Shown one piece after another: positions 1 through 64,000 of a stretch of 64,000 nucleotides of DNA (position 1 is its first letter; each line of letters opens with the position of its first letter). The translations under genes were made by a program, and so were the position numbers. The DNA is from Pyrinomonadaceae bacterium (lineage in GTDB: Bacteria; Acidobacteriota; Blastocatellia; Pyrinomonadales; Pyrinomonadaceae): assembly GCA_030841085.1 (NCBI GenBank), contig JAVEDP010000024.1, positions 62,001 through 126,000 on the forward strand, given 5' to 3'. The notes under the pieces were generated by a model. It searched no databases. It was not told where the DNA came from and was given only the letters and a program-made list of their open reading frames with translations.

Positions 1-3000
1 TCGCTTAACTGTATCCCGGAGTTGCTTTTGTGATTCCTTACTCTTGGCCGCGACACTTGCCGCGTCAATGTATTTCGCCTCAGTAATTATGACCGCCAAT
101 TGCAACGAACCTTTTGCGTCCAGTTCAGGACTGAGAACAAGAATGTCAGCAGTTTGTTCTTCGCGTTGGCCCAACCAGTCGGCGTAATCGTCGAGGAAAT
201 ACCAACCCAAATACTTATCGGTGCCCAACTCATGCTGGACTAAGAATCTGCTGAGGACAACACCCATCAACTCACTGGCATTCCGTCCACGCTTCGCAGC
301 ACGAAGAACAATGTCACCCGAGATGTCTTTGGCATCATTTATGAACCGCTCAGATAGTGCCTTAAGGCTCGATTCATCTAGTTCTAAGTTCAAAGCCTTG
401 ATCCGGCTCAGCACCATCGACTGGAGCAAGCCTAACGGTGCTTTCGACGAGATTATTAGATTCCGGCCATGAGTAGATGAGTGTTTATATCGAATTACGC
501 GAACATCTTGGTTAAGTAATTGTCGTCGGTCTAGTAGCTCGTCGTAGTTTACAACCCAATTTCCCAAGTTATGAGTTTCCTCGAAGATTCGCGCCGTCGT
601 ATTATCGCGAAAATCCAGTTGCCGAGCTGGCAGAAGTCTCTGACCTTCGACGCCATCCCAGTTCCCCTTAACAAAAGTAGTTAGAGCTGTTAGATAGGCC
701 CAACCTTCTGCTGTTTGAACGGGACAGCAAAGGTAAACAACAGACTTCATGTCATCAAAAGCTGCCGGTCGTCGTTTAGACCATCTGGCAGGGACAAATG
801 AATTTCGGACTGCGGGCCGCGCATTTTCCAAAAACCATTCAACCCTCGCATGTCGGGCTATGACGTCTTGCGAGAAAACTATGTCCGTCGGAAGGCCTTC
901 CTTCTTCGATGGCGGCGGTGCCTGATCGGCCATGATGCCAATCCTGAGTCGCGCCATGAAGTCTCGGGTGGCCTCGCTGGCATTGAAGCTGTCCGCATCT
1001 CCGTCTGAGGTTTCAACAATCTTCTCGTACAAACTACGAAGCCGTTTTGGGTCTCGGTGCCTAAGGATCACCTGACATCGGATCTCGTCTTCCAATTCGT
1101 GAAGCGCACCAATCTTCTCGACCACCGCTTGCGGCAACCGTGCTGAGTCACAGTTGTAAAGTACTATTTGCAGATTGGCTTGTTCGTGAGGCTGCAGCTC
1201 CAGATATCGTTGCACCAATTCAACAACTTGGCTCGCAGCTTCGGCTGGGTTTTCATTGGTATCGTCGATCCCGTCATTGCTGATGGTCGGAAGCTCATGC
1301 AGGCTGTAATCACCCACCGCATCAGTTAAGGACAAAAGAACAGGCTCGTTCTCCTGCCAGCCAAGGACTAACTCGGGATAAAAAGGATGGCTCATCTCCA
1401 TTTCTGTGTCCCGGAAAAACAGTCTGGGATCGCCAAAATCCACTTCTCTGGTCACCAACAAACGCTTCACTAATTCCGCGACTCTTCCTGCCTTGATAGC
1501 AATTGCCGCAATTCGAAGCGGATGCCAGGGAGCAACAATCGACGTCGCTCGACCGCCTTCGACCGCGACAACGCCTAGGTGAAGCAAGGGGCGCAAGAGC
1601 AAGTCGCGATTGCGGTCGCCCTTCCCGTCGCGACACACGGCCGTCAGGAGTTCTCCATAAGCTGTCGCTTGATCCAGCAACGCGATATGTGCCAAGCCTT
1701 CGTCGGCGATTGCGCCGATCGCATCAGTGTATTTAGTTCGAAATTCTTCGAAGAGATCTTTCAGTTTCGTAGCGACATCAGAGGAAACTAGCCGTTGCTC
1801 CCGCGCAGTATCTAAATTCTTGATCCAGATCCGTCCTATGTCATTCGCCGTCTTGTATACGGCAACAAACGATCCTCGATCCTTGCCAAACACCGGCACA
1901 AACGTCCGCACATTCGAAAGGTCTACGGTCTGGAACTGCCCTTTGGCACTCAACGTTTCACGATTGGCGACACAGTAGACCATCGGGTGTTCAACCAATC
2001 GACTCCAGTCATCGGCGAACTGACTACAAACGGTCTCAGGGTTGTACCTCCAGATCATTTGGGTCGCATACTTTTCAGATCCACCCGATTCAAGGGCCAC
2101 TTCCAGCTCAATCAAGAACTTCAATTGGAGCGCAGTCCTTGCTGTCGAGTAGGTCAATTTCTTTTTCGCGGCTTGCCAGCTTTCCACTAAGGTGGGAAAT
2201 TCCAAGAGCGAACCGACCTCCCAACTAACCTTCCTCCCAAAGAGTGCCTTCATCCCTCGATATCGGTTGGCAAAAAACAGTCCAGCATCAACATTAAGAT
2301 CCCTCAACTCCTTTTTGTTGCTGCGATCGCATCTAATTCTAAGTTTTCTGTTGGCGCTTGGGGTCTCTTGACTGAAAAGCCGTTCAAGTGAACGAATGAG
2401 TCCCAATAAGAAATCCTCTGACTCGACTGGTCGACCAAAAATAAACCGATCCCATGCCGCTTTGAGCTTGCGTTCCTGCTTCAGCTCAATTCTGTGACTG
2501 TCGTAAAAATTGCGATCTTCATCTTCGGAACCGCTAGTAGTCTTGCGTTTAATCAGCCGTTCCAGATAATCGGTCTCATCGGAAGTGATCAATCCCTCAT
2601 CTTGCTCGTCGTAAAAGTCAATGGTCTCTTGGCCCAGATTGAACTGTACTCGCTTAAAGCCATCAAAGAGAGGTGCGATCGCTTCCCACTCACACTCAGC
2701 CAAGGCACACGCTGCGTCGTTCCACCCGTTCGGTGCTTCGATGAACGCCCGAACGACTTCATGTTTGTCCTCGGGAATACTGTCCTTCACGCTTTCAAAA
2801 GTTTCACGTAATTCATCTTCTGTGAGCGGGAACTGCGAGGGTGTCTGCTTTTCCAGGAAGCATGCTCTCTTCTTAACGGCTGAATCATAGAGCTTCTTCC
2901 AACGCGAGGCGTGGCCTCGAACCTTGTCATTTAGACTATTGAAGTAAGCCGAGTCTCTAGGAATCCGTAACGCCGGCAAGGATGCGCCCAAGGCAACTAT

Positions 3001-3549
3001 CAAGGGCTGCCCATCGTCTTTGATTGCCTTCCGCGTTCTTATGACGTAATCAGCAGTTCGCTCAAGAGACCATGTTTGCAAGTCACAAATCGCAGCTAGC
3101 GATTTCGCCCACCACTTGCGGTGGTCGGGAATCAAACTCAGCCCTTCAGCCGCAACCTTGACCCAAAGATCCGCCTGATCTAACAATTGCGGCGAACCGA
3201 CTGGCTCGATTTCTTTGATCGATTGCTCTTCATTGAAACCTGTGTTTGCTACAAGCAGTGCCGGCTTCGTTGTGGGTGAGTTTCGAAAGTGAGTTGCGGG
3301 TTTTTCGGTAAGTATGTCTTCAGGAAGCCCGAAGTTGGCTACGAAGTGACTAGGTAATCTAATTTCAATTTGGTCGTTTAACTCTGCGTCACCGATGATC
3401 TCACGCGCAACGGCTGCTGTTTGCTCAGCATTCAGGCAGTCCAGGATAAATCTTGCGGTTCCTTCAAGCTCATCGTTCCGGTCATCGACCTTGACACGAT
3501 CGCGCAAGTATTCCGCGGCAACCTTTCCAATGAGCGTCGCGCTGTTCAT
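1..3549 (-). CDS. sspH: SspH/DndH-like phosphorothioation-dependent restriction protein, C-terminus outside window
   Basis: The frame is open from an ATG at 3549 to the window edge (1183 codons, no stop), so the C-terminus is missing. Its ATG overlaps the stop of the upstream gene as ATGA, which implies translational coupling. The protein begins MNSATLIGKVAAEYL. About residue 685 it has a segment reading IVAPWHPLRIAA, of the kind seen in DndH/DptH-type proteins. Near the window edge it has DILVLSPELD followed by VIITEAKYID, which resembles a PD-(D/E)XK nuclease core. By family knowledge it is the large subunit of a complex that attacks DNA lacking phosphorothioate marks. The assignment rests mainly on operon position (sspB, C, D, F, G, H) and size, so the name is inferred. 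The FtsK/HerA-like translocase part expected in DndH relatives would lie beyond the window. Confidence 0.75.
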   Translation of the reverse strand, partial: MNSATLIGKVAAEYLRDRVKVDDRNDELEGTARFILDCLNAEQTAAVAREIIGDAELNDQIEIRLPSHFVANFGLPEDILTEKPATHFRNSPTTKPALLVANTGFNEEQSIKEIEPVGSPQLLDQADLWVKVAAEGLSLIPDHRKWWAKSLAAICDLQTWSLERTADYVIRTRKAIKDDGQPLIVALGASLPALRIPRDSAYFNSLNDKVRGHASRWKKLYDSAVKKRACFLEKQTPSQFPLTEDELRETFESVKDSIPEDKHEVVRAFIEAPNGWNDAACALAECEWEAIAPLFDGFKRVQFNLGQETIDFYDEQDEGLITSDETDYLERLIKRKTTSGSEDEDRNFYDSHRIELKQERKLKAAWDRFIFGRPVESEDFLLGLIRSLERLFSQETPSANRKLRIRCDRSNKKELRDLNVDAGLFFANRYRGMKALFGRKVSWEVGSLLEFPTLVESWQAAKKKLTYSTARTALQLKFLIELEVALESGGSEKYATQMIWRYNPETVCSQFADDWSRLVEHPMVYCVANRETLSAKGQFQTVDLSNVRTFVPVFGKDRGSFVAVYKTANDIGRIWIKNLDTAREQRLVSSDVATKLKDLFEEFRTKYTDAIGAIADEGLAHIALLDQATAYGELLTAVCRDGKGDRNRDLLLRPLLHLGVVAVEGGRATSIVAPWHPLRIAAIAIKAGRVAELVKRLLVTREVDFGDPRLFFRDTEMEMSHPFYPELVLGWQENEPVLLSLTDAVGDYSLHELPTISNDGIDDTNENPAEAASQVVELVQRYLELQPHEQANLQIVLYNCDSARLPQAVVEKIGALHELEDEIRCQVILRHRDPKRLRSLYEKIVETSDGDADSFNASEATRDFMARLRIGIMADQAPPPSKKEGLPTDIVFSQDVIARHARVEWFLENARPAVRNSFVPARWSKRRPAAFDDMKSVVYLCCPVQTAEGWAYLTALTTFVKGNWDGVEGQRLLPARQLDFRDNTTARIFEETHNLGNWVVNYDELLDRRQLLNQDVRVIRYKHSSTHGRNLIISSKAPLGLLQSMVLSRIKALNLELDESSLKALSERFINDAKDISGDIVLRAAKRGRNASELMGVVLSRFLVQHELGTDKYLGWYFLDDYADWLGQREEQTADILVLSPELDAKGSLQLAVIITEAKYIDAASVAAKSKESQKQLRDTVKR

Positions 3550-5093
3550 TCGGTTCCCCGCGAGTATGGGTTTTCAACATATGCGCAGCCGTCTGATAAA
3601 CGGCGAAGCATTCCCAGACTTCCCAGTCGCTGTTCCAGCCGACGAGAGTTGGCTTGGAAAACCTTCTTATCAAATTCATCTCTGTCTAGAATGCGCTCCG
3701 CCTCTCTGTCACCGAAGACAAATCCATACCGTTCGTAAAGTCGTTCAAGAAACTCATTCAACTCCATTCTTCGGTTAACATTTGCCAGCAGAAGAGCTTT
3801 GAACAAAGCATCCGTCGGAGCGTACCGAAACTTATTTGTTCCCCTCTTAGATACCAAACCCGCCTCTCGTCCAAAACTGCGATGCACATTTGCGACGTGT
3901 TGCCTGTGGCCGTTCAGCGCTTGAACCTTCAACTCGCTTAACATGGCTTGGGCATCGTTCGGACCATCATAATCATCTGCTGCCTCACCCCAGCGAACTC
4001 GATCTTGCAGAATCTGGCGACATCTGACAAAGGACCCGGGATCGATCATTGCGGCCTGCCACTCCTCTGAATCCGCGATTTGATCTATATATGTTTCAAC
4101 CGCCCTCGCAGGCAGCAAATTATTCTCGCTGAAACTGGCAGAAGAAAGTTCACGTACGAGCGTTTTCTTAGGTGCCACAACCTCACACACTAGATACAGC
4201 TTCTTCGATGAGTTACTCCACTCGCGCGCTATATTCAGCTGATAGAGCACGATATGCAGCGCGGCTAAAGTGACGAGATAAGGCCAGCCGTCGAACCCCG
4301 GCATTGATAGATTGAAAACACTCAGCCAATCTTCTCCCAATCGATCAAACGTTGGATGAGTCTTATAAGGAAGATAGCTCTTTCCCCGGAGTGAAGGGTC
4401 CTCTTCATCGTCGGGTTGCATCAATGCAAGCAGTTCATTCCATGGATTCTTACCGGCGAACATGGCGGAAACGTGTGTCCTTAGAGCCGCATTAGATGAG
4501 GAACGGCAAAGCATGAGGTAAAGCATCTCGCCAGTCCTTCCAAAGTTGATGTAGTCCCGAGTCGCTGTTCCTGAATTAGAGATTTTAATGTCTTCATACA
4601 GGGCCTTTGGTCCAAACGGAAAAATGAATCGCGACGTCCAGCGCTTGTTTGCACTTCCCTCGACATTTGCGCTCCGGATCATCCCGACGAGCGATACGAA
4701 TTGCCTGAATGAATGAAAACGCGTTCGTAGATAGGAAAAGTCGGTCGTCGACACGCCTTGTGCTTTGTCGCGCATCCATCTAAGCCATTCTTCCCAAGCG
4801 GAAGCGCTGTCTGGAAAGAACTCGGCGATACGATCGAGTTCTTGGTTGTTAAAGAGAATGTTACGGAGGTACATTCTCTTGTAAGGAGTAAAGTTCGACA
4901 GACCAAACTCGCTACCCTCGTCCAACAGAGCACCATGGCGAAACGACGACTCCGCTACAGTCAAGAACTCCAAGAATAACAACCACGCGGAACCTGCGTC
5001 CCAAAGACGATGACCCCAAATTTGTTCATCGATCCAAGGTGAAATGCTTAGGACATTGTCTGAAGGTGGAGGAACCACGATGGACTGGTCCAT
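3546..5093 (-). CDS. sspG: SspG-like component of the phosphorothioation restriction complex
   Basis: This is a 515-residue soluble protein with no signal peptide or membrane segment. It is tightly coupled at both ends: its ATG shares TAATG with the stop of the sspF-like gene, and its TGA overlaps the next ATG. The N-terminal half is rich in aromatic and hydrophobic helices. The C-terminal third looks like a winged-helix, DNA-binding type of fold, from about residue 420 (NVNRRMELNEFLERLYERYGF) to the end. No catalytic motif is visible. The product is named by position, as the middle gene of the SspFGH or DndFGH restriction trio. The sequence alone does not tell what it binds. Confidence 0.6.
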   Translation of the reverse strand: MDQSIVVPPPSDNVLSISPWIDEQIWGHRLWDAGSAWLLFLEFLTVAESSFRHGALLDEGSEFGLSNFTPYKRMYLRNILFNNQELDRIAEFFPDSASAWEEWLRWMRDKAQGVSTTDFSYLRTRFHSFRQFVSLVGMIRSANVEGSANKRWTSRFIFPFGPKALYEDIKISNSGTATRDYINFGRTGEMLYLMLCRSSSNAALRTHVSAMFAGKNPWNELLALMQPDDEEDPSLRGKSYLPYKTHPTFDRLGEDWLSVFNLSMPGFDGWPYLVTLAALHIVLYQLNIAREWSNSSKKLYLVCEVVAPKKTLVRELSSASFSENNLLPARAVETYIDQIADSEEWQAAMIDPGSFVRCRQILQDRVRWGEAADDYDGPNDAQAMLSELKVQALNGHRQHVANVHRSFGREAGLVSKRGTNKFRYAPTDALFKALLLANVNRRMELNEFLERLYERYGFVFGDREAERILDRDEFDKKVFQANSRRLEQRLGSLGMLRRLSDGCAYVENPYSRGTE

Positions 5094-6952
5094 TATCGAG
5101 TCACCTCCACTAATTCTTCGGTCGGATTGCCCATATCGTCGAGATTTAGTAGCCGGAACGTGAGAACACTTTGTTCCTTATCGACTTCGTAAAGTCTTTG
5201 CCTGTCGGCCAGTCGGGCAAGCAACTGGCTCTTGAAGGCCAGCATGTCTTCGTAGCATTCGCGTGAGAAGCTGTTCGGCAAAGCACCTTCAGCGACCCGA
5301 CTCAAGAATTCATATCGAACAAGATGCAACTCCATCGAACAGCTTATCGAGTCGGTCAGCACGACATTAAGTGCGGGCACGCCCCCTTTAAGGATTAATT
5401 CCACTCGTTCATGCCCACGCCGCCTCACAGGAATGCTGTCCTCCAGCATTCTGCTAACCCTTGCGTTTGAAAAGGACAGACTTGTCGCCAAGAACAATTC
5501 CCGATCGTTTGCCACCAACATTCCAATGAAGATTCGGTTCAGACCTCTAACAATACGAGCCAGGATTGGATGTTCAACCGAAGCATCCTGTCGGAGTACG
5601 TTGACCACTCGATCTAGGTACTCACCTGCATATTTGAAAACCGTCAACTCCCAAAGATGAAGATCCTCTTCCTGATCCGGTAAAATCTTGAAGAATAAAC
5701 CCCGCCTTTGACTGACAAGCATGTCGAGGAATTCTTGGCTACTGGATTCGTTCTCGTCGGCTCCTTCCACGTAATTGCGTTGTGCGGCATAGTAGCTCTC
5801 ATCAGCACCATAGAATTCATCGCCTGCCAGCAACTGCTCGAAGTAGCTGCGAAGGTCTTCATCCGCTTCTCCGAATATTAAGATGTTGTCGATGCGGTTT
5901 GACGTTTCGTACCCGATCCTGAACCTATTTAGATAATCGAATACTGTGATCCCGTCGCGCCGGGTCTCCGACAGGTTCCCACCAAAGATATTATTGTAAA
6001 GACTAGCCTTGGCGACTGTTCTCCCTCGAATTATGTTTGGTACATCCTTCGACACCATTAAGCGATCCTTTGCCCGTGAGTGGCCCAAGATTGCGTTTGA
6101 CAGAAGAAGCAATATTTGGCGGATCGGTATATGTAGCTCATTAAAGTCACACAGTTGAAATAGTTCTCTTAATCGTTTTCGCACCAACGGCGTTTGCAGC
6201 AACTCATAGTTACGACGTATTGGACACCTTGGTCCAAACGCGTCAAATTCTCCGGGCGACTCCTGGTAGCACTTCTGCCACCCTTCGTGTGAAATCAAGG
6301 CGTCCAGTGCTCGTTCCAACAAATCAGCGGAATCGCCACGACTAAGATTGAAGAATTTTAAGGCTGCACCTTCCTGGCTGCTCAGATTTTCAACGAGAAG
6401 GTTTTCGAACAACCTTCGCGTTCTTACTACGGAGTCAGTGTCGGACAGGAAGCGCCAGGAATCTATAAGCTGCCCGTCGTTGGCTGCGATGAGAAAGATT
6501 TCTTTGGGCTCAGTCTCATACAATGAATCGCAAAACCGGTGCAACAGTTCTTCCTTCTCGTGTTCCCATCGCGCACCTGGTTGCGGAGCCCACTCACTGA
6601 GATCCTTAATGACGTGAAGCGTAATGGTATCCGTGCCCGCGTATTGGATCTCTGTGCTGACGTATGGCTCGTCGAGAGCATTGATGTCCGTGATTTTGTG
6701 CCACACTTGACGGCAAAGATGGGTCTTTCCATCGCCCGCAGCGCCGGTCAATATTACTGATGTTGGCCTTGAGCCTGGCTCAAAACAGGCTAGTACTTCA
6801 TTCTGAGCAGGATGTTCGAAAATTAATGGACGGAGTTTGGCCCTGAGTGCAGATCGGTGGATCGCCTCGTCATACATGTTGTCGTTGCGAGGAATCGGGC
6901 CGTATTTGCGAAGAAATCGAATCCAGTTAACACCTTGTTGTTCCATAGGCAT
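5093..6952 (-). CDS. sspF: SspF/DndF-like P-loop ATPase of the restriction module
   Basis: This 619-residue protein carries a P-loop, TGAAGDGKTHLC, at about residues 69-80, and an acidic strand later (EIFLIAANDGQ) as expected for a sensor or Walker B region. It resembles DptF/DndF, the ATPase that opens the phosphorothioate-dependent restriction trio. It begins 72 bases after sspD and ends by TAATG overlap with the next gene, so modification and restriction genes appear to share a transcript. A second possible start lies two codons in (MEQQG). It probably powers the complex that senses unmodified DNA and damages it. That role is taken from the family, not seen here. Confidence 0.7.
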   Translation of the reverse strand: MPMEQQGVNWIRFLRKYGPIPRNDNMYDEAIHRSALRAKLRPLIFEHPAQNEVLACFEPGSRPTSVILTGAAGDGKTHLCRQVWHKITDINALDEPYVSTEIQYAGTDTITLHVIKDLSEWAPQPGARWEHEKEELLHRFCDSLYETEPKEIFLIAANDGQLIDSWRFLSDTDSVVRTRRLFENLLVENLSSQEGAALKFFNLSRGDSADLLERALDALISHEGWQKCYQESPGEFDAFGPRCPIRRNYELLQTPLVRKRLRELFQLCDFNELHIPIRQILLLLSNAILGHSRAKDRLMVSKDVPNIIRGRTVAKASLYNNIFGGNLSETRRDGITVFDYLNRFRIGYETSNRIDNILIFGEADEDLRSYFEQLLAGDEFYGADESYYAAQRNYVEGADENESSSQEFLDMLVSQRRGLFFKILPDQEEDLHLWELTVFKYAGEYLDRVVNVLRQDASVEHPILARIVRGLNRIFIGMLVANDRELFLATSLSFSNARVSRMLEDSIPVRRRGHERVELILKGGVPALNVVLTDSISCSMELHLVRYEFLSRVAEGALPNSFSRECYEDMLAFKSQLLARLADRQRLYEVDKEQSVLTFRLLNLDDMGNPTEELVEVTR

Positions 6953-7024
6953 TTTCTGAGGTTGGCACCGGTGGACTCCTGGATAAATGTTCGAACTTCA
7001 ACGAACATGGATAAAACATTAGCA

Positions 7025-7828
7025 TCAGAGCTGGCAGATTAGGCAGCCCTCTCGTTCTTCCTCTTCGTCCTCTAAACCACCAAGAATGTGGACCAAGCTG
7101 GTTGAACTTTTGCGGTCGCGTTCCCGATTCTTTTCCCAATTTCTCTTAATTTCCTCGATGCGTTCGGGTTGCTCAAGCTCTTCCAAGGACTCTTCGCCGT
7201 TCCAAAAGAACGCATTGCCGTTCTTTTTATTTGCGTATTCATAGGCTTTCGCCTTTTCGAACAGATCGGGGTAGGTTTCCTTTAATCTGACCCATTCAAT
7301 CTTCTGCTGATAAAAGCAAAAGTAACACCCGGAACGAGTCCGACCCCAGCTCATGAACGTTGGAAGCCCTAGGCCCGCCTCTTCTAAAATGCGAAAAATA
7401 TCTGCTCGAACCAAGCCATCCTCTCGAAAGGGATACACCGCAGTGATATTAGGCTTACTGCTTATATAACCAGCCCGTTCTTCATCTGCTCGGATTCCGA
7501 CATAATTAATCACCGGATCATCGCCGATATAATCTTCGAACGGCTTGAGTTTCAACATTCTCGTGCACCATCGGCGATGATTTGAAGGGATCATTCCGCC
7601 ATAGACATCGAGCCACTTATCGAAGCTGTAATCGGGACGCGTCTTATGAATTTCTTTCCCAAGATGCGCTTCGAGACGACTCAAATACTCGTAGGTTTCA
7701 GGTAGTTCCTTATCTGTGTCATGAAAGATGTATTCCATTTCAGGAACACGATCTCTCATATATACCGCGAGCGCTGCGCTGTCCTTACCGCCTGACAAAC
7801 TCAGGACGTGACGAACTGGCTTTGTCAC
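7025..7828 (-). CDS. sspD: SspD, DndC-like PP-loop ATP pyrophosphatase / PAPS-reductase family sulfur-transfer enzyme
   Basis: The start is taken as GTG at 7828, because AGAGGAGG lies six bases upstream; an upstream in-frame start has no such site. That gives 267 residues and a 44-base overlap with the end of sspC. The PP-loop SGGKDS is at residues 12-17, as in PAPS reductases and DndC. Cysteines likely to hold a cluster or carry sulfur are C88 (RRWCTRM), the pair in SGCYFCF near residues 160-166, and the C-terminal pair CLIC at 262-265. In DndC/SspD systems the enzyme adenylates the DNA backbone and helps replace a non-bridging oxygen by sulfur. Together with SspB and SspC it forms the single-strand phosphorothioation machinery. 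No cysteine desulfurase (SspA) lies nearby. Confidence 0.9.
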   Translation of the reverse strand: MTKPVRHVLSLSGGKDSAALAVYMRDRVPEMEYIFHDTDKELPETYEYLSRLEAHLGKEIHKTRPDYSFDKWLDVYGGMIPSNHRRWCTRMLKLKPFEDYIGDDPVINYVGIRADEERAGYISSKPNITAVYPFREDGLVRADIFRILEEAGLGLPTFMSWGRTRSGCYFCFYQQKIEWVRLKETYPDLFEKAKAYEYANKKNGNAFFWNGEESLEELEQPERIEEIKRNWEKNRERDRKSSTSLVHILGGLEDEEEEREGCLICQL

Positions 7829-10800
7829 TGTTTCCCTCCTCTGACGATAGGACCTTCCAGAATGCCCTGGCTGTTGCCGCAAGCCCTATACGCCTCTGTT
7901 CTCCCAATAAGGATGTGATTTGGGCTTCGATTGCTGCGACTTCAACTTCTTCACTCTTCGAAACGCAAATGACGTTGTCTACCTCCGAGCCGTCGGATTT
8001 GGTAATAGTAACTCGAACGGCGGATTCGTCGTTCGTTCGCTTCGCGCGTCCGAATCCGACGCTCTCGACGCGCCTAAATCTCGATATTAACTGACTAAGC
8101 TCGTGTACGAATTTGTCCTCATCAGCATCAACCCATTTCGAGGGCGGCACCGAGGCTACCAGACTCCCCAAAGACTCCAACCATTCAGCATCTGGCAAAT
8201 TGCGATCAACCAAGCGCATACAAAAAGCCTTCAATCGCGGTTCGTTGACCGCTATAAGCACATCCGCTGACCGGCTAGACATAGTGCTCCGCGCATCTTG
8301 GAAACTGTCCGCCAGATCGAAACCTGTCGTTAGTACCCGTTTCATTCGTTCTAGCAACTGAGGATGAGCCATTCTCAGCTCGTTCAGTATCGCTTTCAGG
8401 GACTCAACGAACTTCATTCCCTCTTTGCGCGTCAAGCGCCCTTTCGCACGAAAGGAGCCAAATCCACAAGCTTCTGGCAATTCTCTGAACAGTAGGGCCG
8501 ATGGTTCCCGAGCGTTCAGCAAAACGGAGCGCACTGCAACAGCAAACTCCGAGAGCCTTCTAGTCTTATGAGTGTAAGGTGGCAACCGGGCAGCAAAGAT
8601 ACATAAAGGTCGCACCACATCCAATAGGTCGATCCTTCGTTCATTTGAACGCTCCAGATCTAAAACCTCAAAAAGCCGATCGAATAATTCCAATCGTACA
8701 CCTGCTACCTTGCAATACTGGATCTCGAAGAGTTCAGGCACCTTCGTCAGTCGAAGCAGGTCCAAGCCGGCCATCTCCCTCATGAAAGCACCGGAGTCAT
8801 AAAACGCAACGAACTGCTCGTTCAGGACGGCGAATATCGCGAGGAGCATGGGGCTAATCCCATCTCTTACCCCGTACGGCGGTTTTCTTAACTCTGCAAA
8901 GATTTCTGAAACTCGAACACGGCTGTCGCGGTTCTTCTCAAGGAGGACCTTGATGCGATGCAGTGCCGGTCGCACTCCGCAGACATCTTGGCGTGCGCTC
9001 GGCTCTACTAGCGTTGGCCTCCCATCGACCTCTCGGTGTATGCACCCCTTTTGCAAAATGGATAAATAGATTGACATCTCCGGTGGTTTCTTTGCGGAAT
9101 CCATTCCCAGCAAAGGCTTGGACGAGGAACTGAAAATGCTTTCTATGAGCCGCGTTCGAGCCGCTGCGGCGGCGGAGCTCAAAGCACGACGATTGACAAG
9201 TTCGTTTTGAATCCTCGGAGCCTGTGCATAGACTTCATCGCAAACCGTAGATAGAGATGAAAGCAGTTCACGTCCGTTCCTGACCCGTAATATTTTGCCT
9301 TGTCTATACCAAACTAACTCCGTTCTTCCACTGAACTGTTGAAGGCCAACGAATGCCTGGACCCGCTCCTCCAGCATTCGCCTTGCGGCAGATATTTGCC
9401 GAGAGACTTCTTCGAAGGCAAATGAGTCATTGTTAAGCTCGGGAGTGCTGTTCCTGACCATTTCCCATCGTTGAACCTTCTCAACCAACTTGGCGAGTAT
9501 GTTAAGAGGATTCGGAATCGCGAAGAGGATGGCGGGCTGATCATCCAACACACCCGATGTTGCGAATCGGAGCGCTGCCTTCCGTTCCTCTTCAGTCTCG
9601 CACAGAGCAACAACGACCAGTCCGTCTGAAGTTTCATAGTCAAATTTAAGGCTTTCAGCGAGCTCGTTAACGGGCGAGAATCGAACTTCAAAATGGCGAA
9701 GGTTGCCAGTCTCGATATAATGTCTTCTTGCAACTAGGGGACGCGTCTCTAAATAAGAATGAATAAGGGAAGAGACTTGTTTGGGCTCAGGCCCAAGGGC
9801 TCGTGCCGCACTTGCATAGGCTCGTTCAAGATCGACGCTCGTATGTGGCCAGAGGCAAAACCCGCCTGAGGCTCCGCGATTGTAAAGGACCCTTTTATCT
9901 TTCTGTAGTTTCTTGATCGCTTCGCTGACCGTGTGTGCTTCGCGAGAATCCTTTCCACAAACCGCGACGAGTAACGCATCCTTGGTTGCCAAGAGATTTC
10001 CGGAATCCAACAGGTTTAACAGCCCCACTGTTTTGAGAATTCGTAGATCTAGGTCGTTTTGAGTTCGAAAGCTTTCGATCATTGAATCGATCTCATTCCA
10101 ATGGCTCCTATAACTCTGAACGCTCAGACGATGACCGAACGCGGACTTTGCATAGTCGTAGAGATTGTGAATGCGATAGAACCGTTCTCGATTAGCAGTC
10201 TGTTGCGCGAAGTCCTGCAGGCCGAAAGGCTCCGCTCCGAGAAGGAAACTAAATAACGAGCGTTCGTTTTGGCCAAATCGGCTGAAAAGTTTAACCAAGA
10301 CCGGAACTATTGACGGATGCAACGGATAGATTCTTTCGCCGTTATCTAACAGGTTCTTCTTTCCAACTAGCGCTCCGTACCAACCCAACTCAACAGCGGC
10401 AGCCATATCACGATGAGCTTGCGTTCCGATGGTTTTCGGAAGTTGGGCGACGTTGACTCTCAGGGCATCTCCAACCAGCCCCGCTGTCTGTTCAAGGGGC
10501 TGGTTAAAAATGAGTTGCTCAAAACGTCCTGCTACCTTTTCCCATTCCTTTTGTGCCGACTCCGTCAGGTTGTCGGCGTAAGCATTGAAGCCTTGATGTA
10601 GCAGCCCGATAAGAAATAGCGGAGTCTTGCCACTTCTTGACGCGAACTCAGCAAGTCGTTGAAGTAGGTAAACATCCTGCCTCTCAGGATGATGCGCAGC
10701 ATACTCCAAGAACTTTCCTAACTCATCGACGATTAACAGAAGACCATCAGCTTTCTTAGCAGCGCTAACGTAGACGTTCGCATCCGCGAGTAGCTGAACT

Positions 10801-11294
10801 ACTGTCTCATCCGAAACTGCTCCCTCTCCACCAGCGATCTGGGATCGAATCTTATCAATGATTGCCGGCGTTCTCCCACGCTCGCAAGTATTGAGCAGGT
10901 CACGATGCAGCGAACGCAATAGCGCGACAGACAATGATTCACGCGAGCCGGTCACCAGGATTGGCAAAAGCTGTGGTTTCGCCACGCCAACCTTCTTATA
11001 GTTAATGACATGGCGCAGATGAGGCGGTAGCTGCGCACTCCTCTCACTGAAGAGATGAGCGATCAGCAAAGCGAAGGACGACTTTCCCGATCCGAAATCA
11101 CCAGTAATACGCCATGCGCGCTGGCCGGACTTCGGCCCAAGGCCACTAGCTAGCCGCTCGACATACGACTGACATTCAGGAGTCAAGACGTATCCCTTGA
11201 GCGCTTTCGTGTCCAAGAAATCTCGTTCGAGGTGAGCCGAACGGAGAAAACGGCTTTCGACGTTAAGCAAGTCTGCGATCAGAGTATCGGTCAT
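7785..11294 (-). CDS. sspC: SspC, large P-loop ATPase of the phosphorothioation module
   Basis: This 1169-residue protein has a Walker A motif, GDFGSGKSS, near residue 66 and a Walker B strand, LLLIVDELGKFLEYA, near residue 185. These fit the large ATPases of Ssp and BREX (PglY/BrxC-like) operons. It lies between sspB, whose stop is seven bases upstream, and sspD, which it overlaps. SspC is required for single-strand phosphorothioation in characterised systems, together with SspB and SspD. A BREX BrxC role was considered, but the operon has no PglX, PglZ or BrxL in view, and the DUF4007 and PAPS-reductase neighbours fit Ssp better. The long C-terminal part beyond about residue 500 has no motif I recognise. 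Confidence 0.8.
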   Translation of the reverse strand: MTDTLIADLLNVESRFLRSAHLERDFLDTKALKGYVLTPECQSYVERLASGLGPKSGQRAWRITGDFGSGKSSFALLIAHLFSERSAQLPPHLRHVINYKKVGVAKPQLLPILVTGSRESLSVALLRSLHRDLLNTCERGRTPAIIDKIRSQIAGGEGAVSDETVVQLLADANVYVSAAKKADGLLLIVDELGKFLEYAAHHPERQDVYLLQRLAEFASRSGKTPLFLIGLLHQGFNAYADNLTESAQKEWEKVAGRFEQLIFNQPLEQTAGLVGDALRVNVAQLPKTIGTQAHRDMAAAVELGWYGALVGKKNLLDNGERIYPLHPSIVPVLVKLFSRFGQNERSLFSFLLGAEPFGLQDFAQQTANRERFYRIHNLYDYAKSAFGHRLSVQSYRSHWNEIDSMIESFRTQNDLDLRILKTVGLLNLLDSGNLLATKDALLVAVCGKDSREAHTVSEAIKKLQKDKRVLYNRGASGGFCLWPHTSVDLERAYASAARALGPEPKQVSSLIHSYLETRPLVARRHYIETGNLRHFEVRFSPVNELAESLKFDYETSDGLVVVALCETEEERKAALRFATSGVLDDQPAILFAIPNPLNILAKLVEKVQRWEMVRNSTPELNNDSFAFEEVSRQISAARRMLEERVQAFVGLQQFSGRTELVWYRQGKILRVRNGRELLSSLSTVCDEVYAQAPRIQNELVNRRALSSAAAAARTRLIESIFSSSSKPLLGMDSAKKPPEMSIYLSILQKGCIHREVDGRPTLVEPSARQDVCGVRPALHRIKVLLEKNRDSRVRVSEIFAELRKPPYGVRDGISPMLLAIFAVLNEQFVAFYDSGAFMREMAGLDLLRLTKVPELFEIQYCKVAGVRLELFDRLFEVLDLERSNERRIDLLDVVRPLCIFAARLPPYTHKTRRLSEFAVAVRSVLLNAREPSALLFRELPEACGFGSFRAKGRLTRKEGMKFVESLKAILNELRMAHPQLLERMKRVLTTGFDLADSFQDARSTMSSRSADVLIAVNEPRLKAFCMRLVDRNLPDAEWLESLGSLVASVPPSKWVDADEDKFVHELSQLISRFRRVESVGFGRAKRTNDESAVRVTITKSDGSEVDNVICVSKSEEVEVAAIEAQITSLLGEQRRIGLAATARAFWKVLSSEEGNSDKASSSRPEFVRR

Positions 11295-11301
11295 TTGAGC
11301 T

Positions 11302-12222
11302 TCACACCTGGTAAACGGCCTCCAAACACTGCCGGTCTGAACGACTTGGATCGTCAGTTCGGGTTACCTCCTGCAGCGCTGCGGATTCCTTGTAGGAAAA
11401 CATCCCATGGGAATCATCCTCTATTCGATCAAGTCGCTCTCGGAGATCCCACTCGGGCAACTTAAAGATCTGGCCAGGACTGCCATGCCCCACCGAGATA
11501 TCGCGGAACGTAATCTTTTTCTCGGTGGCCCGACGTGTAGTAGTCCAAAACTCGTTTAGACAAAACACGAAAAGCTCGGGCGTTATTTCGGATTTCGGCT
11601 CCCGTCTGAAAGCGTAAATCGGCTCGCGCCTGCCCCCCCCGAAGTCCCGTTCTCCTACCCTCTGAATTAATTCGAGTTCGACCAAGGGACAATCAAGATT
11701 GTCTTCGAGGATCTCGCCTTTTCTACTTCGTGTAGGCACATAAGTGTGGAGAAAGGTGTCGAAGTGCTGTTCCAATGTAACCGTTGAAAGTTTGCGTTCC
11801 AATCGTTTGGCTTCCTGCTGAAAAGCTCGCAATGCAGATGTCCTACCGATTTCCTGATGACGCCACTTATTAAGGAGGTAATCCCAAGCAAATAATGGTT
11901 CAGAGACCTGTGTTGAGAGTTTCCAATGAATCAACCAAAGGGTACGCTTGTCTTCCAGAAACGGATCAAAGCCCCCTTGTTTCATTAGAGCTTCTCCAAA
12001 ATCTGTGATGGAGTAACCGCCATCTTTCAAGGCTGAGGCTATTCCGGTCGTTTGAACCCAGAATCTGATGGCTCGCACCATGTTCTTCCCAACACCCATA
12101 GCCACGATCGCTTCTTCCTCATTTCCAAAAATCCGTGGGTTGGCAGTAAGCGAGCGATATGCCTTGGGGAGCCAAGCATAACGACAGGGAAATGTTTCAT
12201 GACCTGAAAATCTGTAATTCAT
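11302..12222 (-). CDS. sspB: SspB, DUF4007 family DNA-nicking subunit of phosphorothioation
   Basis: The product is about 306 residues from ATG 12222; a TTG two codons upstream is possible. The N-terminus MNYRFSGHETFPCRYAWLPK and the overall layout are typical of the DUF4007 family, whose characterised member SspB makes the single-strand nick at the modification site. It is the first gene of a minus-strand operon continuing into sspC seven bases later. No clear Shine-Dalgarno sequence precedes the start. The family identity is strong; the nicking role is known from the family and not from residues I can point to. Confidence 0.85.
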   Translation of the reverse strand: MNYRFSGHETFPCRYAWLPKAYRSLTANPRIFGNEEEAIVAMGVGKNMVRAIRFWVQTTGIASALKDGGYSITDFGEALMKQGGFDPFLEDKRTLWLIHWKLSTQVSEPLFAWDYLLNKWRHQEIGRTSALRAFQQEAKRLERKLSTVTLEQHFDTFLHTYVPTRSRKGEILEDNLDCPLVELELIQRVGERDFGGGRREPIYAFRREPKSEITPELFVFCLNEFWTTTRRATEKKITFRDISVGHGSPGQIFKLPEWDLRERLDRIEDDSHGMFSYKESAALQEVTRTDDPSRSDRQCLEAVYQV

Positions 12223-12258
12223 AGTCAATTGATGCGCGATGACCAGCTAAATTTTGCC

Positions 12259-12320
12259 AAAGCGCTATATCCTGAAGGCAAAATGCCTAAGGCCGCAATA
12301 CCTTGTGCTAGAAAGCGCTA
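12259..12320. promoter_or_regulatory. Two identical AAAGCGCTA sites upstream of the ssp operon
   Basis: The 9-base word AAAGCGCTA occurs at 12259-12267 and 12312-12320, in the 238-base gap between the sspB start and the antitoxin gene. Each contains the palindrome AGCGCT. Two equal sites 53 bases apart just upstream of the operon suggest a binding site for a regulator, perhaps the nearby HigA-like protein, but no promoter hexamers stand out. Confidence 0.3.
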
Positions 12321-12460
12321 AGATTATCACCATTAAGCGGCGCGCGCCAGATAAGCTAGATCTAGGGGACCGGGCTCGTTTCGGAAGTCCTATTGTGTAC
12401 TAAGACACAGACAGCAGAATGTCCACTGATCGTATGGCTTTTGGAGCATTCTCTATTGCC

Positions 12461-12781
12461 TCACTGCGATTCTACCTCGGCAATGCCAGAGAGTACGACT
12501 GGATCTCGATCAGGAAATTCAGCAACTAGCGACAAGTTGCCGCCCATGGCCTCGACGCTCTTTCGCAATGTGGAAAGCAAAAGGTCGCTGCGCTTCTCAA
12601 GCCGGGAAACGCCATCCTGACTAATACCGAGAACCTTAGCCATCCGCACTTGGGTAAGTTTGCGAGCCCGCCGGAGTTCCTGCAACGTCATTTCTTCAGC
12701 GATCAAACCGTCAGCACGGGCCTCGATCTTCTTGCGACGCGCGGAACCTATTCTCTTCATTTTCTGGTTGAGAGTCTTCAC
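12461..12781 (-). CDS. higA: HigA-like antitoxin with XRE helix-turn-helix
   Basis: This is a 106-residue protein starting at GTG, two bases after the toxin stop. The helix-turn-helix lies about residues 32-63 (LQELRRARKLTQVRMAKVLGI, then SQDGVSRLEKR), followed by a short C-terminal segment (LVAEFPDRDPVVL) common in antitoxins of the HigA2 kind. It would neutralise the adjoining RelE-type toxin and repress the pair by binding the palindrome upstream of the toxin gene. The toxin-first gene order is typical of HigBA. Confidence 0.85.
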   Translation of the reverse strand: MKTLNQKMKRIGSARRKKIEARADGLIAEEMTLQELRRARKLTQVRMAKVLGISQDGVSRLEKRSDLLLSTLRKSVEAMGGNLSLVAEFPDRDPVVLSGIAEVESQ

Positions 12782-12783
12782 AG

Positions 12784-13146
12784 TTAATTCTTCCTTTTCT
12801 TCAAGAGCGCTAGATGCCCGTCGAACCTCTTATCGGCCTTGGCTATTAACTGCCGATAAAAACGCTTTTCACTCCCGCCTGACTTGTCCCCCGCGACTAG
12901 AAGGATAGCTTTGCGCTTCGGGTCGAAAGCAAAGGCAACGCGCCACACGCCATCATCAGCATCGAATCTCAGCTCCTTCATGTTCGCGTGGCGGGAGCCT
13001 TTCAGGGTATCGACCCTGGGCCTCCCGAGTTGCGGACCAAACTGTTCGAGCAATCTGGCGTGGGCCAGCATTTCGTCCTGCACCGTTCCTGACAGGGCGT
13101 CAAATTCTGAGTCGAACTTGTCATGAAACGATACTACCCACTTCAC
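12784..13146 (-). CDS. higB: HigB/RelE-family toxin (Gp49-like)
   Basis: The protein has 120 residues from a GTG start. The segment MKELRFDADDGVWRVAFAFD, followed by RKAILLVAGDKSG and a basic C-terminal helix, is the usual core of HigB/Gp49-like RelE-superfamily toxins, which cut mRNA on the ribosome. It is followed two bases later by the antitoxin. A 16-base palindrome lies 27 bases upstream of the start. The pair could help hold the element in the cell, as it lies between the defence operon and the conjugation genes. Confidence 0.87.
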   Translation of the reverse strand: MKWVVSFHDKFDSEFDALSGTVQDEMLAHARLLEQFGPQLGRPRVDTLKGSRHANMKELRFDADDGVWRVAFAFDPKRKAILLVAGDKSGGSEKRFYRQLIAKADKRFDGHLALLKKRKN

Positions 13147-13172
13147 TTTCAGAGTATGTACCGAAGAACATT

Positions 13173-13188
13173 ATGTAGTCAACTACAT
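13173..13188. promoter_or_regulatory. Palindromic operator upstream of higBA
   Basis: ATGTAGTCAACTACAT is a perfect inverted repeat of seven bases around a CA centre, ending 27 bases before the toxin start. Its place and symmetry fit the autoregulatory site of the HigA-like repressor. Confidence 0.6.
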
Positions 13189-13984
13189 GTTGGCTCGCCA
13201 ACCGGTTGATCTTTCCTACCGCTCATGGCGGGCGTAGCTTCTCTATTCCCACTTTTGGCCCTGTGGTCAATCCCGCTTCTCGGAGGTACATTCGGACTGC
13301 ATTACTTTTATGTCCTATGCAAACCCCCTTGCATCTTTCGACCGCGTTTTCAGATAGGAATTAATGGAAAAAATCCAACTTCTTCGGCGGATCGCGGGAA
13401 CGTTTTTCGCTACTTAAGCATCTAATCTTCCCCGACAACAAAATACATTCTTGGTTGCGCATCTTCGCCGCTGAAGAGGTCGCGACAATGCCGGATTCTT
13501 GCAACGCTTTCAAGCCGCAGCCCTGCACCTTAGACATCGCAGATGGTAGTTGGCTTCGTAAAGAGTCTGCCCAGCTCAAAGAAGAAACGGCACTAAGTGT
13601 AAAGCGCAGCGTTAAATAATTGTCATAGATTTCGTGGTTCGGTTTCGAAAGCTAGACTCTCCCAAGTCTCCTCGCTCTCGTAGAGGCCCAGAACCTCTGA
13701 CCTTTCAAGTTAAGCCTGGCAGGGCTTCCCTGATCGGAAGTTAAGGCCGAAGGCCATCACAGTGGTTAAGCTTGTATGGATAACCATCTGCACCCGTATC
13801 TTCGCGCGACCGATAAGTCCACGGCGCAACATCGCCTCGACAACCTTCTGCTGGTCAGTGGTGCCCAATTTTTTTACTCCGGAAGTTCCGTGCAGTTCTC
13901 CCGTCTTAAGGAGAATAGAAGATCGTCAACTATAGGTTCTTGTGTGCCGACCAGCACTCATATACACGTGCAACGGGAGGGATT
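13189..13984. other. Long intergenic region without a supported gene
   Basis: About 800 bases lie between the divergent higBA and sigma-54-type activator genes. Short frames on both strands here have neither ribosome sites nor recognisable products. The only clear signal is the Shine-Dalgarno sequence GGGAGGG just before the activator start at 13985. It may hold decayed sequence. Confidence 0.4.
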
Positions 13985-15301
13985 ATGAGTCGGAGACACT
14001 CGGCTCTTGTCGCAGAAGCGAAACAGCACGACGTTTCGCCGCCGGCGTGGAAGGACGAAACCGCGCGGCGAGTGCGGGAGTATCGAACTCGGCAAAGACA
14101 AACAGAAGAAAGCGCTCGTCAGATTAAGGATCTCTTCGCTGATCAGTCGAGTCAACAGGCGCGAATAATGCGCGCAGAAATTGAACGCGTAGCGCGACGG
14201 TCCTTCAATATTTTGATCACGGGAGAAACCGGCACCGGCAAGACTTATGCGGCACGAGAAATCCACCGACGATCAGCGCGAGCCAATAATCCGTTCTTGG
14301 AACTCAACTGCGCCAATTTGCCGGAACAGTTAGTGGAAGCCGAACTCTTCGGCTATCGCAAGGGCGCCTTCACTGGAGCGGACCGCGATCACACGGGACT
14401 CTTCGAAGAAGCTGACGGCGGGGTTCTCTTTCTCGATGAAATCGGCGACATCGCGCTGACAGTCCAAAACAAACTCCTAAGAGCAATTGAAGAAAAGCAG
14501 ATCAAACGGCTTGGCACGAACCGTCACGTATTCTGTGATGTGCAGATTATCGCGGCGACGTCGCGGAATCTCGCCAGCATGACTCAGTCTCGTGAATTCC
14601 GTGAGGACCTCCACTGCCGACTTGCTGTATTGACGATAGAGACTGCACCGCTTAGAGAGCGCCGCGAAGACATTCCCGCAATGATCGCTTTTTACTTGCG
14701 TGAAGCTGCTGCAATCACTAACCGAACCAATCAGTGTGCTCCTTATTGGATTGAGGAAGACGCCGCAGCATTGCTGTGTCAGTTCGACTATCCGGGGAAC
14801 ATTCGAGCTTTGCGGAATCTGATTTATGAGCTGACGAGCTACGTCAAAGAAAGCGAGCCAATCTCAATTGAGTTGGTGCAGTTCGTTTTGGCTAAGCTTA
14901 ACTCGCGCGGAAGCAATCCGATCACGAACCGAAATGGTACGCGACAAGCAACTTCTGCGCCGAGCAATGAGCTAGCATCAGCGGGCAACATTGCCAATAT
15001 GGATGAAGCCACAAAGCACGCCCATTTGCGGTCCATCGCACATGAAGGTGACATTATCCTACCGCTCGAACTCTGTGTGCTGCGGAGTGGCGAAACCTTC
15101 AGACAATGGACCGCTCGGGCCAAGCGTTGTAGCATTGAAGCTGCGCGCCAAGCTACCGGCGGGACTATGCAAAGCGCAGCCGAACGATTGGGCCTTAGCC
15201 GTAACAGCTTGCTGGGGCATCTTCATCGAGCCAGACAAGCTCAGAATGAAACTCTCTTTGATTGGCGGCGTAAGTCTGACGGCGATTCGCCGGAGCGTTA
15301 G
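13985..15301 (+). CDS. Sigma-54-interacting AAA+ transcriptional activator with Fis-type HTH
   Basis: The ATG at 13985 follows GGGAGGG at five bases, giving 438 residues. Walker A, TGETGTGKTYAA, is near residues 78-89. The sigma-54 contact loop GAFTGA is near residue 127 and the Walker B strand GGVLFLDEIGD follows. A Fis-like helix-turn-helix (MQSAAERLGLSRNSLLGHL) lies near residues 396-414. There is no receiver or sensor domain, only about 55 residues of charged N-terminus, so control must come through a partner or expression level. It should help RNA polymerase with sigma-54 open promoters. It is one of two such activators on the element, with the HEPN cargo genes downstream on the same strand. 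Confidence 0.88.
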   Translation: MSRRHSALVAEAKQHDVSPPAWKDETARRVREYRTRQRQTEESARQIKDLFADQSSQQARIMRAEIERVARRSFNILITGETGTGKTYAAREIHRRSARANNPFLELNCANLPEQLVEAELFGYRKGAFTGADRDHTGLFEEADGGVLFLDEIGDIALTVQNKLLRAIEEKQIKRLGTNRHVFCDVQIIAATSRNLASMTQSREFREDLHCRLAVLTIETAPLRERREDIPAMIAFYLREAAAITNRTNQCAPYWIEEDAAALLCQFDYPGNIRALRNLIYELTSYVKESEPISIELVQFVLAKLNSRGSNPITNRNGTRQATSAPSNELASAGNIANMDEATKHAHLRSIAHEGDIILPLELCVLRSGETFRQWTARAKRCSIEAARQATGGTMQSAAERLGLSRNSLLGHLHRARQAQNETLFDWRRKSDGDSPER

Positions 15302-15520
15302 ATACCATTCCTGAGTTAGAAGTATTGATTCAGGAGGAGCGCATAACTTTAGTGCTCACGAAAAGTGCGACTCGCGAAGGCAAAGGCGATACTAAGATAT
15401 TAAATCGAGGCGATTGTGGTGTAATGAGCACGGGCCGGTGCGCTCTGAAGTGCAGAATCAGTTTTTATACGGAATCGGTGTTAGTAGAAATATAGAAGCG
15501 ACTTTATAGAGGCGGTATTT

Positions 15521-16297
15521 ATGATCAAGAGAGCGCAGCCACTCTGGGCTTCTGGTCCGGGAGAAATTCTCAAGCATGGTCTTGATCTACTTAAGAGTGA
15601 TACAGATACGAAGCGCCGCCTAGCGATGATAAGCATTGATAATGCGGTTGAGTTAATGATGAAAATATTTTTGGGTCTTCCTCAACGGGTTACGGGCTTG
15701 AAGATTACCAGGAAAGAGTACCAAGAATTCTCAGAGAGCTTTCCTGCATTGCTTGACGCACTAGAAAATCATGCTGCAGATAAGCTTGACGGAATTGATT
15801 TGGGAGAGATCGAATGGTTCCATCGCCTCCGCAATGAGCTTTATCATCAGGGTAACGGTTTGACTGTGGAGCGAGAGAAAGTTGAGGTCTACGCTGAACT
15901 TGCCAACGTGCTTTTCTACAACCTATTTGGGTTCCGGCTGGTTGAGTCTGAAAGTAACAGGACTGAACTTTTAGGGAATTTCATGGTTGCGTGGGTTAAT
16001 TTTGAAAAGGCCCTTTTGAGTCTAGCTGCGCCTAATCAAACGTCCGTGAGTGGTCGCCCATTGATGCCGCTAGACGCCGCCCGGCTTTTGCATCGTAGGG
16101 GTCTCATTTTGCAGTCTGAGATGGCGGAGATTGATCAATTGCGTAGGCTTCGCAATGAAATTGTACATGGCAAATTAGACTATCAGTCGGCTTTGAAGCC
16201 AGAAATCGTTAAGAGACTTGAAGCGTTAGGACCAGAGCTCTTGAAGCGGGAGGAGCTTAATGCACGGCTACACGGCAAAGATAGTCTCGATGGATAG
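15521..16297 (+). CDS. Protein with two HEPN-like motifs, possible RNase of defence type
   Basis: This 258-residue protein is preceded by AGAGGCGG. It contains two copies of the R-x4-H motif that marks HEPN domains: RNELYH at residues 104-109 and RNEIVH at 211-216, each in a helical context (HRLRNELYHQG, LRRLRNEIVHG). HEPN proteins are often toxins or RNases in phage defence and toxin-antitoxin pairs. No nucleotidyltransferase antitoxin is adjacent. A second HEPN protein follows downstream. Function is inferred only from the motif, and non-catalytic HEPN proteins exist. Confidence 0.65.
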   Translation: MIKRAQPLWASGPGEILKHGLDLLKSDTDTKRRLAMISIDNAVELMMKIFLGLPQRVTGLKITRKEYQEFSESFPALLDALENHAADKLDGIDLGEIEWFHRLRNELYHQGNGLTVEREKVEVYAELANVLFYNLFGFRLVESESNRTELLGNFMVAWVNFEKALLSLAAPNQTSVSGRPLMPLDAARLLHRRGLILQSEMAEIDQLRRLRNEIVHGKLDYQSALKPEIVKRLEALGPELLKREELNARLHGKDSLDG

Positions 16298-16315
16298 GAT
16301 GCGCGTTGTCGACAC

Positions 16316-16422
16316 GCGCAACATAAAAAACCATTGCGGCTGACGGCGCGGTAGCATGTTTCTCCAGTGGCCTTTCATTTCTGCTCGGACGCCGAATAGC
16401 GCAGCAAAGGCCAGCGTTGGGT
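16316..16422 (+). repeat. Weak attC-like site
   Basis: A region between the two HEPN genes ends in GTTGGGT (16416-16422), which fits the attC R' consensus, 37 bases before the next start. The left box GCGCAAC (16316-16322) departs from consensus and the arms pair only partly. It is listed because better attC-like sites follow the next two genes. Confidence 0.25.
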
Positions 16423-16459
16423 TCCTCTTTGTTACTGACCGCCATGTGATGGAGCACTA

Positions 16460-17191
16460 ATGAAATCGCGAGGTCCTGAGGATTATTTTGCTGGCGCCGT
16501 TCCTGCTGGGGTGATCTTTGACATGCAGGTTTATGATATGCGTAGTGTCGCCCGCATGCGTCCGCCCGAGGGCGATCTTCGCGATACTCCTTTCGCTGAG
16601 TTGTGCCTGATCGGGCTCGTTGCGTATTTCGAGGGGTTCTGCAAGAACCATTTCGCATCGATTATCAACATTTGTCCACAATTGCTTCGCGAATTGCAAA
16701 CGCGGGGTCGGGACATCTCGGTAAGCGCCTTTCACCTTCTGGATGCAGGCGACCCCATCCTTCCGAAACTGGGTTATCTTGTCGCTGAGGGTTTCGACTT
16801 CGGGACCGCCAAAGCTATCAATGGTATGTACTGTGATCTGCTGAGAGTGACTCCTTTTTCAAAAGACGAGATGGCGCGATTTGCTGAAATCCTTGACGAC
16901 CGGAATTTGCTAGTTCACCACGGAGGCATTTTTGGACCCCGATACGCTCGTGAACGCTTCATCAAGCGGGAGACTGGCTTGTCGCGTCTCTTTCTTGATT
17001 CGCTGGTTGTTACGACGGACCAGTTGGAGGCCGCCGCCACATTCCTTCATTCGATTTCCATGAAGGTTCGGACGGCCACCGAAAGCGCATTGAGTTCTTA
17101 CGTTCGCGAGCGCCGCTTGAAGCTCTCTCGTGGCGCACGAGAGGCGGTCGAATCACTCGGGTGGGCCGATTCGCATTCCCCAGCCGATTAG
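16460..17191 (+). CDS. HEPN-domain protein (RiboL-PSP/MAE_28990-like)
   Basis: The product has 243 residues, with GGAG six bases before the ATG. The HEPN motif lies at residues 148-153 in LDDRNLLVHHGG, and the layout with an early helix (LIGLVAYFEGFCKNHF) resembles the HEPN families often annotated as RiboL-PSP or MAE_28990. It lies alone on the plus strand, bounded by an attC-like site on the downstream side and a weaker one upstream, like a gene cassette. A role as RNA-targeting defence protein is inferred, and no partner gene is seen. Confidence 0.65.
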   Translation: MKSRGPEDYFAGAVPAGVIFDMQVYDMRSVARMRPPEGDLRDTPFAELCLIGLVAYFEGFCKNHFASIINICPQLLRELQTRGRDISVSAFHLLDAGDPILPKLGYLVAEGFDFGTAKAINGMYCDLLRVTPFSKDEMARFAEILDDRNLLVHHGGIFGPRYARERFIKRETGLSRLFLDSLVVTTDQLEAAATFLHSISMKVRTATESALSSYVRERRLKLSRGAREAVESLGWADSHSPAD

Positions 17192-17209
17192 TTGTTGCTC
17201 AGGACAGGG

Positions 17210-17311
17210 ACCCAACAAAGCGTTGAACGCGAGTGGCGGGAGCGTGTTTCGCAAGTTGATTCGTCCGGCGATGCTTGAATTCGCGCCGCCGCGTCAACTC
17301 CGACGTTAGCT
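17210..17311 (+). repeat. attC-like recombination site
   Basis: ACCCAAC (17210-17216) and GTTAGCT (17305-17311) bound a 102-base imperfect palindrome. The inner arms AAAGCGTTGAACGCG and CGCGTCAACTCCGACG pair with unmatched bases, as in integron attC sites. It sits between a stop codon and the next start, where a cassette junction would be. The R' box departs at one base from GTTRRRY. Confidence 0.5.
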
Positions 17312-17332
17312 GGACCTCCAACCGAAGGCATT

Positions 17333-17788
17333 ATGAGCTTTTCTGAAACCCTGCTTGTCAACGCGCTATCTCTCCTTATAGGTGGGCTGCTCGGCTACGT
17401 CTTCGCGGAGTTGCAGCAATTCTATGGGAAGCGGAGGGAGAAGCGCCAAGCCGCGGCTCTAATACGTCTAGAAACCGAGATGAACCTATTATGGCTGGAC
17501 GACGTGATCAAAACCAAAGTCTATTTCAGGGATGAGGCATTTTTGGAAATGAGAAAGAATGGCTTCCTGTCCTATCTGCCTAGACCCCTTCCCTTTCTCG
17601 TAGCAAGAACTTATGACAAGATGTATCAGGTTAACGACCTGTCAAAGCGCAGCCGTGACGGAGAACTAGTACCAGAAATAGAGGGAGAGATAGCAGAGCT
17701 TCGGAGGCGACTGGAAACAGTCAATGCCGAAATAGACAACTATTTCCCAAGCATCAGTCGCAATTACGGCCCACCACGTTCTAGCTAA
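17333..17788 (+). CDS. Small single-pass membrane protein, coiled-coil tail
   Basis: This 151-residue protein has AAGG five bases before the ATG. One membrane segment lies at about residues 6-26 (TLLVNALSLLIGGLLGYVFA), followed by a charged cytoplasmic part with heptad-like helices (EIEGEIAELRRRLETVNAEID). It begins 21 bases after one attC-like site and is followed by another, so it looks like a cassette gene. I do not recognise a family. Confidence 0.6.
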   Translation: MSFSETLLVNALSLLIGGLLGYVFAELQQFYGKRREKRQAAALIRLETEMNLLWLDDVIKTKVYFRDEAFLEMRKNGFLSYLPRPLPFLVARTYDKMYQVNDLSKRSRDGELVPEIEGEIAELRRRLETVNAEIDNYFPSISRNYGPPRSS

Positions 17789-17872
17789 CCAGCGATGAGA
17801 ATTTCGACCTTGTCTTAATCCGCTCCGGGGTTTGATGGCTTAATATACCCGGTGATCCCACCAACACGTGCC

Positions 17873-17965
17873 AGCTAACAACGGCATGCACCCGAAACCC
17901 CGTCACGAAATCTCCCATGCACGTTGAATGTGGAGGCGGGTGCTGAACCACTGGCATTGTTGGTG
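17873..17965 (+). repeat. attC-like recombination site
   Basis: The left box AGCTAAC (17873-17879) is the exact complement of the R' box of the preceding site. The right box is GTTGGTG (17959-17965). Between them, AACAACGGCATGCACCCG pairs with CGGGTGC and TGGCATTGTT with several unpaired bases. This is the third such site in 1.7 kb. Confidence 0.45.
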
Positions 17966-17986
17966 TCGTCCTTGGAGCTGGTGGTC

Positions 17987-18156
17987 CTAGCAGGCTGCTG
18001 AAAAAATAGTGATAGTTACTGGTTTCGTCTTCATGAAGACTTTTGCTTATCGATGATGTGCGATCTTGTTTCTGCGATTGATCCCTTGAGTGGCTCTTTG
18101 GCCACTGTTTCGCCGTTGTACCAAGTGGCCAGGTTACTTTTTCAGCAGCCTGCTAG
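17987..18156. mobile_element. MITE-like element, 162 bp, with CTAG target duplications
   Basis: CAGGCTGCTGAAAAA at 17991-18005 is repeated inverted at 18138-18152, and both ends are flanked by CTAG (17987-17990, 18153-18156). No transposase frame is present, so this is a non-autonomous or internally deleted insertion sequence. The interior has short palindromes such as GTCTTCATGAAGAC. It lies between the last attC-like site and the end of the relaxase gene. Confidence 0.75.
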
Positions 18157-18163
18157 GGCTACG

Positions 18164-21100
18164 CTACAGCAGTGCAGCCAACGCTTCTGAGCCTGCTGCC
18201 TCCGTATCAGCGGCCACTCCTGCTCCCATTCCTGTCTCATTGGTGGCTATGGATTCAGCTGAAACTTTGTCCAGCGTTCGCCGGGCGTCCTCAAGATGAT
18301 CGTCAGTTGGTGATTCTTGGTGCGCCATACCTAAACCAATTCCTTGTACCGCCTCTTGTGCGGGATTGCTGATACTTACAATACCGCCTCCGCTGGTGGG
18401 CGAAACGGCTATCGCTTCGAACCCTGTTCCAAGGATGGCGACTGTTGGTTGCGCGACGAAGGTCTCAATTTCCGTGACCTCGTTGAACTTCGTTTGAGGC
18501 ATGACTAGGTTCAATGTCTGAAGGTTCTCGCGGTAACTATCTCCGGTCTCGCCAGCTCCCTGGGCGAATTGCTGTAGGAGATCGCGATCGTGCACCAAGT
18601 CCGTGTGATGTTGGTCTAACGCTTGTTGCACGGCAGCGATCTCTAACCGTTGGCTTATCGAGAAGTAGCTGGCTACCTTCTCTCCAAAAGTGTTTGGCGC
18701 AAGCTCATTCAGTGTTGCCGTCTTCTCGCTACCATCAACGCCTTTGAATAAGACGGGGAAGAACTCCCGGTTTTCGACAAAGCTTCGTATGCGCTCGCCT
18801 GCGCTACGCAATGATGCTTTCGCTGAGTCCTCTACGCTAGCCGCGCGCGCTGCCACCTTCTCCAAACCATCCCGCGCGTCACCATAATGCTGTGCCAAGT
18901 AATTCTGCGCCGCGTAAAGCATCTTGGAATCACGAAGCTTTGTGGCGTTCGCTTCCAACTGATCTACTTCCGTCGCATTGAACTCGGTTTGCGGAATCCC
19001 CTCACTTTGGTTGACGTGTAAATCAACCTCCACGGCTAATGCACTATTGAGCGTCCGGGACAGTTGCCTCTTCTGCTCGACATTCTCTCGCAGCGCTTTC
19101 CGGCGCTCTTCGATGAAGTCAGTGACTCTTTCGCGAATTGGCTGGAGCTGTTTGATCTCTTCGCGCGACTGCTTGATGCGCACTTTCGCTTTTGCGGCTC
19201 TCTCTTTGTAGTCGCGGATGTCATAGAGTTTGATCGGGTTGTGGATTACGCCATATAACCTCATGCGGTAAGCAGAGACCGCCCGTTTGTTAAGGTCGAT
19301 CTCGCGCTCCTTGGTTCGCTGCTGCCGGTCCAAGGTAACAAGCGACCACTGCTCACCGTTGATCTCGAAATTGGCGAAGTGTCTCGACTTCTCGAAATCT
19401 TCCATCCGCTTTTCCGCAACCGCGACGTTGGACTCGGCTACGATCGCGCTGCCTTTGAGCCGCGCGATCGAGCAGGAGTCCCTGGCCGCTTGCCTTAGTT
19501 CACGCGGCTTCGAGCGCGCGATACTGCCTGGCTTGTCGAATGCCGGAGTACCTGTCTGCGATTCCTTCAAAGCTTCGAGCGCCATCTCCTTATCCTTCGG
19601 CCTGTTCAATGCGCCGCCGAGATCCACTGCGGAGTCTGTGTAAACGCGCGCGTCGAATCTGGCGCGCGAAATCGCAACGTAAGCCATCCGCTGATTTAGA
19701 AGGAGATCGGTTTCCGTCGTTTCGGCGTTGACTAAGACTCGATCCATCGTCTTGCCCTGCGCCGAATAGCTCGTCACTGCGTAGCCGTGATCCAGGTGCG
19801 GAAATTTCTCTGGATCGAAAGTGACGACGCGCTTTCCTGCCAACGCCACGGTCAACTTGCTGTCGGCGATTTGAGTGATCGTGCCCAACTCACTGTTCTT
19901 TACCTTCGCTTCTGCAAAGGGCGCGCGAAACTGGATTCTATCTCCCTCGGCAAACTGCCGCTTAGCCTCTTTGTAGACGGCGACCCCTGAGAGTCTTTCC
20001 GGGTTGTAAGTAATCTCTCGCCCGCTTTTAAGTCGAACCGTGATCGTGTTGTCGCTGTGATTGGCGCTGAGCACTTGTCCGTAGTCTCCAGGCTTAATCG
20101 CGTATAGTTTGCTGGCCTTGTTGTAGCGAATGATGTCTTCACCCGGCACATATGCGAGAGCAAAGGTGCGTTCGGCTCCGGTCATGTCCTGGCGAGTCGC
20201 GAGCACTTTCAGTTCATGATCGTCCTGGTTCACAACGCCTTGTTCTTGAAGCTGCCGATGGATGATCGAATTAATAGCCACACGCTCTTCGTTGGCGGGC
20301 GAGATTACCAGCGTCTGTTTTGGATTACTCAGGAAGTCTTTAGCAATGGCCGTCAAGCGGTCTTCGTCGTCAGCAATCTCCGCGATTCGCCCTTGCTCGA
20401 AAAGCGTCGTAACGGCTGCCAGCACGTCCTTTTTCGAGAGTTGTTCGACTGGTATCTTCAAGTCTGACTTCTGTCGCAAAATCTCATCCAACGTAGCAGT
20501 GAGCATCCCTGCTTTGACGAACTGTTCAAACGGCACGCCAGCTTCGACGGCCTGGTGCTGTGCCGTATCACCAACTAACAATAGGCGCGCCACTGGACCC
20601 GCTTTCTTGAAAAAGAGAAACATATTTCGAGTGTCCGACAGCGAGGATTCGTCCATCACGTAGAGAATCTTCTTTCCAATATCGGACTCCATCTGGGTGC
20701 TTGCCACAAACTTCTGCAAGGTCGACGTCTTTATCCCACTCTCAGCCAATAAGTCCGCTGCTGCTCCTGTCGGTGCGAACCCTTCTATCTCATAGCCCTG
20801 TCGCTCAGCTGCTTCTCTAAGGACAGCAAGCGCTGTGGTCTTACCTGTACCGGCGCGACCCTGCAAGCCTACGATCCGGTCGCGACTTTCAAGGAGCGTC
20901 GCTACCGCCTCACGTTGACTGTCATTGAGTGTGATACCCTGCCTCGCTGTGATCTCTTGGACTATTCGACCACCTCTTTCTGGCTCAAGAATCGGCTCCT
21001 GCGTTCCTCTTCCGGCAACCACTCGTTCGAGGTTGCTCCGCTCCATCGCCACGGTCTGCGAGGTCGTCAGCTCTTCCATGCTGCCGTTCCTCATCAACCG

Positions 21101-22285
21101 GATGAACTCACCACTCTCAATTCTTTCATTCAGCTCCTTAATCACCGCGTCGTAGGTTGTGAAGCTCATATTTCTTCTGAGCGCGTCCACTATCACACGG
21201 CGCTTGTCTACCACCGCCTCTCGCTCCCCAGCGTTCATTCTCGCGAACGTCACGGCTGCTTGCGCCCGAGATTTAATCTCGTCGTCATCGAGGATAAGAG
21301 ACCCGCGCTCCTGTGCGGATTGCGCAATGCGCGCCGCTTGCTCGCCGAAGCGGGCGTCCATCTCCAAGTGGCGCGAGCGCATATCTTGTCGGTCATATTG
21401 TTTACTCATGCGGTCTGTCTTCGCGGCCGCCTGGCGCAAGCCTGCGCCATCCGCGACGTTGATGCCCAGCTTGGCCAGACGCTCTTTCATCTCGGCGGCT
21501 TCTTGATCGATTTCCTGGCGGCGTGGACTGCTGGCCGCCAGATACTCCTTAGTGAACCCATTAATCTCCGGTGCGCCGGTGCGCGCATCCACCGTTATTT
21601 CGTAGCCAAGCTTTTGCAGTTCCGCAGCCAAGACCGTGCGATAAATCGCCGTCGCGTACTGCTGGCTCCGGAATAACTCGAGTGGTTGGATCGGCTTGAT
21701 ACGGTCGTCTTCAGTTTGCGTCAGATTGAAGATAACTACATGCGTGTGAAGTTGGGGCGCTGCGTAGCCGGTGGCGCGATCAGGACGCGCCGCGTCGTGC
21801 TTGAACTTGGCGGCGATTATCTTGCCCGTAGTCTCTGCCGGATTGTTGCCTCCGATGCGCGCTTGGGCGTATTTCTCCAACTCCCGAAGAGCCGCATTCA
21901 CGCTCCGGTCATGGGCTTCCATGATCCGCTCATCACCGCCCACCAATGTTGCCAGGGAGACACTCTTGGGCGCTGAGAAGGTCGCATCCCAACCCGCACG
22001 ATGCTCGCTGGACTCAACCATTTCGCCGTAAGCGTTTTCGTACGTTTTCGACGCGACGTGTTTGACAAGCTGCAAGCCCGTGCGCGGGTCCTGACCTTCA
22101 CAGAGACGCTCGAAAGGCTCCTGCCTTACTTCACCTTCGAGTTTCCAAGCGTCGGCTTGTTTGCCGAACCACTCGCCCTTAACGTTCTCGTCTTCGGTGT
22201 AGTAGCTCTCCTGTGTATTAGTGTATTCAGCTTGATAGTAATCTTTGGCCTGCCCTGCGCCCAGGGACTTGCTCATGGTCATCAT
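18164..22285 (-). CDS. MobF-family conjugative relaxase-helicase (TrwC/TraI-like)
   Basis: This 1373-residue protein has an N-terminal TrwC relaxase domain with paired tyrosines near the start (DYY at 15-17, SYY at 27-29) and the HUH metal site HTH at residues 180-182 (QLHTHVVIFN). A P-loop GRAGTGKTTAL lies near residue 470 and further helicase motifs follow (YVMDESSLSD, and HGYAVTSYSAQGKTMDRV). It would nick oriT, stay bound to the 5' end and unwind the strand for transfer. The long C-terminal tail is helical and poorly conserved. Its stop lies only eight bases from the MITE copy of CTAG, so the last residues may have been changed by that insertion. The coupling-protein genes lie just upstream. 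Confidence 0.93.
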   Translation of the reverse strand: MMTMSKSLGAGQAKDYYQAEYTNTQESYYTEDENVKGEWFGKQADAWKLEGEVRQEPFERLCEGQDPRTGLQLVKHVASKTYENAYGEMVESSEHRAGWDATFSAPKSVSLATLVGGDERIMEAHDRSVNAALRELEKYAQARIGGNNPAETTGKIIAAKFKHDAARPDRATGYAAPQLHTHVVIFNLTQTEDDRIKPIQPLELFRSQQYATAIYRTVLAAELQKLGYEITVDARTGAPEINGFTKEYLAASSPRRQEIDQEAAEMKERLAKLGINVADGAGLRQAAAKTDRMSKQYDRQDMRSRHLEMDARFGEQAARIAQSAQERGSLILDDDEIKSRAQAAVTFARMNAGEREAVVDKRRVIVDALRRNMSFTTYDAVIKELNERIESGEFIRLMRNGSMEELTTSQTVAMERSNLERVVAGRGTQEPILEPERGGRIVQEITARQGITLNDSQREAVATLLESRDRIVGLQGRAGTGKTTALAVLREAAERQGYEIEGFAPTGAAADLLAESGIKTSTLQKFVASTQMESDIGKKILYVMDESSLSDTRNMFLFFKKAGPVARLLLVGDTAQHQAVEAGVPFEQFVKAGMLTATLDEILRQKSDLKIPVEQLSKKDVLAAVTTLFEQGRIAEIADDEDRLTAIAKDFLSNPKQTLVISPANEERVAINSIIHRQLQEQGVVNQDDHELKVLATRQDMTGAERTFALAYVPGEDIIRYNKASKLYAIKPGDYGQVLSANHSDNTITVRLKSGREITYNPERLSGVAVYKEAKRQFAEGDRIQFRAPFAEAKVKNSELGTITQIADSKLTVALAGKRVVTFDPEKFPHLDHGYAVTSYSAQGKTMDRVLVNAETTETDLLLNQRMAYVAISRARFDARVYTDSAVDLGGALNRPKDKEMALEALKESQTGTPAFDKPGSIARSKPRELRQAARDSCSIARLKGSAIVAESNVAVAEKRMEDFEKSRHFANFEINGEQWSLVTLDRQQRTKEREIDLNKRAVSAYRMRLYGVIHNPIKLYDIRDYKERAAKAKVRIKQSREEIKQLQPIRERVTDFIEERRKALRENVEQKRQLSRTLNSALAVEVDLHVNQSEGIPQTEFNATEVDQLEANATKLRDSKMLYAAQNYLAQHYGDARDGLEKVAARAASVEDSAKASLRSAGERIRSFVENREFFPVLFKGVDGSEKTATLNELAPNTFGEKVASYFSISQRLEIAAVQQALDQHHTDLVHDRDLLQQFAQGAGETGDSYRENLQTLNLVMPQTKFNEVTEIETFVAQPTVAILGTGFEAIAVSPTSGGGIVSISNPAQEAVQGIGLGMAHQESPTDDHLEDARRTLDKVSAESIATNETGMGAGVAADTEAAGSEALAALL

Positions 22286-22348
22286 GGCGGCTAAGTCTTG
22301 ATGGTTGGGTTGTTGTAGTCAGAATCTTTCATCGCTCGCGACGAGCTT

Positions 22349-23911
22349 TTACATTTCAATCTGGGCGGCTTCCAGTTCTGGATCGACGCCGATCTCCAGC
22401 ACCGCCTGCTCAGTTTCGGGCGTTATTGCCTTTTCATCTTCAGGCGCCATGCTGTCGGGATGCGCAGCTTCACTCATGTTTGCGGCCAAGGCACCGCCGA
22501 GCTGCTTCTCAGTTTCAGCGATCAAATGCTCGTGGCGTTTGGTGTCCTGCTCTCCTCTCTTTGGTGCACGAGCCGACTTCTTCTTTACATCGTGGGGAAG
22601 CGTGGGAATGTGAATTTCGCTCGGCGTCATTTCACGCGGAATGTACCCTCGCGCCACGATCTTTACTGGGGCCAGCGGAAGGCGAAATGGCACTACCACG
22701 TCGGCGTATTTCCAATAGCCATGGAGGTCGGGCAAAGACATAATCTCTTCCTTGCTGATGGCCTGTTTGTGCTCCGTGACTGTCGAGTAGTTGACCGCAT
22801 CACGGCCCTTATCTTCGACGCTGGCAGTCGTGCCGATTTTCGGTTTCTCGACTTCGTATTCTCCTATCGTGTCGCTGATCCAACGGGCCGATTCAGATTC
22901 ACCGCAACGGAAGAAGAGCTTCAGCTTTGGTGCAGCCAGCATCGCTTTCGCCAGTCGATCGTAATACTCTTCGTACTGCGTTTTGCCCTGTGTTCCCTGA
23001 ATCAGTTTGAGTCCGTACTTGCGACCCTCGGTCTCGGTTTCGTAGAGCGCAGGGAGCCGGTGGAGCGAATGAACCTCATCCACGATCACCCAGCACGGAT
23101 GAGCCTGGCCCCATTCGGATGAGACAGACATTAGGCGCTTCATCAAGACGTTGATGAACACCGCCTGTAGTGGGCGCAAAGCTTCTCGCGTATCCATTGT
23201 CGAGGTGATGAAGATCCAGCCTCGGCGAAGCCGCGCCCATTCAGAAAGGCTGAGTTCTGCCTCACAGTCGTCCTGCTCGGGGAGTAATCGCAACGTTTCT
23301 CCGAGATCTGAGAGCACACCCAAAACACCGGCACGCTGCCCGTGCGCATTCTTCGGAATGAGGTGCGCGTGCTCGGTTCCATCAACGATCATGTCAATGG
23401 CTTCCGCGCTTCTCAGCCAAGCGACCATCTGCGCCGGCGTCGGTTTGAACTCAAGCATCCGTCCGAAGATGGCACGCGACGCCTTCAAAAAGAACCCCGA
23501 AGTCGAGGCTTGGTTTGCATCGGATTTACCCGGTAAGAAACTTTCAGCCAGTAGCTTCTTGTCGGTCGGCACACGAATCTCTCCTGCGGGGGACCAGTAC
23601 GGTGATCTGGTGTCGAGCGGATTGAGGATGATGTCACCGCGATTTGGATTGTAGTGGCGCTTGATAAACTCACAGGCCGGGTCATAGATCACGACCGCTT
23701 CTGCCGGTCGGCGCGCCGCGATCTGCAATAGGAAGTGGTGAATTGTTTGACTCTTGCCGGTTCCCGGATCGCCCAACAGCATGACATGCTCGGTCTCTTC
23801 TGAACGTGGCATCCTGATCCAAGTCGGGTGCTCTTCAAATCCGAAATAGTCTCTGAGACTTGCGATCGCACGCGCTCCGGGACCCTTCGTCGGTCTCAAT
23901 CTCCCGTTCAT
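22349..23911 (-). CDS. Soluble VirD4/TraD-type coupling ATPase
   Basis: This 520-residue protein has Walker A LLGDPGTGKSQT at residues 45-56 and Walker B CWVIVDEVHSL at 273-283, followed by GTQGK, as in TraD/TrwB-type type IV coupling proteins. It lacks the usual N-terminal membrane helices. The gene just upstream, overlapping by ATGA, encodes a two-helix membrane protein that probably supplies them. The ribosome site AGGAGGG is clear. The protein should bring the relaxase-DNA complex to the secretion channel. The acidic C-terminal tail resembles those that contact relaxosomes. Confidence 0.88.
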   Translation of the reverse strand: MNGRLRPTKGPGARAIASLRDYFGFEEHPTWIRMPRSEETEHVMLLGDPGTGKSQTIHHFLLQIAARRPAEAVVIYDPACEFIKRHYNPNRGDIILNPLDTRSPYWSPAGEIRVPTDKKLLAESFLPGKSDANQASTSGFFLKASRAIFGRMLEFKPTPAQMVAWLRSAEAIDMIVDGTEHAHLIPKNAHGQRAGVLGVLSDLGETLRLLPEQDDCEAELSLSEWARLRRGWIFITSTMDTREALRPLQAVFINVLMKRLMSVSSEWGQAHPCWVIVDEVHSLHRLPALYETETEGRKYGLKLIQGTQGKTQYEEYYDRLAKAMLAAPKLKLFFRCGESESARWISDTIGEYEVEKPKIGTTASVEDKGRDAVNYSTVTEHKQAISKEEIMSLPDLHGYWKYADVVVPFRLPLAPVKIVARGYIPREMTPSEIHIPTLPHDVKKKSARAPKRGEQDTKRHEHLIAETEKQLGGALAANMSEAAHPDSMAPEDEKAITPETEQAVLEIGVDPELEAAQIEM

Positions 23912-24606
23912 TGTTCCGCCCTCCTTGGAATGAACACGGGTAACCCGATGCCCGTTTCTCGCTGCCCGATCTCCCGCTCATATTCACTCGGGTGAAGCAC
24001 CCGAACACCCCGCAGGAGGTCCCCGGCTTCATACTCCCTATTCATCCTGAGATCGAGCTTGACCGAGATGAGCATGCCGAACGCGATGATGACCGGAAGC
24101 GGTAAAAAACAGATCCAATACAATCCAAGCAGCGACCGACCTTCGTAGATTTGGTCTTTCAGCCAGGGGTACATCTGCTTGTCCATCTGCCACACGTCGC
24201 GCCAGTGGAAAAACTTGTGAGATATGCCCTCTTGTAAGGCAAAGAATGGCCCTAGTTTCGGATCGAACTTTACTCGACCAGTCTCGTCCCTAACAGGCGT
24301 CACTTCATTATCCGTGCAGCCAAGAACCTGCTCTTTGCCGGTAGCCGGATCACTAACGACGCGCACCAATAAGGTGTACCTGGATGGCTTACTGAGTGGC
24401 AGAAATGACTTGATTGAGGCTTTGACGTACTGCCTCAAGTACAGCCGTTGTAGGGGCCGGTAGCCATACCTGGTCTTGAGATACATGCCGCCGACAGTTA
24501 CGCCCAAGCCAATCATCGTCCAGAGAATGAGGTAGGTCGTGATGCGCCTCTGAAAATTTCTAAAGCGCGTTCTTCCTTCTTCGGTGAACGGGTTTCGGCT
24601 CTTCAT
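23908..24606 (-). CDS. Membrane partner of the coupling ATPase
   Basis: This 232-residue protein follows GAGGGAGG and has two membrane segments. One is near residues 24-43 (TTYLILWTMIGLGVTVGGMY) and one about 160-180 (GLYWICFLPLPVIIAFGMLI). Between them is a large loop of some 110 residues, probably outside the membrane. This is the layout of the N-terminal membrane domain of VirD4/TrwB proteins, here as a separate gene overlapping the ATPase gene. The assignment rests on topology and position. Confidence 0.7.
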   Translation of the reverse strand: MKSRNPFTEEGRTRFRNFQRRITTYLILWTMIGLGVTVGGMYLKTRYGYRPLQRLYLRQYVKASIKSFLPLSKPSRYTLLVRVVSDPATGKEQVLGCTDNEVTPVRDETGRVKFDPKLGPFFALQEGISHKFFHWRDVWQMDKQMYPWLKDQIYEGRSLLGLYWICFLPLPVIIAFGMLISVKLDLRMNREYEAGDLLRGVRVLHPSEYEREIGQRETGIGLPVFIPRRAEQ

Positions 24607-24653
24607 TCCTCCCTCCTTCTCGTCACGTCTTGCTCTTGACTCAATCCCTTTGA

Positions 24654-25004
24654 TCAGACTCCCTGACCGTTCCTTTTGGCGCGCATCGCGAGCGCTCCGT
24701 CCGCGATCTCAGAGGTTCGTTCGTTGGCAATAGTGCGGAACTTCTTCCACTCTTCGGCGGTTAAGTTGTTCTCAGCGAGCAGTTGAAAACCTTGCGTAAT
24801 GAGATACTGCCCGCGCGCAAACTGCTCAAACAATATGCGCTCATTGCCAGTCAATCCGTGTTCGTTATTCAGCTTCTCCAGTGCCGCAGAGCGGCCCCAT
24901 AGGTGCGGCGTTTCTCCTGTCTTCGCCGCCCGTCTTTCGATCTCCATCCATAGCTCTTCTGAGATTCGATAGGAGATTGTTTTCAGCTTTTTTGTTCTTG
25001 GCAT
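24654..25004 (-). CDS. Ribbon-helix-helix relaxosome accessory protein (MobC/NikA-like)
   Basis: The protein has 116 residues from the ATG at 25004. The longer frame from 25043 would begin inside a strong palindrome and lacks a ribosome site. The N-terminus MPRTKKLKTISYRISEELWM and the following helix fit a ribbon-helix-helix DNA-binding domain. Such proteins bind oriT beside the relaxase and often repress their own gene. Palindromes that could be its target lie at 25037-25128, immediately upstream. Confidence 0.7.
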   Translation of the reverse strand: MPRTKKLKTISYRISEELWMEIERRAAKTGETPHLWGRSAALEKLNNEHGLTGNERILFEQFARGQYLITQGFQLLAENNLTAEEWKKFRTIANERTSEIADGALAMRAKRNGQGV

Positions 25005-25036
25005 AATCAGCTTTTCTTTCTTATTAGGTGCCTGCG

Positions 25037-25128
25037 GGCGCATGCATTTGTATGCAGCCGCATGCGCCTTCTTCTAATCTCCTTTGCTGCCGGGTTTACA
25101 TACGCATGCAAAAGCGTGCGTGCGTATG
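25037..25128. promoter_or_regulatory. Paired palindromes: candidate oriT or RHH operator
   Basis: GGCGCATGC (25037-25045) and GCATGCGCC (25060-25068) form a nine-base perfect inverted repeat. CATACGCA (25099-25106) and TGCGTATG (25121-25128) form a second. Both share the GCATGC/GCGTATGC theme. They lie directly upstream of an RHH accessory gene in the relaxase operon, the usual place of an oriT or its regulatory sites. No nick site could be identified. Confidence 0.45.
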
Positions 25129-25307
25129 CACCCTCCAGGGGTGACGTGTCATCAAAAATCAGGTGCGAAGCAACTCCTTAACCTTCCCTACTCTCTTGCC
25201 GGAACCTCGAAGGTGAACAGAGAGGGTGTATTTCTTTTACTCTTCATTGAACCTCCCAAAGTTTCGGCGAGTCTGATCAATCACATTTGATCTTGCGATT
25301 CAGGTAG

Positions 25308-25673
25308 TCACTGTGCTTGCAGTGGTTCCCTGACTAGCTCTCTTGGTTGTTCTGAAAGTGGAATCGAACTCGGCCTCTGATCCTTGCCCGGCTTGCCATC
25401 ACGTTTCCCATTAGTGCGCGACTTCCGTCCCTGTATAGGCCCTGTGGCTAGTTTGGCAATCAGGCTCTCTGCGGCGTTTAGATAACTCTCTGTCGCGCTT
25501 TTGACGGCCTGCTTAAGTTCGGCATCCACCGCGTCGATGACGCCTCTTTGTTTGAGCAGATCCGTCAACAGGAAGTCATTGGCCGGTGCCGTTAGCGTGA
25601 TATTGAATGTCCGCATGTCACCCTCAGTTGAATCCTTGACTTCAACTTTCACTCGTTCAGTTTTGCCTGCCAT
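25308..25673 (-). CDS. Small conserved-operon hypothetical protein
   Basis: The product has 121 residues with AAGGAG ahead of the ATG. The N-terminal half looks like mixed beta strands and helices (VKVEVKDST, then RTFNITLTAPANDFLLTDLL). The C-terminus is basic and disordered. It has no membrane segment. It lies in the minus-strand transfer operon, after the 222-residue membrane protein. No family recognised. Confidence 0.6.
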   Translation of the reverse strand: MAGKTERVKVEVKDSTEGDMRTFNITLTAPANDFLLTDLLKQRGVIDAVDAELKQAVKSATESYLNAAESLIAKLATGPIQGRKSRTNGKRDGKPGKDQRPSSIPLSEQPRELVREPLQAQ

Positions 25674-25700
25674 TTTCCATTCTCCTTTCCAAAGTACGGT

Positions 25701-26369
25701 TTACTTGCGGCCATCAGGATTCGGAAGCTTGAGCGCCCTCAGCGGTTCAGGCGCAAACCCCAACGCAATAACTTCTGCCTCGTGAACGAACGGCGCCGGG
25801 ACCGTAATTTCATCCAATCGGGTTGCCAGATAGAGCCGCGCGCCATCCTCGCTCGTGCCTTCGTCAGGCACGCGGACTAACAACGCGGGACCGTCGATTC
25901 GCTCCTTTCCAACGGAGACGACCTCGATGCCAAGTGGCTCAAGCCGGTAACGCACAAAAAGCTGACCGCGCGACGAACTGACTCCTCCCGAACTGTCGAC
26001 TAATCGCATTCCTGGGGGTAGCAGACCAGCGTTGTAGACTCCTGCTAAGAGGGCGGTGACGCTCGCCGGCGTACGCTTGTCGAGAGATTCTTTGGCTGCA
26101 AATAGACTGGACGCCGTAGCCAAAGCTGCTGCCTCCCGAATCCGTTCTTCCGTGCGCGAGACCTCGCCTTCCGACGCTGCCATGAATGAACGGACTTGCT
26201 GCTGCCGCTGTTTTTCGACAATCTCATGGGCTTGGTTTTCCGTTAGGCTGACGTGCGGATCTACCTTGCCGCTTCTCTCCGGCAAAGCGACCGAGAGCAA
26301 CCGCATGCCGACGATTAGTGCCCCAACTATCCCGACGATGAGCACCGGCATATTGCGTCGTTTGGTCAT
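25701..26369 (-). CDS. Membrane-anchored protein of the transfer operon
   Basis: This 222-residue protein has one N-terminal membrane segment (VLIVGIVGALIVGMRLLSVA, about residues 9-28), then a helical stretch and a beta-rich C-terminal domain likely in the periplasm. Its ATG overlaps the stop of the upstream AAA ATPase gene as ATGA, so the two are probably made together and may act together. I do not recognise a VirB family. A periplasmic T4SS accessory role is inferred from position. Confidence 0.6.
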   Translation of the reverse strand: MTKRRNMPVLIVGIVGALIVGMRLLSVALPERSGKVDPHVSLTENQAHEIVEKQRQQQVRSFMAASEGEVSRTEERIREAAALATASSLFAAKESLDKRTPASVTALLAGVYNAGLLPPGMRLVDSSGGVSSSRGQLFVRYRLEPLGIEVVSVGKERIDGPALLVRVPDEGTSEDGARLYLATRLDEITVPAPFVHEAEVIALGFAPEPLRALKLPNPDGRK

Positions 26370-27427
26370 GCTCTGACCTCCTCCAGTTCCTCTAAGCCCC
26401 GCACCCTACGTTCCTCAGTGGCAAATGCCGCTTCTATCCAGCCGTCAATTTCGGCGTGCTCTTCGTTGGCCGCCTCTTCCAGCCGGGCCAGCGCTTTCCG
26501 CAGGCTGGACAGTTCCTTTTGCTCTTTACCAAGGCAAGCGAGATATTCGGCGATGATCTCTTCGGTTAGTAATGTCACTCCGTCATCTACGAGCGCAGTG
26601 AGCAGATCAATAGACTCACGCAGTCCAGGCTTGTCCCTCACTTGCGGCATATCCCACTTGATGAGCTGCGTGATCTTGACAGTCGCTGCGATGAGATAAG
26701 GCCCAGCCTGCGGCACTCGCGCACAGAGGATTCGCACCTCCTCTTCTGGCTTAGCGAGTTCCATCCAAGTGACGAAGCAGCGCGAGCGCAGCGGCTCTGA
26801 AAGCAATTTGAGGTTGTTGCTGGTGAGCGCCACTATGGGCATATGCTCGCGTCGCCGAACACCGATCACGCCCTCAAGCTTCGGTACGTTCGCCCAACCA
26901 CGCGCTAATGGTTGCAGCAGCAGATTCTGAATTTTCAACTCAAGCTTTTCGACCTCATCGACGATCAGCACCGGCGGGGGCTCATTGCGATCCGAGGCTT
27001 CCTTAGCGTAGGCGAAGGCTTCAAGAAACTCTCCCCTCTCGTAGAACTCCTCGGTCCAGACGAGCGTCCGCGCGGTCTTTGCATCTGTACCGCCTCCGAT
27101 TGACTGCTCGATGGCGCGCTCCTGCGCCCGCTGTCGCCAGCCGCCAAGTACCTCGTTAGAAGTCAGTCCTTCGACGCCGGGTACGTAAAAGAGAGTAAGG
27201 TTGCAGCCCTGGGCCAGCGCTTCACCCAATGAAGTTTTGCCCGAGCCGCGCGGTCCGCCGAACAGGAGCGGATGATATTGACGCAGGGCTAAAGCCACGT
27301 CGCTCAAGGTGTGCGATTGCGGTATGTAGCCGGTAGCCGCGAGGACTTCGGCAAGTGCTTGCTTGCCGCATTCCCGCACCAATCTCCTGGGATCAATGCT
27401 TGGTCTCTGTGAGTCTCTCAGTTCCAC
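26366..27427 (-). CDS. MoxR-like AAA+ ATPase inside the T4SS operon
   Basis: The product has 353 residues from a GTG start preceded by AGAGG. Walker A is FGGPRGSGKTS at residues 56-66 and Walker B is VLIVDEVEKLE at 153-163. A sensor-like ALTSNN and an arginine-rich PLRSRCF follow, as in MoxR-type AAA+ proteins. It sits between virB10 and a coupled membrane protein. T4SS operons normally have a VirB11 ATPase, and none was found here, so this ATPase may do a job in assembly or energy supply. That substitution is a hypothesis; MoxR proteins usually act as chaperones. Confidence 0.75.
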   Translation of the reverse strand: MELRDSQRPSIDPRRLVRECGKQALAEVLAATGYIPQSHTLSDVALALRQYHPLLFGGPRGSGKTSLGEALAQGCNLTLFYVPGVEGLTSNEVLGGWRQRAQERAIEQSIGGGTDAKTARTLVWTEEFYERGEFLEAFAYAKEASDRNEPPPVLIVDEVEKLELKIQNLLLQPLARGWANVPKLEGVIGVRRREHMPIVALTSNNLKLLSEPLRSRCFVTWMELAKPEEEVRILCARVPQAGPYLIAATVKITQLIKWDMPQVRDKPGLRESIDLLTALVDDGVTLLTEEIIAEYLACLGKEQKELSSLRKALARLEEAANEEHAEIDGWIEAAFATEERRVRGLEELEEVRA

Positions 27428-27442
27428 TTTGTTCGCCTCTGG

Positions 27443-28996
27443 TCATTGTTCAAGGACGGCTGCTGCGATCTTGCGCAGCTCGGGAGACATTCTCGGCATG
27501 GCTGCTCGGATTTCTTCAGGCGAACCGGTAGCAAGTAGTTCAGCCAACTCGCGCTCGCTGAGTCCCGTTGCTGGTCGCGCCGTGTCCACATCCGTGATCG
27601 CGGCTAGCGTCTCTTCATTCAGATCGGGACTCGCCTCCGTGCCTTTAATAATGCTCGGCAGATCCGTGACCATCACATAGCCAGTTGTTCCGGCTGCTAC
27701 CTCGACGAATCCTCGGCGTTGTTTCTGATCCAATTCGCCGCCGATCACGCCGCTGATTTCATCAGTAATAGGATTGACCGCACGGGTGCGTAGCCCGTCA
27801 GAGATGATTACAGTGCCATTACCTCGTCCGCCGACAAGCGCCCCTGTTACGTTCAGCGCCGCCGTACCCACTTTGCCAAGCATGCGCGCCCAGCCGCCGT
27901 CGAGTTGTCTGCGTTTCCCTTTAAGTCCTGCTCCACCATCGCCGCCAAGCACGTCGCCGCCAAGCTTGACCAGTTTTCCGCTCAGCGGATCAATGAACCC
28001 AACGATGCTGACATAGGCGCGGTCGTATTCGCCTCCTTTGCTCGTGCCGACGAGGATCGTTCCCCGCTTCATTGACCACCCATTGCCATTCATGTCACGC
28101 GTCAGTTCTAAGCGCGTGAGCGCTCCGCTACGCAGTGTGTAGAGTCCGCCGATCGTGCGAACCGGGAGCATGCTGCCAAACGATGGCAAGACTACGGATG
28201 AGCTAGGCTCACGCGCCGATAGTGTGCGGCTGTTTGGTCGCGCACTGCCGCCAACCGTTGAGCGGTTTCTCTGATCAGCTCGTTCGTTTGAGTAGAGAGA
28301 AGTCTCAGAGCTGCGCTGAGAACGGAGGGTCCTTGCATCCTTCGGCGAAGTGGTCGCTGTTGAGCTAGTCGGAGCCTTTTCGTTGAAGCTGATCGAATCT
28401 GTGTTGGTCCTTGAGTCGAGCGTGTCCGGCTGAGTTTTGACTGTGCCGCCGATGTTCGGCGGGACAGCGAAGGGTGTATCAGGAATGCTGCTTGAGTTAC
28501 GCGCCTCCTCGGTTGAGGCCAGTGACGTGCTGGTGTTACCAGGCATTGTAGCTGCAGCAGCTCCCTGCCGAGTGTCAGTTGTTAGCCGCTGGGCCTCTTC
28601 GATAGCTTGCTCAGTCCGGGTATCTCGACCCGTCGTCGTAGTGGCATTCGGCGCGGGAGGTACGACCCGCGACTGCTTAGCGGTTTGCCCATATTCAACT
28701 CTGGTGCTACTTCGATATTGGAGGGCGAAGACGCATACCGCGCTTACTAATAGCAACAATGCCACTCCTGCCAGTACGAGCCTGCGACGACGCTGCGTCT
28801 TTTTTCTGCGCTCAGTGGTGTGGTCTAGCGCAGTCGCCTGCTCATCGTCATCGGGCAGGTCAAAGACTTCGTTCTCAGCACTCGCTCGCGTTTGCTGATG
28901 CTCATCCTCAAATCTTTGGAGATATGGATTCTCTTCAATGACCGCTCTGGTAAAGGACACCCCAGTTGCATTGCCATTACCGTTTCCGTTCTTCAT
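27443..28996 (-). CDS. virB10: VirB10/TrbI-like T4SS channel protein
   Basis: This 517-residue protein follows AAGGAGTGAGCG. It has a cytoplasmic N-terminus, a membrane helix at about residues 73-92, a long Ser/Thr/Pro-rich periplasmic linker and a C-terminal domain from about residue 275. There SMKRGTILVGTSKGGEYDRA, IVGFIDPLSGKLVKLGGDV and a glycine-rich antenna-like segment match the VirB10 barrel. In type IV secretion it spans both membranes and gates the outer pore. The order virB8, virB9, virB10 supports the call. Confidence 0.85.
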   Translation of the reverse strand: MKNGNGNGNATGVSFTRAVIEENPYLQRFEDEHQQTRASAENEVFDLPDDDEQATALDHTTERRKKTQRRRRLVLAGVALLLLVSAVCVFALQYRSSTRVEYGQTAKQSRVVPPAPNATTTTGRDTRTEQAIEEAQRLTTDTRQGAAAATMPGNTSTSLASTEEARNSSSIPDTPFAVPPNIGGTVKTQPDTLDSRTNTDSISFNEKAPTSSTATTSPKDARTLRSQRSSETSLYSNERADQRNRSTVGGSARPNSRTLSAREPSSSVVLPSFGSMLPVRTIGGLYTLRSGALTRLELTRDMNGNGWSMKRGTILVGTSKGGEYDRAYVSIVGFIDPLSGKLVKLGGDVLGGDGGAGLKGKRRQLDGGWARMLGKVGTAALNVTGALVGGRGNGTVIISDGLRTRAVNPITDEISGVIGGELDQKQRRGFVEVAAGTTGYVMVTDLPSIIKGTEASPDLNEETLAAITDVDTARPATGLSERELAELLATGSPEEIRAAMPRMSPELRKIAAAVLEQ

Positions 28997-29007
28997 CGCT
29001 CACTCCT

Positions 29008-30219
29008 TCATCTTGCTGCTGCTGCTGTCAGATCAGCCATCGCCGGCTCGTCGGCGGCACTCATGTGCGCAACGACGATCTTCAAGTGTTGTTGCGCGCC
29101 CAAAATTGGTGTTTCGTAGGCCAGCACGAAATAGCGAGTTGCTCCCGGTGGGATCGAATTATCGTCGGCGCTGGAGGCGAGATTAAGCTTTTCGACTTTT
29201 GTTCCAGCTTCGACCGGACGTTGCTTCTCATTGAGCGTCTCAACGTAGAGATCGGGGTAACCGGAAATAATTCTTAGCGGCTCCTGTCCGGTGTTACGGA
29301 CGGCGAAGAGCGCCATGCGCGCGCTGTCGCTCAGCTCACGAGACGGGAGCATGGAGATCTTTAAGCCATGTCGCTCCTTGGTCCATTTCTTGAACCACTT
29401 GGGGTTCTTGATAGCCTCGCTCAGCGCCGTTTCGACTGGCTCCCTGTAATCAGCTTTCGGTCGTGGAACATTCGGGGGCTCGGTTGATGCGGTCGGTGTT
29501 GGTGTCTTCACCGCTGATTCAGCCGCCGTTGTGCCATTGGCGAGTTCTGTCTGCGAGCTGGCTTCCGGTCCAACCAAATTGATCGCGAGCCCTGCCGCTC
29601 GGCGGGCGCTAACAACCTCTTCCGGTTTGTAGTTGATGACTACTCGGTGTGCCTGCTGCTTAAGAAGAGCAACGGGGTAGACCATCACCGTGATCGCCAT
29701 GCCGCTATCCATCTGGGCTATGATCGAAGTCGCTGGCACGATGGCTTGCGGTCCTCGCGCTCCGGTAGCTGGCACCAAAAAACCACTGCCAGCGCGCAGG
29801 ACTAGGTGGTGATCCCGCTTCAGGCTCGGAGACTTCTCGACCGTCACGAGGTCTGAGTTGCCCGCGTGAATCGCAAAGAACTTATCGCTGGCCGGGAACT
29901 CGATTAGCGTCACACCGTTTTGAGCCATACCGATCCGAAGAAGCGGATTCGAGTTTGCGGCTATCGAGATGCTCGCTTCGCCAGAGAGGTACTCTGGATT
30001 ATTCAGCACGGTCACGGGCGCGATCACCGATCGGTTGCCCGTAGGCTTGCGATGGGCAAACCTTCTCCCCGGCGCGGCTACCGCAGTTTGGCTAGTGCTC
30101 CTCTTCGGGCCGATCTGGTTCTTCGGCCCACTGGCCGAGTCTTGCGCTCGGACGGCAAGACTGACCGCAAAAAGCGCCATCATTGCCAGAGCCATCGTCA
30201 TGGATCGTGTGAACTTCAT
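29008..30219 (-). CDS. VirB9-like outer-membrane-complex protein
   Basis: This 403-residue protein follows AAGGAGGCGG. A signal peptide covers residues 1-25 (cleavage near AVRAQD). An N-terminal beta domain follows (LLRIGMAQNGVTLIEFPASD, then FFAIHAGNSDLVTVEK), similar to VirB9/TraK-type proteins, then a linker and a second beta-rich domain. It lies between virB8 and virB10, where virB9 is expected. Sequence similarity is weak by eye, so the name depends partly on order. No VirB7 lipoprotein was found. Confidence 0.65.
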   Translation of the reverse strand: MKFTRSMTMALAMMALFAVSLAVRAQDSASGPKNQIGPKRSTSQTAVAAPGRRFAHRKPTGNRSVIAPVTVLNNPEYLSGEASISIAANSNPLLRIGMAQNGVTLIEFPASDKFFAIHAGNSDLVTVEKSPSLKRDHHLVLRAGSGFLVPATGARGPQAIVPATSIIAQMDSGMAITVMVYPVALLKQQAHRVVINYKPEEVVSARRAAGLAINLVGPEASSQTELANGTTAAESAVKTPTPTASTEPPNVPRPKADYREPVETALSEAIKNPKWFKKWTKERHGLKISMLPSRELSDSARMALFAVRNTGQEPLRIISGYPDLYVETLNEKQRPVEAGTKVEKLNLASSADDNSIPPGATRYFVLAYETPILGAQQHLKIVVAHMSAADEPAMADLTAAAAR

Positions 30220-30228
30220 ACCGCCTCC

Positions 30229-31047
30229 TTATTGCTTTGGTTGTGGTGGCGCGACGGAAATTGCGGGTTGACTGCTCGCTGAGTCGGTTCCGGCAACACC
30301 TTGGTCGGCCAGGATTTTCATCTCGGCGATCCCGGCGATGCGAAAGCCGGTGTTCTGGTTATCCTCTGTGCGCTTCGCAGTATCCGGCCTTAGTGCCAGC
30401 GTAAAGACGAGCTGCCTGCTGTTGTGCTGCGCCACACCGCCAATCGTCTTGCTGATCTCCTGCTGGCCGATCAACTGAACTTTGTAAGGATCGTCGCCGC
30501 TGATGGTCACAGCCTGCGGTTTCCAGACGGCTTGCCATTCCTCGCGCTGTTGCGTCTCCCACTCGCCTGATTGTTTGACCTGAGTGACGAGTGCGACCGC
30601 TCCTTCAGGAGTCATCATCTTAAGGCCGCGCACTATGTCCGCCCGGCGCGTCCGTGGATCGATCTGGAAAAAACTCTCAGCCCACTTGGCGGCAAGGTAC
30701 TTCTTGTCGCCGTCGCCGGGTTTGTCAGAGAGCACTTGGACCGGCCCAGACATCGTGTAGTGCTGGTCGTCGCCGACGACGCGATCACCTTCGGGCGTAC
30801 GCTCCACAACTACGAGTGAGGCGCTACGCGTCAGCTTGTAAACGAGCAGCCCTGCCAGCGTCAGGCTGAGCACTGCGAACGCGAGCGCCGCAACTGCCAG
30901 CCGCAGGATGGTCCGTACATCATTCGGATCGCGCTGCGTGATCGGATAATAGATCGCTTCCTGCTCTTCACTTTTGATTTCGTCGGCTGGTGTTTCCACG
31001 ACAGCTATATCCGGCGAATTCGTCAGCGTCTCCACGATTGCGCTCAT
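30229..31047 (-). CDS. virB8: VirB8-like T4SS inner-membrane protein
   Basis: The start is taken at ATG 31047, after AAGAGGTG, rather than the GTG nine bases upstream. This gives 272 residues. It has a cytoplasmic N-terminus, one membrane helix at about residues 47-71 (LRLAVAALAFAVLSLTLAGL), and a periplasmic NTF2-like domain with KYLAAKWAESFFQIDPRTR and a typical end in beta strands. VirB8 nucleates the channel between VirB6 and VirB10. It is followed by virB9 after nine bases. Confidence 0.78.
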   Translation of the reverse strand: MSAIVETLTNSPDIAVVETPADEIKSEEQEAIYYPITQRDPNDVRTILRLAVAALAFAVLSLTLAGLLVYKLTRSASLVVVERTPEGDRVVGDDQHYTMSGPVQVLSDKPGDGDKKYLAAKWAESFFQIDPRTRRADIVRGLKMMTPEGAVALVTQVKQSGEWETQQREEWQAVWKPQAVTISGDDPYKVQLIGQQEISKTIGGVAQHNSRQLVFTLALRPDTAKRTEDNQNTGFRIAGIAEMKILADQGVAGTDSASSQPAISVAPPQPKQ

Positions 31048-31059
31048 AGATAGCACCTC

Positions 31060-31320
31060 TTAATTAATGAAATCGTCTCCGTCTTTGGTGACCTCATCGG
31101 TAATCTCGTCCTTCTGCTCGCCCTGTGTACCCTGCGAGAGTTGCGTTCCACGCTCACTTCGCAAACATTTGATAAGACCGACCATGCCCTCGATGAAAAA
31201 CAGGCCAACGGTATGCACCTGGGCATCAGTAACAAGCAGCTTCATCTCTTCCTCCGCAGATTCAGTGTGCTCATCAACGAATTCCTCCAGGTATTCCTCC
31301 AGCGTGAAGCGTCGGCTCAT
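31060..31320 (-). CDS. Small acidic protein at the head of the T4SS operon
   Basis: An 86-residue acidic protein (MSRRFTLEEYLEEFVDEHTE) with no membrane helix or cysteine cluster. It ends 12 bases before the virB8 start and shares its direction, so it is probably the first gene of the minus-strand transfer operon. No family recognised; a small regulator or chaperone is possible. Confidence 0.5.
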   Translation of the reverse strand: MSRRFTLEEYLEEFVDEHTESAEEEMKLLVTDAQVHTVGLFFIEGMVGLIKCLRSERGTQLSQGTQGEQKDEITDEVTKDGDDFIN

Positions 31321-31478
31321 GTCCTGGTCCTCATCTACAAGGGTTCAAAGTCGGTAACTGACATTTCAAATCTCGAGGAACCGGGAAAACAACTGATGTG
31401 CCATGGGGGAAACTCCAGAACGTGGAGAAGAACTCGGAGCTTTACGGTTCGGAGCAAATAAAGGTCGGACATCTCACA

Positions 31479-31544
31479 AGCGTCAAAAGTGTCAAAAGCG
31501 TCAAAAGTTTTGACGCTTTTGACGCTTTTGACGCTTTTGACACT
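31479..31544. repeat. Inverted cluster of nine-base iterated repeats
   Basis: Three copies of GTCAAAAGY in one direction run directly into four copies of the complement (TTTTGACGC, the last TTTTGACAC). The whole can fold into a long hairpin or serve as a set of binding sites. It lies between the first gene of the transfer operon and the VirB1 terminator. Its form resembles iterons or a regulator array. Confidence 0.7.
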
Positions 31545-31572
31545 GAGCCGATCCGTCGATTACACACGAGGA

Positions 31573-31615
31573 AAAGACCTATGAGTGTGTCCCTTCACAC
31601 CTCATAGGTCTTTAT
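31573..31615 (-). terminator. Terminator of the VirB1-like gene, possibly bidirectional
   Basis: A stem of 13 pairs (AAAGACCTATGAG with its complement), extended by TGTG/CACAC around a short loop, lies 28 bases after the lytic transglycosylase stop. A short T-run follows on either strand, so it may stop transcripts from both sides. Confidence 0.7.
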
Positions 31616-31642
31616 TAAGGAGCCGCCAGACTAAGACCGGCA

Positions 31643-32419
31643 TTAATTGACGTAGATCGAACTCGGGACTGGAGCTGTACCTCGATGCTTGGGGGATTTG
31701 ACTGTGTGTTGGGAGGACTGCGTGCCTGCGGGTGCGGAAGTGTAGATGCTGTCATCTTTTACCGCATCTTCCAAGGCACTTTTGCTTACTGAGCTTCCTC
31801 TTTCCGAGCCTCCCGTTGCTGCCGGTGCTTGTCCCTGAAAGAGTCCAGCGCGACTGATACTCTGATAGACGATCTTGCCTCGCGTTACATAGTCGCGGGT
31901 TTCCAAATATGGCGGTACGCCTCCGGTGCGAATACCACTGGGATTAATGATCTTGTTGTTTGGCAGCACCAATCTCCTGCCGTCGCGAAAGGCTTCGACT
32001 GTGCCCTCACCTGCGTTATAGGCCGCCAGTATTAGATCGCCGCGCGGGCCGAACCGCTTCTGCAGATCGCGGACATAGCGAGCTGCAGCGTCTATAGCTT
32101 CTCTTACGTCGTGCGGATTCTTAAGGCCATAGCGCGCGGCGGTGGGCGCAGTGAATTGCATCATGCCATACGCGCATGGCTTGCCATCTTTGTAGCTGAT
32201 TGCCTCTTGTCTGAAACGTGATTCTAAATATGCAATCGTCCACAACAGGCTCGGATCGACGCTGTGGCGTTGCGCGGCTGATGCAATGAGCGGTTCATAA
32301 AGACTGGCGCGCGTACGTACCTTGCTGGCGGCTCCAACCGCACCCGTTTCCTGTGCGTGAGCATATACAATCGGCAGCAACACCAAGATAGGCCAAAGGG
32401 TCAAAGTCTTAAGTCTCAT
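31643..32419 (-). CDS. virB1: VirB1-like lytic transglycosylase
   Basis: The start at ATG 32419 follows GCGAGGA and opens with a signal peptide (MRLKTLTLWPILVLLPIVYA), giving 258 residues; an upstream in-frame start lacks this. The SLT domain is seen in LLWTIAYLESRFRQEAISYK (catalytic Glu in YLESRF), KPCAYGMMQFTAPTAARYG and AAYNAGEGTVE. It would open peptidoglycan for the T4SS channel in the periplasm. It is divergent from the virB2-B6 operon. Confidence 0.88.
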   Translation of the reverse strand: MRLKTLTLWPILVLLPIVYAHAQETGAVGAASKVRTRASLYEPLIASAAQRHSVDPSLLWTIAYLESRFRQEAISYKDGKPCAYGMMQFTAPTAARYGLKNPHDVREAIDAAARYVRDLQKRFGPRGDLILAAYNAGEGTVEAFRDGRRLVLPNNKIINPSGIRTGGVPPYLETRDYVTRGKIVYQSISRAGLFQGQAPAATGGSERGSSVSKSALEDAVKDDSIYTSAPAGTQSSQHTVKSPKHRGTAPVPSSIYVN

Positions 32420-32590
32420 GATCTGTGTCCTCGCAAGTGGCAAGTCTGATCCTCGCAAACTTGATACCGTCTCAGATATTCGTGGCACACCTCTTGTTTG
32501 TCGCCCTTCACGACAACACTGAAACATCTGCTTCGGTTGCTGACGCGCAAGGATGAACCGTAGCGGCGCGGGGGGATGTCAGTGGCCAGC

Positions 32591-32626
32591 GCTCAACGGC
32601 GCTGGAATGGACCAGCGCCGTTGAGC
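32591..32626. other. Strong hairpin between virB1 and virB2
   Basis: GCTCAACGGCGCTGG is followed after six bases by its exact complement, a 15-pair stem, in the 261-base gap between the divergent transfer operons. It lies 55 bases before the virB2 start, so it would be in the leader if the promoter is upstream. No U-run follows, which argues against a simple terminator. Confidence 0.6.
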
Positions 32627-32680
32627 TTGGAAGTCAATTTTATTCGTAACTGAACGCTCGGATTTGTAAGGAGAACTAAG

Positions 32681-33118
32681 ATGGACCAATCAACCCTTGG
32701 CTTTGGCCAATTCGACTATCTTTCTGACCAGTCGCGCGCAACGCGACTGGCGCGGGCATGTTTCAAAGCGGCAGTGTTCTTGCGCTTGATCCAACCCGCT
32801 CTGGTTTTCACTGGTGCAGCGCTCCTCGTTGCACTATCAGCGGTCTGCCCTGTCGCCGCACAAACGGGCGGACCGATCATTAGCGGCGGCAATCCCAATG
32901 CTCCGATCACCGGGATTCAGAATCTGGTCACACTCGGTGTTTGGTTGTTGATTGCAGCCGGCATCGGCGGAATCGGCTGGGCGCTCATCAATGGGATGCG
33001 CCGCCAATCCTGGGGCGCGCAATTGATCTTCGGTTCAGCCTGCCTTGGCTTTGGCGGCATCGTGGCGTTGTGGAATGAATACGCGAACGGTCGCAGTCCC
33101 GACTTGCCCAACTTCTAA
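32681..33118 (+). CDS. virB2: VirB2/TrbC-like pilin
   Basis: The product has 145 residues, preceded by AAGGAG. A long N-terminal leader with a hydrophobic helix ends near AAQTGG (about residues 60-62), where signal cleavage is likely. Two further membrane helices follow (about residues 80-100 and 112-128), the usual form of VirB2 major pilins. It is followed by virB3 and virB4. The leader is longer than usual, about 60 residues. Confidence 0.78.
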   Translation: MDQSTLGFGQFDYLSDQSRATRLARACFKAAVFLRLIQPALVFTGAALLVALSAVCPVAAQTGGPIISGGNPNAPITGIQNLVTLGVWLLIAAGIGGIGWALINGMRRQSWGAQLIFGSACLGFGGIVALWNEYANGRSPDLPNF

Positions 33119-33222
33119 ACCCGAAAGCCAAAGAATGGTTGTGGTCTGAAGACTGTGGGCTAACAGGATCAGCCGGTCACGAAGCTTAAGGGCTGATCCT
33201 GCTCTGCCTCGAAAGAGGACTT

Positions 33223-33561
33223 ATGCGATTTCGACCTGTGCGGCCCAACATTTACTTGCCGGTGGTGCGGTTCGGCGTGGTTGTCGCGGACTGGAAATAC
33301 ATCCTTGGAGCGACGCTCGCTGGCTATCTGATCCCGTTCTTCTTTCGCCTGAAGATTGGTGTCGTGCCGCTTTGGTTCGTCAGTGCCATCGGTACTGCCG
33401 CCCTATCCTACGCGTTCTTCCGTTATACGAAGATTGGGCGCAGATCTTACTGGTTTCAACACTCAACCAGGGCGCTGCTTGATGGATCTATCGCTCGACG
33501 GACGCTGCCGGGTGATCGCGTGCACCGACCATTCAAGTTGTGGTTGCCGAAGGTGAAGTAA
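33223..33561 (+). CDS. virB3: VirB3/TrbD-like T4SS membrane protein
   Basis: A 112-residue protein after AGAGG. Two adjacent membrane segments (about residues 27-43 and 46-63) and the short basic tail match VirB3/TrbD, a partner of VirB4 in the inner-membrane complex. It ends 22 bases before the virB4 start. Confidence 0.72.
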   Translation: MRFRPVRPNIYLPVVRFGVVVADWKYILGATLAGYLIPFFFRLKIGVVPLWFVSAIGTAALSYAFFRYTKIGRRSYWFQHSTRALLDGSIARRTLPGDRVHRPFKLWLPKVK

Positions 33562-33583
33562 CGAACAGTTGGAGATACTGATC

Positions 33584-36439
33584 ATGGAACCCATTACCAT
33601 CGTCGGTGGACTCACCGCTGCTGCTGTTTCAGGCTTAGCGGTCGGTGCGGGAGCCCGCCTTGTCCCTGTGGCCTTGCAAGCGAGCCGTGATCTTCGCCGT
33701 TGGTCTAAGAGCCCGGTCGGAGCACTCGAAAGAACTCGACTTCTACAACGCCGCGAGCAGCATCGAGAGCTGAAGGGGCGCAAGCGCGAGTCATCAATCA
33801 TTGGTCTCTATCAGGATCTGCTTCGCCACACGGACGGCTCGTACACACGCGGTTACGATCTCCCACTCCAAGCTACGATGCTCGCGCCTGATGAGGTTGC
33901 GGATGGCATGGTTGACGGCTTCGCCGACATGCTAACCGTGGAGCTTCCGGCTGGAACTATGTTGCAGTATCGCTATGCGGTCGCACCCGATCCGGGACGG
34001 GCCATTGCCGAACACTTGCGCGCCCGCGATTACGAGCACGCGCACTTTCCAGCAGCTCGTCTCCATGATCTGAACATTGATTTCTTCAAGGCGATGGCCG
34101 ATGCCCGCGCCTTTCGACAGGAGCGCGCCTCTCTGTTCGTCCGCGTACCCGTTCGCCACGAAGACGACTACTTCTCGCACGGCTTTAACACCTTCATCTC
34201 CTCAATGGTCGCTGACTGGCGAACATCTGGCTTCGGGGGACTGAGGCGCAAGACTGCGCCGAACTGGTCCAACTCGCGCAACGACGGCATCGTGCGCCGT
34301 ATTCGCGAACATGAGAATGAGGCTCTCCGCTCTGCTGAAAAGGTGTTCCGACTCCTGGAGATGCAAAGTCCTATTAGCTTGCGTCGGCTGGACCGCGAGC
34401 AACTCTGGCGCGCAGTCCATCAAAGCCACGCAATGGCCGCGCCTTCTGTCCCTCGCCTTCCTCAATATGATGGGCTTGATCTCAGAGACTATCTCTGCGC
34501 CGAGACAATTGAAGATCGCGGCTGGTACGTGATGCACGGCATCTATCCAGCAACCGTGGTTTCACTCTTTGCGCCCGGCGCAGACTTCATCGCCGCGGAC
34601 GCAATGCGCGCGCTAACGGCGCATCCGGGTCTGTCATTCGCTCATACCATCATTACGGAATTCATAAGCATCGACCGCGAGAGAGCCAAAGCGAAACTGG
34701 ATTCGCACATCAAACACGTCGAACGATCTGGGACACGCGCCGATGGTCGCTACGAACTGACACCAGAAGCGGAAGAATCTTTTCATGATCTGAAGCAGAC
34801 GCGCAAAGCCATCACCGGCTCGCGTGAAGCACTGGTCAAGATGCGGCAGTATGCGGTCATCTACGGAGATCCGGCGCGCACACGCAGTGAGTTGCAACGC
34901 TCGCTCAAGCAACTGGATATCAATGCTGACACTCTGGTGAGCGCCTTCCAAACGCTCGACGGTGTTCAAGCAGGACGTGAAGAACCGGCGGCGTTGCACT
35001 GTCTCTATCCCGGCACACTGGTCGGCGAGGCGTGCAACGACACGAACGGGCGCGAGCTAACTGAAGTGGCTCACTCGCTCGCTGCTTTTATTCCTGCGGA
35101 ATCTTCCTGGGGTGGCTCACATCGTCCGCACACGCTGCTGACAACTGCCTCTGGACGGCTGATTGGTCTGAACCTCTGGGACAAGTCGAGCCGCACGAAT
35201 ATCAAATCCCCTGTCGTCTTGATCCTCGGCGAGCCGGGTGCAGGTAAGACCATCTGCGGCGTGCGGATCATTAATGACGCGCTGGCTACCGTTCCTAATC
35301 TGCGCGTCCATGCTCTGGACAATGGTGGCTCGCTGGCGCCGCACGCTCTAGTCACCGGCGCTAGGTATCATCGCTTTAACCCGGAAGAACCAAAGGCCAT
35401 CAATATCTGGGACTTTCCTGAACTCACCTACGGCAAGGATCTCCAACTAAATAAGATCACGGAACAGATCTCCCTGATCGTCATGGACGCAATGAGCCTC
35501 GCTGACGCGAACGATTCGCTGGCGCGTGATCTGCTCTCCAAAGCCGTGGTTCAGGTCTTAAAGAACATCGCGCCTCGCAACGGTCCTGATAGGCCACGCC
35601 GCGAACCTACTCACTCCGATCTCGTGGCTATGCTCGAAGCATACGACTTCGGCAGTGAGCCGCTGAATCATCGCGCCAGGGAGATTGCCCTCGCGTTGGA
35701 AAAATACCTCGATAACCCGTGGTTGGATGCGCCGACGCATCCCGACTTTCACATCGATTCACCCTATGACGTGTATGAGTTGGATTCTCTCAACGCTTTT
35801 CAACCTGACATCAAGCAAACCTTAGCCAACCGGATTGGCGCGCGCGTGATTCGGGCCATCGGGCAGAAACAACCTGACGGGACGCGCGCTCCGACGCTCC
35901 TGGTCTTTGATGAGGTCCATGAATATCGGGAGAGTTTTCCGGGTTTGATTCCAGTCCTCAAGAAAGGCACTCGTCACGGTCGCAAGCACAACGTCGTCAC
36001 CTTGATGATGACGCACACCTATAACGACTTCGAAGGAATGCACGATGTGACGAGCACTGCCGGAGTTAAGTTGATCGGTAAACAGACCGGCGATTTATCT
36101 CTGCTGGCGCGCGATGCCAAGCTTTCATCTCGAACCATTCAGGCTATCGGTGCCCTTAAGAACATTGATGGCCTCTACACGCAATGGGTAATGGTCCTTG
36201 GCTCCGGTGACTACCAACAGGTTGAGACTGTCCAGAACAACCTGAGCCCAAGTCTGCTGTGGACCTTTACCACGCATCCCGATGAAGCCAATGCACGCGC
36301 GCGCGCCGCAACGCTTCGTCCTGACTGGCCGTTGTCCGAAGTCATTGCCTGGCTCGCGGCACAATACCCGCAGGGTCTGGCTTCTTCCGGCTTTATGTTT
36401 GATGAATCTCTGTTGGCACGCGAGCCACTCCAGTTATGA
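33584..36439 (+). CDS. virB4: VirB4/TrbE-family T4SS ATPase
   Basis: The start at ATG 33584 follows TTGGAG; an upstream TTG in frame is less likely. The product has 951 residues. Walker A (ILGEPGAGKTICG) is near residue 550 and Walker B (TLLVFDEVHEYRE) near residue 772, with the expected VirB4 N-terminal half of about 500 residues. It powers pilus assembly and substrate passage. Its stop overlaps the next start codon region (ATGA). Confidence 0.92.
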   Translation: MEPITIVGGLTAAAVSGLAVGAGARLVPVALQASRDLRRWSKSPVGALERTRLLQRREQHRELKGRKRESSIIGLYQDLLRHTDGSYTRGYDLPLQATMLAPDEVADGMVDGFADMLTVELPAGTMLQYRYAVAPDPGRAIAEHLRARDYEHAHFPAARLHDLNIDFFKAMADARAFRQERASLFVRVPVRHEDDYFSHGFNTFISSMVADWRTSGFGGLRRKTAPNWSNSRNDGIVRRIREHENEALRSAEKVFRLLEMQSPISLRRLDREQLWRAVHQSHAMAAPSVPRLPQYDGLDLRDYLCAETIEDRGWYVMHGIYPATVVSLFAPGADFIAADAMRALTAHPGLSFAHTIITEFISIDRERAKAKLDSHIKHVERSGTRADGRYELTPEAEESFHDLKQTRKAITGSREALVKMRQYAVIYGDPARTRSELQRSLKQLDINADTLVSAFQTLDGVQAGREEPAALHCLYPGTLVGEACNDTNGRELTEVAHSLAAFIPAESSWGGSHRPHTLLTTASGRLIGLNLWDKSSRTNIKSPVVLILGEPGAGKTICGVRIINDALATVPNLRVHALDNGGSLAPHALVTGARYHRFNPEEPKAINIWDFPELTYGKDLQLNKITEQISLIVMDAMSLADANDSLARDLLSKAVVQVLKNIAPRNGPDRPRREPTHSDLVAMLEAYDFGSEPLNHRAREIALALEKYLDNPWLDAPTHPDFHIDSPYDVYELDSLNAFQPDIKQTLANRIGARVIRAIGQKQPDGTRAPTLLVFDEVHEYRESFPGLIPVLKKGTRHGRKHNVVTLMMTHTYNDFEGMHDVTSTAGVKLIGKQTGDLSLLARDAKLSSRTIQAIGALKNIDGLYTQWVMVLGSGDYQQVETVQNNLSPSLLWTFTTHPDEANARARAATLRPDWPLSEVIAWLAAQYPQGLASSGFMFDESLLAREPLQL

Positions 36440-36453
36440 AAAGTGAGGTCACG

Positions 36454-37347
36454 ATGATGCGAATTCATCTATCACGCTACTTGGTTGTCGGGCTGCTTCT
36501 TGGGATTCTGATCATACCGGCACCGCCGGTAGAGGCACAGTTTACAGTCTGGGACCCGACAAATTATGCCTTGCAACTCGCGAAGAAGATCGAAGAGGCC
36601 AACCGTTGGCTTGAAACTGTTCGGCACTACACCACGATGATTGATAAGACGGTGCAACAGCTCACCACCATGCAGGGCGTGCTCCGCAACGTCGATGAGC
36701 AACTGGCGCGCAATGTGCGACTGGTGCGATTCGTCAGCAGTGTGGGCCAGATCGTGCGCGGCTCATACCAACTCAAACGACAGCTTGAAGGGATGATCCG
36801 TTACCGCATCGCGATGCTCAAGAGTATTGATGATCGGTTGCGGAACGGCATCTTCGACCCACAGCAGGATCTCAATGATCTGGAGAACTATTTGAAATTC
36901 ACGATCGGTCGCTCTGCTGACGAGACGGTCGCGCGCTTGGATAAGCTGGCCCGCAATGACAGCCAGCTCGAAAGCTGGTGCGTGCGCCGCACTCAAGTCC
37001 AGAAGGACCTGGCAGTCGCTCGTGAAACCTTGAAGCAGGCCGAGCAACAACTAGAAGCCGAAAAGAACAAGCCTGATGTGGATCAGTCCAACGTCGCTCA
37101 CCTCAACGATGTCATTCTCCAGCAACAGAAGCTCATCTCCGAACTTGAAAAAGAGCATGCCGACTTGCAGGGCAAGATTACGGAGCGCGCCGCCAAGTAC
37201 GGTCTGCGATTGCAGGACATGGAGAACTTCGCCTTCTCGATTATGACCGTCAACGACGGTTGGCTCACCTTGCAGCAAACTAAAGATCAGATCGAACGGA
37301 CACTGACTGATCTCATCATCGATGCTCAACCTAGGCCGCACCCGTAA
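36454..37347 (+). CDS. trbJ: TrbJ/VirB5-like periplasmic protein
   Basis: The start is put at ATG 36454, just after GTGAGG, because a signal peptide then begins at once (MMRIHLSRYLVVGLLLG); the ATG at 36436 is also in frame and overlaps the virB4 stop. The mature protein begins near QFTVWDPTNYALQLAKKIEE, the hallmark start of TrbJ proteins, and is a long helical protein with a coiled coil (residues about 190-245). It is expected at the pilus tip or in the periplasm. Confidence 0.82.
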   Translation: MMRIHLSRYLVVGLLLGILIIPAPPVEAQFTVWDPTNYALQLAKKIEEANRWLETVRHYTTMIDKTVQQLTTMQGVLRNVDEQLARNVRLVRFVSSVGQIVRGSYQLKRQLEGMIRYRIAMLKSIDDRLRNGIFDPQQDLNDLENYLKFTIGRSADETVARLDKLARNDSQLESWCVRRTQVQKDLAVARETLKQAEQQLEAEKNKPDVDQSNVAHLNDVILQQQKLISELEKEHADLQGKITERAAKYGLRLQDMENFAFSIMTVNDGWLTLQQTKDQIERTLTDLIIDAQPRPHP

Positions 37348-37366
37348 TGATGAAGGCGAGAAACCG

Positions 37367-39385
37367 ATGTCGAATACAAAGTATCAACAGCGCAGATTTC
37401 GTTTGATGTATCCAGTCATGTTCGTCTTATGCAGCGCGCTGACTGCTCATGCACAGACGCCTGCGCCCAGCGGACCGACGCTTTCGGATCACATCGCGCG
37501 TCTCAGCCTTAAAGCGTCTGAGCTTCTTCCCTATCTTCAGCACGAAGTGCTTAGCCACATTCAGGATTGGGTCTACGGCATTGCGGTGGCGGTCGCGGTG
37601 CTAGTGCTTCTGTTCAGCTTCCTGCGCCTATGGCGCGAAAACTCCGGGGCCAACTCTAACTTGGTTTTCTTTTTCCTCCGCTCGCTTTTCTTCTTCGGGT
37701 TAGTAGGCTCAAGCGTCTGGATCATCGGCCAGATGGCCGCCACTGGAAGAGAGATTGCCGAAGGTAATGAAATGAACGGTAGCGCTGGTCGCTCACTGCT
37801 CTTCGAGTTTTATAAAGCGCAGCGGGACAGCTTTAACGAATCTTACGAGAAGATGACGATGGGCACTTTTACGGTCAAGGTTGACGGGCGGGATTTCACA
37901 GTCAGGCCCAACACGGCGACGACCGGCACGTTCGTCGGAGTGCTTTATGATAACGAGGGTACGATCAAGGACCTCGACAAGAAGCTGAACGACTCTTCCT
38001 ACACGCTGCCAACCCTCTTCAACTGGCTAAACGCTTCCCGCACCATTCTCGAGGCGGGCGACTTCTGGCTGCTGCTGTTGGGAGGCGTGCTGGTTCTGGT
38101 CTTCAAAGCTGCCGCTCCTCTAATGATGGCCGTCGCTATCGATCAGAAGCTCGCACACAAAGTGTCGTATCCGTTCGTCTGGGGCGCGGGCGTTTTAACT
38201 TTGATCTGGCCTGCGGTGAGTTACTTCATTCGCGCGCTCGCTTATCTTTTCGGCAACATGGCTATGGCCCTCGGCGATTCGGAACCGCTTTACAACTGGG
38301 ACTACTCCACGATGTACGCGATCAAGAGCAACTTCGCTTCGCCCGTGCATACGGTTGCAATTGCCGCTTTCATGATGACGATTGCCGGGGCTTGTTTATG
38401 GATCTCGCCCTATCTGGCTTATCGCTTCTCGATGGGCCAACTCTATGAGGGTGTCTCGGCTGCTATGTCGCAGTTCGCGGCGATGATTATCGGAACCGGC
38501 GTCGAGGCTTATAGCACCACGGCTGCGGCCTCCATAAATCAGGCAGCGCAGAACACTCAGGCCCAAGGCACGTACGATTCACAAACCATCGAAGCCAGGG
38601 CCAACAAAGAATCGGGGATGTTGCGCAATCAGGCTGGCTTCATAGCGGGCAAAGCTCAAGCACTCTCATCAGCACAGGCCAGCGCCGGCGCGTCCATGGC
38701 TGCCGCTCGTGCAGGCGCTAGTCAGGCCTATACCATGTTCGGCAGTGCCAACCGTGGCCTCGCTGGTTACAACGAGAATATGTCGCAGATTGGAACTCAG
38801 CGATCCATTAGAGACAACAATACGCTCAGCACTCGCCAAGCGCGTGAAGCCAACACAGATTCGCGGGTCGGGCGCAAACAAGAATGGTCAAGAGGCTTGA
38901 ATAGCATTCCGTTGGTTGGTGGTCCTATCGACCTCGTTCGTGAAGGTGTCTCTGGAACTGTGTCTTCTGCGTCGGGCGGCACATATGGGGCGCTGCCATT
39001 AACTCTACATCAACGCGGTTACGACTCTGCCCGAATAGACTCCACCGCTGGGATGAACGCGAACGCCACGCAAAACTTTACCGAGGCACAAAAAGTTGAT
39101 CGCCAAACTGGTGACCGGATGGCCGCTATCTCCATGCAACAAGGCAGAGAATCTGCTGGCGCTGCTTACGCTGCCGCTGGCACCTCCATCGCGGGGCATA
39201 GAACGGCGCTAGGCATCAATAACCAGGCCACTCAGATTGATTTCACGGGCCGGATGAACAGTGCCGGGATAACTCACACAGCGGCTGTTGATTCTGCCAA
39301 GCTGCAGGCCATCTCTATGATAGTCAGCCGCATGGGGGCCAAGTTGGCCCAGGACATCGAGAGGGGCATGGAGATGCGCTATTGA
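37367..39385 (+). CDS. trbL: TrbL/VirB6-like polytopic T4SS protein
   Basis: The ATG at 37367 follows AAGGCGAG and starts a signal-like sequence (FRLMYPVMFVLCSALTAHAQ). The 672-residue protein has five or more membrane helices in the first half (for example IAVAVAVLVLLFSFLRLW and VHTVAIAAFMMTIAGACLWI). An Ala/Ser/Gln-rich tail follows that looks coiled and disordered. This is the TrbL/VirB6 layout, the central inner-membrane channel component. It closes the plus-strand operon and is followed by a hairpin. Confidence 0.8.
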   Translation: MSNTKYQQRRFRLMYPVMFVLCSALTAHAQTPAPSGPTLSDHIARLSLKASELLPYLQHEVLSHIQDWVYGIAVAVAVLVLLFSFLRLWRENSGANSNLVFFFLRSLFFFGLVGSSVWIIGQMAATGREIAEGNEMNGSAGRSLLFEFYKAQRDSFNESYEKMTMGTFTVKVDGRDFTVRPNTATTGTFVGVLYDNEGTIKDLDKKLNDSSYTLPTLFNWLNASRTILEAGDFWLLLLGGVLVLVFKAAAPLMMAVAIDQKLAHKVSYPFVWGAGVLTLIWPAVSYFIRALAYLFGNMAMALGDSEPLYNWDYSTMYAIKSNFASPVHTVAIAAFMMTIAGACLWISPYLAYRFSMGQLYEGVSAAMSQFAAMIIGTGVEAYSTTAAASINQAAQNTQAQGTYDSQTIEARANKESGMLRNQAGFIAGKAQALSSAQASAGASMAAARAGASQAYTMFGSANRGLAGYNENMSQIGTQRSIRDNNTLSTRQAREANTDSRVGRKQEWSRGLNSIPLVGGPIDLVREGVSGTVSSASGGTYGALPLTLHQRGYDSARIDSTAGMNANATQNFTEAQKVDRQTGDRMAAISMQQGRESAGAAYAAAGTSIAGHRTALGINNQATQIDFTGRMNSAGITHTAAVDSAKLQAISMIVSRMGAKLAQDIERGMEMRY

Positions 39386-39451
39386 CTTAGGCTCAATCAT
39401 CGAAGGGAATATCCAAGATTGCTGAGCGCTCCCGGCACTCCGTCAGATCAT

Positions 39452-39481
39452 CCGAACTCCGTTCCGCAGAACGGAGTTCGG
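39452..39481. terminator. Hairpin after the virB2-B6 operon
   Basis: A perfect 13-pair stem (CCGAACTCCGTTC) with a CGCA loop lies 66 bases after the trbL stop and between convergent genes. It is followed by A residues rather than T on the plus strand, so terminator function is likely but not certain. Confidence 0.5.
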
Positions 39482-39541
39482 AAAAATCTCTCATTATGAA
39501 GCCACATCAGATCGTGGGCTCACTCGCGGTCAAAACAAACA

Positions 39542-40006
39542 TTACGCGCGCGGTAGATCGCGAACTTCTGACGTTGTCCCACACTGTAGCCATATCCATG
39601 AATGAGTCCATTTATCGAGTCTTTCCGGATATTTCTTTCTAGCTTTGGTACACCGGACAAGATCCCAACTGACAATCGCAGAAAACATGACAAACATTAT
39701 GGCATTCACAAGCAAAGCAATTTGGGTTTCGCCATAATCTGACCCCTTTCTCAGATAGATACTCAAGAGCCATAGCAAAGTTGAAAGGAAAAGAAAACTA
39801 AATAGGATCACGAAAACAGGAAAAGGCTTTTCCGGTGGTGAGGTAGTATTAACCACACTGTTTCGCTTGGGTCTTATGAACAAACCTAGAGGACCGAAGA
39901 TCATTAATTTGACAAAGCGACCCCACGAACTAATGCCGATGTTGTAGGAGGCGTGGGCCATCTCAAATGTTTTCATGTTTTGCGAGCCGCAACGTGAACA
40001 CTCCAT
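39542..40006 (-). CDS. Membrane protein with N-terminal zinc-ribbon-like cysteines
   Basis: A 154-residue protein beginning MECSRCGSQNMKTFEM, with one CxxC pair as in small zinc ribbons, and two to three membrane segments (about 63-83 and 92-113). It stands alone between the transfer operon and the helicase gene. No known partner; function unknown. Confidence 0.6.
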   Translation of the reverse strand: MECSRCGSQNMKTFEMAHASYNIGISSWGRFVKLMIFGPLGLFIRPKRNSVVNTTSPPEKPFPVFVILFSFLFLSTLLWLLSIYLRKGSDYGETQIALLVNAIMFVMFSAIVSWDLVRCTKARKKYPERLDKWTHSWIWLQCGTTSEVRDLPRA

Positions 40007-40111
40007 AACTTTGTCCTTCTTCCTTCACCTGCCCTACAGCAGAAGAAACCTAACTGTAGTATGCCGTAGAGTTGCGGCATAACCCGCAAGTATTTTGCAA
40101 GACACCTGCTT

Positions 40112-43100
40112 TCAAGCAAAATCAAAAGCTAACTGCGTTTCAAAAATGGGCTGCTTTAGCCAAGGAATCGAAACGACTTCTTGCCCTAAGGGAAAGATCG
40201 CTGTCTCTGCTGAACCCTCTTCCGCTCCGACCGCTTGCGTCGAAGGCTCTTCTGCGTGAAGTCGTGGGCTAACATGATTAGCCGGTTCGTTAGCTGAGAC
40301 TCCCTTTTCAATCGCAACGATCCATTGTTCAAGGTCAACAATGTTCGCCCTGACGATTCCTGACTCTAAGACCGTATCCGAAGTGTCGGACGGAATCTCA
40401 CTTTCCGCTTCGTCGGTGGCAATCACGGGGTAACGGTCAAGCAACGAAGTAAGGATTTCAATTCCGTTCGTCTCATCGCTAGGAACGAAAAAGCGCTGCT
40501 TCCAATTGATTTGCTCATTGATAAATCCAAGCTCGCGAAGTTCGGCGAACTTGTAGGGGTCGGCTCCGATTAACTCAATGGCTGGCTCGGAGTGAATCGA
40601 CCCTCTACGAAGCTTTAGATTAGAAGCGAGGATTATCTCGTCGCCTTCGTCAAGCACCGCGTAAAAGATTTCGTCTGGCTCTCGGAGATCGCGCGTTAGG
40701 CCAATCGACCGCAAAACTGCTCCGACATTATCAGGTGGTATTTGAATGCCAACGATCCTTTGCTGATCCTCGGTAATTACTCGTACCACTCGCAGGCGGG
40801 CATCGTCGTTCGTTTTTAGGCGCTGCCAAAGCGGAATGATTGCCCCGCTGATAATGTGAGTTTCGAGCGTTTCAATCGGCGGAATGCTGGCATGTTTCTC
40901 TGTCCACCAGTTACGCGCTCGATCCGGTGCCACTGCTTTGTACTTCTCGCTAAGCTCGCTATCGTGAATGTAGGCCGCGTGTGCTGCTTCCGGTTTCCAA
41001 ACTGCGAAAGTGCGATAGCTGTTGCCCGTTGCCGGATCGGTATGGCGTCCTGATTCAACCGCCAAGATAAAGTGGCCGTTCTTTCGGTGGCGCAGGAAAG
41101 CGCCGCTCTTACGTTGCCTTGTTGCCTCTGCTTCTTCGAAGCTGACTGCCCTGGAAGGAACGTCAACCTCAAGAGTGTAGTGAGTCGTTTGCGCTTGGGT
41201 GATCTCGTCTGTGTGAACCACGCTCGGCGGAACTGCGACTCTAACTGCAAGGGCCTTAATGTCAGTTACGCCTTCGTCAAACGTTCCGTTCGCTTTGGCA
41301 TATCGTACCGTCTGATCGAACAAGTCAGCGAAGTAGTCAAATAAGGCGTTCTGTTGCTCAACCTCTAACGCCAGTACCCGGTTAAGAAACCTCGGCACGT
41401 TGTATTCATCTTCTTTGCGTATGTTCTCGCCACCGTCTCGATCTCGCACTAGCAAGCCTATGTCTCGCAAAGTCTGCCTTGGGTTGTCGAGTCCTGGCAC
41501 GTTCTCGCCTTTCATGATGCGGCGCAACGATAGACTCAAGGCGGCTCGGCCTTCTTCCGTTTCAAAGTTGTACTTTGCGAGGTCGCCGTTATCTGCTGCA
41601 CCTCGGTCGCCTTTCGTCAATGCTCCGAGACTGCCAAGCCTACGCGCAATTGTGGAGCTAAAACGCTTCTCCCCGCCAAGCTCAGTTGAAAGCAAAACGT
41701 ATTCTGGAGGTACTGCCTGATCTGATCGGTGTGTGCGGCCAAAGGTCTGCATCTGTTTGTCGGCGCTCCAGCCAAGTTCAAGCGTGATATGTACGCGGCG
41801 CTGGCGATTTTCGGCTCGATTGGAAGCGTGAAGAGAAATTCCTGTTGATGCTGCGTCGCTAATGATCGCGATCCGCTTCTTGGCGGATTGGAATTGTTCC
41901 ATCTCGTAGATATTCGTTCTGTCCATCGCTACACCTTCGGGCGCTCGCTTCTTGTATTGCATCTGTCCAGTGCGCGAATCTCGGATAAGGCGGCGCGTTC
42001 TCCCTGTGAGTTCTGCAACCTTGCTCTCTCCAAAGTGATTGACAAGCTGGTCAAGCGGATTTTCGGGAAGCTCTAAGGCGGAGAGTCCGTCAATCAACTC
42101 CTGTTTCATTCGCAAGGCTTCCTTGCTCTGTACAGTATTACCTTGTGCGTCTTTAACGGGCACTTGGATTGTTTTGCCGGTGCCTGGGTCTGTGACGTCT
42201 TGATAGAGCGTCGTCGGGAACCCTCGATCAACCATCGCGGCAATTACTTCACGCGGCGAGAAGTCCAAGTCCTCAAGCATTCCACCGTTAGCGGTGGCCT
42301 TCGCTACCTGTTCGCGTGTCCTGGCTTCTCCCGTTCCGACAAGCGAGATCACGATTGACTTACCCTCGCTCAACGCTGCCTCACTTTCCGCAATTACGCT
42401 CGGCACTTTGAAAGCGCAGATTACTTGTCGGAAAAACCGCTGATGATCTCCCCAAAACCTATTTAGAGCAGTTGCACGGGCACGGCGCCCACCGTTTGTG
42501 ATTAGTAACGCTTCGTCTATGTTGCGCAAGACTGCTTGCCACGCTGCGGCTGCGTGGTTGTACATTTCCCTTTGCTCAGGTGTGAGACGGTGAATCCTTT
42601 CGCGATACTCAACCGCTTTTCTGCTCTGAGGACAAAGGCCGAAAGAGATCGATCCTGACAGGTACATTCCAAGTGCCTTCATATCGCGGCTGACCATTTC
42701 CATTGCGCCAACGCCGCCTGATTCGATCTCCTGCATAAACTCTTGAAAGCCGCCTGGGAAGCTCGTGCCGATGCCCCACAATCCAAGCCGGATCATATAA
42801 GCCATGTTGCGAACGTCGGTCGCTCCTGTCGCTGACGAATAAACGACTCGATAGTCTGGATTGCGCTCCGGGTCTTGTAGATCAATAACTGCTTGGCCGG
42901 TGAGTGTTGGTTCGCCGAAACCGCTTGCAAGGGCATTCTTTGCTTTGTGCGCCTCGTCGAATATGACTACGGCGTCTGTGCCTAACCATTTCTGAATCTG
43001 ATCAATTCGGCGCTCGCCTGTTTTGGCGGCGGCGATAAGCGAAGAATAAGAGCTAAAGATTACGCCTCGCGGTAGCGTGATCTCTGCGGCTGCGGGATAG

Positions 43101-44575
43101 TCATTGATACGGCCAAGCGGAATGCTCTCAAGTCCTAAGTCCGTAAGATCGCGTCTCGTCGCTTCTAGTAAGTCGTTGTTGACTGAAAGCCACAACGCGC
43201 GCTTACGTCCTTGATTGAAGTTATCGGCAATGATGCCTGCAAGTATTCGACCCTTGCCGACTCCTGTTCCGTCGCCGACAAAGAAGCCAGCTCGCGATCC
43301 GTCTGCTAATTGCTGCTCGTGTCGCTGGCCGGCATAGATAACGCGCTCTAATTGAACGTCGGATAGTCGGCCTTCGGTGATGATCTCTGCTGCAAGGTGC
43401 GGCCTGTAGGTAATATCTGGCGCAACGACTGCCGCCATTGATGATGATTCAACGATTACGGCCGGATGCGGTTTGCCGCCTCTCAACTTTGCTGGCGAGT
43501 AAGAGACAAATAGATTTTGCTTCGCTTCTTCTGTCTCTCTGTCGAAGTTCTGATCTGTCGTCGTGTCGGGCCGGTCGGCAATGTCGCTCAATGCTCCCCA
43601 GGCATCCTCTATGGTTGCGGCATCGCTCCAAACGATGTTCTCAAGCTGTTCTTTCCAGTTGTCGCCGGGCGTCTTTCCGGTCTTATCAATGACGAGAATT
43701 TGCAGATCGAAGGTGGTTCCGTACTTTCCATATTCGTTGCCGTTCAAATGAAGATTGGCGCGGACGTTGTAGGCCTTTGCGATACGCTGCCACCATTCGC
43801 TAAAGGCGCTCACTTGAAAACGCATTCCTTCGCCAGTGATAGCAACTAAACGCCCGCCTTGCTGCAACCGTCTAAGCGCGCTCTCGATGTGTCGCGCTCC
43901 GTAGAGTGCTGAATGCTTCGCTACTCTCCCGCCTGTCGCGCTGAACGGTGGATTCATCAAGATCGCCGTGGGCTGAATCTCGGCGGGTAAGAGGTCGTCA
44001 ATGATCTCGGCGTCAAGCTGGTAGGTTTCAAAACCTAGCTCCTGCTTGAGTAGCGCATTACGGCGCGGGTTGATCTCGTTGCAGATACTTTGTGCGCCAA
44101 TAGAACGCGGCCAGATCGCGAGGCTTCCCGTTCCGGCTGATGGCTCTAGCACTATGTCTGTGCTCTGCGGGTTCAGAATTCGGGCTGCGAGGTATGCGAG
44201 CGTCGGCGGTGTCGAGAATTGTTGTAGCTCGGTTTGCTCTAACGTGCGGTCGGATTGTCGCGCTAGTCGCTTCGTCAACGGACGCAATATGGATGCAAGC
44301 GCATCGGATACGTCCATCTGCATTAGCTCTCGCGCCTGGCTGTCGAGATACTTGTTGACCGCAAGTTCTAAAGCGTCATAGGCGTCGCGTGATGTGTACC
44401 TACCTTGTGCGCGAGTCCCGCTAAAACTCCTATCGGCGATCTCCGTTAGTTTCGGATTGTCAAAAGACTCTCCGGCGCGTAAGCGTTCCTCTAGTTCGGC
44501 TACAAGCTCATGAGTTCCCGCGACAAGCTCAGTTGCCTGTGGTGTGCGCGTGGGTATAAAGTTCTGGCTTAGCAT
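40112..44575 (-). CDS. Methyltransferase and strawberry-notch-like helicase fusion
   Basis: The start at ATG 44575 follows AGGAG at eight bases; 1487 residues. An N-terminal adenine methyltransferase domain has DIVLEPSAGTGSLAIW and, near residue 206, the catalytic ILMNPPFSATGG. An SF2 helicase follows with GDGTGVGKGRILAG near residue 431 and VIFDEAHKAKNA near 536, plus a C-terminal helicase lobe with IAIISDAASTGISLHASNRA. Proteins of this build are common on plasmids and ICEs, next to antirestriction genes, and are thought to protect or remodel incoming DNA. Their exact activity is not settled. The ardC-like gene lies just upstream in the same direction. Confidence 0.82.
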   Translation of the reverse strand: MLSQNFIPTRTPQATELVAGTHELVAELEERLRAGESFDNPKLTEIADRSFSGTRAQGRYTSRDAYDALELAVNKYLDSQARELMQMDVSDALASILRPLTKRLARQSDRTLEQTELQQFSTPPTLAYLAARILNPQSTDIVLEPSAGTGSLAIWPRSIGAQSICNEINPRRNALLKQELGFETYQLDAEIIDDLLPAEIQPTAILMNPPFSATGGRVAKHSALYGARHIESALRRLQQGGRLVAITGEGMRFQVSAFSEWWQRIAKAYNVRANLHLNGNEYGKYGTTFDLQILVIDKTGKTPGDNWKEQLENIVWSDAATIEDAWGALSDIADRPDTTTDQNFDRETEEAKQNLFVSYSPAKLRGGKPHPAVIVESSSMAAVVAPDITYRPHLAAEIITEGRLSDVQLERVIYAGQRHEQQLADGSRAGFFVGDGTGVGKGRILAGIIADNFNQGRKRALWLSVNNDLLEATRRDLTDLGLESIPLGRINDYPAAAEITLPRGVIFSSYSSLIAAAKTGERRIDQIQKWLGTDAVVIFDEAHKAKNALASGFGEPTLTGQAVIDLQDPERNPDYRVVYSSATGATDVRNMAYMIRLGLWGIGTSFPGGFQEFMQEIESGGVGAMEMVSRDMKALGMYLSGSISFGLCPQSRKAVEYRERIHRLTPEQREMYNHAAAAWQAVLRNIDEALLITNGGRRARATALNRFWGDHQRFFRQVICAFKVPSVIAESEAALSEGKSIVISLVGTGEARTREQVAKATANGGMLEDLDFSPREVIAAMVDRGFPTTLYQDVTDPGTGKTIQVPVKDAQGNTVQSKEALRMKQELIDGLSALELPENPLDQLVNHFGESKVAELTGRTRRLIRDSRTGQMQYKKRAPEGVAMDRTNIYEMEQFQSAKKRIAIISDAASTGISLHASNRAENRQRRVHITLELGWSADKQMQTFGRTHRSDQAVPPEYVLLSTELGGEKRFSSTIARRLGSLGALTKGDRGAADNGDLAKYNFETEEGRAALSLSLRRIMKGENVPGLDNPRQTLRDIGLLVRDRDGGENIRKEDEYNVPRFLNRVLALEVEQQNALFDYFADLFDQTVRYAKANGTFDEGVTDIKALAVRVAVPPSVVHTDEITQAQTTHYTLEVDVPSRAVSFEEAEATRQRKSGAFLRHRKNGHFILAVESGRHTDPATGNSYRTFAVWKPEAAHAAYIHDSELSEKYKAVAPDRARNWWTEKHASIPPIETLETHIISGAIIPLWQRLKTNDDARLRVVRVITEDQQRIVGIQIPPDNVGAVLRSIGLTRDLREPDEIFYAVLDEGDEIILASNLKLRRGSIHSEPAIELIGADPYKFAELRELGFINEQINWKQRFFVPSDETNGIEILTSLLDRYPVIATDEAESEIPSDTSDTVLESGIVRANIVDLEQWIVAIEKGVSANEPANHVSPRLHAEEPSTQAVGAEEGSAETAIFPLGQEVVSIPWLKQPIFETQLAFDFA

Positions 44576-44665
44576 CAATCTTTCTCCTGACCGGATGAAG
44601 TGTTGGTGTGGTGGGTCAGGGAGCGTTGACGCGCTCACCTGACCCTTTCGCTTGCACAACAGATT

Positions 44666-45490
44666 TCAGTTTGCGTAATCCGTTGCTCGCTCTCTGCTTG
44701 GTCGGCCCGCGCGAATGATTTGATCGGCGGCGCGAAAGATTTTCTGTGCGCTCTTTTCGGGGATCGCATCGGCGTTGAAACCGACTCCCTGATAAAGCCA
44801 GTTTTGGATATAGCCGCGACAATAGTCGGCACCTTCAAGAGCCAACGATTCGCAGCACAAAAGCGCAACTGCTTCCGCTTCTACTTCGCGCAAGTTTCTT
44901 GGGGTCGTTTCGGTATCGGCGAAGTCGGCTTCTGTGGTGTGGCCAAGAATGACGTGTGCGAGTTCGTGGAAAAGTGTTTTGTATGGAAGTTGGGCGACGG
45001 GGTTAATTGCTATTTGGCGCTGGCGAGCAAAGCCCTGACAGTTGCCGTCAGTCTTATCGAATGCGACCCGTTCAATGCTGAGCGCTGCAATTGCTTTCTC
45101 AGAATCCCACTCTGGAATCGTGGTCGGTTCAAGTTCTCGTCCCTGCGTCTGGCTAAGGACAAACCATCGCGGCTTATAAGCAAAGCTCGTGAATGTGTGT
45201 TCCTCGTCGGATTCTTCCTCACGTTGCTTGCGAGTGATTGGCATGCAAAGCGTCAAAGCCCGCTCGCCACGCTTTACAACGCGCCCTAGTGTCTGCCACT
45301 TCGGAAAGGTATTGATTGGCCCTGGCTGTAGTCCGCGCAGATGGCATTGCACGAGGGCGAGAATTTGATTGCCGATGCTGTAGTTATGAAAAGCGGAATA
45401 GGCTTCCATGATGAGGCCGGGTTTGTTGACCGCTTCCACGAGTAAAGCTGCCCACTTCGGAATGTCTGCTGATTGTCTTTGGTTCTCCAT
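44666..45490 (-). CDS. ardC: ArdC-like antirestriction protein
   Basis: The start at ATG 45490 follows AAGGAG; 274 residues. The N-terminal part has YSIGNQILALVQ and the GERALTLCMPI segment of the ArdC single-strand DNA-binding domain. A zincin-type metal site HELAHVILGH lies near residue 175, with the downstream EVEAEAVALL glutamate. In ArdC proteins this shields incoming single-stranded DNA from host restriction after transfer. It is encoded just upstream of the methyltransferase-helicase. Confidence 0.88.
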   Translation of the reverse strand: MENQRQSADIPKWAALLVEAVNKPGLIMEAYSAFHNYSIGNQILALVQCHLRGLQPGPINTFPKWQTLGRVVKRGERALTLCMPITRKQREEESDEEHTFTSFAYKPRWFVLSQTQGRELEPTTIPEWDSEKAIAALSIERVAFDKTDGNCQGFARQRQIAINPVAQLPYKTLFHELAHVILGHTTEADFADTETTPRNLREVEAEAVALLCCESLALEGADYCRGYIQNWLYQGVGFNADAIPEKSAQKIFRAADQIIRAGRPSRERATDYAN

Positions 45491-45839
45491 TGTCTTTGCT
45501 CCTTTTTGCTGTCGTAGTGTTTTGGTCTTTAAGAGAAGGTGTTTCCCCCTCGTAGAGACGTTGGCTACGACTGGGCGCTTGACCGCGCACACCTGTGGCG
45601 GAACGCAGTGGAGCACTTGGAGCGAAGCGCAGAGTTGCGCGGGCGGGCTGTCGTGGACAATGAGAACGAAGAGGGGGAAACTAAATGAAAGCTTCTCGGT
45701 CGTAATGGAACGGAGGGGAATGTAGCCCGAGGCTATTACTGAATCGGGTAAGGTCCTGCGTGTTTACTTTCCAGCGACAATCGCTTAGAAACTACAATTG
45801 CTTTGAGTTTGTAGGTGGTGCGCTGAGATCCTCATCTCC
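45491..45839. other. Divergent intergenic region
   Basis: About 350 bases between the ardC start and the CHAT gene start. It should carry the promoters of both. I see no convincing repeat or RNA; short frames here lie over the ardC leader. Confidence 0.4.
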
Positions 45840-48800
45840 ATGGACATTGAATCATTCGTTAACTGCGGAACCTGCGGTCATCCAATCCAGCTATCTCTTG
45901 ATCTGCAATCTATAGAGTTCCCAGATGACGACGAGCTTCTCATCCAGTTCTACGAGGGCAGGCTTAACGTCATCGAATGTCCAGTGTGTAAGAATAAAAT
46001 CCCGCTGGGCACGCCGCTGTTAGTAACCAATACAAAACAAAACTCGACGATCATAGTTATCCCCGATGAGCAACGCGCGAAACTGGAAGAACTTGTGACG
46101 GAACTTCCTGATGACTTCAATATTGAATATTGCTCAGACTATCCGGCTCTCTACCGTGCCATGGTTCCCTGGTTTAATGACGAGGTAGTACCGGTAATGA
46201 AAATGATCCTGACGAATAAGTTCTATGATCAACCTATGGAGACCCAAATCGAGCAGTTGTCGCCGTTTTTCCTTCGTGTTTTCAAGAGCGAGGTTGATGG
46301 CACATTAATGCAACCAATCCTTCGGTTAACGGGTTCGCCTGCTAAACAGAAAGAGTGGGTGGAAGGCATCTACGACCTAATTGTCACTGGTCTAATCAGA
46401 CAACTTCTCGAGTGGAGTGTGAACTCTCGTGAAATTCATGAGATGAATTCTTTGGTGCGAGAGCGAATTCCTTCAAAATGCATTACCGACAATGTTCTGT
46501 CCACCGTACTTGGTTACTCCATGGGCTTTAAAGATCCGTGGAGCGATTCAACCGATTTCCGTAAGGGGTTTCTTCGCGCGTATCTCAATTCCATAGTTCA
46601 TTCACATGCGGGAAAAGAGAATCCTGAGGGAGACATTTGGGCCACTTATCTTTACTGCGTTTGGAAGCTGGGTCAGGACGAGAGCGTAACTCTGGATACG
46701 CAGCTTGTTTTGCCAGGCGAAGTCATTCGTCAGACCGTTGCATTTCCCGACCTTTGGAATGTTACTGCTACAGCAGACAACCTGGATAAGTCAGACGATC
46801 GAATGGCGATAATGACGGATCGGCTTGAAATGATGAAGGCGTTCGGCTTTCAAGCTGAATTTGAGGAGACGTTCCTTACTCTTCCGATTGGGATTGACGC
46901 TCCCACTGATGATCCGGTTGCCGAAGAGAAGCTCAGTGCTTCATTCGTGAGCGTGACGCTAAAGCACTATCCGTTCAATACCAATCCTGATCAAAGCATT
47001 GAGATGGGACGTATCGTTGGCGGACACGTGACAGTGCTTCTAAACAACGGCCTAAAAGATGTGGCCATGTCAGTAGCGAAAGAGATGCTCGATCGCTCCG
47101 TAGCATCGGGCGATCACTTTGCTGCGATTTCGATCGGGGCACGAGTTGTTGAAGGGCTAAACAACGCACAGGAATTCGCACAAGCCGTTGAAATAACATC
47201 TCCACTGTTATCTTTGCTGGATGACGATGCAATTCACAATGCGTTGGGTGCAAGCCAGCCCTCGCTGATGATGGACTTCTTCAACGAGGTGGGCAATGTG
47301 ATGCGTCATTGGCACGAGTACGACTTGGCTCTGAAAATGTATTCGTTTGCTGAAGACATTTATGAAATTATTCCAGAAGAAAAAAGAGATCTGCACTCCA
47401 TATCTGTCTTGAATCGTAATAGGGCGCTCGTCTATCGCGATATGGGGAGTTACAAAAGGGCAAAGACTTTACTTGACGCCGAACTTGCTCAACATCCTAA
47501 TGATCCCTCGCGGTTTTTTAATCTAGTAATGCTTAACATTCGGACGAACAACTTTCCGGAGGCGCTGAAGGGCTTGAATCAAATCATCGCTATGATTGCT
47601 GATAAGAAGCCCACCATTGAATGGTCGGATTATTTTCTTTGTCGGGCAGAGCTAGGACGGACCTTGGGCAATGCTGAAGAAGGACTGCAAGACCTCATCC
47701 GTGCTTACGACATCGCATCTGTAGCAAAATCCAATAGGAGCCTTCGTATAGCGGCCTTAGCGATGAGGTTCCGCAGCGATGAGGAGCAGGGACGTGAGTT
47801 TATTCAAAAATGCTTACGCACCTTATTGGCGGCGTTGGGTGACAAGGAGCGCCGCTCAGACCCGACTCTGATCGTAACGATAGTCACTCAAATCGCTGAA
47901 AGGTATTTGGAGGAAGGAAACGCGCATGATTTCGTCGCGTTATTTCAACCGGAATTCGAATGGCTTGAAGGCTGGAATCTGACTTTTCCGTGGCAGTACG
48001 ACTACGTCCGTGGATGGCTAGCGTATGAGTTGGGCGACACAAAAGCGGCTTGGCTACGATTAGAAAGCGCTGCGAATAAGATCGACGAGAGGGTTCCGCA
48101 AGCCGAAGATGTTTCGTTCTCACCCACTTGGATGCATGACAAAGAGCGCTTTCAGCAACGCCTTTCTTCCGTTGCCATCGAATTAGTGCGGCAACATGAT
48201 TTGCCGAACACTGAACTCTTGAAGGTGTATGAACTCACCAACGGACGCGAAATCGCAGCCAGACTTGGGGTGTCTTTTTCGCCCGAGGAGATAATTTCGG
48301 GAATTGGCGTAATAGCAGAGAAAACGAACCGCAGTATCCAGGTGTTCTTTCCGTTAGTCGAGGAGAAGACGGTTCACTTATGTTGTCTGTCGTCAGATTC
48401 ACGCCACCCAAAAGTTCTCGACCAGGGTCGGTGGGATCGAGATGAACTTCATAGAATGAGAAAGCAAACCTACCACGCGCTCAAACAGGCTAATCCGGCC
48501 GACTTGTCAGTGCTAGATCGCAGGATGCGATCCTGGAATGAATTCAGTTTGTCGTTTGGCAAAGCGATAGCCCCACATGTGGGCGAATCTGATCACGTTT
48601 GCATTTTGCCCGGTAGGGACCTTACGGGTTTGCCTCTCCATCTTGTTCAATTGCCGTGTGGCATTAGTTTGCTCGAACGAAACACTGTTACGTATGCGCC
48701 TAACTTTGCGATGCTGTTTGCACCACATAACACAGCCCCCTCAAAGTCGATAGCTATAGTTACTGTGACGAAGAGGAGAGACTCTGAGCGATTCCGTGAT

Positions 48801-49406
48801 AGGGCTAATAATACCAGTAATGAACTGGTTGACTTGTTTCAGAATTGGGAAGTTCACGAACTTAACGGGCTTGACGCTAGTGCGAGCAGGACCTTGGACT
48901 TGGTTCAACGAGTCAGCGAGTTAGTCTTTATTTGTCACGGTGCTTATGCGGGCACAGGACGTGGATACGGCGTCTGTGTTTCCGATGGACACCAGCTTCC
49001 ACCAAGCTTATTTCCCATAGCCGAGGTTCCCGAATTGGAACGATTTGTTCTCACTTGGGACGATTTTGAGGAAGTAGCTTCGTGTCCTGATGTTGTAATA
49101 TCAATCGCCTGCTCAAGCGGACTAACTGAAGTCGTACCTGGAGGCACTCGTTACGGTCTTGAGCAGACTTTATTCGGCCATGGGACACGAGCGTTAATCA
49201 GTCCACTTTGGGATATAGATCAAGAATCAGGATTAGATTGGGTAACAACGTTCTGCCGTGCACAAAGTCAAAACCCGAAGCAATGGATTGAGGAGACCTA
49301 CCGGGAAACAGCTTTAGCGCACAAGGAGCGTTTTCCCCACCAGTATTTTTGGGGAAGTTTCACGCTGAACGGCTCTTTATTTTCGAGAGGTGACCACGAT
49401 GAGTGA
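45840..49406 (+). CDS. CpXC-TPR-CHAT protein, caspase-like protease candidate
   Basis: This 1188-residue protein has an N-terminal CpXC-like zinc module (C9, C12, C47, C50: VNCGTCGH and IECPVCKN). A long helical middle with TPR-type repeats follows, from about residue 390 to 780. The C-terminal CHAT domain has its likely catalytic His near residue 1031 (VFICHGAYAG) and Cys near 1090 (ISIACSSGL), then GTRALISPLWDID. CHAT proteases in bacteria often act in defence, where a sensor triggers cleavage of a partner. Its last codons overlap the start of a small membrane-protein gene, so the two are translationally coupled and may be protease and target. The target idea is inference. Confidence 0.82.
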   Translation: MDIESFVNCGTCGHPIQLSLDLQSIEFPDDDELLIQFYEGRLNVIECPVCKNKIPLGTPLLVTNTKQNSTIIVIPDEQRAKLEELVTELPDDFNIEYCSDYPALYRAMVPWFNDEVVPVMKMILTNKFYDQPMETQIEQLSPFFLRVFKSEVDGTLMQPILRLTGSPAKQKEWVEGIYDLIVTGLIRQLLEWSVNSREIHEMNSLVRERIPSKCITDNVLSTVLGYSMGFKDPWSDSTDFRKGFLRAYLNSIVHSHAGKENPEGDIWATYLYCVWKLGQDESVTLDTQLVLPGEVIRQTVAFPDLWNVTATADNLDKSDDRMAIMTDRLEMMKAFGFQAEFEETFLTLPIGIDAPTDDPVAEEKLSASFVSVTLKHYPFNTNPDQSIEMGRIVGGHVTVLLNNGLKDVAMSVAKEMLDRSVASGDHFAAISIGARVVEGLNNAQEFAQAVEITSPLLSLLDDDAIHNALGASQPSLMMDFFNEVGNVMRHWHEYDLALKMYSFAEDIYEIIPEEKRDLHSISVLNRNRALVYRDMGSYKRAKTLLDAELAQHPNDPSRFFNLVMLNIRTNNFPEALKGLNQIIAMIADKKPTIEWSDYFLCRAELGRTLGNAEEGLQDLIRAYDIASVAKSNRSLRIAALAMRFRSDEEQGREFIQKCLRTLLAALGDKERRSDPTLIVTIVTQIAERYLEEGNAHDFVALFQPEFEWLEGWNLTFPWQYDYVRGWLAYELGDTKAAWLRLESAANKIDERVPQAEDVSFSPTWMHDKERFQQRLSSVAIELVRQHDLPNTELLKVYELTNGREIAARLGVSFSPEEIISGIGVIAEKTNRSIQVFFPLVEEKTVHLCCLSSDSRHPKVLDQGRWDRDELHRMRKQTYHALKQANPADLSVLDRRMRSWNEFSLSFGKAIAPHVGESDHVCILPGRDLTGLPLHLVQLPCGISLLERNTVTYAPNFAMLFAPHNTAPSKSIAIVTVTKRRDSERFRDRANNTSNELVDLFQNWEVHELNGLDASASRTLDLVQRVSELVFICHGAYAGTGRGYGVCVSDGHQLPPSLFPIAEVPELERFVLTWDDFEEVASCPDVVISIACSSGLTEVVPGGTRYGLEQTLFGHGTRALISPLWDIDQESGLDWVTTFCRAQSQNPKQWIEETYRETALAHKERFPHQYFWGSFTLNGSLFSRGDHDE

Positions 49407-49869
49407 TTTGGCCAATTCAATCGAAAAACTGGCGCGAGAGGAAACACTCGAAGCGGCTCAGAATCTGGCGCTACAAATTTCGCAGAATGCATCGCCAGGT
49501 GAGCCGGAAGAAGAACTCCTGAAACCGTTCATAGAGAAACCCTATGAACACATTCAAGAAATTGAGCAGTTGGCTCGGCTGGTACTGCTAACCGCCGCTG
49601 CCGATTCTGAAAACGAGGAAGCGGTGAGATCTGCAATACAGGGGGCTGGTAGAAAGCAGTTGATTCTTGGAGGTGCAGAGATTGTGGCATTAGCGACCCT
49701 GGGCCTCTTCGCACTAAACCTTTTGGTAACAAAAGGAAAGTCGTCGGAACGCCATACAGTTAAAATTGACGAACAGGACGGCAAGACTACGTTTGTAATT
49801 GAAAATGAAGTCTCATATGGAATCAGTCCATCTCTAGGACAACTGCTCAAATCATATTTCGGGAGATAG
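49399..49869 (+). CDS. Small membrane protein coupled to the CHAT protein
   Basis: The ATG at 49399 lies within the last codons of the CHAT gene (ATGAGTGA); 156 residues. The N-terminal half is helical and acidic. One membrane segment lies near residues 95-114 (AEIVALATLGLFALNLLVTK), then a beta-like tail (KTTFVIENEVSYGIS) and a basic end. It has no recognised family. The coupling suggests a function together with the CHAT protease, as substrate, membrane effector or inhibitor. Confidence 0.65.
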   Translation: MSDLANSIEKLAREETLEAAQNLALQISQNASPGEPEEELLKPFIEKPYEHIQEIEQLARLVLLTAAADSENEEAVRSAIQGAGRKQLILGGAEIVALATLGLFALNLLVTKGKSSERHTVKIDEQDGKTTFVIENEVSYGISPSLGQLLKSYFGR

Positions 49870-49952
49870 GAAACAGGCCGCACAGAGCACTGTGCCATGA
49901 ATGACACAGTGTCGGATTGGCGAAAATTTCCGAAAATGCTATTCTCCGCCTC

Positions 49953-50225
49953 ATGGCGGCCTGCATCGTATCATTCGTGGACTTGGACGGCATTCGCCAT
50001 TCGGTCGAAGTTGAGGCGGAGGGTTTGTACGAAGCCTCGGTTTTAGGTTTGTGTGCTTTTCGCAAGCATGAACTTGAGCCAGGTGGGTTAACTCAATTGG
50101 AAGTTGAAGTACGCAGCTCGGTCAAGCACACCTTAACAGTGACGAAGGTTCGAGAATGGCTGCAACGTGGCGTCAGGACGCCAAAAGAGGCAGTCCTGAA
50201 GGAGCGCTTGCGAGCCTTACTCTGA
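49953..50225 (+). CDS. Small conserved hypothetical protein
   Basis: A 90-residue protein beginning MAACIVSFVDLDGIRHSVEV; an in-frame start 36 bases upstream is possible. Beta strands, then a helix, then LTVTKVREWLQRGVRTPKEA. It is short but has a plausible compact alpha-beta fold and lacks membrane segments. It lies 83 bases after the CHAT partner and may belong to the same transcript. Function unknown. Confidence 0.6.
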   Translation: MAACIVSFVDLDGIRHSVEVEAEGLYEASVLGLCAFRKHELEPGGLTQLEVEVRSSVKHTLTVTKVREWLQRGVRTPKEAVLKERLRALL

Positions 50226-50455
50226 TTTAGTTGAAGAAATGTGTTTGGACGTTATGGTCCAAATTCCCTGCAAGTCTCTGAGTACATCAGCGCCCTATCC
50301 GAAATGTCGCCGACGAAAACTCAAATCAGGATGCTCGGCTGTAATGAGGAAATGGAATGAAAGCTGAGGCCTTACTCAAAGTACCGTTAGGTGTGCCGAT
50401 AGGAAGATGCAAAAAGTGTTGCATTTATCTGCCGGACCTCTTAATGCCTGACTGA

Positions 50456-50587
50456 TTGACTGCGGTGGAGAACTGAATAGAATGTTCAGACAAAGGCGTT
50501 GGTTGCTGGGGTGAGGACAGTAACTGTGGGGCTGAAAGTCTCGCGCCAACCTTGAGAGCCCGGTCAAAAGCCGGGCTTTCGGTTTTT
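50456..50587 (+). ncRNA. Candidate small RNA of about 100 nucleotides with own promoter and terminator
   Basis: TTGACT (50456-50461), 16 bases, then TAGAAT (50478-50483) form a good sigma-70 promoter. About 75 bases past the likely start near 50490 is a clear intrinsic terminator: AGCCCGG, seven-base loop, CCGGGCT, then TTCGGTTTTT (50557-50587). Between them are a small hairpin, ACAGTAACTGT, and GGTTG/CAACC words that can pair. No coding frame of note fits. It lies in the 560-base gap before the XRE gene. Confidence 0.5.
50557..50587 (+). terminator. Intrinsic terminator
   Basis: A seven-pair GC-rich stem (AGCCCGG/CCGGGCT) followed by TTCGGTTTTT. It ends the candidate small RNA and would also stop read-through from the CHAT transcript. 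Confidence 0.75.
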
Positions 50588-50788
50588 AAGGGTGCTTACT
50601 ATAGCGCCGTCCACCTGATGTGGATTTCTCTTTTCCGTCCTCTGAGGATTGCTATCACTCAGTTGGCCCAAGCTGTCGTACTAAAACATCAAGAGTGTGG
50701 TGCCCGAAGTCTTGTGCCGACATGATCCTGAGTTGAAAGAGTAACCATTGATATAGACGAGTCTCTGATGTACCTGGCACCCTTTCCT

Positions 50789-51106
50789 TCAGTGCTTTTT
50801 CCTCCTTATCGAACGCGTAGCTCTCATCTTTATATGCTTGGCTACGCTTGGTAGTCGGCTAGGTAAATCCAATTCGTCATCAACAATTAGATCCAAACAG
50901 ATTCCTGCGGTCCGCGCATATCTCAAGAGAACGTGAAGAGGTGGTTCGCGATCTCCAGTTTCGTAGTTGGAGATATTGGTGCGAGAAAACTTTCCGTCGA
51001 GGTTCAATTGTCTAAGCATCTCGTTCTGCGATAGACCGAGCGCTGAGCGGATTTTCAGGAGCTTTTCAGAAAGACGGACCTGCTTCTGTCGCGGATATTT
51101 TCCCAT
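50789..51106 (-). CDS. XRE-family transcriptional regulator
   Basis: The start at ATG 51106 follows AGGAGGAG; 105 residues. The helix-turn-helix lies about residues 14-50 (KLLKIRSALGLSQNEMLRQL, then RTNISNYETGDREPP), followed by a short tail with LDLIVDDELDLP and a basic end. An 18-base palindrome lies about 50 bases upstream and could be its own operator. It may act as a switch for the nearby regulatory genes. Confidence 0.8.
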   Translation of the reverse strand: MGKYPRQKQVRLSEKLLKIRSALGLSQNEMLRQLNLDGKFSRTNISNYETGDREPPLHVLLRYARTAGICLDLIVDDELDLPSRLPSVAKHIKMRATRSIRRKKH

Positions 51107-51154
51107 ATCAGTCAGCTCCTCCTGACGGGAAATCCGCAACATAAGGCTTGAGGT

Positions 51155-51172
51155 TAGCTGCAATTGCAGCTA
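51155..51172. promoter_or_regulatory. Palindromic operator of the XRE gene
   Basis: TAGCTGCAATTGCAGCTA is a perfect 18-base palindrome, 49 bases upstream of the XRE gene start, where an autoregulatory site would be. Confidence 0.6.
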
Positions 51173-51542
51173 CTCTATTGATAGAAGAGAGGATCGCCGT
51201 GAGCCGTAGTAGTTTTTGCTCAGCGGCGATGCTCATCAATTCTCTTGTAGAGCGACGCCTTGCATTGTCAAAGATTCAGCGTAGGTAAGATACCAAAGGA
51301 CTAGGTAGCCGAGGAAGCATCGGCGGGACGCTTCACGCGATGCCAGTTCAACATGTGTATTGCAATGAATGAGTTCTTCAGCATCTTTGAGCACACTATG
51401 ACCGAGCTGCCGTGAGGCCGCTTTTTTGTATTCGTTGTAAGGACTACTTGAAGGTAGTGTCGAAGTAACTGTCGAGAAACGTAGCCTCGACGCTCACTCG
51501 CTAGGTGGCTACCAAATCAAGCAGGTTCCCTAGTTGGGCCAT
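51173..51542. other. Intergenic region with a terminator-like hairpin
   Basis: About 370 bases without a supported gene between the XRE gene and the GDLPTAG peptide gene. At 51406-51428 an imperfect stem (GCTGCC GTGA GGCCGC) is followed by six T residues on the plus strand. Without a clear promoter it is not called as an RNA. Confidence 0.35.
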
Positions 51543-51779
51543 CTAAACAGTTAGCAAGCCGAGCGCGGCTAGTAAGGCAGACAGCGCAGTCTCTGATAGC
51601 TGCTCAGCCAAGCCAGCAGTTGGTAAATCGCCTGGCGAAGTTGTTCCCGTCGCGGGCGACGAAATCCCGGCAGTGGGTAAGTCGCCTGGCGACGTTAATC
51701 CTGCGGTTGGTAAGTCGCCTGCCAAAGCTGAGACTGCTAGTAAGCAAGTCAAAGCTATCGCCGATAGTAATCGTTTCAT
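51543..51779 (-). CDS. Secreted small peptide with GDLPTAG repeats
   Basis: A 78-residue protein with AGGAG seven bases before the ATG. Residues 1-20 are a signal peptide (MKRLLSAIALTCLLAVSALA), and cleavage after ALA leaves GDLPTAG at the very start of the mature form. GDLPTAG occurs three times (21-27, 32-38, 50-56), separated by LTSP, ISSP and ATGTTSP; residues 57-78 are hydrophobic and helical (LSETALSALLAALGLLTV). The repeats also show in the DNA, and the gene lies head to head with a TPR-HTH regulator 160 bases away. An exported signal peptide is a natural reading but is not established. A small adhesin-like or toxin-like peptide is also possible. Confidence 0.7.
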   Translation of the reverse strand: MKRLLSAIALTCLLAVSALAGDLPTAGLTSPGDLPTAGISSPATGTTSPGDLPTAGLAEQLSETALSALLAALGLLTV

Positions 51780-51939
51780 AGGTGGTCTCCTGAAATTTAG
51801 AGTTGACGATGCAAGATTTGTTACATCGATTGTGAATACAACAGTATCCGGAAGCTCTTGGCAAGGTCTTAGGAGGCAGTTAGTATTCGGCTCGTTACTT
51901 CGCCAGTTTCCTTACATTCAATAGAAAGGTCATCCTCTC

Positions 51940-53442
51940 ATGAAGATAGGTTCGCCGAAGTTGGACACATCTGACCTGTCGCCGAATCACGAAGCACTCG
52001 AACGCTGTCGGGTGGCTTTAGACCTTCGGGACAAGAGTGACTACGAGGGTGTTCGCCAAGTAATGCTTCCGTTGTGGAAGCATCTAGGCGACGTTCCGGA
52101 GGTTAAGGGCCTCGAACCTCCAGTCGCTGCCGAGGTCTTGCTGTGTGTTGGAATCTTTACGAGTTGGATCGGCAGCAGAGAGGGGATAGAGAAATCTCAA
52201 GAGACTGCCAAGAACTTGATCGGCAAAGCAATGTCAATCTTCGAATCGCTCGGAGATTCACTAAAGGTGGCGGAATCACGCGCGGAGATTGCTTATTGCT
52301 ACTTTCGTGAAGGCGGTTTAGATGAAGCGAGAATAATGCTCACTGAGGCGATGCAAAAATTAACGCCTCAAGGAATTACAAAAGCGCGGGCACTGCTTAA
52401 ATTGGTAGTTGTTGAGTGGTCAGCTTCGCAATACAACGTGGCCTTGGAGATTCTCACTAACAACGCTTCTCTTTTTACGAGGATCAGTAACCATGTCATC
52501 AGAGGTTGTTATCATAACGAATTCGCGATTGTGCTTAGACACCTGGCCGAGTGGGAGCCACTCAACCGCGAGAGACTTTTAGAACAGGCAGTAAAAGAAT
52601 TTAAGACTGCTGGTAATCATTTTCGGTTAGCAAAGAATAAAGTCTTTGCCGCGTGCGTGAAAAACAATGTGGCTCTCATCCTTCTTAACCTGGGCCGGTT
52701 CAAGGATGCCCATAAAAACCTAGAAGAGGCGCGCCGCCTCTCAGTGAGTACAAAAAACAAAGTGCAGGTGGCAGTAATCGACGAAAGTCGTGCACAAGTG
52801 TTTATCGCCGAAAGAAAGTTCAAAGCAGCGGAAGAAGTGGCCCGTCATGCCGTACGCGTCTTAGACAAGAGTGACCATCAGGGCCATTTGGCAGAAGCGT
52901 TGATCACACATGGCATTGCCCTGGCGCGTCTCGGCAAAAATGATCACGCCCTGTTCACTCTCCAAAGGGCCTTTGCGATAGCTCAGGAGGCGGGAACCCT
53001 AAACAAAGCCGGCTTGGCCGCCCTGACAATAATCGAAGAACTCGACGAGGCTCCGACAGAAACCGTGTCGTTTGCTTTTGATCGCGCTAGCGAGTGGTTG
53101 CCGGGCCCGGAGAGCGAAGAGTTATGGCCCAGACTTAACGCGGCCGCGCGAAAGGTTTTCGCTCGGCTGCATGGGGAAGTGGGTACTGAAGTAGATACCC
53201 AAGCGCTCACGATCAGACCGTTCAAGCTTCACGAAGAAGTACACAGGCTTGAGGAAATGCTCATTCGCAATACACTTTCGGAAGTGAACGGAAGAATTAC
53301 TCGTGCCGCCCAACACATGGGACTGAGTTATCAGGGTCTGGCTTACATAATTCAGCGGCGGCATCCAAAGTTACTAAAAGAGCGTTCGCCGGTGCGAACT
53401 CGCGCTCGCAAAAAAGCCACCGAAAACCAGTCAGCATCCTAA
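51940..53442 (+). CDS. TPR protein with C-terminal Fis-like HTH, putative peptide-sensing regulator
   Basis: This 500-residue protein has AAAGG upstream. Most of it is TPR-like helical repeats (for example KVAESRAEIAYCYFREGGLD and ALITHGIALARLGKNDHALF). A Fis-type helix-turn-helix lies near residues 445-470 (NGRITRAAQHMGLSYQGLAY), then a basic tail. TPR plus DNA-binding domain is the plan of RRNPP-type peptide receptors, though those have the HTH at the N-terminus. The divergent neighbour encodes a secreted repeat peptide. Downstream is a truncated paralogue. The domains are clear; the sensing role is inferred from the arrangement. Confidence 0.75.
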   Translation: MKIGSPKLDTSDLSPNHEALERCRVALDLRDKSDYEGVRQVMLPLWKHLGDVPEVKGLEPPVAAEVLLCVGIFTSWIGSREGIEKSQETAKNLIGKAMSIFESLGDSLKVAESRAEIAYCYFREGGLDEARIMLTEAMQKLTPQGITKARALLKLVVVEWSASQYNVALEILTNNASLFTRISNHVIRGCYHNEFAIVLRHLAEWEPLNRERLLEQAVKEFKTAGNHFRLAKNKVFAACVKNNVALILLNLGRFKDAHKNLEEARRLSVSTKNKVQVAVIDESRAQVFIAERKFKAAEEVARHAVRVLDKSDHQGHLAEALITHGIALARLGKNDHALFTLQRAFAIAQEAGTLNKAGLAALTIIEELDEAPTETVSFAFDRASEWLPGPESEELWPRLNAAARKVFARLHGEVGTEVDTQALTIRPFKLHEEVHRLEEMLIRNTLSEVNGRITRAAQHMGLSYQGLAYIIQRRHPKLLKERSPVRTRARKKATENQSAS

Positions 53443-53464
53443 ACGTGATCCAGAAGAAACGGCA

Positions 53465-54157
53465 GTGGCTGAAATCGACGAATTTTTACAAAAAGTCTTA
53501 GCTGATCAAAGAGAATGGGACGCGGATCCTACGCCGCAAACACCAGCGTATGCGCTGCTCGCCGCAGGGAGAGTTAAAGAGGCTGAAACGTTGGCGCACA
53601 AGGTGGTTTCGGATCTGGAGCAAGATGATGCCGCCACGAGTGAGAACATAGGCTTCAACAATCAGAACTCACTCGCGGAGAACAACGCCCGATTAAATCA
53701 TTTGGCTGATGCCTTAATTGCGCACGGCATTGCGCTAGCGCGATTGAAAAAGTTGGAAGCAGCCCAGGCAACCTTGGAACGAGCGATCGCCGTGGCGCTA
53801 GAAGCGGGCGCGCCAGACAAAGCGGGTTTGGGCGCTTTGACGATGATTGAAGAGCTGGAGCAGCTTTCTCGCGAAAGTCTGTTGAGCGCTTACGAGCAAG
53901 CTAGCGTCGGAATGGCAAAGATGCGTAACCGGAAACTACAGTGGCGAGTAATTGGTGCCGCGAAGAAAGTGATGGCTAGTTTTCGGAGCGAAATGAACTC
54001 TGACAGGGCGCTGGAAATACTTCTAGCGAGACCCGCTAGCTTGCAGGAGCCAATCCTTCCTTCTGAAGGAACGTTGATTGTCGAACTGAATCATAGAGTG
54101 TTGTTCAAGAGACGAACTGAGGTTCACCGTCGTTCACCAAAGAGTGACTTGAGATAG
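53465..54157 (+). CDS. Truncated TPR paralogue lacking an intact HTH
   Basis: A 230-residue protein from a GTG start 22 bases after the TPR-HTH gene. Its middle part repeats that gene: ALIAHGIALARLKKLEAAQA, and AGLGALTMIEELEQ compared with AGLAALTIIEELDE. Where the paralogue has its HTH, this protein has a short altered end (RRTEVHRRSPKSDLR), as if part of the HTH were deleted. It may be a decaying duplicate or a modulator that binds the same ligand or partner without binding DNA. The start has only a weak ribosome site, so coupling to the upstream gene is likely. Confidence 0.65.
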   Translation: MAEIDEFLQKVLADQREWDADPTPQTPAYALLAAGRVKEAETLAHKVVSDLEQDDAATSENIGFNNQNSLAENNARLNHLADALIAHGIALARLKKLEAAQATLERAIAVALEAGAPDKAGLGALTMIEELEQLSRESLLSAYEQASVGMAKMRNRKLQWRVIGAAKKVMASFRSEMNSDRALEILLARPASLQEPILPSEGTLIVELNHRVLFKRRTEVHRRSPKSDLR

Positions 54158-54209
54158 ATTCGGTCGCCGGCACATTCAATAATGCGGGGAACGAATGGTG
54201 CCGCGAAAA

Positions 54210-54276
54210 CGCCACGTAAGAGGACGACGTGGCGTAGAGACCGGCACGGCCTCCCAAACGTGCCGGTCTTACCTTT
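54210..54276. terminator. Two tandem hairpins between convergent genes
   Basis: CGCCACGT (54210-54217) pairs with ACGTGGCG (54227-54234). AGACCGGCACG (54238-54248) pairs with CGTGCCGGTCT (54259-54269), followed by TACCTTTC. They lie after the TPR genes and before the end of the convergent activator gene, where a terminator is expected. The rest of the gap to 54528 holds nothing I can name. Confidence 0.6.
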
Positions 54277-54528
54277 CTCGGAGGGACGCCCCGATTTGGA
54301 CTAACGTGGGATACGAGTAGCGTCGGACTCGGCGAATGCTGCCGAATCCAGACGGAGCGAGGCAAAGGTCCTTGGAGACTTGCTGTGAAGCATTTCCCCG
54401 ACCACGCCTCGCTTTCGTTCTGATGTTGCGGTGTGGACTGTGTGGCGAGAATGACCAGGATGATCTTGGTAGGTGAGCCATAGCAAATATGAGGACAGTT
54501 GATGCTATGCGAATGTGAAACAACTACG

Positions 54529-55704
54529 TCAAGTATTGTAACGATCTCTTCTTTGCAGTCTTTTGATTCGCATGTGGAGGGTCGTTCGTTTGATCTTTAA
54601 TTGTCGGGCGGCCTCAGCAAGATTGCCGCCGACATCTGCAACCTGCCGAAGGTACATCTCTAGCTCTTGACGTTCACCTTGGTCTCCAGACGCGACATTC
54701 CCATTGAGAGATTTCAGCCGTCTGGAAATGAGAACCTCTTTCAACTCGTTAAGCGCTGCTGGTTCTGCTTCGCGACAATGTGTGGTGTCAGCTAGGCCGT
54801 TGAATTCAAGATCAGCGCGCACGTCTGCACCGGATATGATTCCCTTCTCTCCAACCGTGAGGGCCAGTCTTTCGATAACGTTTTCAAGTTCTCGGACGTT
54901 CCCTGGCCAATGGTGATTGCGCAATAACCTCAGCGCGTCTGAATCAAACCGGAGTGGGCATTTGCGCTTCGATTCATCCGTGGGTCTCCTGATTAGGAGG
55001 TTAATGAGAAGTGGCAGGTCATCTATCCGATCACGCAACGCTGGTGAGCGGATCGGAAACACATTAACTCGGTAATACAGATCCTGACGGAATTTCCCCT
55101 CTGAAACGTCCCGCCTTAAGTCACGATTTGTGGCCACTACCACGCGCGCGTTTAATTCGATTTCTTTCGAGTCTGCCAATCCTACTGGGCGAACTCTGTG
55201 TTCCTGGAGAACCCGCAGTAGTCTCACTTGCATGGCTGATGACATTTCTGCGAACTCATCCAAAAAGATTGTTCCGCCAGACGCCGATTCAAACATCCCT
55301 TTCTTGTAAGCAGTCGCGCCCGTGAATGCTCCTTTGACATGGCCGAACAATTCAGACTCGAGGAGCGATTCCGTTAAGGCGCCGCAATTGATGGCGAGGA
55401 ACGGTTGACTTCGACGGGTGCTAAGGTCATGGATCGAGCGCGCGATCAACTCTTTGCCTGTGCCGGATTCCCCGGTGATTAATACGGTAGAGCTACAGCT
55501 TGCTGCGGTAACAATCGACCTCTTAAGAGCCTGCATGGCTTGTGATTCGCCAATTAGCTTTGCGTCCAGATTAGCTACTCGATGGTCGGGGCCTTCAATG
55601 TGCACAGGCCGTAATGTTCTGACGGTCCTGACTCGGGACCGTGGCATCTGTAGAGAGTCAAACGCTCTTTCTTCAACGGAGGGCATCTTCTTAGTCCTGG
55701 GCAC
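54529..55704 (-). CDS. PspF-like sigma-54-dependent activator
   Basis: A 391-residue protein with no receiver domain. Walker A LITGESGTGKELIA is at residues 75-88, GAFTGA at 125-130, Walker B GGTIFLDEFAEM follows, and a Fis-type HTH lies near residues 355-385 (GNLAEAARQLKIKRTTLHMR). It should activate sigma-54 promoters on the element or in the host. It reads away from the recombinase side. Three GATTCGTAT sites lie just upstream of its start and may control it. Confidence 0.9.
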   Translation of the reverse strand: MPRTKKMPSVEERAFDSLQMPRSRVRTVRTLRPVHIEGPDHRVANLDAKLIGESQAMQALKRSIVTAASCSSTVLITGESGTGKELIARSIHDLSTRRSQPFLAINCGALTESLLESELFGHVKGAFTGATAYKKGMFESASGGTIFLDEFAEMSSAMQVRLLRVLQEHRVRPVGLADSKEIELNARVVVATNRDLRRDVSEGKFRQDLYYRVNVFPIRSPALRDRIDDLPLLINLLIRRPTDESKRKCPLRFDSDALRLLRNHHWPGNVRELENVIERLALTVGEKGIISGADVRADLEFNGLADTTHCREAEPAALNELKEVLISRRLKSLNGNVASGDQGERQELEMYLRQVADVGGNLAEAARQLKIKRTTLHMRIKRLQRRDRYNT

Positions 55705-55755
55705 GCTCCGTGCGCTTCATTCTTGGAACCTATAGCGCCAATACATCGCTGCGGT

Positions 55756-55810
55756 GATTCGTATGCGAATCAAGTGATTCGTATTTGAACCTATGATTCG
55801 TATTTGAACA
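55756..55810. promoter_or_regulatory. Triple GATTCGTAT sites upstream of the sigma-54 activator
   Basis: GATTCGTATGCGAATC (55756-55771, an inverted repeat GATTCG/CGAATC), then GATTCGTATTTGAACC (55776-55791) and GATTCGTATTTGAACA (55795-55810). The spacing of 20 and 19 bases puts them near the same face of the helix every two turns. They end 52 bases upstream of the activator start codon. They look like operators, either for the activator itself or a repressor. Confidence 0.6.
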
Positions 55811-56073
55811 CCCGATCCGCCATCATGATTTCGGCGCTGTCATTGAATCAGCCAACCGCCGGTCTTTGGTCTTTACGCAAAATATCTGCTGGTGAAAATG
55901 TTTAGCAGCCGGCTGATGATTTCCTTGCTTTTCGTCGTGGTTACTCCATAAACAAATTCTCTTCACAATGCTGCAAGACAGGTGCCGCTCTCGGGCTTCA
56001 CAATCAGGTGAGTCGGAAGCGAGTGGCACTTGTGTTGCACATTGAAGCGTTAAGAACTAATCAGCGCAGGTTC

Positions 56074-56098
56074 GGTTGAGATTTCGAAAATCTCAACC
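56074..56098. promoter_or_regulatory. Palindrome upstream of the excisionase-like gene
   Basis: GGTTGAGATTT, two bases, then AAAATCTCAACC form an inverted repeat of 11-12 bases ending 10 bases before the start codon. This may be an operator or a hairpin that hides the ribosome site. Confidence 0.5.
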
Positions 56099-56108
56099 AC
56101 GGTTTGAT

Positions 56109-56363
56109 ATGAGTCACAAGGAAAAAAAGAAGGAATTTGTTGCTGCCGGAGCGCCAGACTTTGCAATGCTGAACGTAAAGGAACTGGAGGCGTTTCTGAA
56201 GATTGACCAGAAAACGATCTATCGATACGTTTCCCTCGGTCTGATACCGTATGTTCGCATTCAGTCAAACATACGCTTCGTGAAGCAACAAATCGTCGGC
56301 TGGATTGAAGAGCAGAACTTCAGACCAAACTCACAAATCCCTACAAACCAAAGCAAACGCTAA
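56109..56363 (+). CDS. Excisionase-like helix-turn-helix protein (MerR/AlpA type)
   Basis: The ATG at 56109 gives 84 residues. The core MLNVKELEAFLKIDQKTIYR, then YVSLGLIPYVRIQSNIRFVK, is the winged HTH of Xis/DUF-type helix_turn_helix_17 proteins. Such proteins direct excision by a tyrosine recombinase, and this one converges on the recombinase gene with a four-base overlap. A role as recombination directionality factor is inferred. An upstream in-frame start would lie inside the palindrome. Confidence 0.8.
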   Translation: MSHKEKKKEFVAAGAPDFAMLNVKELEAFLKIDQKTIYRYVSLGLIPYVRIQSNIRFVKQQIVGWIEEQNFRPNSQIPTNQSKR

Positions 56364-57604
56364 CCCTTGAGAGATATGCGGCTCGCAGCTTGTCGCTGGA
56401 GGTCATTACCAGGACTAAGATACCTCCGGGTCGTGTCTATATCGGAGTGACCAAGAAGGTGTTGGACCGTAACAATGTCAGCACCTTGCTCAAGAAGTCG
56501 CGTTGCATAAGTGTGACGAAACTTATGCAAGGTCGCGTTGTTCACCTTGGCGTGTGTTGCTATCCGCTTCAATCGACGGAGCATTTCGTTGCGCCCGAAG
56601 CGATTTCCGTTTAGAACTGGAAATACCCATTCTGCCGATCGCGGCAGATTCTTAAGAAGGGGTATCAAATCCGGGGGCATGGGGATATCTCGCTCCTCGT
56701 AGTCTTTGGGTACAAAATCCGCTTTGGCTCGGACGCGGATTAACCCAAGGTGGAAATCCACATCGTCCCACGACAAGTGGGCCAGTTCCTCTTTCCGAAG
56801 CCCGGTCAATAGAAGGGTCGCGTACATCGCATGGCTTGCCGGATTGCAGGCAGCCAATAGACGATTGATCTCATCCTGAGTATATGTTTGCGGTTTACTC
56901 TTGAGACGCTCTTTCGCAGACCGCAGCATCTTAAAGTGGGCGCATGGATTCTCCGCTTTGATACTACGCTCGCGAATCAAGTAATAAAAAAACGCACGCA
57001 GGACTGTTACCTCAAAGTTAATCGTACTCGCCGCGACACAACGAGTGATCCTGACCTTACCTGCGTTTTCTTTGCTCCGCGCGATCTTATAGTCGTCAAT
57101 GTCCAACCGGCTGACCGCCTCGACATATTTTTTCTTGCCGACAAGACGTTCGAAGTGACTGAGCACTTCCTTATAGCGTTCGAGAGTTCGAGGCTTGGCA
57201 GGAGAGTGCGTATGTATGTGCGAGGTAAAGAACCCTACTGCATCGGGAATTCGAGTAAACGCTTCTTCTTCCTGAACCGCCGCACTGAGCGGTTGCCTGC
57301 CGCCAGTCGCCATTTCACCGATGAGTTCGTTTCGCTTTCTTCGCTGCGCTTCGGATGCCTGGGTAGGCGTCTGTCCCGCGAGTTGACGACAACGCCTTCT
57401 ACCTTCCCACCATTCGATGTAGTAGAAGCCCTCGCGCTTGTCCCACACGTAGCGGTTCTTAACGCGCTGTAAAGAAATAAACTGCCAAACGCCTTTCGCG
57501 GTTCGAATCTTCTTGGTGATGCGAACTTGTTTTTTGAAAGACCGCGAAGCGGGAAGCTGAGATGCGGGAGAAGTTTCTGGCTGGCTCGTAAAACGCTGAT
57601 GCAC
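56360..57604 (-). CDS. int: Tyrosine recombinase (ICE integrase)
   Basis: The product has 414 residues from a GTG start with AAGGAGG upstream. An N-terminal SAM-like core-binding domain precedes the catalytic domain. Catalytic residues are visible: Arg in LTGLRKEEL near 268, HxxR in LHKFRHTYATRL near 360, His in LLGHSDIDTTRRY near 383-395, and the Tyr in RRYLSP. It lies 99 bases from the 3' end of the tRNA-Leu gene, as is usual for an element integrated there. An 11-base inverted repeat covers its ribosome-site region. Confidence 0.92.
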   Translation of the reverse strand: MHQRFTSQPETSPASQLPASRSFKKQVRITKKIRTAKGVWQFISLQRVKNRYVWDKREGFYYIEWWEGRRRCRQLAGQTPTQASEAQRRKRNELIGEMATGGRQPLSAAVQEEEAFTRIPDAVGFFTSHIHTHSPAKPRTLERYKEVLSHFERLVGKKKYVEAVSRLDIDDYKIARSKENAGKVRITRCVAASTINFEVTVLRAFFYYLIRERSIKAENPCAHFKMLRSAKERLKSKPQTYTQDEINRLLAACNPASHAMYATLLLTGLRKEELAHLSWDDVDFHLGLIRVRAKADFVPKDYEERDIPMPPDLIPLLKNLPRSAEWVFPVLNGNRFGRNEMLRRLKRIATHAKVNNATLHKFRHTYATRLLEQGADIVTVQHLLGHSDIDTTRRYLSPGNDLQRQAASRISLKG

Positions 57605-57614
57605 GGGAACCTCC

Positions 57615-57648
57615 TTGGTGTCTATTTTCTGGTTTTTATAGACACCAA
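57615..57648. promoter_or_regulatory. Inverted repeat in front of the integrase gene
   Basis: TTGGTGTCTAT and ATAGACACCAA form an 11-base perfect inverted repeat with a 12-base spacer, reaching to within a few bases of the integrase ribosome site. It may be an operator, or a core or arm site bound by the recombinase. Confidence 0.55.
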
Positions 57649-57703
57649 GAGGATATTACAAAAGCTAAGTGGTTGCAAACAAAAACTTAAGGAAGGTATT
57701 GGT

Positions 57704-57784
57704 GCCGAAGGGGGGACTCGAACCCCCACGAGTTGCCTCACACGGCCCTCAACCGTGCGCGTCTGCCAGTTCCGCCACTTCGGC
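57704..57784 (-). tRNA. leuU: tRNA-Leu (anticodon GAG), ICE attachment site
   Basis: The minus-strand sequence forms a cloverleaf: acceptor GCCGAAG with CTTCGGC, anticodon stem CACGG/CCGTG around loop TTGAGGG (anticodon GAG), a long variable arm (TGAGGCAACTC) and T arm GGGGGTTCGAGTCCCCC. CCA is not encoded. Its 3' end faces the integrase, the usual attachment point for tyrosine-recombinase elements. secG followed by tRNA-Leu(GAG) is also the order found in Escherichia coli. No second copy of the tRNA 3' end was noticed in the window. Confidence 0.93.
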
Positions 57785-57927
57785 CTTTGCTAGTAAATGG
57801 TAAATGGTGAATCGTCAAAAGTGAAGGTCGTCAGAATCGCGCTCTATCGGATACTCGGCTCCACGTCACACCGCAAAATATCTCGCCAGCTAACGTCACA
57901 CCCCAAACTAACAGTTTGCTATACGCG

Positions 57928-58317
57928 TTACTTCGAAGCGCTGGGTGATGCGTTTGCCGCCGGAGCACCAGGAGCCGGAGCAATTGGAGCGACCGGTGCC
58001 GCTGTCACGGGACTGATTACTGGTGACGGTTGCGGCGTCGGTGTGGCTGTTGCTTCGGGCGCGGTCGATTGCAAAACCGAATGCGTGCCAGTCACAGCCG
58101 GCAAAGAAAGCATCAGCGCAACCAACATGAACGCTGCCGCGGCGCCTATCGTAATCTTCGATAGGATGCTTGCGGTGCCGCGCGGGCCGAACGCAGTGCT
58201 CGAAACTGAACTGGAAAACAGATCACCAGCGCCGGACTTTCCCGGCTGCAAGAGGATGACAATAATCAACACCATGCATGCCAGAATAAATAGTGCGTAT
58301 AAAAGATAACTTAACAA
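57928..58317 (-). CDS. secG: Preprotein translocase subunit SecG
   Basis: The 129-residue product has two membrane helices (about 4-22 and 53-72), with the family segment LLQPGKSGAGDLFSSSVSST and FGPRGTASILSKIT between them. The Pro/Ala-rich tail is typical. SecG aids the SecYEG channel. It follows tpiA in the same direction and precedes tRNA-Leu. Confidence 0.9.
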   Translation of the reverse strand: MLSYLLYALFILACMVLIIVILLQPGKSGAGDLFSSSVSSTAFGPRGTASILSKITIGAAAAFMLVALMLSLPAVTGTHSVLQSTAPEATATPTPQPSPVISPVTAAPVAPIAPAPGAPAANASPSASK

Positions 58318-58435
58318 TTGTTTCTCCGGTAAATGGTGAATGGTAAATCGTCGGTCTGCTGTCAGTTGTCCGTGGTCAGTTGTTCGTCGTTCGTTGTTCG
58401 TTGCAACTGACTACTAACAACTGACAACGGACGGT
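58318..58435. repeat. Short amplified words between secG and tpiA
   Basis: The gap is filled by near-repeats such as GTAAATGGTGAATGG, GTCAGTTGT, GTTCGTTG and CAACTGAC. Similar words recur after secG (57790-57820) and between tpiA and pgk (59200-59310). No gene or clear terminator is seen. They look like slippage-driven intergenic repeats. Confidence 0.4.
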
Positions 58436-59197
58436 TTACGTTCTTCCGAAATTAACAATCTGCGCAAAACTGTCGGCCTTCAAACTCGCGCCGCCGACCA
58501 GGGCACCGTCGATATCTGTCTGCGACATCAAGCCCGCAATGTTGTCGGGTTTGACTGAGCCGCCGTAGAGAATCCGCATCGCCCCTGCAGCGGTTTTTGT
58601 GTACCCATCCGCGAAAACGCGCCGGATAAACGCGTGCATTTCCTGCGCTTGCTCCGGCGTCGCTGTACGTCCCGTACCGATGGCCCAAACAGGCTCGTAG
58701 GCGACGATGATACGGTCGAGGTCAGACACTGTCAACCCGCTGAGTCCACCAGTTAATTGGCCGCTAACGACGCGCTCCGCAGTCCCCTGCTCGCGCTGTT
58801 CCAGGCTTTCACCCACGCACAGGATCGCAATCAATCCAGCCGTAATCGCCGCCTGGCACTTCTTATTGACCATCGAGTCGGTCTCGAAATAGAACTGCCG
58901 CCTTTCGGAGTGGCCGACGATCACGTGCGAGGCGCCGACGTCGCGCAACATCGCCGCAGTTACTTCGCCGGTGTGCGCGCCTTCCTCAACTTCGGTCGAA
59001 CAGTTTTGCCCGGCGACGTGTACATTGGAACCCTCAAGCCGATCGGCCACAGTCTTAAGCGCGGTGAAGACCGGAGCGATGATGACGTCGCAATGATTTG
59101 CGTTTGCGACCAGCGGCTTTAGCGCGAGCGCCGTGTCAACGGACTCGCTCACCGTTTTGTACATCTTCCAGTTGCCGGCAATTACAGGTTTTCTCAT
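58436..59197 (-). CDS. tpiA: Triosephosphate isomerase
   Basis: The start is ATG 59197 ([15 protein letters not shown]); a TTG nine bases upstream is not needed. The 253 residues include NWKMYKT, the catalytic His in [10 protein letters not shown], the loop [13 protein letters not shown] and GGSVKPDN. It interconverts dihydroxyacetone phosphate and glyceraldehyde 3-phosphate. It lies in the gap, pgk, tpiA order with the rest of lower glycolysis. Confidence 0.97.
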
Positions 59198-59312
59198 ATT
59201 AGTCAATTGTCAGTGGCCAGTTGTTCGTTGTCAGGTCAGTGGCACGGTCTAATCAGCTTCATTCGCGAAACAATACAACTGACCACTGACAACTAACTAC
59301 TAACACCGTAGG

Positions 59313-60524
59313 TTATTTATCACTCAACGCCGCCACGCCCGGCAACTCCTCGCCAGCCAGAAACTCGAGCGTGGCGCCCCCGCCAGTTGAAATGTGCGTG
59401 ATGCGTTCGGCGACGCCGGCTTGAGAAACCGCCGCAACCGAATCGCCGCCACCGACGATAACCGTGGCGCCGCGATCGGCGGCTTCTGCTACCGCATGAG
59501 CGATCCCGATCGTTCCTTCGTTGAAAGGCGGCTCTTCAAAAACTCCCATCGGTCCATTCCAGATGATTGTGCGCGCGTCGCTCAATGCGTTGGTGAAGTG
59601 CGAAACAGTTTCCACGCCGATATCCATGCCGGCATGGCCCGCATTCGTAAACTCAACCGGAATAGTCTTGGCAATAATCTTGTCGCGCTTAATCGGCTCA
59701 TAGCTGTCGACGACTTGATGATCGGTGGGCAGGAGTAATTCCACGCCCTCGGCTTCAGCACGTTTCATGATCTCCAACGCGGTCGGCATCATTTCGTTTT
59801 CAACCAGCGACTTGCCAACAGTAAAACCCTGCGCCTTGAAAAATGTGTAGGCCATGGCGCCGCCGATAAGGATCTTGTTGACCCTGCGATCGATGAGCGC
59901 ATTGATGACCGGAATCTTGTCGGAGACTTTTGCGCCGCCGAGTATGGCAACAAATGGATGCTCGGGATTTGTGATCACGCGACCGAGGTAGTCCAGCTCC
60001 TGCTGCATCAGCAAACCCGCCGCCGCCTTTTCTACATGTTTCGTAATTCCCACCGTCGATGCATGCGCGCGATGCGCGGCGCCAAACGCGTCGTTGACGT
60101 ATAGGCCGTCACAAAGACTTGCTAGCTGCTGCGAAAAAGCATCGTCATTCTTCTCTTCTTCTTTATGGAAGCGAAGATTTTCCAGCAGCAGCACGTCTCC
60201 ATCCTGCATTGTCTTCACATTAATATCGGCTTCTTCCCCAATACAATCTTCCGCAAAGGCAACGGGAATGCTCAGGAGGTGGGCGAGATGTTGCGCGACT
60301 GGGGCCAGGCTGAATTTATCAACACGCTGGCCTTTTGGCCGTCCCAGGTGCGACGCGAGAATCACGCGCGCGCCACGCTCGATTGCATAGTTGATTGTCG
60401 GCAGTGCGGCGCGAATGCGCGTATCGTCGTCAACTTTGCCGTCTTTAATCGGCACGTTGAAATCGACGCGAATGAAGACGCGTTTACCTTTCAGATCGAG
60501 ATCTCTAATCGAAAGCTTTTGCAT
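59313..60524 (-). CDS. pgk: Phosphoglycerate kinase
   Basis: The product has 403 residues, normal length. The motifs [45 protein letters not shown] and GGGDSVAAV are all present. It moves the phosphate of 1,3-bisphosphoglycerate to ADP. It lies between tpiA and gap, all on the same strand. Confidence 0.97.
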
Positions 60525-60654
60525 GAAAAGTACTGAGTGCTGAGTACTGAGTACTGAGCGTTGAGTCAGTTTGCTGATTCGAGTTTCACCCGACGCCGCT
60601 GCACTGAAGCTCTGAGGCCGCCTATAATTCTGCCGACCTCAATTGCTTCACGCA

Positions 60655-60957
60655 TTAACGACGGAATGTATCAGGCGTGATGTAGGCAACATCCAATGCA
60701 ATATAGAGTTGATTTCGCAACTCTGCACAAGATTCCTTCGCCATTACTAAAAACCTATGGAAATCCGCCGCACTGCCCCTCTCAAATCCCTCGGCTATGT
60801 TGGACATCGTTGAGACGGCGGCCCGTCTAATCTGATCCTTCAGGCTGAAGTCGCGGACAAAATTTCCCTCGTTTGTTGTTTTGTAGATTCGACCAGTAAG
60901 CTTGCGCGCCTTCTGCCATGCGATTAGGTCTTCAAATTTCTCAACTTTATCTGACAT
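60655..60957 (-). CDS. Four-helix-bundle protein (23S rRNA IVP-like), frameshifted C-terminus
   Basis: The frame encodes 100 residues: [14 protein letters not shown], then [20 protein letters not shown] and [20 protein letters not shown], the pattern of the four-helix-bundle family first seen as 23S rRNA intervening sequence proteins. The usual C-terminal helix is missing, but it continues in another frame immediately after the stop as [19 protein letters not shown], to a stop at 60566-60568. A one-base indel near 60657 has thus cut the gene, or the sequence has an error there. Function of the family is not known. Confidence 0.85.
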
Positions 60958-61031
60958 GAGAATCCCTCCTCTTCGTTGTAGAATTGAGGGTGATAGTTAG
61001 ACGCTACTGCTCAGTACTCAGCACTCATTAC

Positions 61032-62039
61032 TCATAAGCCTTTGCTCGCAATGTATTTGATCAGATCGCGCACGCGGCAAGAGTAACCCCACTCGTTGTC
61101 GTACCACGAGAGCACCTTCACCAGATGGCCATTAATAACTTTGGTGTACTCGGCATCGACAATCGACGAGTTTGAGTTGCGCTTGAAGTCGCTCGAGACC
61201 AATGGCTCTTCCGAGTATGCAAGAATGCCGCGCAGCTCTCCGTTCGCTGCGTCCTTAAGCGCGCGGTTCACTTCCTCGGTGCTCGTTTCCTTCTCAACGT
61301 CCATCACCACATCAACCAAAGATACGTTGGGTGTCGGCACGCGCACCGAGATGCCGTCAAACTTCCCTTTCAACTCCGGCAACACCAGCGCCACGGCCTT
61401 CGCCGCTCCAGTCGAAGTTGGAATCATCGAAAGCGCTGCCGCACGCGCGCGGCGCAGATCCTTATGCGGCAGGTCGAGCAGTTGCTGGTCGTTCGTGTAG
61501 GAATGGATCGTAGTCATCTGCGCCGACTTAATGCCAAACTTTTCGTGAATCACTTTCGCCACCGGCGCCAAACAGTTTGTCGTGCATGAAGCGTTGGAAA
61601 TGATGTTGTGGGCGGACTTGTCATACTTCTCTTCATTCACACCGAGAACGATCGTGATGTCCTCGTTCTTCGCGGGGGCCGAGATGATCACTTTCTTTAC
61701 CGAGCCGCGCAGATGTTTGCGCGCGTCTTCAGCCTTGGTAAATATTCCGGTTGATTCAACAACAATCTCTGCACCCACCGACTCCCAATCAATCGCCGCG
61801 GGATCTCTCTGCGAGAAGACTTGAAAATCGTCGTTGTCGACTTTGATTCCGTTCTCTGTCGTAGCTATCTCGTGATCCAGGTTGCCCAAAACGGAGTCAT
61901 ATTTCAGCAAATACGCGAGTGTCTTAGTGTCTGTCAGATCGTTGACAGCCACGATGTCGATATCCGGATCGCCAATTGAAGTGCGATAAATATTCCGGCC
62001 AATGCGACCGAAGCCATTGATGCCCACCTTTACCGCCAT
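61032..62039 (-). CDS. gap: Glyceraldehyde-3-phosphate dehydrogenase, type I
   Basis: The start is ATG 62039, nine bases after AGGAGG, beginning MAVKVGINGFGRIGRN; the longer in-frame extension is leader sequence. 335 residues. The Rossmann motif GINGFGRIGR and the catalytic Cys in SNASCTTNCLAP are seen, as are the His in TTIHSYTNDQ and WYDNEWGY near the end. It makes 1,3-bisphosphoglycerate with NAD. It opens the glycolytic cluster. Confidence 0.97.
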   Translation of the reverse strand: MAVKVGINGFGRIGRNIYRTSIGDPDIDIVAVNDLTDTKTLAYLLKYDSVLGNLDHEIATTENGIKVDNDDFQVFSQRDPAAIDWESVGAEIVVESTGIFTKAEDARKHLRGSVKKVIISAPAKNEDITIVLGVNEEKYDKSAHNIISNASCTTNCLAPVAKVIHEKFGIKSAQMTTIHSYTNDQQLLDLPHKDLRRARAAALSMIPTSTGAAKAVALVLPELKGKFDGISVRVPTPNVSLVDVVMDVEKETSTEEVNRALKDAANGELRGILAYSEEPLVSSDFKRNSNSSIVDAEYTKVINGHLVKVLSWYDNEWGYSCRVRDLIKYIASKGL

Positions 62040-62074
62040 TTGCAAAACCCTCCTACGAATTTTCCTGCTAAAAC

Positions 62075-62127
62075 GTGGCCCAGACTTTAGTCTGTGGGTT
62101 TGTAGCATCGACTGAAGTCTGGGCCAC
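62075..62127. repeat. Inverted repeat upstream of gap
   Basis: GTGGCCCAGACTTTAGTC (62075-62092) and GACTGAAGTCTGGGCCAC (62110-62127) pair at 17 of 18 positions around a 17-base loop. It lies in the 302-base gap between the divergent gap and TolC-like genes. It has the look of a dispersed palindromic repeat rather than an operator. The rest of the gap has no other strong signal. Confidence 0.6.
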
Positions 62128-62341
62128 AAACTAAAACAACGACAGAAACATGCACTTGAGTAAAGAAGAAGCAAGATTATGCGTCGCAGCTTGGCAGTGT
62201 CAAGCCAACGGTTCTTGCCATCTTTTTGAAACCCTTTCAACTAAATAGCGTAGTAAAGACTTGATCGCACGAGACTTGTTTGCTAACAGTGTGTTCAGTC
62301 CCCGTTGATCCAATAAGCGTCATTTGAAGGAGTTTGGTGTA

Positions 62342-64000
62342 ATGTCGATTCTCGTTTCTCGCAATCATGTCAACAGGCTGCTGTGCTGCGCACTTTTTAT
62401 TGCGGCCACAGCCGTAGCCGGCTGGGCGCAGGTGCCTTCAGCGAGTCCAACGCCAAATGCGGCCACGCCGCCGGGTCCGGAGACTCAAAATCCGACGGCT
62501 CCGCCCGCTACGCAACAGCCGGCGCCGCAAACTCCTCCGGCCGTACCGCCCGTTGCGCCCGGTGTCCAGCCGGTCGCGCCGGGTGTGACGACTACGCCGC
62601 AGCAACAATCGTTACCGCTACCGACTCCGGTGCCGGAAGGTTCGATCACAGAAGAGCCGCCCACACCTTTGTTTCCAACAATCGAACAAAGACCATTGCC
62701 GCCGCTGCCGAATCTGACGCGCCTGGGCGTGACCAGCGACAACACGATTGCGTTATCGCTCAACGATGCCATCAAGCGGGCACTGCAAAACAACAACGAC
62801 ATCGAGGTGGCGCGCGACGATGTTCGCTTTGCCGAAACTCAACTGCGTTCGCTCGAGGGAGTGTACGATCCAATCTTCAGCATCACGCCGCAATACGACA
62901 AACGCATTACACCGCAAACGAGTATTTTCAGCGGCGCCACAAGCACCGGAACGACTTCGCAAACGGTCTATACGTTGAGCCCAACAATCAGCAAAGCTTT
63001 TAGCTACGGTGGCGGTCAGTACCAATTGAGTTTTGCCAATACCAAAACGATCACGAATGCGACGAGCAGCACTTTGAATCCAATTTATGCCTCGAATCTG
63101 GCGCTCTCATTTACTCAGCCGCTGTGGCGCAATCGCTCGGTCGATAGCAATCGCCATCAAATAAGGGTCCAGAAAAAGCGTCTGGAACAATCGGATGCGG
63201 ATTTTCGGCAGCGAACGATTGATGTGATTTCCCAGGTGCAAAGCGCGTATTGGGACCTTGCATTTGCCTTGCGCGATCAGCAAATCCAGTTGGCGAACTT
63301 AAATCTGACACGCGAAAATCTGCGAGTGGTTGAGGCGCAGATTTCTGTCGGCGTGGTGGCGCCACTTCAGCGGGCGGAAGTTTTGACCGAGATGGCCACG
63401 CGCGAATCGGCCCTCCTAACTGCGACGCAGACCGTTTCGACTGCGGAGAACACTCTGAAACAACTTTTACTAAAGGACTCAACCAGTCCTGAGTGGTCTG
63501 CGCAAGTCACTCCCACGGATACGCCGACCGTTGATCTCAATCCGGTTGACTTAAATGGCGCGATCACTGAAGCGCGCAAAAATCGTCCGGACCTACAGCG
63601 CTTGCGAATCCAGCGAGAGATCAACGATCTCGACGTTCAGTTTTTCAAGAACCAGACAAAGCCGCAGTTTGATCTGCAAGCAACATTGGCGACGACCGGA
63701 TTGGCAGGTGCACGTTGCGTTCCCGATCCTGCCATAGGAAAGACTTGTCCAACTGCGACGCCGCCTGCGGATCTCGTCGGTGGTTACGGACAGGATCTCA
63801 ACAACTTGTTTGGCTTTTCGACGCGTAACGTTAGTGTCGGTGTGGCCATTCAGATTCCGCTCAGGAACCAAACGGCAAAGGCGAATCTTGCCGGCGCCCG
63901 AATCCAGCGTGAACAACTTGAAGCGTCAATGAGATCTCAAGAGCAGGTAGCGGAAGTTGACGTGCGCAACTCCGCGCAGGCAGTTGAATCCGCGCGGCTC
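62342..64000 (+). CDS. TolC-family outer-membrane efflux protein, C-terminus outside window
   Basis: The frame is open from ATG 62342 (AGGAG nine bases before) to the window end, 553 codons. A signal peptide ends near AGWAQV (about residue 30). A Pro/Ala-rich stretch follows, then TolC-type repeats: LSLNDAIKRALQNNNDIEVA near residue 140, DVISQVQSAYWDLAFALRDQ, and LNGAITEARKNRPDLQRLRI in the second repeat. It would form an outer-membrane trimer serving an efflux or secretion pump, whose other genes may follow to the right. Confidence 0.88.
   Translation, partial: MSILVSRNHVNRLLCCALFIAATAVAGWAQVPSASPTPNAATPPGPETQNPTAPPATQQPAPQTPPAVPPVAPGVQPVAPGVTTTPQQQSLPLPTPVPEGSITEEPPTPLFPTIEQRPLPPLPNLTRLGVTSDNTIALSLNDAIKRALQNNNDIEVARDDVRFAETQLRSLEGVYDPIFSITPQYDKRITPQTSIFSGATSTGTTSQTVYTLSPTISKAFSYGGGQYQLSFANTKTITNATSSTLNPIYASNLALSFTQPLWRNRSVDSNRHQIRVQKKRLEQSDADFRQRTIDVISQVQSAYWDLAFALRDQQIQLANLNLTRENLRVVEAQISVGVVAPLQRAEVLTEMATRESALLTATQTVSTAENTLKQLLLKDSTSPEWSAQVTPTDTPTVDLNPVDLNGAITEARKNRPDLQRLRIQREINDLDVQFFKNQTKPQFDLQATLATTGLAGARCVPDPAIGKTCPTATPPADLVGGYGQDLNNLFGFSTRNVSVGVAIQIPLRNQTAKANLAGARIQREQLEASMRSQEQVAEVDVRNSAQAVESARL

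Follow-up and report, generated by a model that had tools for sequence, protein, structure and literature searches.

Evidence for a partly decayed, integrase-less cluster of integron cassettes carried by an ICE-like element in a Pyrinomonadaceae genome

In an integron, the R′ box that opens a cassette and the R″ box near its end are neighbours in the circular form of the cassette and remain complementary. Integron cassette clusters that have no integrase (CALINs) are reported on chromosomes and plasmids in the available portions of two papers (PMC9024848, PMC12444791); those of a third call them numerous in conjugative elements (PMC11389934), and a further one tabulates a CALIN in ICEPmiW2, an ICE, beside a complete class 1 integron (PMC13358208). 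Cassette genes with HEPN domains have been described, their products being proposed as dormancy-inducing RNases, and Acidobacteria is one of 11 taxa whose attC sites have been modelled, as the accessible sections of PMC3710099 and PMC8352920 state. The locus we describe here resembles the known CALINs in having at least two close attC sites, cassette genes on the same strand and no integrase nearby. It differs from them in lying on an ICE-like element of another phylum, in a genome where no integron integrase was found, in having no resistance gene among its three cassette genes, and in joining three attC families in three sites, two of which are decayed. The arrangement is real and its kind is known, CALINs in ICEs and HEPN cassettes being both already in print; within the portions of the literature available to us, we found no report of this particular element. 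Our reading, which we hold to be very probably correct, is that of an integrase-less integron cassette cluster (CALIN), partly decayed, carried as cargo by an integrative conjugative-type element of about 69 kb. This agrees with the initial annotation, which had proposed a possible integron cassette array inside an ICE.

The cluster lies in the window (the whole stretch of DNA that was analysed, 64,000 nucleotides) in a cargo slot at 15301-18164, between the genes of a sigma-54 activator and a MobF relaxase. The landmarks of the host element are as follows.

13940-15301, + strand: sigma-54 activator gene, left border of the slot (Pfam Sigma54_activat, E 7.6e-63)
17986-18157, no strand assigned: MITE-like insertion with terminal inverted repeats of ~20 bp, between the array and the relaxase gene
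18164-22285, - strand: MobF/TrwC relaxase-helicase gene, right border of the slot (Pfam TrwC, E 2.1e-77; NCBIfam MobF, 218 bits against a cut-off of 100)
56360-57604, - strand: tyrosine integrase gene, adjoining tRNA-Leu (Pfam Phage_integrase, E 2.8e-31)
57700-57784: tRNA-Leu gene (ARAGORN)

A search of the window and of 40 kb on its left side found the final 17 bp of the tRNA-Leu gene again, in the same orientation, at C22:50686-50702, which makes the element about 69 kb long. It also encodes a TrwB-type coupling protein, a lytic transglycosylase and a TraC/VirB4-like ATPase, the last with a weak match that falls below the cut-off (E 8.7e-12). This gene content, with its weak match for the T4SS ATPase, suggests that the element is ICE-like and would be able to transfer, and it is in this form that the placement inside an ICE is upheld. 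The MITE-like insertion lies a few bases from the relaxase stop codon and has copies at 88% in genome G043 and at 79% in G001 and G015. Further cargo of the element is a defence system of the DNA-phosphorothioate type, made up of homologues of SspB, SspC, SspD, SspF and SspG at 3546-12228 on the - strand (each with a best PADLOC E of 2.2e-113 or lower). A strawberry-notch-type helicase of 1515 aa (40112-44659, - strand) and a CHAT-domain protein (45840-49406, + strand) are possible defence cargo.

Within the slot, sites, cassettes and genes are arranged as follows, the features marked "by eye" having been recognised in that way.

15521-16297, + strand: gene of the first cassette, 258-aa protein with two HEPN-like motifs, RNELYH and RNEIVH (by eye)
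16317-16426, + strand: attC1, type B, decayed (R″ ACATAAA at 16321-16327, R′ GTTGGGT at 16416-16422)
16417-17305, + strand: cassette I (889 bp), beginning with TTGGGT and ending at the G of the following R′ box
16460-17191, + strand: gene of cassette I, 243-aa HEPN-type protein with the motif RNLLVH
17206-17315, + strand: attC2, type A, with intact stem (R″ ACCCAAC at 17210-17216, R′ GTTAGCT at 17305-17311)
17306-17945, + strand: cassette II, with damaged 3′ end
17333-17788, + strand: gene of cassette II, 151-aa orphan protein, hydrophobic over an N-terminal stretch (by eye)
17873-~17945, + strand: attC3, type C, 5′ half only (R″ AGCTAAC at 17873-17879)

To score these sites, we used models from which they had been left out. 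The repeats of the arrays read N4-AAC, spacer, stem, loop, stem, spacer, GTT-N4, and we based covariance models on 24 type-A and 13 type-B array sites, all outside the window; of the 42 array sites in alignment A1, 36 were used together with one extra, and six were left out as divergent. A first model (R1), whose automatic structure was wrong owing to a mixed alignment, gave way to R2 for type A and R3 for type B. Their structure follows the palindrome of the repeats themselves and has 18 pairs and, on the 5′ arm, two extrahelical bases. The model pairs are kept in 18-24 of the 24 type-A rows and in 10-13 of the 13 type-B rows. R2 gave attC2 a score of 100.6 bits (E 2.9e-31) and R3 gave attC1 50.2 bits (E 4.3e-12), so that covariance scoring, suggested with the initial annotation as a check, rejected neither site. 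Profiles held out in the same way, with the window excluded, reached E 1.9e-27 for attC2 and E 1.8e-15 for attC1. For comparison, the best profile match in 30 Markov-shuffled 64-kb windows scored 11.9 bits, and the runner-up of the type-A model in the window itself is a partial match at 38184-38235 (16 bits, E 0.024). The third site was missed by both R2 and R3, and was matched at 17870-17944 by a held-out type-C profile (E 7.8e-14) made from 27 sites of other genomes, with the window left out; these sites were collected through a search seeded with the window, which makes the score independent but not the discovery. The match ends at profile position 79 (~17945), and the L′ and R′ part diverges from type C. 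DNA of 17870-17945 recurs at 77-84% in at least eight other genomes of the family (118 searched), and the type-C family recurs within the arrays of other genomes.

The state of the three sites is unequal. In attC2 the four helices pair at 3/3, 4/4, 5/5 and 6/6 positions (G-T allowed), with two extrahelical A, while attC1 has a broken stem, with about 7 of the 18 model pairs non-standard and its R″ mutated to ACATAAA. Only attC2, the middle site, keeps an intact stem. Two good and one weak attC-like sites had been announced for this region: their coordinates are borne out by the held-out scores and the weak third site stands as a 5′ half, but attC1 is degenerate and cannot be counted as good. 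Rfam at its gathering threshold returned nothing in the window. When folded without constraints, the three window sites did no better than shuffled sequences, whether dinucleotide or mononucleotide: 99, 45 and 130 of 200 mononucleotide shuffles folded as well as the sites.

We then compared the boxes at the two ends of each cassette. Those of cassette I, GTTGGGT and ACCCAAC, are exact complements (7/7) and enclose a lone gene on the same strand, with its start codon 38 bases past the last base of R′; of the hairpins on its two sides, attC2 is paired throughout and attC1 is damaged. For cassette II, the exact complementarity of GTTAGCT and AGCTAAC noticed at the outset was confirmed, and the attC that closes it is incomplete, as the type-C match stops at ~17945. 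An extra AGCTAAC at 17783-17789, which overlaps the stop codon of the 151-aa gene, is probably coincidental. The same rule holds elsewhere in the source genome. Region 16316-17965 has 40 matches there, 39 of them elsewhere than in the window, in strand-consistent series on contigs C2, C41 and C43, all of them to the stretches of attC1 and attC2. In the arrays of this genome, 25 of 42 scorable neighbour pairs (the window's first pair being among the 42) match at 7/7, and the whole variable 4-mer is common to 26 of the 42; in 2000 shuffles the latter number averaged 4.6 and never exceeded 13. In five stretches taken from other genomes, 15 of 26 scorable pairs were at 7/7, with automatic box picking that misses some; one of these stretches, G039:C143, is a mixture of types A, B and C and has all five of its scorable pairs at 7/7.

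No integron integrase over the family cut-off (TIGR02249) was found in the source genome (98.9% complete), which extends to the whole genome what had been noted for the sequence alone. Among the genomes of the family, an integron integrase is found at E 1e-40 in 44 of 119, and over the cut-off in 35 of 119. The nearest tyrosine recombinase found to the array is the host element's own, 39 kb away. The locus therefore has no intI gene, as a complete integron would, and has what characterizes a CALIN: at least two attC sites close together with no integron integrase within reach. In the source genome there are at least 40 matches to R2 and at least 36 to R3 at E 0.001 (overlapping sets, with 150 first-look candidates scored per genome), all on contigs C2, C9, C22, C41 and C43. 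Types B and C adjoin integron integrases in genome G014 (L103, L104), and type A adjoins a partial one in G058 (L085). Compared with the chromosomal integrons of Acidobacteria, in which relatives carry integrases beside the same attC families, the source genome has only a stub by its C41 array. This stub, at L015:15493-15560 (G000:C41:~130492-130559), has 17 residues that share 82% identity with the G014 integrase in its N-terminal part (E 0.001). It lies on the opposite strand and diverges from the C41 array, whose outermost attC is ~300 bp away; it is probably a remnant of intI. With no integrase over the cut-off and two of its three sites damaged, the description of the locus as a stranded cluster is well founded.

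The genes are, as first described, short, on the same strand and separated by attC sites; there are three of them, all on the + strand. The 258-aa protein matches Pfam HEPN_RiboL-PSP below the cut-off (E 0.0014) and the 243-aa protein has a Pfam match at E 0.16; in both genes falling below the Pfam HEPN cut-offs, and in the rarity of their homologues, they differ from the known HEPN cassettes. Homologues of the 243-aa protein were found in three other genomes of 396 in the phylum (G267, G091, G119), and of the 258-aa protein in one (G166, 59% identical). All four aligned proteins have the motif RNLLVH unchanged, and it is of the Rx4-6H form of the HEPN superfamily. The two predicted HEPN-type proteins are probably RNA-cutting stress or defence proteins. 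Single-sequence structure modelling of the 243-aa protein reached a pLDDT of 37, too low to be used; searches of plasmids and viral contigs with this protein returned nothing, and no PDB entry matched better than E 0.54. In G267, a member of another family, the 243-aa homologue sits between the complementary boxes GTTAGGC and GCCTAAC. Behind it comes a short attC (R′ GTTAGCC), which in folding surpasses 498 of 500 mononucleotide shuffles. In G166, the stop codon of the 258-aa homologue runs into an attC (GCCTAAC..GTTAGAT) recognised by eye, which surpasses 499 of 500 such shuffles; at this locus the A, B and C profiles reach E 0.28 or worse, and no complementary start box was found there. Since other attC sites lie behind homologues of both HEPN-type genes in two distant genomes, we consider these to be genuine cassette genes. 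The initial annotation had allowed that its reading would fall if the same genes were always found together without these boundaries; the homologues of the 243-aa and 258-aa proteins occur apart, each followed by another attC. No attC was seen at the G091 and G119 loci, so the 243-aa gene family is not confined to cassettes. The 151-aa protein, which is probably membrane-anchored, has no homologue except itself in the 396 genomes of the phylum (E 1e-4) and none in plasmids (E 0.01).

Might the repeats be something other than attC sites, for example a dispersed palindromic repeat of a MITE or REP family that lies between genes by chance? They are imperfect palindromes of ~100 bp present in dozens of copies, a MITE-like element adjoins those of the window, and the unconstrained folding of the window sites is not exceptional. 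However, the repeats form strand-consistent arrays, mostly with one every ~0.5-1 kb, their aligned stem pairs are kept in most rows, the R′ and R″ boxes of neighbours are complementary far above shuffles, and in relatives they adjoin integron integrases. The box rule and the integrase neighbourhoods in the main refute the non-attC explanation, to which we give only a very slight chance.

How the cassettes reached the slot is a separate matter, on which related elements bear. Two siblings (L062 and L063), both in genome G043, have activator proteins 78% and 74% identical and relaxases 80% and 78% identical to those of the window element; scanning genome contigs with the activator protein returned three loci, namely the two contigs of the Acidobacteria MAG RYN_26 that carry these elements and one distant regulator. 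Each sibling has one attC in the same slot, beside ~11-12 kb of different cargo (covariance 54.8 and 80.1 bits). Loot et al. are said to have described, in 2024, an attG-type insertion of cassettes, which likewise puts cassettes away from the classical platform. By this route, cited in the accessible text of PMC12444791 and PMC12901181, an integrase would have inserted the cassettes at a non-classical genomic site, the slot itself being its target. It would fit the presence of attC in one slot with different cargo in the two siblings of one genome, and also the end of the backbone: blastn homology of 12869-15308 to L062 stops at a GTTAGAT box (15298-15304, + strand) at the stop codon of the sigma-54 activator, a possible candidate for the left edge of the cassette array. 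The clean joint that would be expected of such an insertion is not seen, however. GTTAGAT agrees with the R″ of attC1 at only 4/7 positions and does not pair with it, and no matching start box was found for the cassette of the 258-aa gene; at the matching place L062 has no GTT and L063 a partial match, and no empty slot was found for comparison. We therefore regard attG-type entry as unlikely. The alternative that part of a host array was brought in by transposition or recombination, without an integrase, is suggested by the two outer ends of the piece, both broken rather than clean, by the MITE-like element at its right end and by an IS21-like gene pair (labelled by eye) in the slot of L063. 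Against it, no transposase or flanking repeat was seen to bound the piece, and the three attC families also occur together, with intact box pairing, in the L093 array. This is quite conceivable, and we lean slightly against it.

Coming back to the CALIN carried by the ICE-like element, we propose that an integron integrase, acting on the folded single strand of attC, once moved the cassettes, either into the element directly or into an array subsequently acquired by the element, and that the element would then have ferried them between hosts. Two of the three attC sites would have decayed since, and cassettes I and II are therefore probably no longer cleanly excisable; the intact attC2 could still recombine in a host with an integrase. 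The cassette genes are probably read from an upstream promoter on the same strand. The locus offers a natural case of environmental cassettes, HEPN-type genes among them, on a conjugative-type element of a little-studied phylum and away from drug resistance. By such a route, cassette genes could move from one chromosomal integron to another; the locus also shows an array in the middle of its decay, and the siblings make the entry and exit of cassettes from an ICE testable by comparison.

Finally, we looked at related loci more widely. We scanned five loci that bear a relaxase gene; they come from 4 of the 13 other genomes with a match. The idea of a slot common to all related elements was rejected, as attC sites occur in three of these five loci and in the same slot only in the two of G043; L064 has two attC sites on the opposite side of the relaxase gene, and the covariance scan found none in L065 and L066. 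It seems to us rather improbable that the slot between activator and relaxase is a recurrent landing place for cassettes, with the element shuttling them between hosts of the phylum that have an integrase and hosts that do not. In L064 (113-4065), the two attC-like sites flank a gene for a 288-aa tyrosine recombinase, which starts ~140 bp from an attC, and a transposase-like gene. We weighed the recombinase as a candidate integron integrase and decided against it, as it is 33% identical to that of G014 and located beside the transposase-like gene; the two genes may rather resemble an IS91-type pair. In L063, the 3′ end of the activator gene is duplicated (2245-3573 and 12115-12672) around 8-9 kb of cargo that holds the IS21-like gene pair, as though the inserted DNA had come with a gene end of its own. 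Besides the main array of G043, on contig C52, contigs C8, C12, C49 and C55 of this genome carry single or few attC matches, which are possibly isolated cassette insertions.
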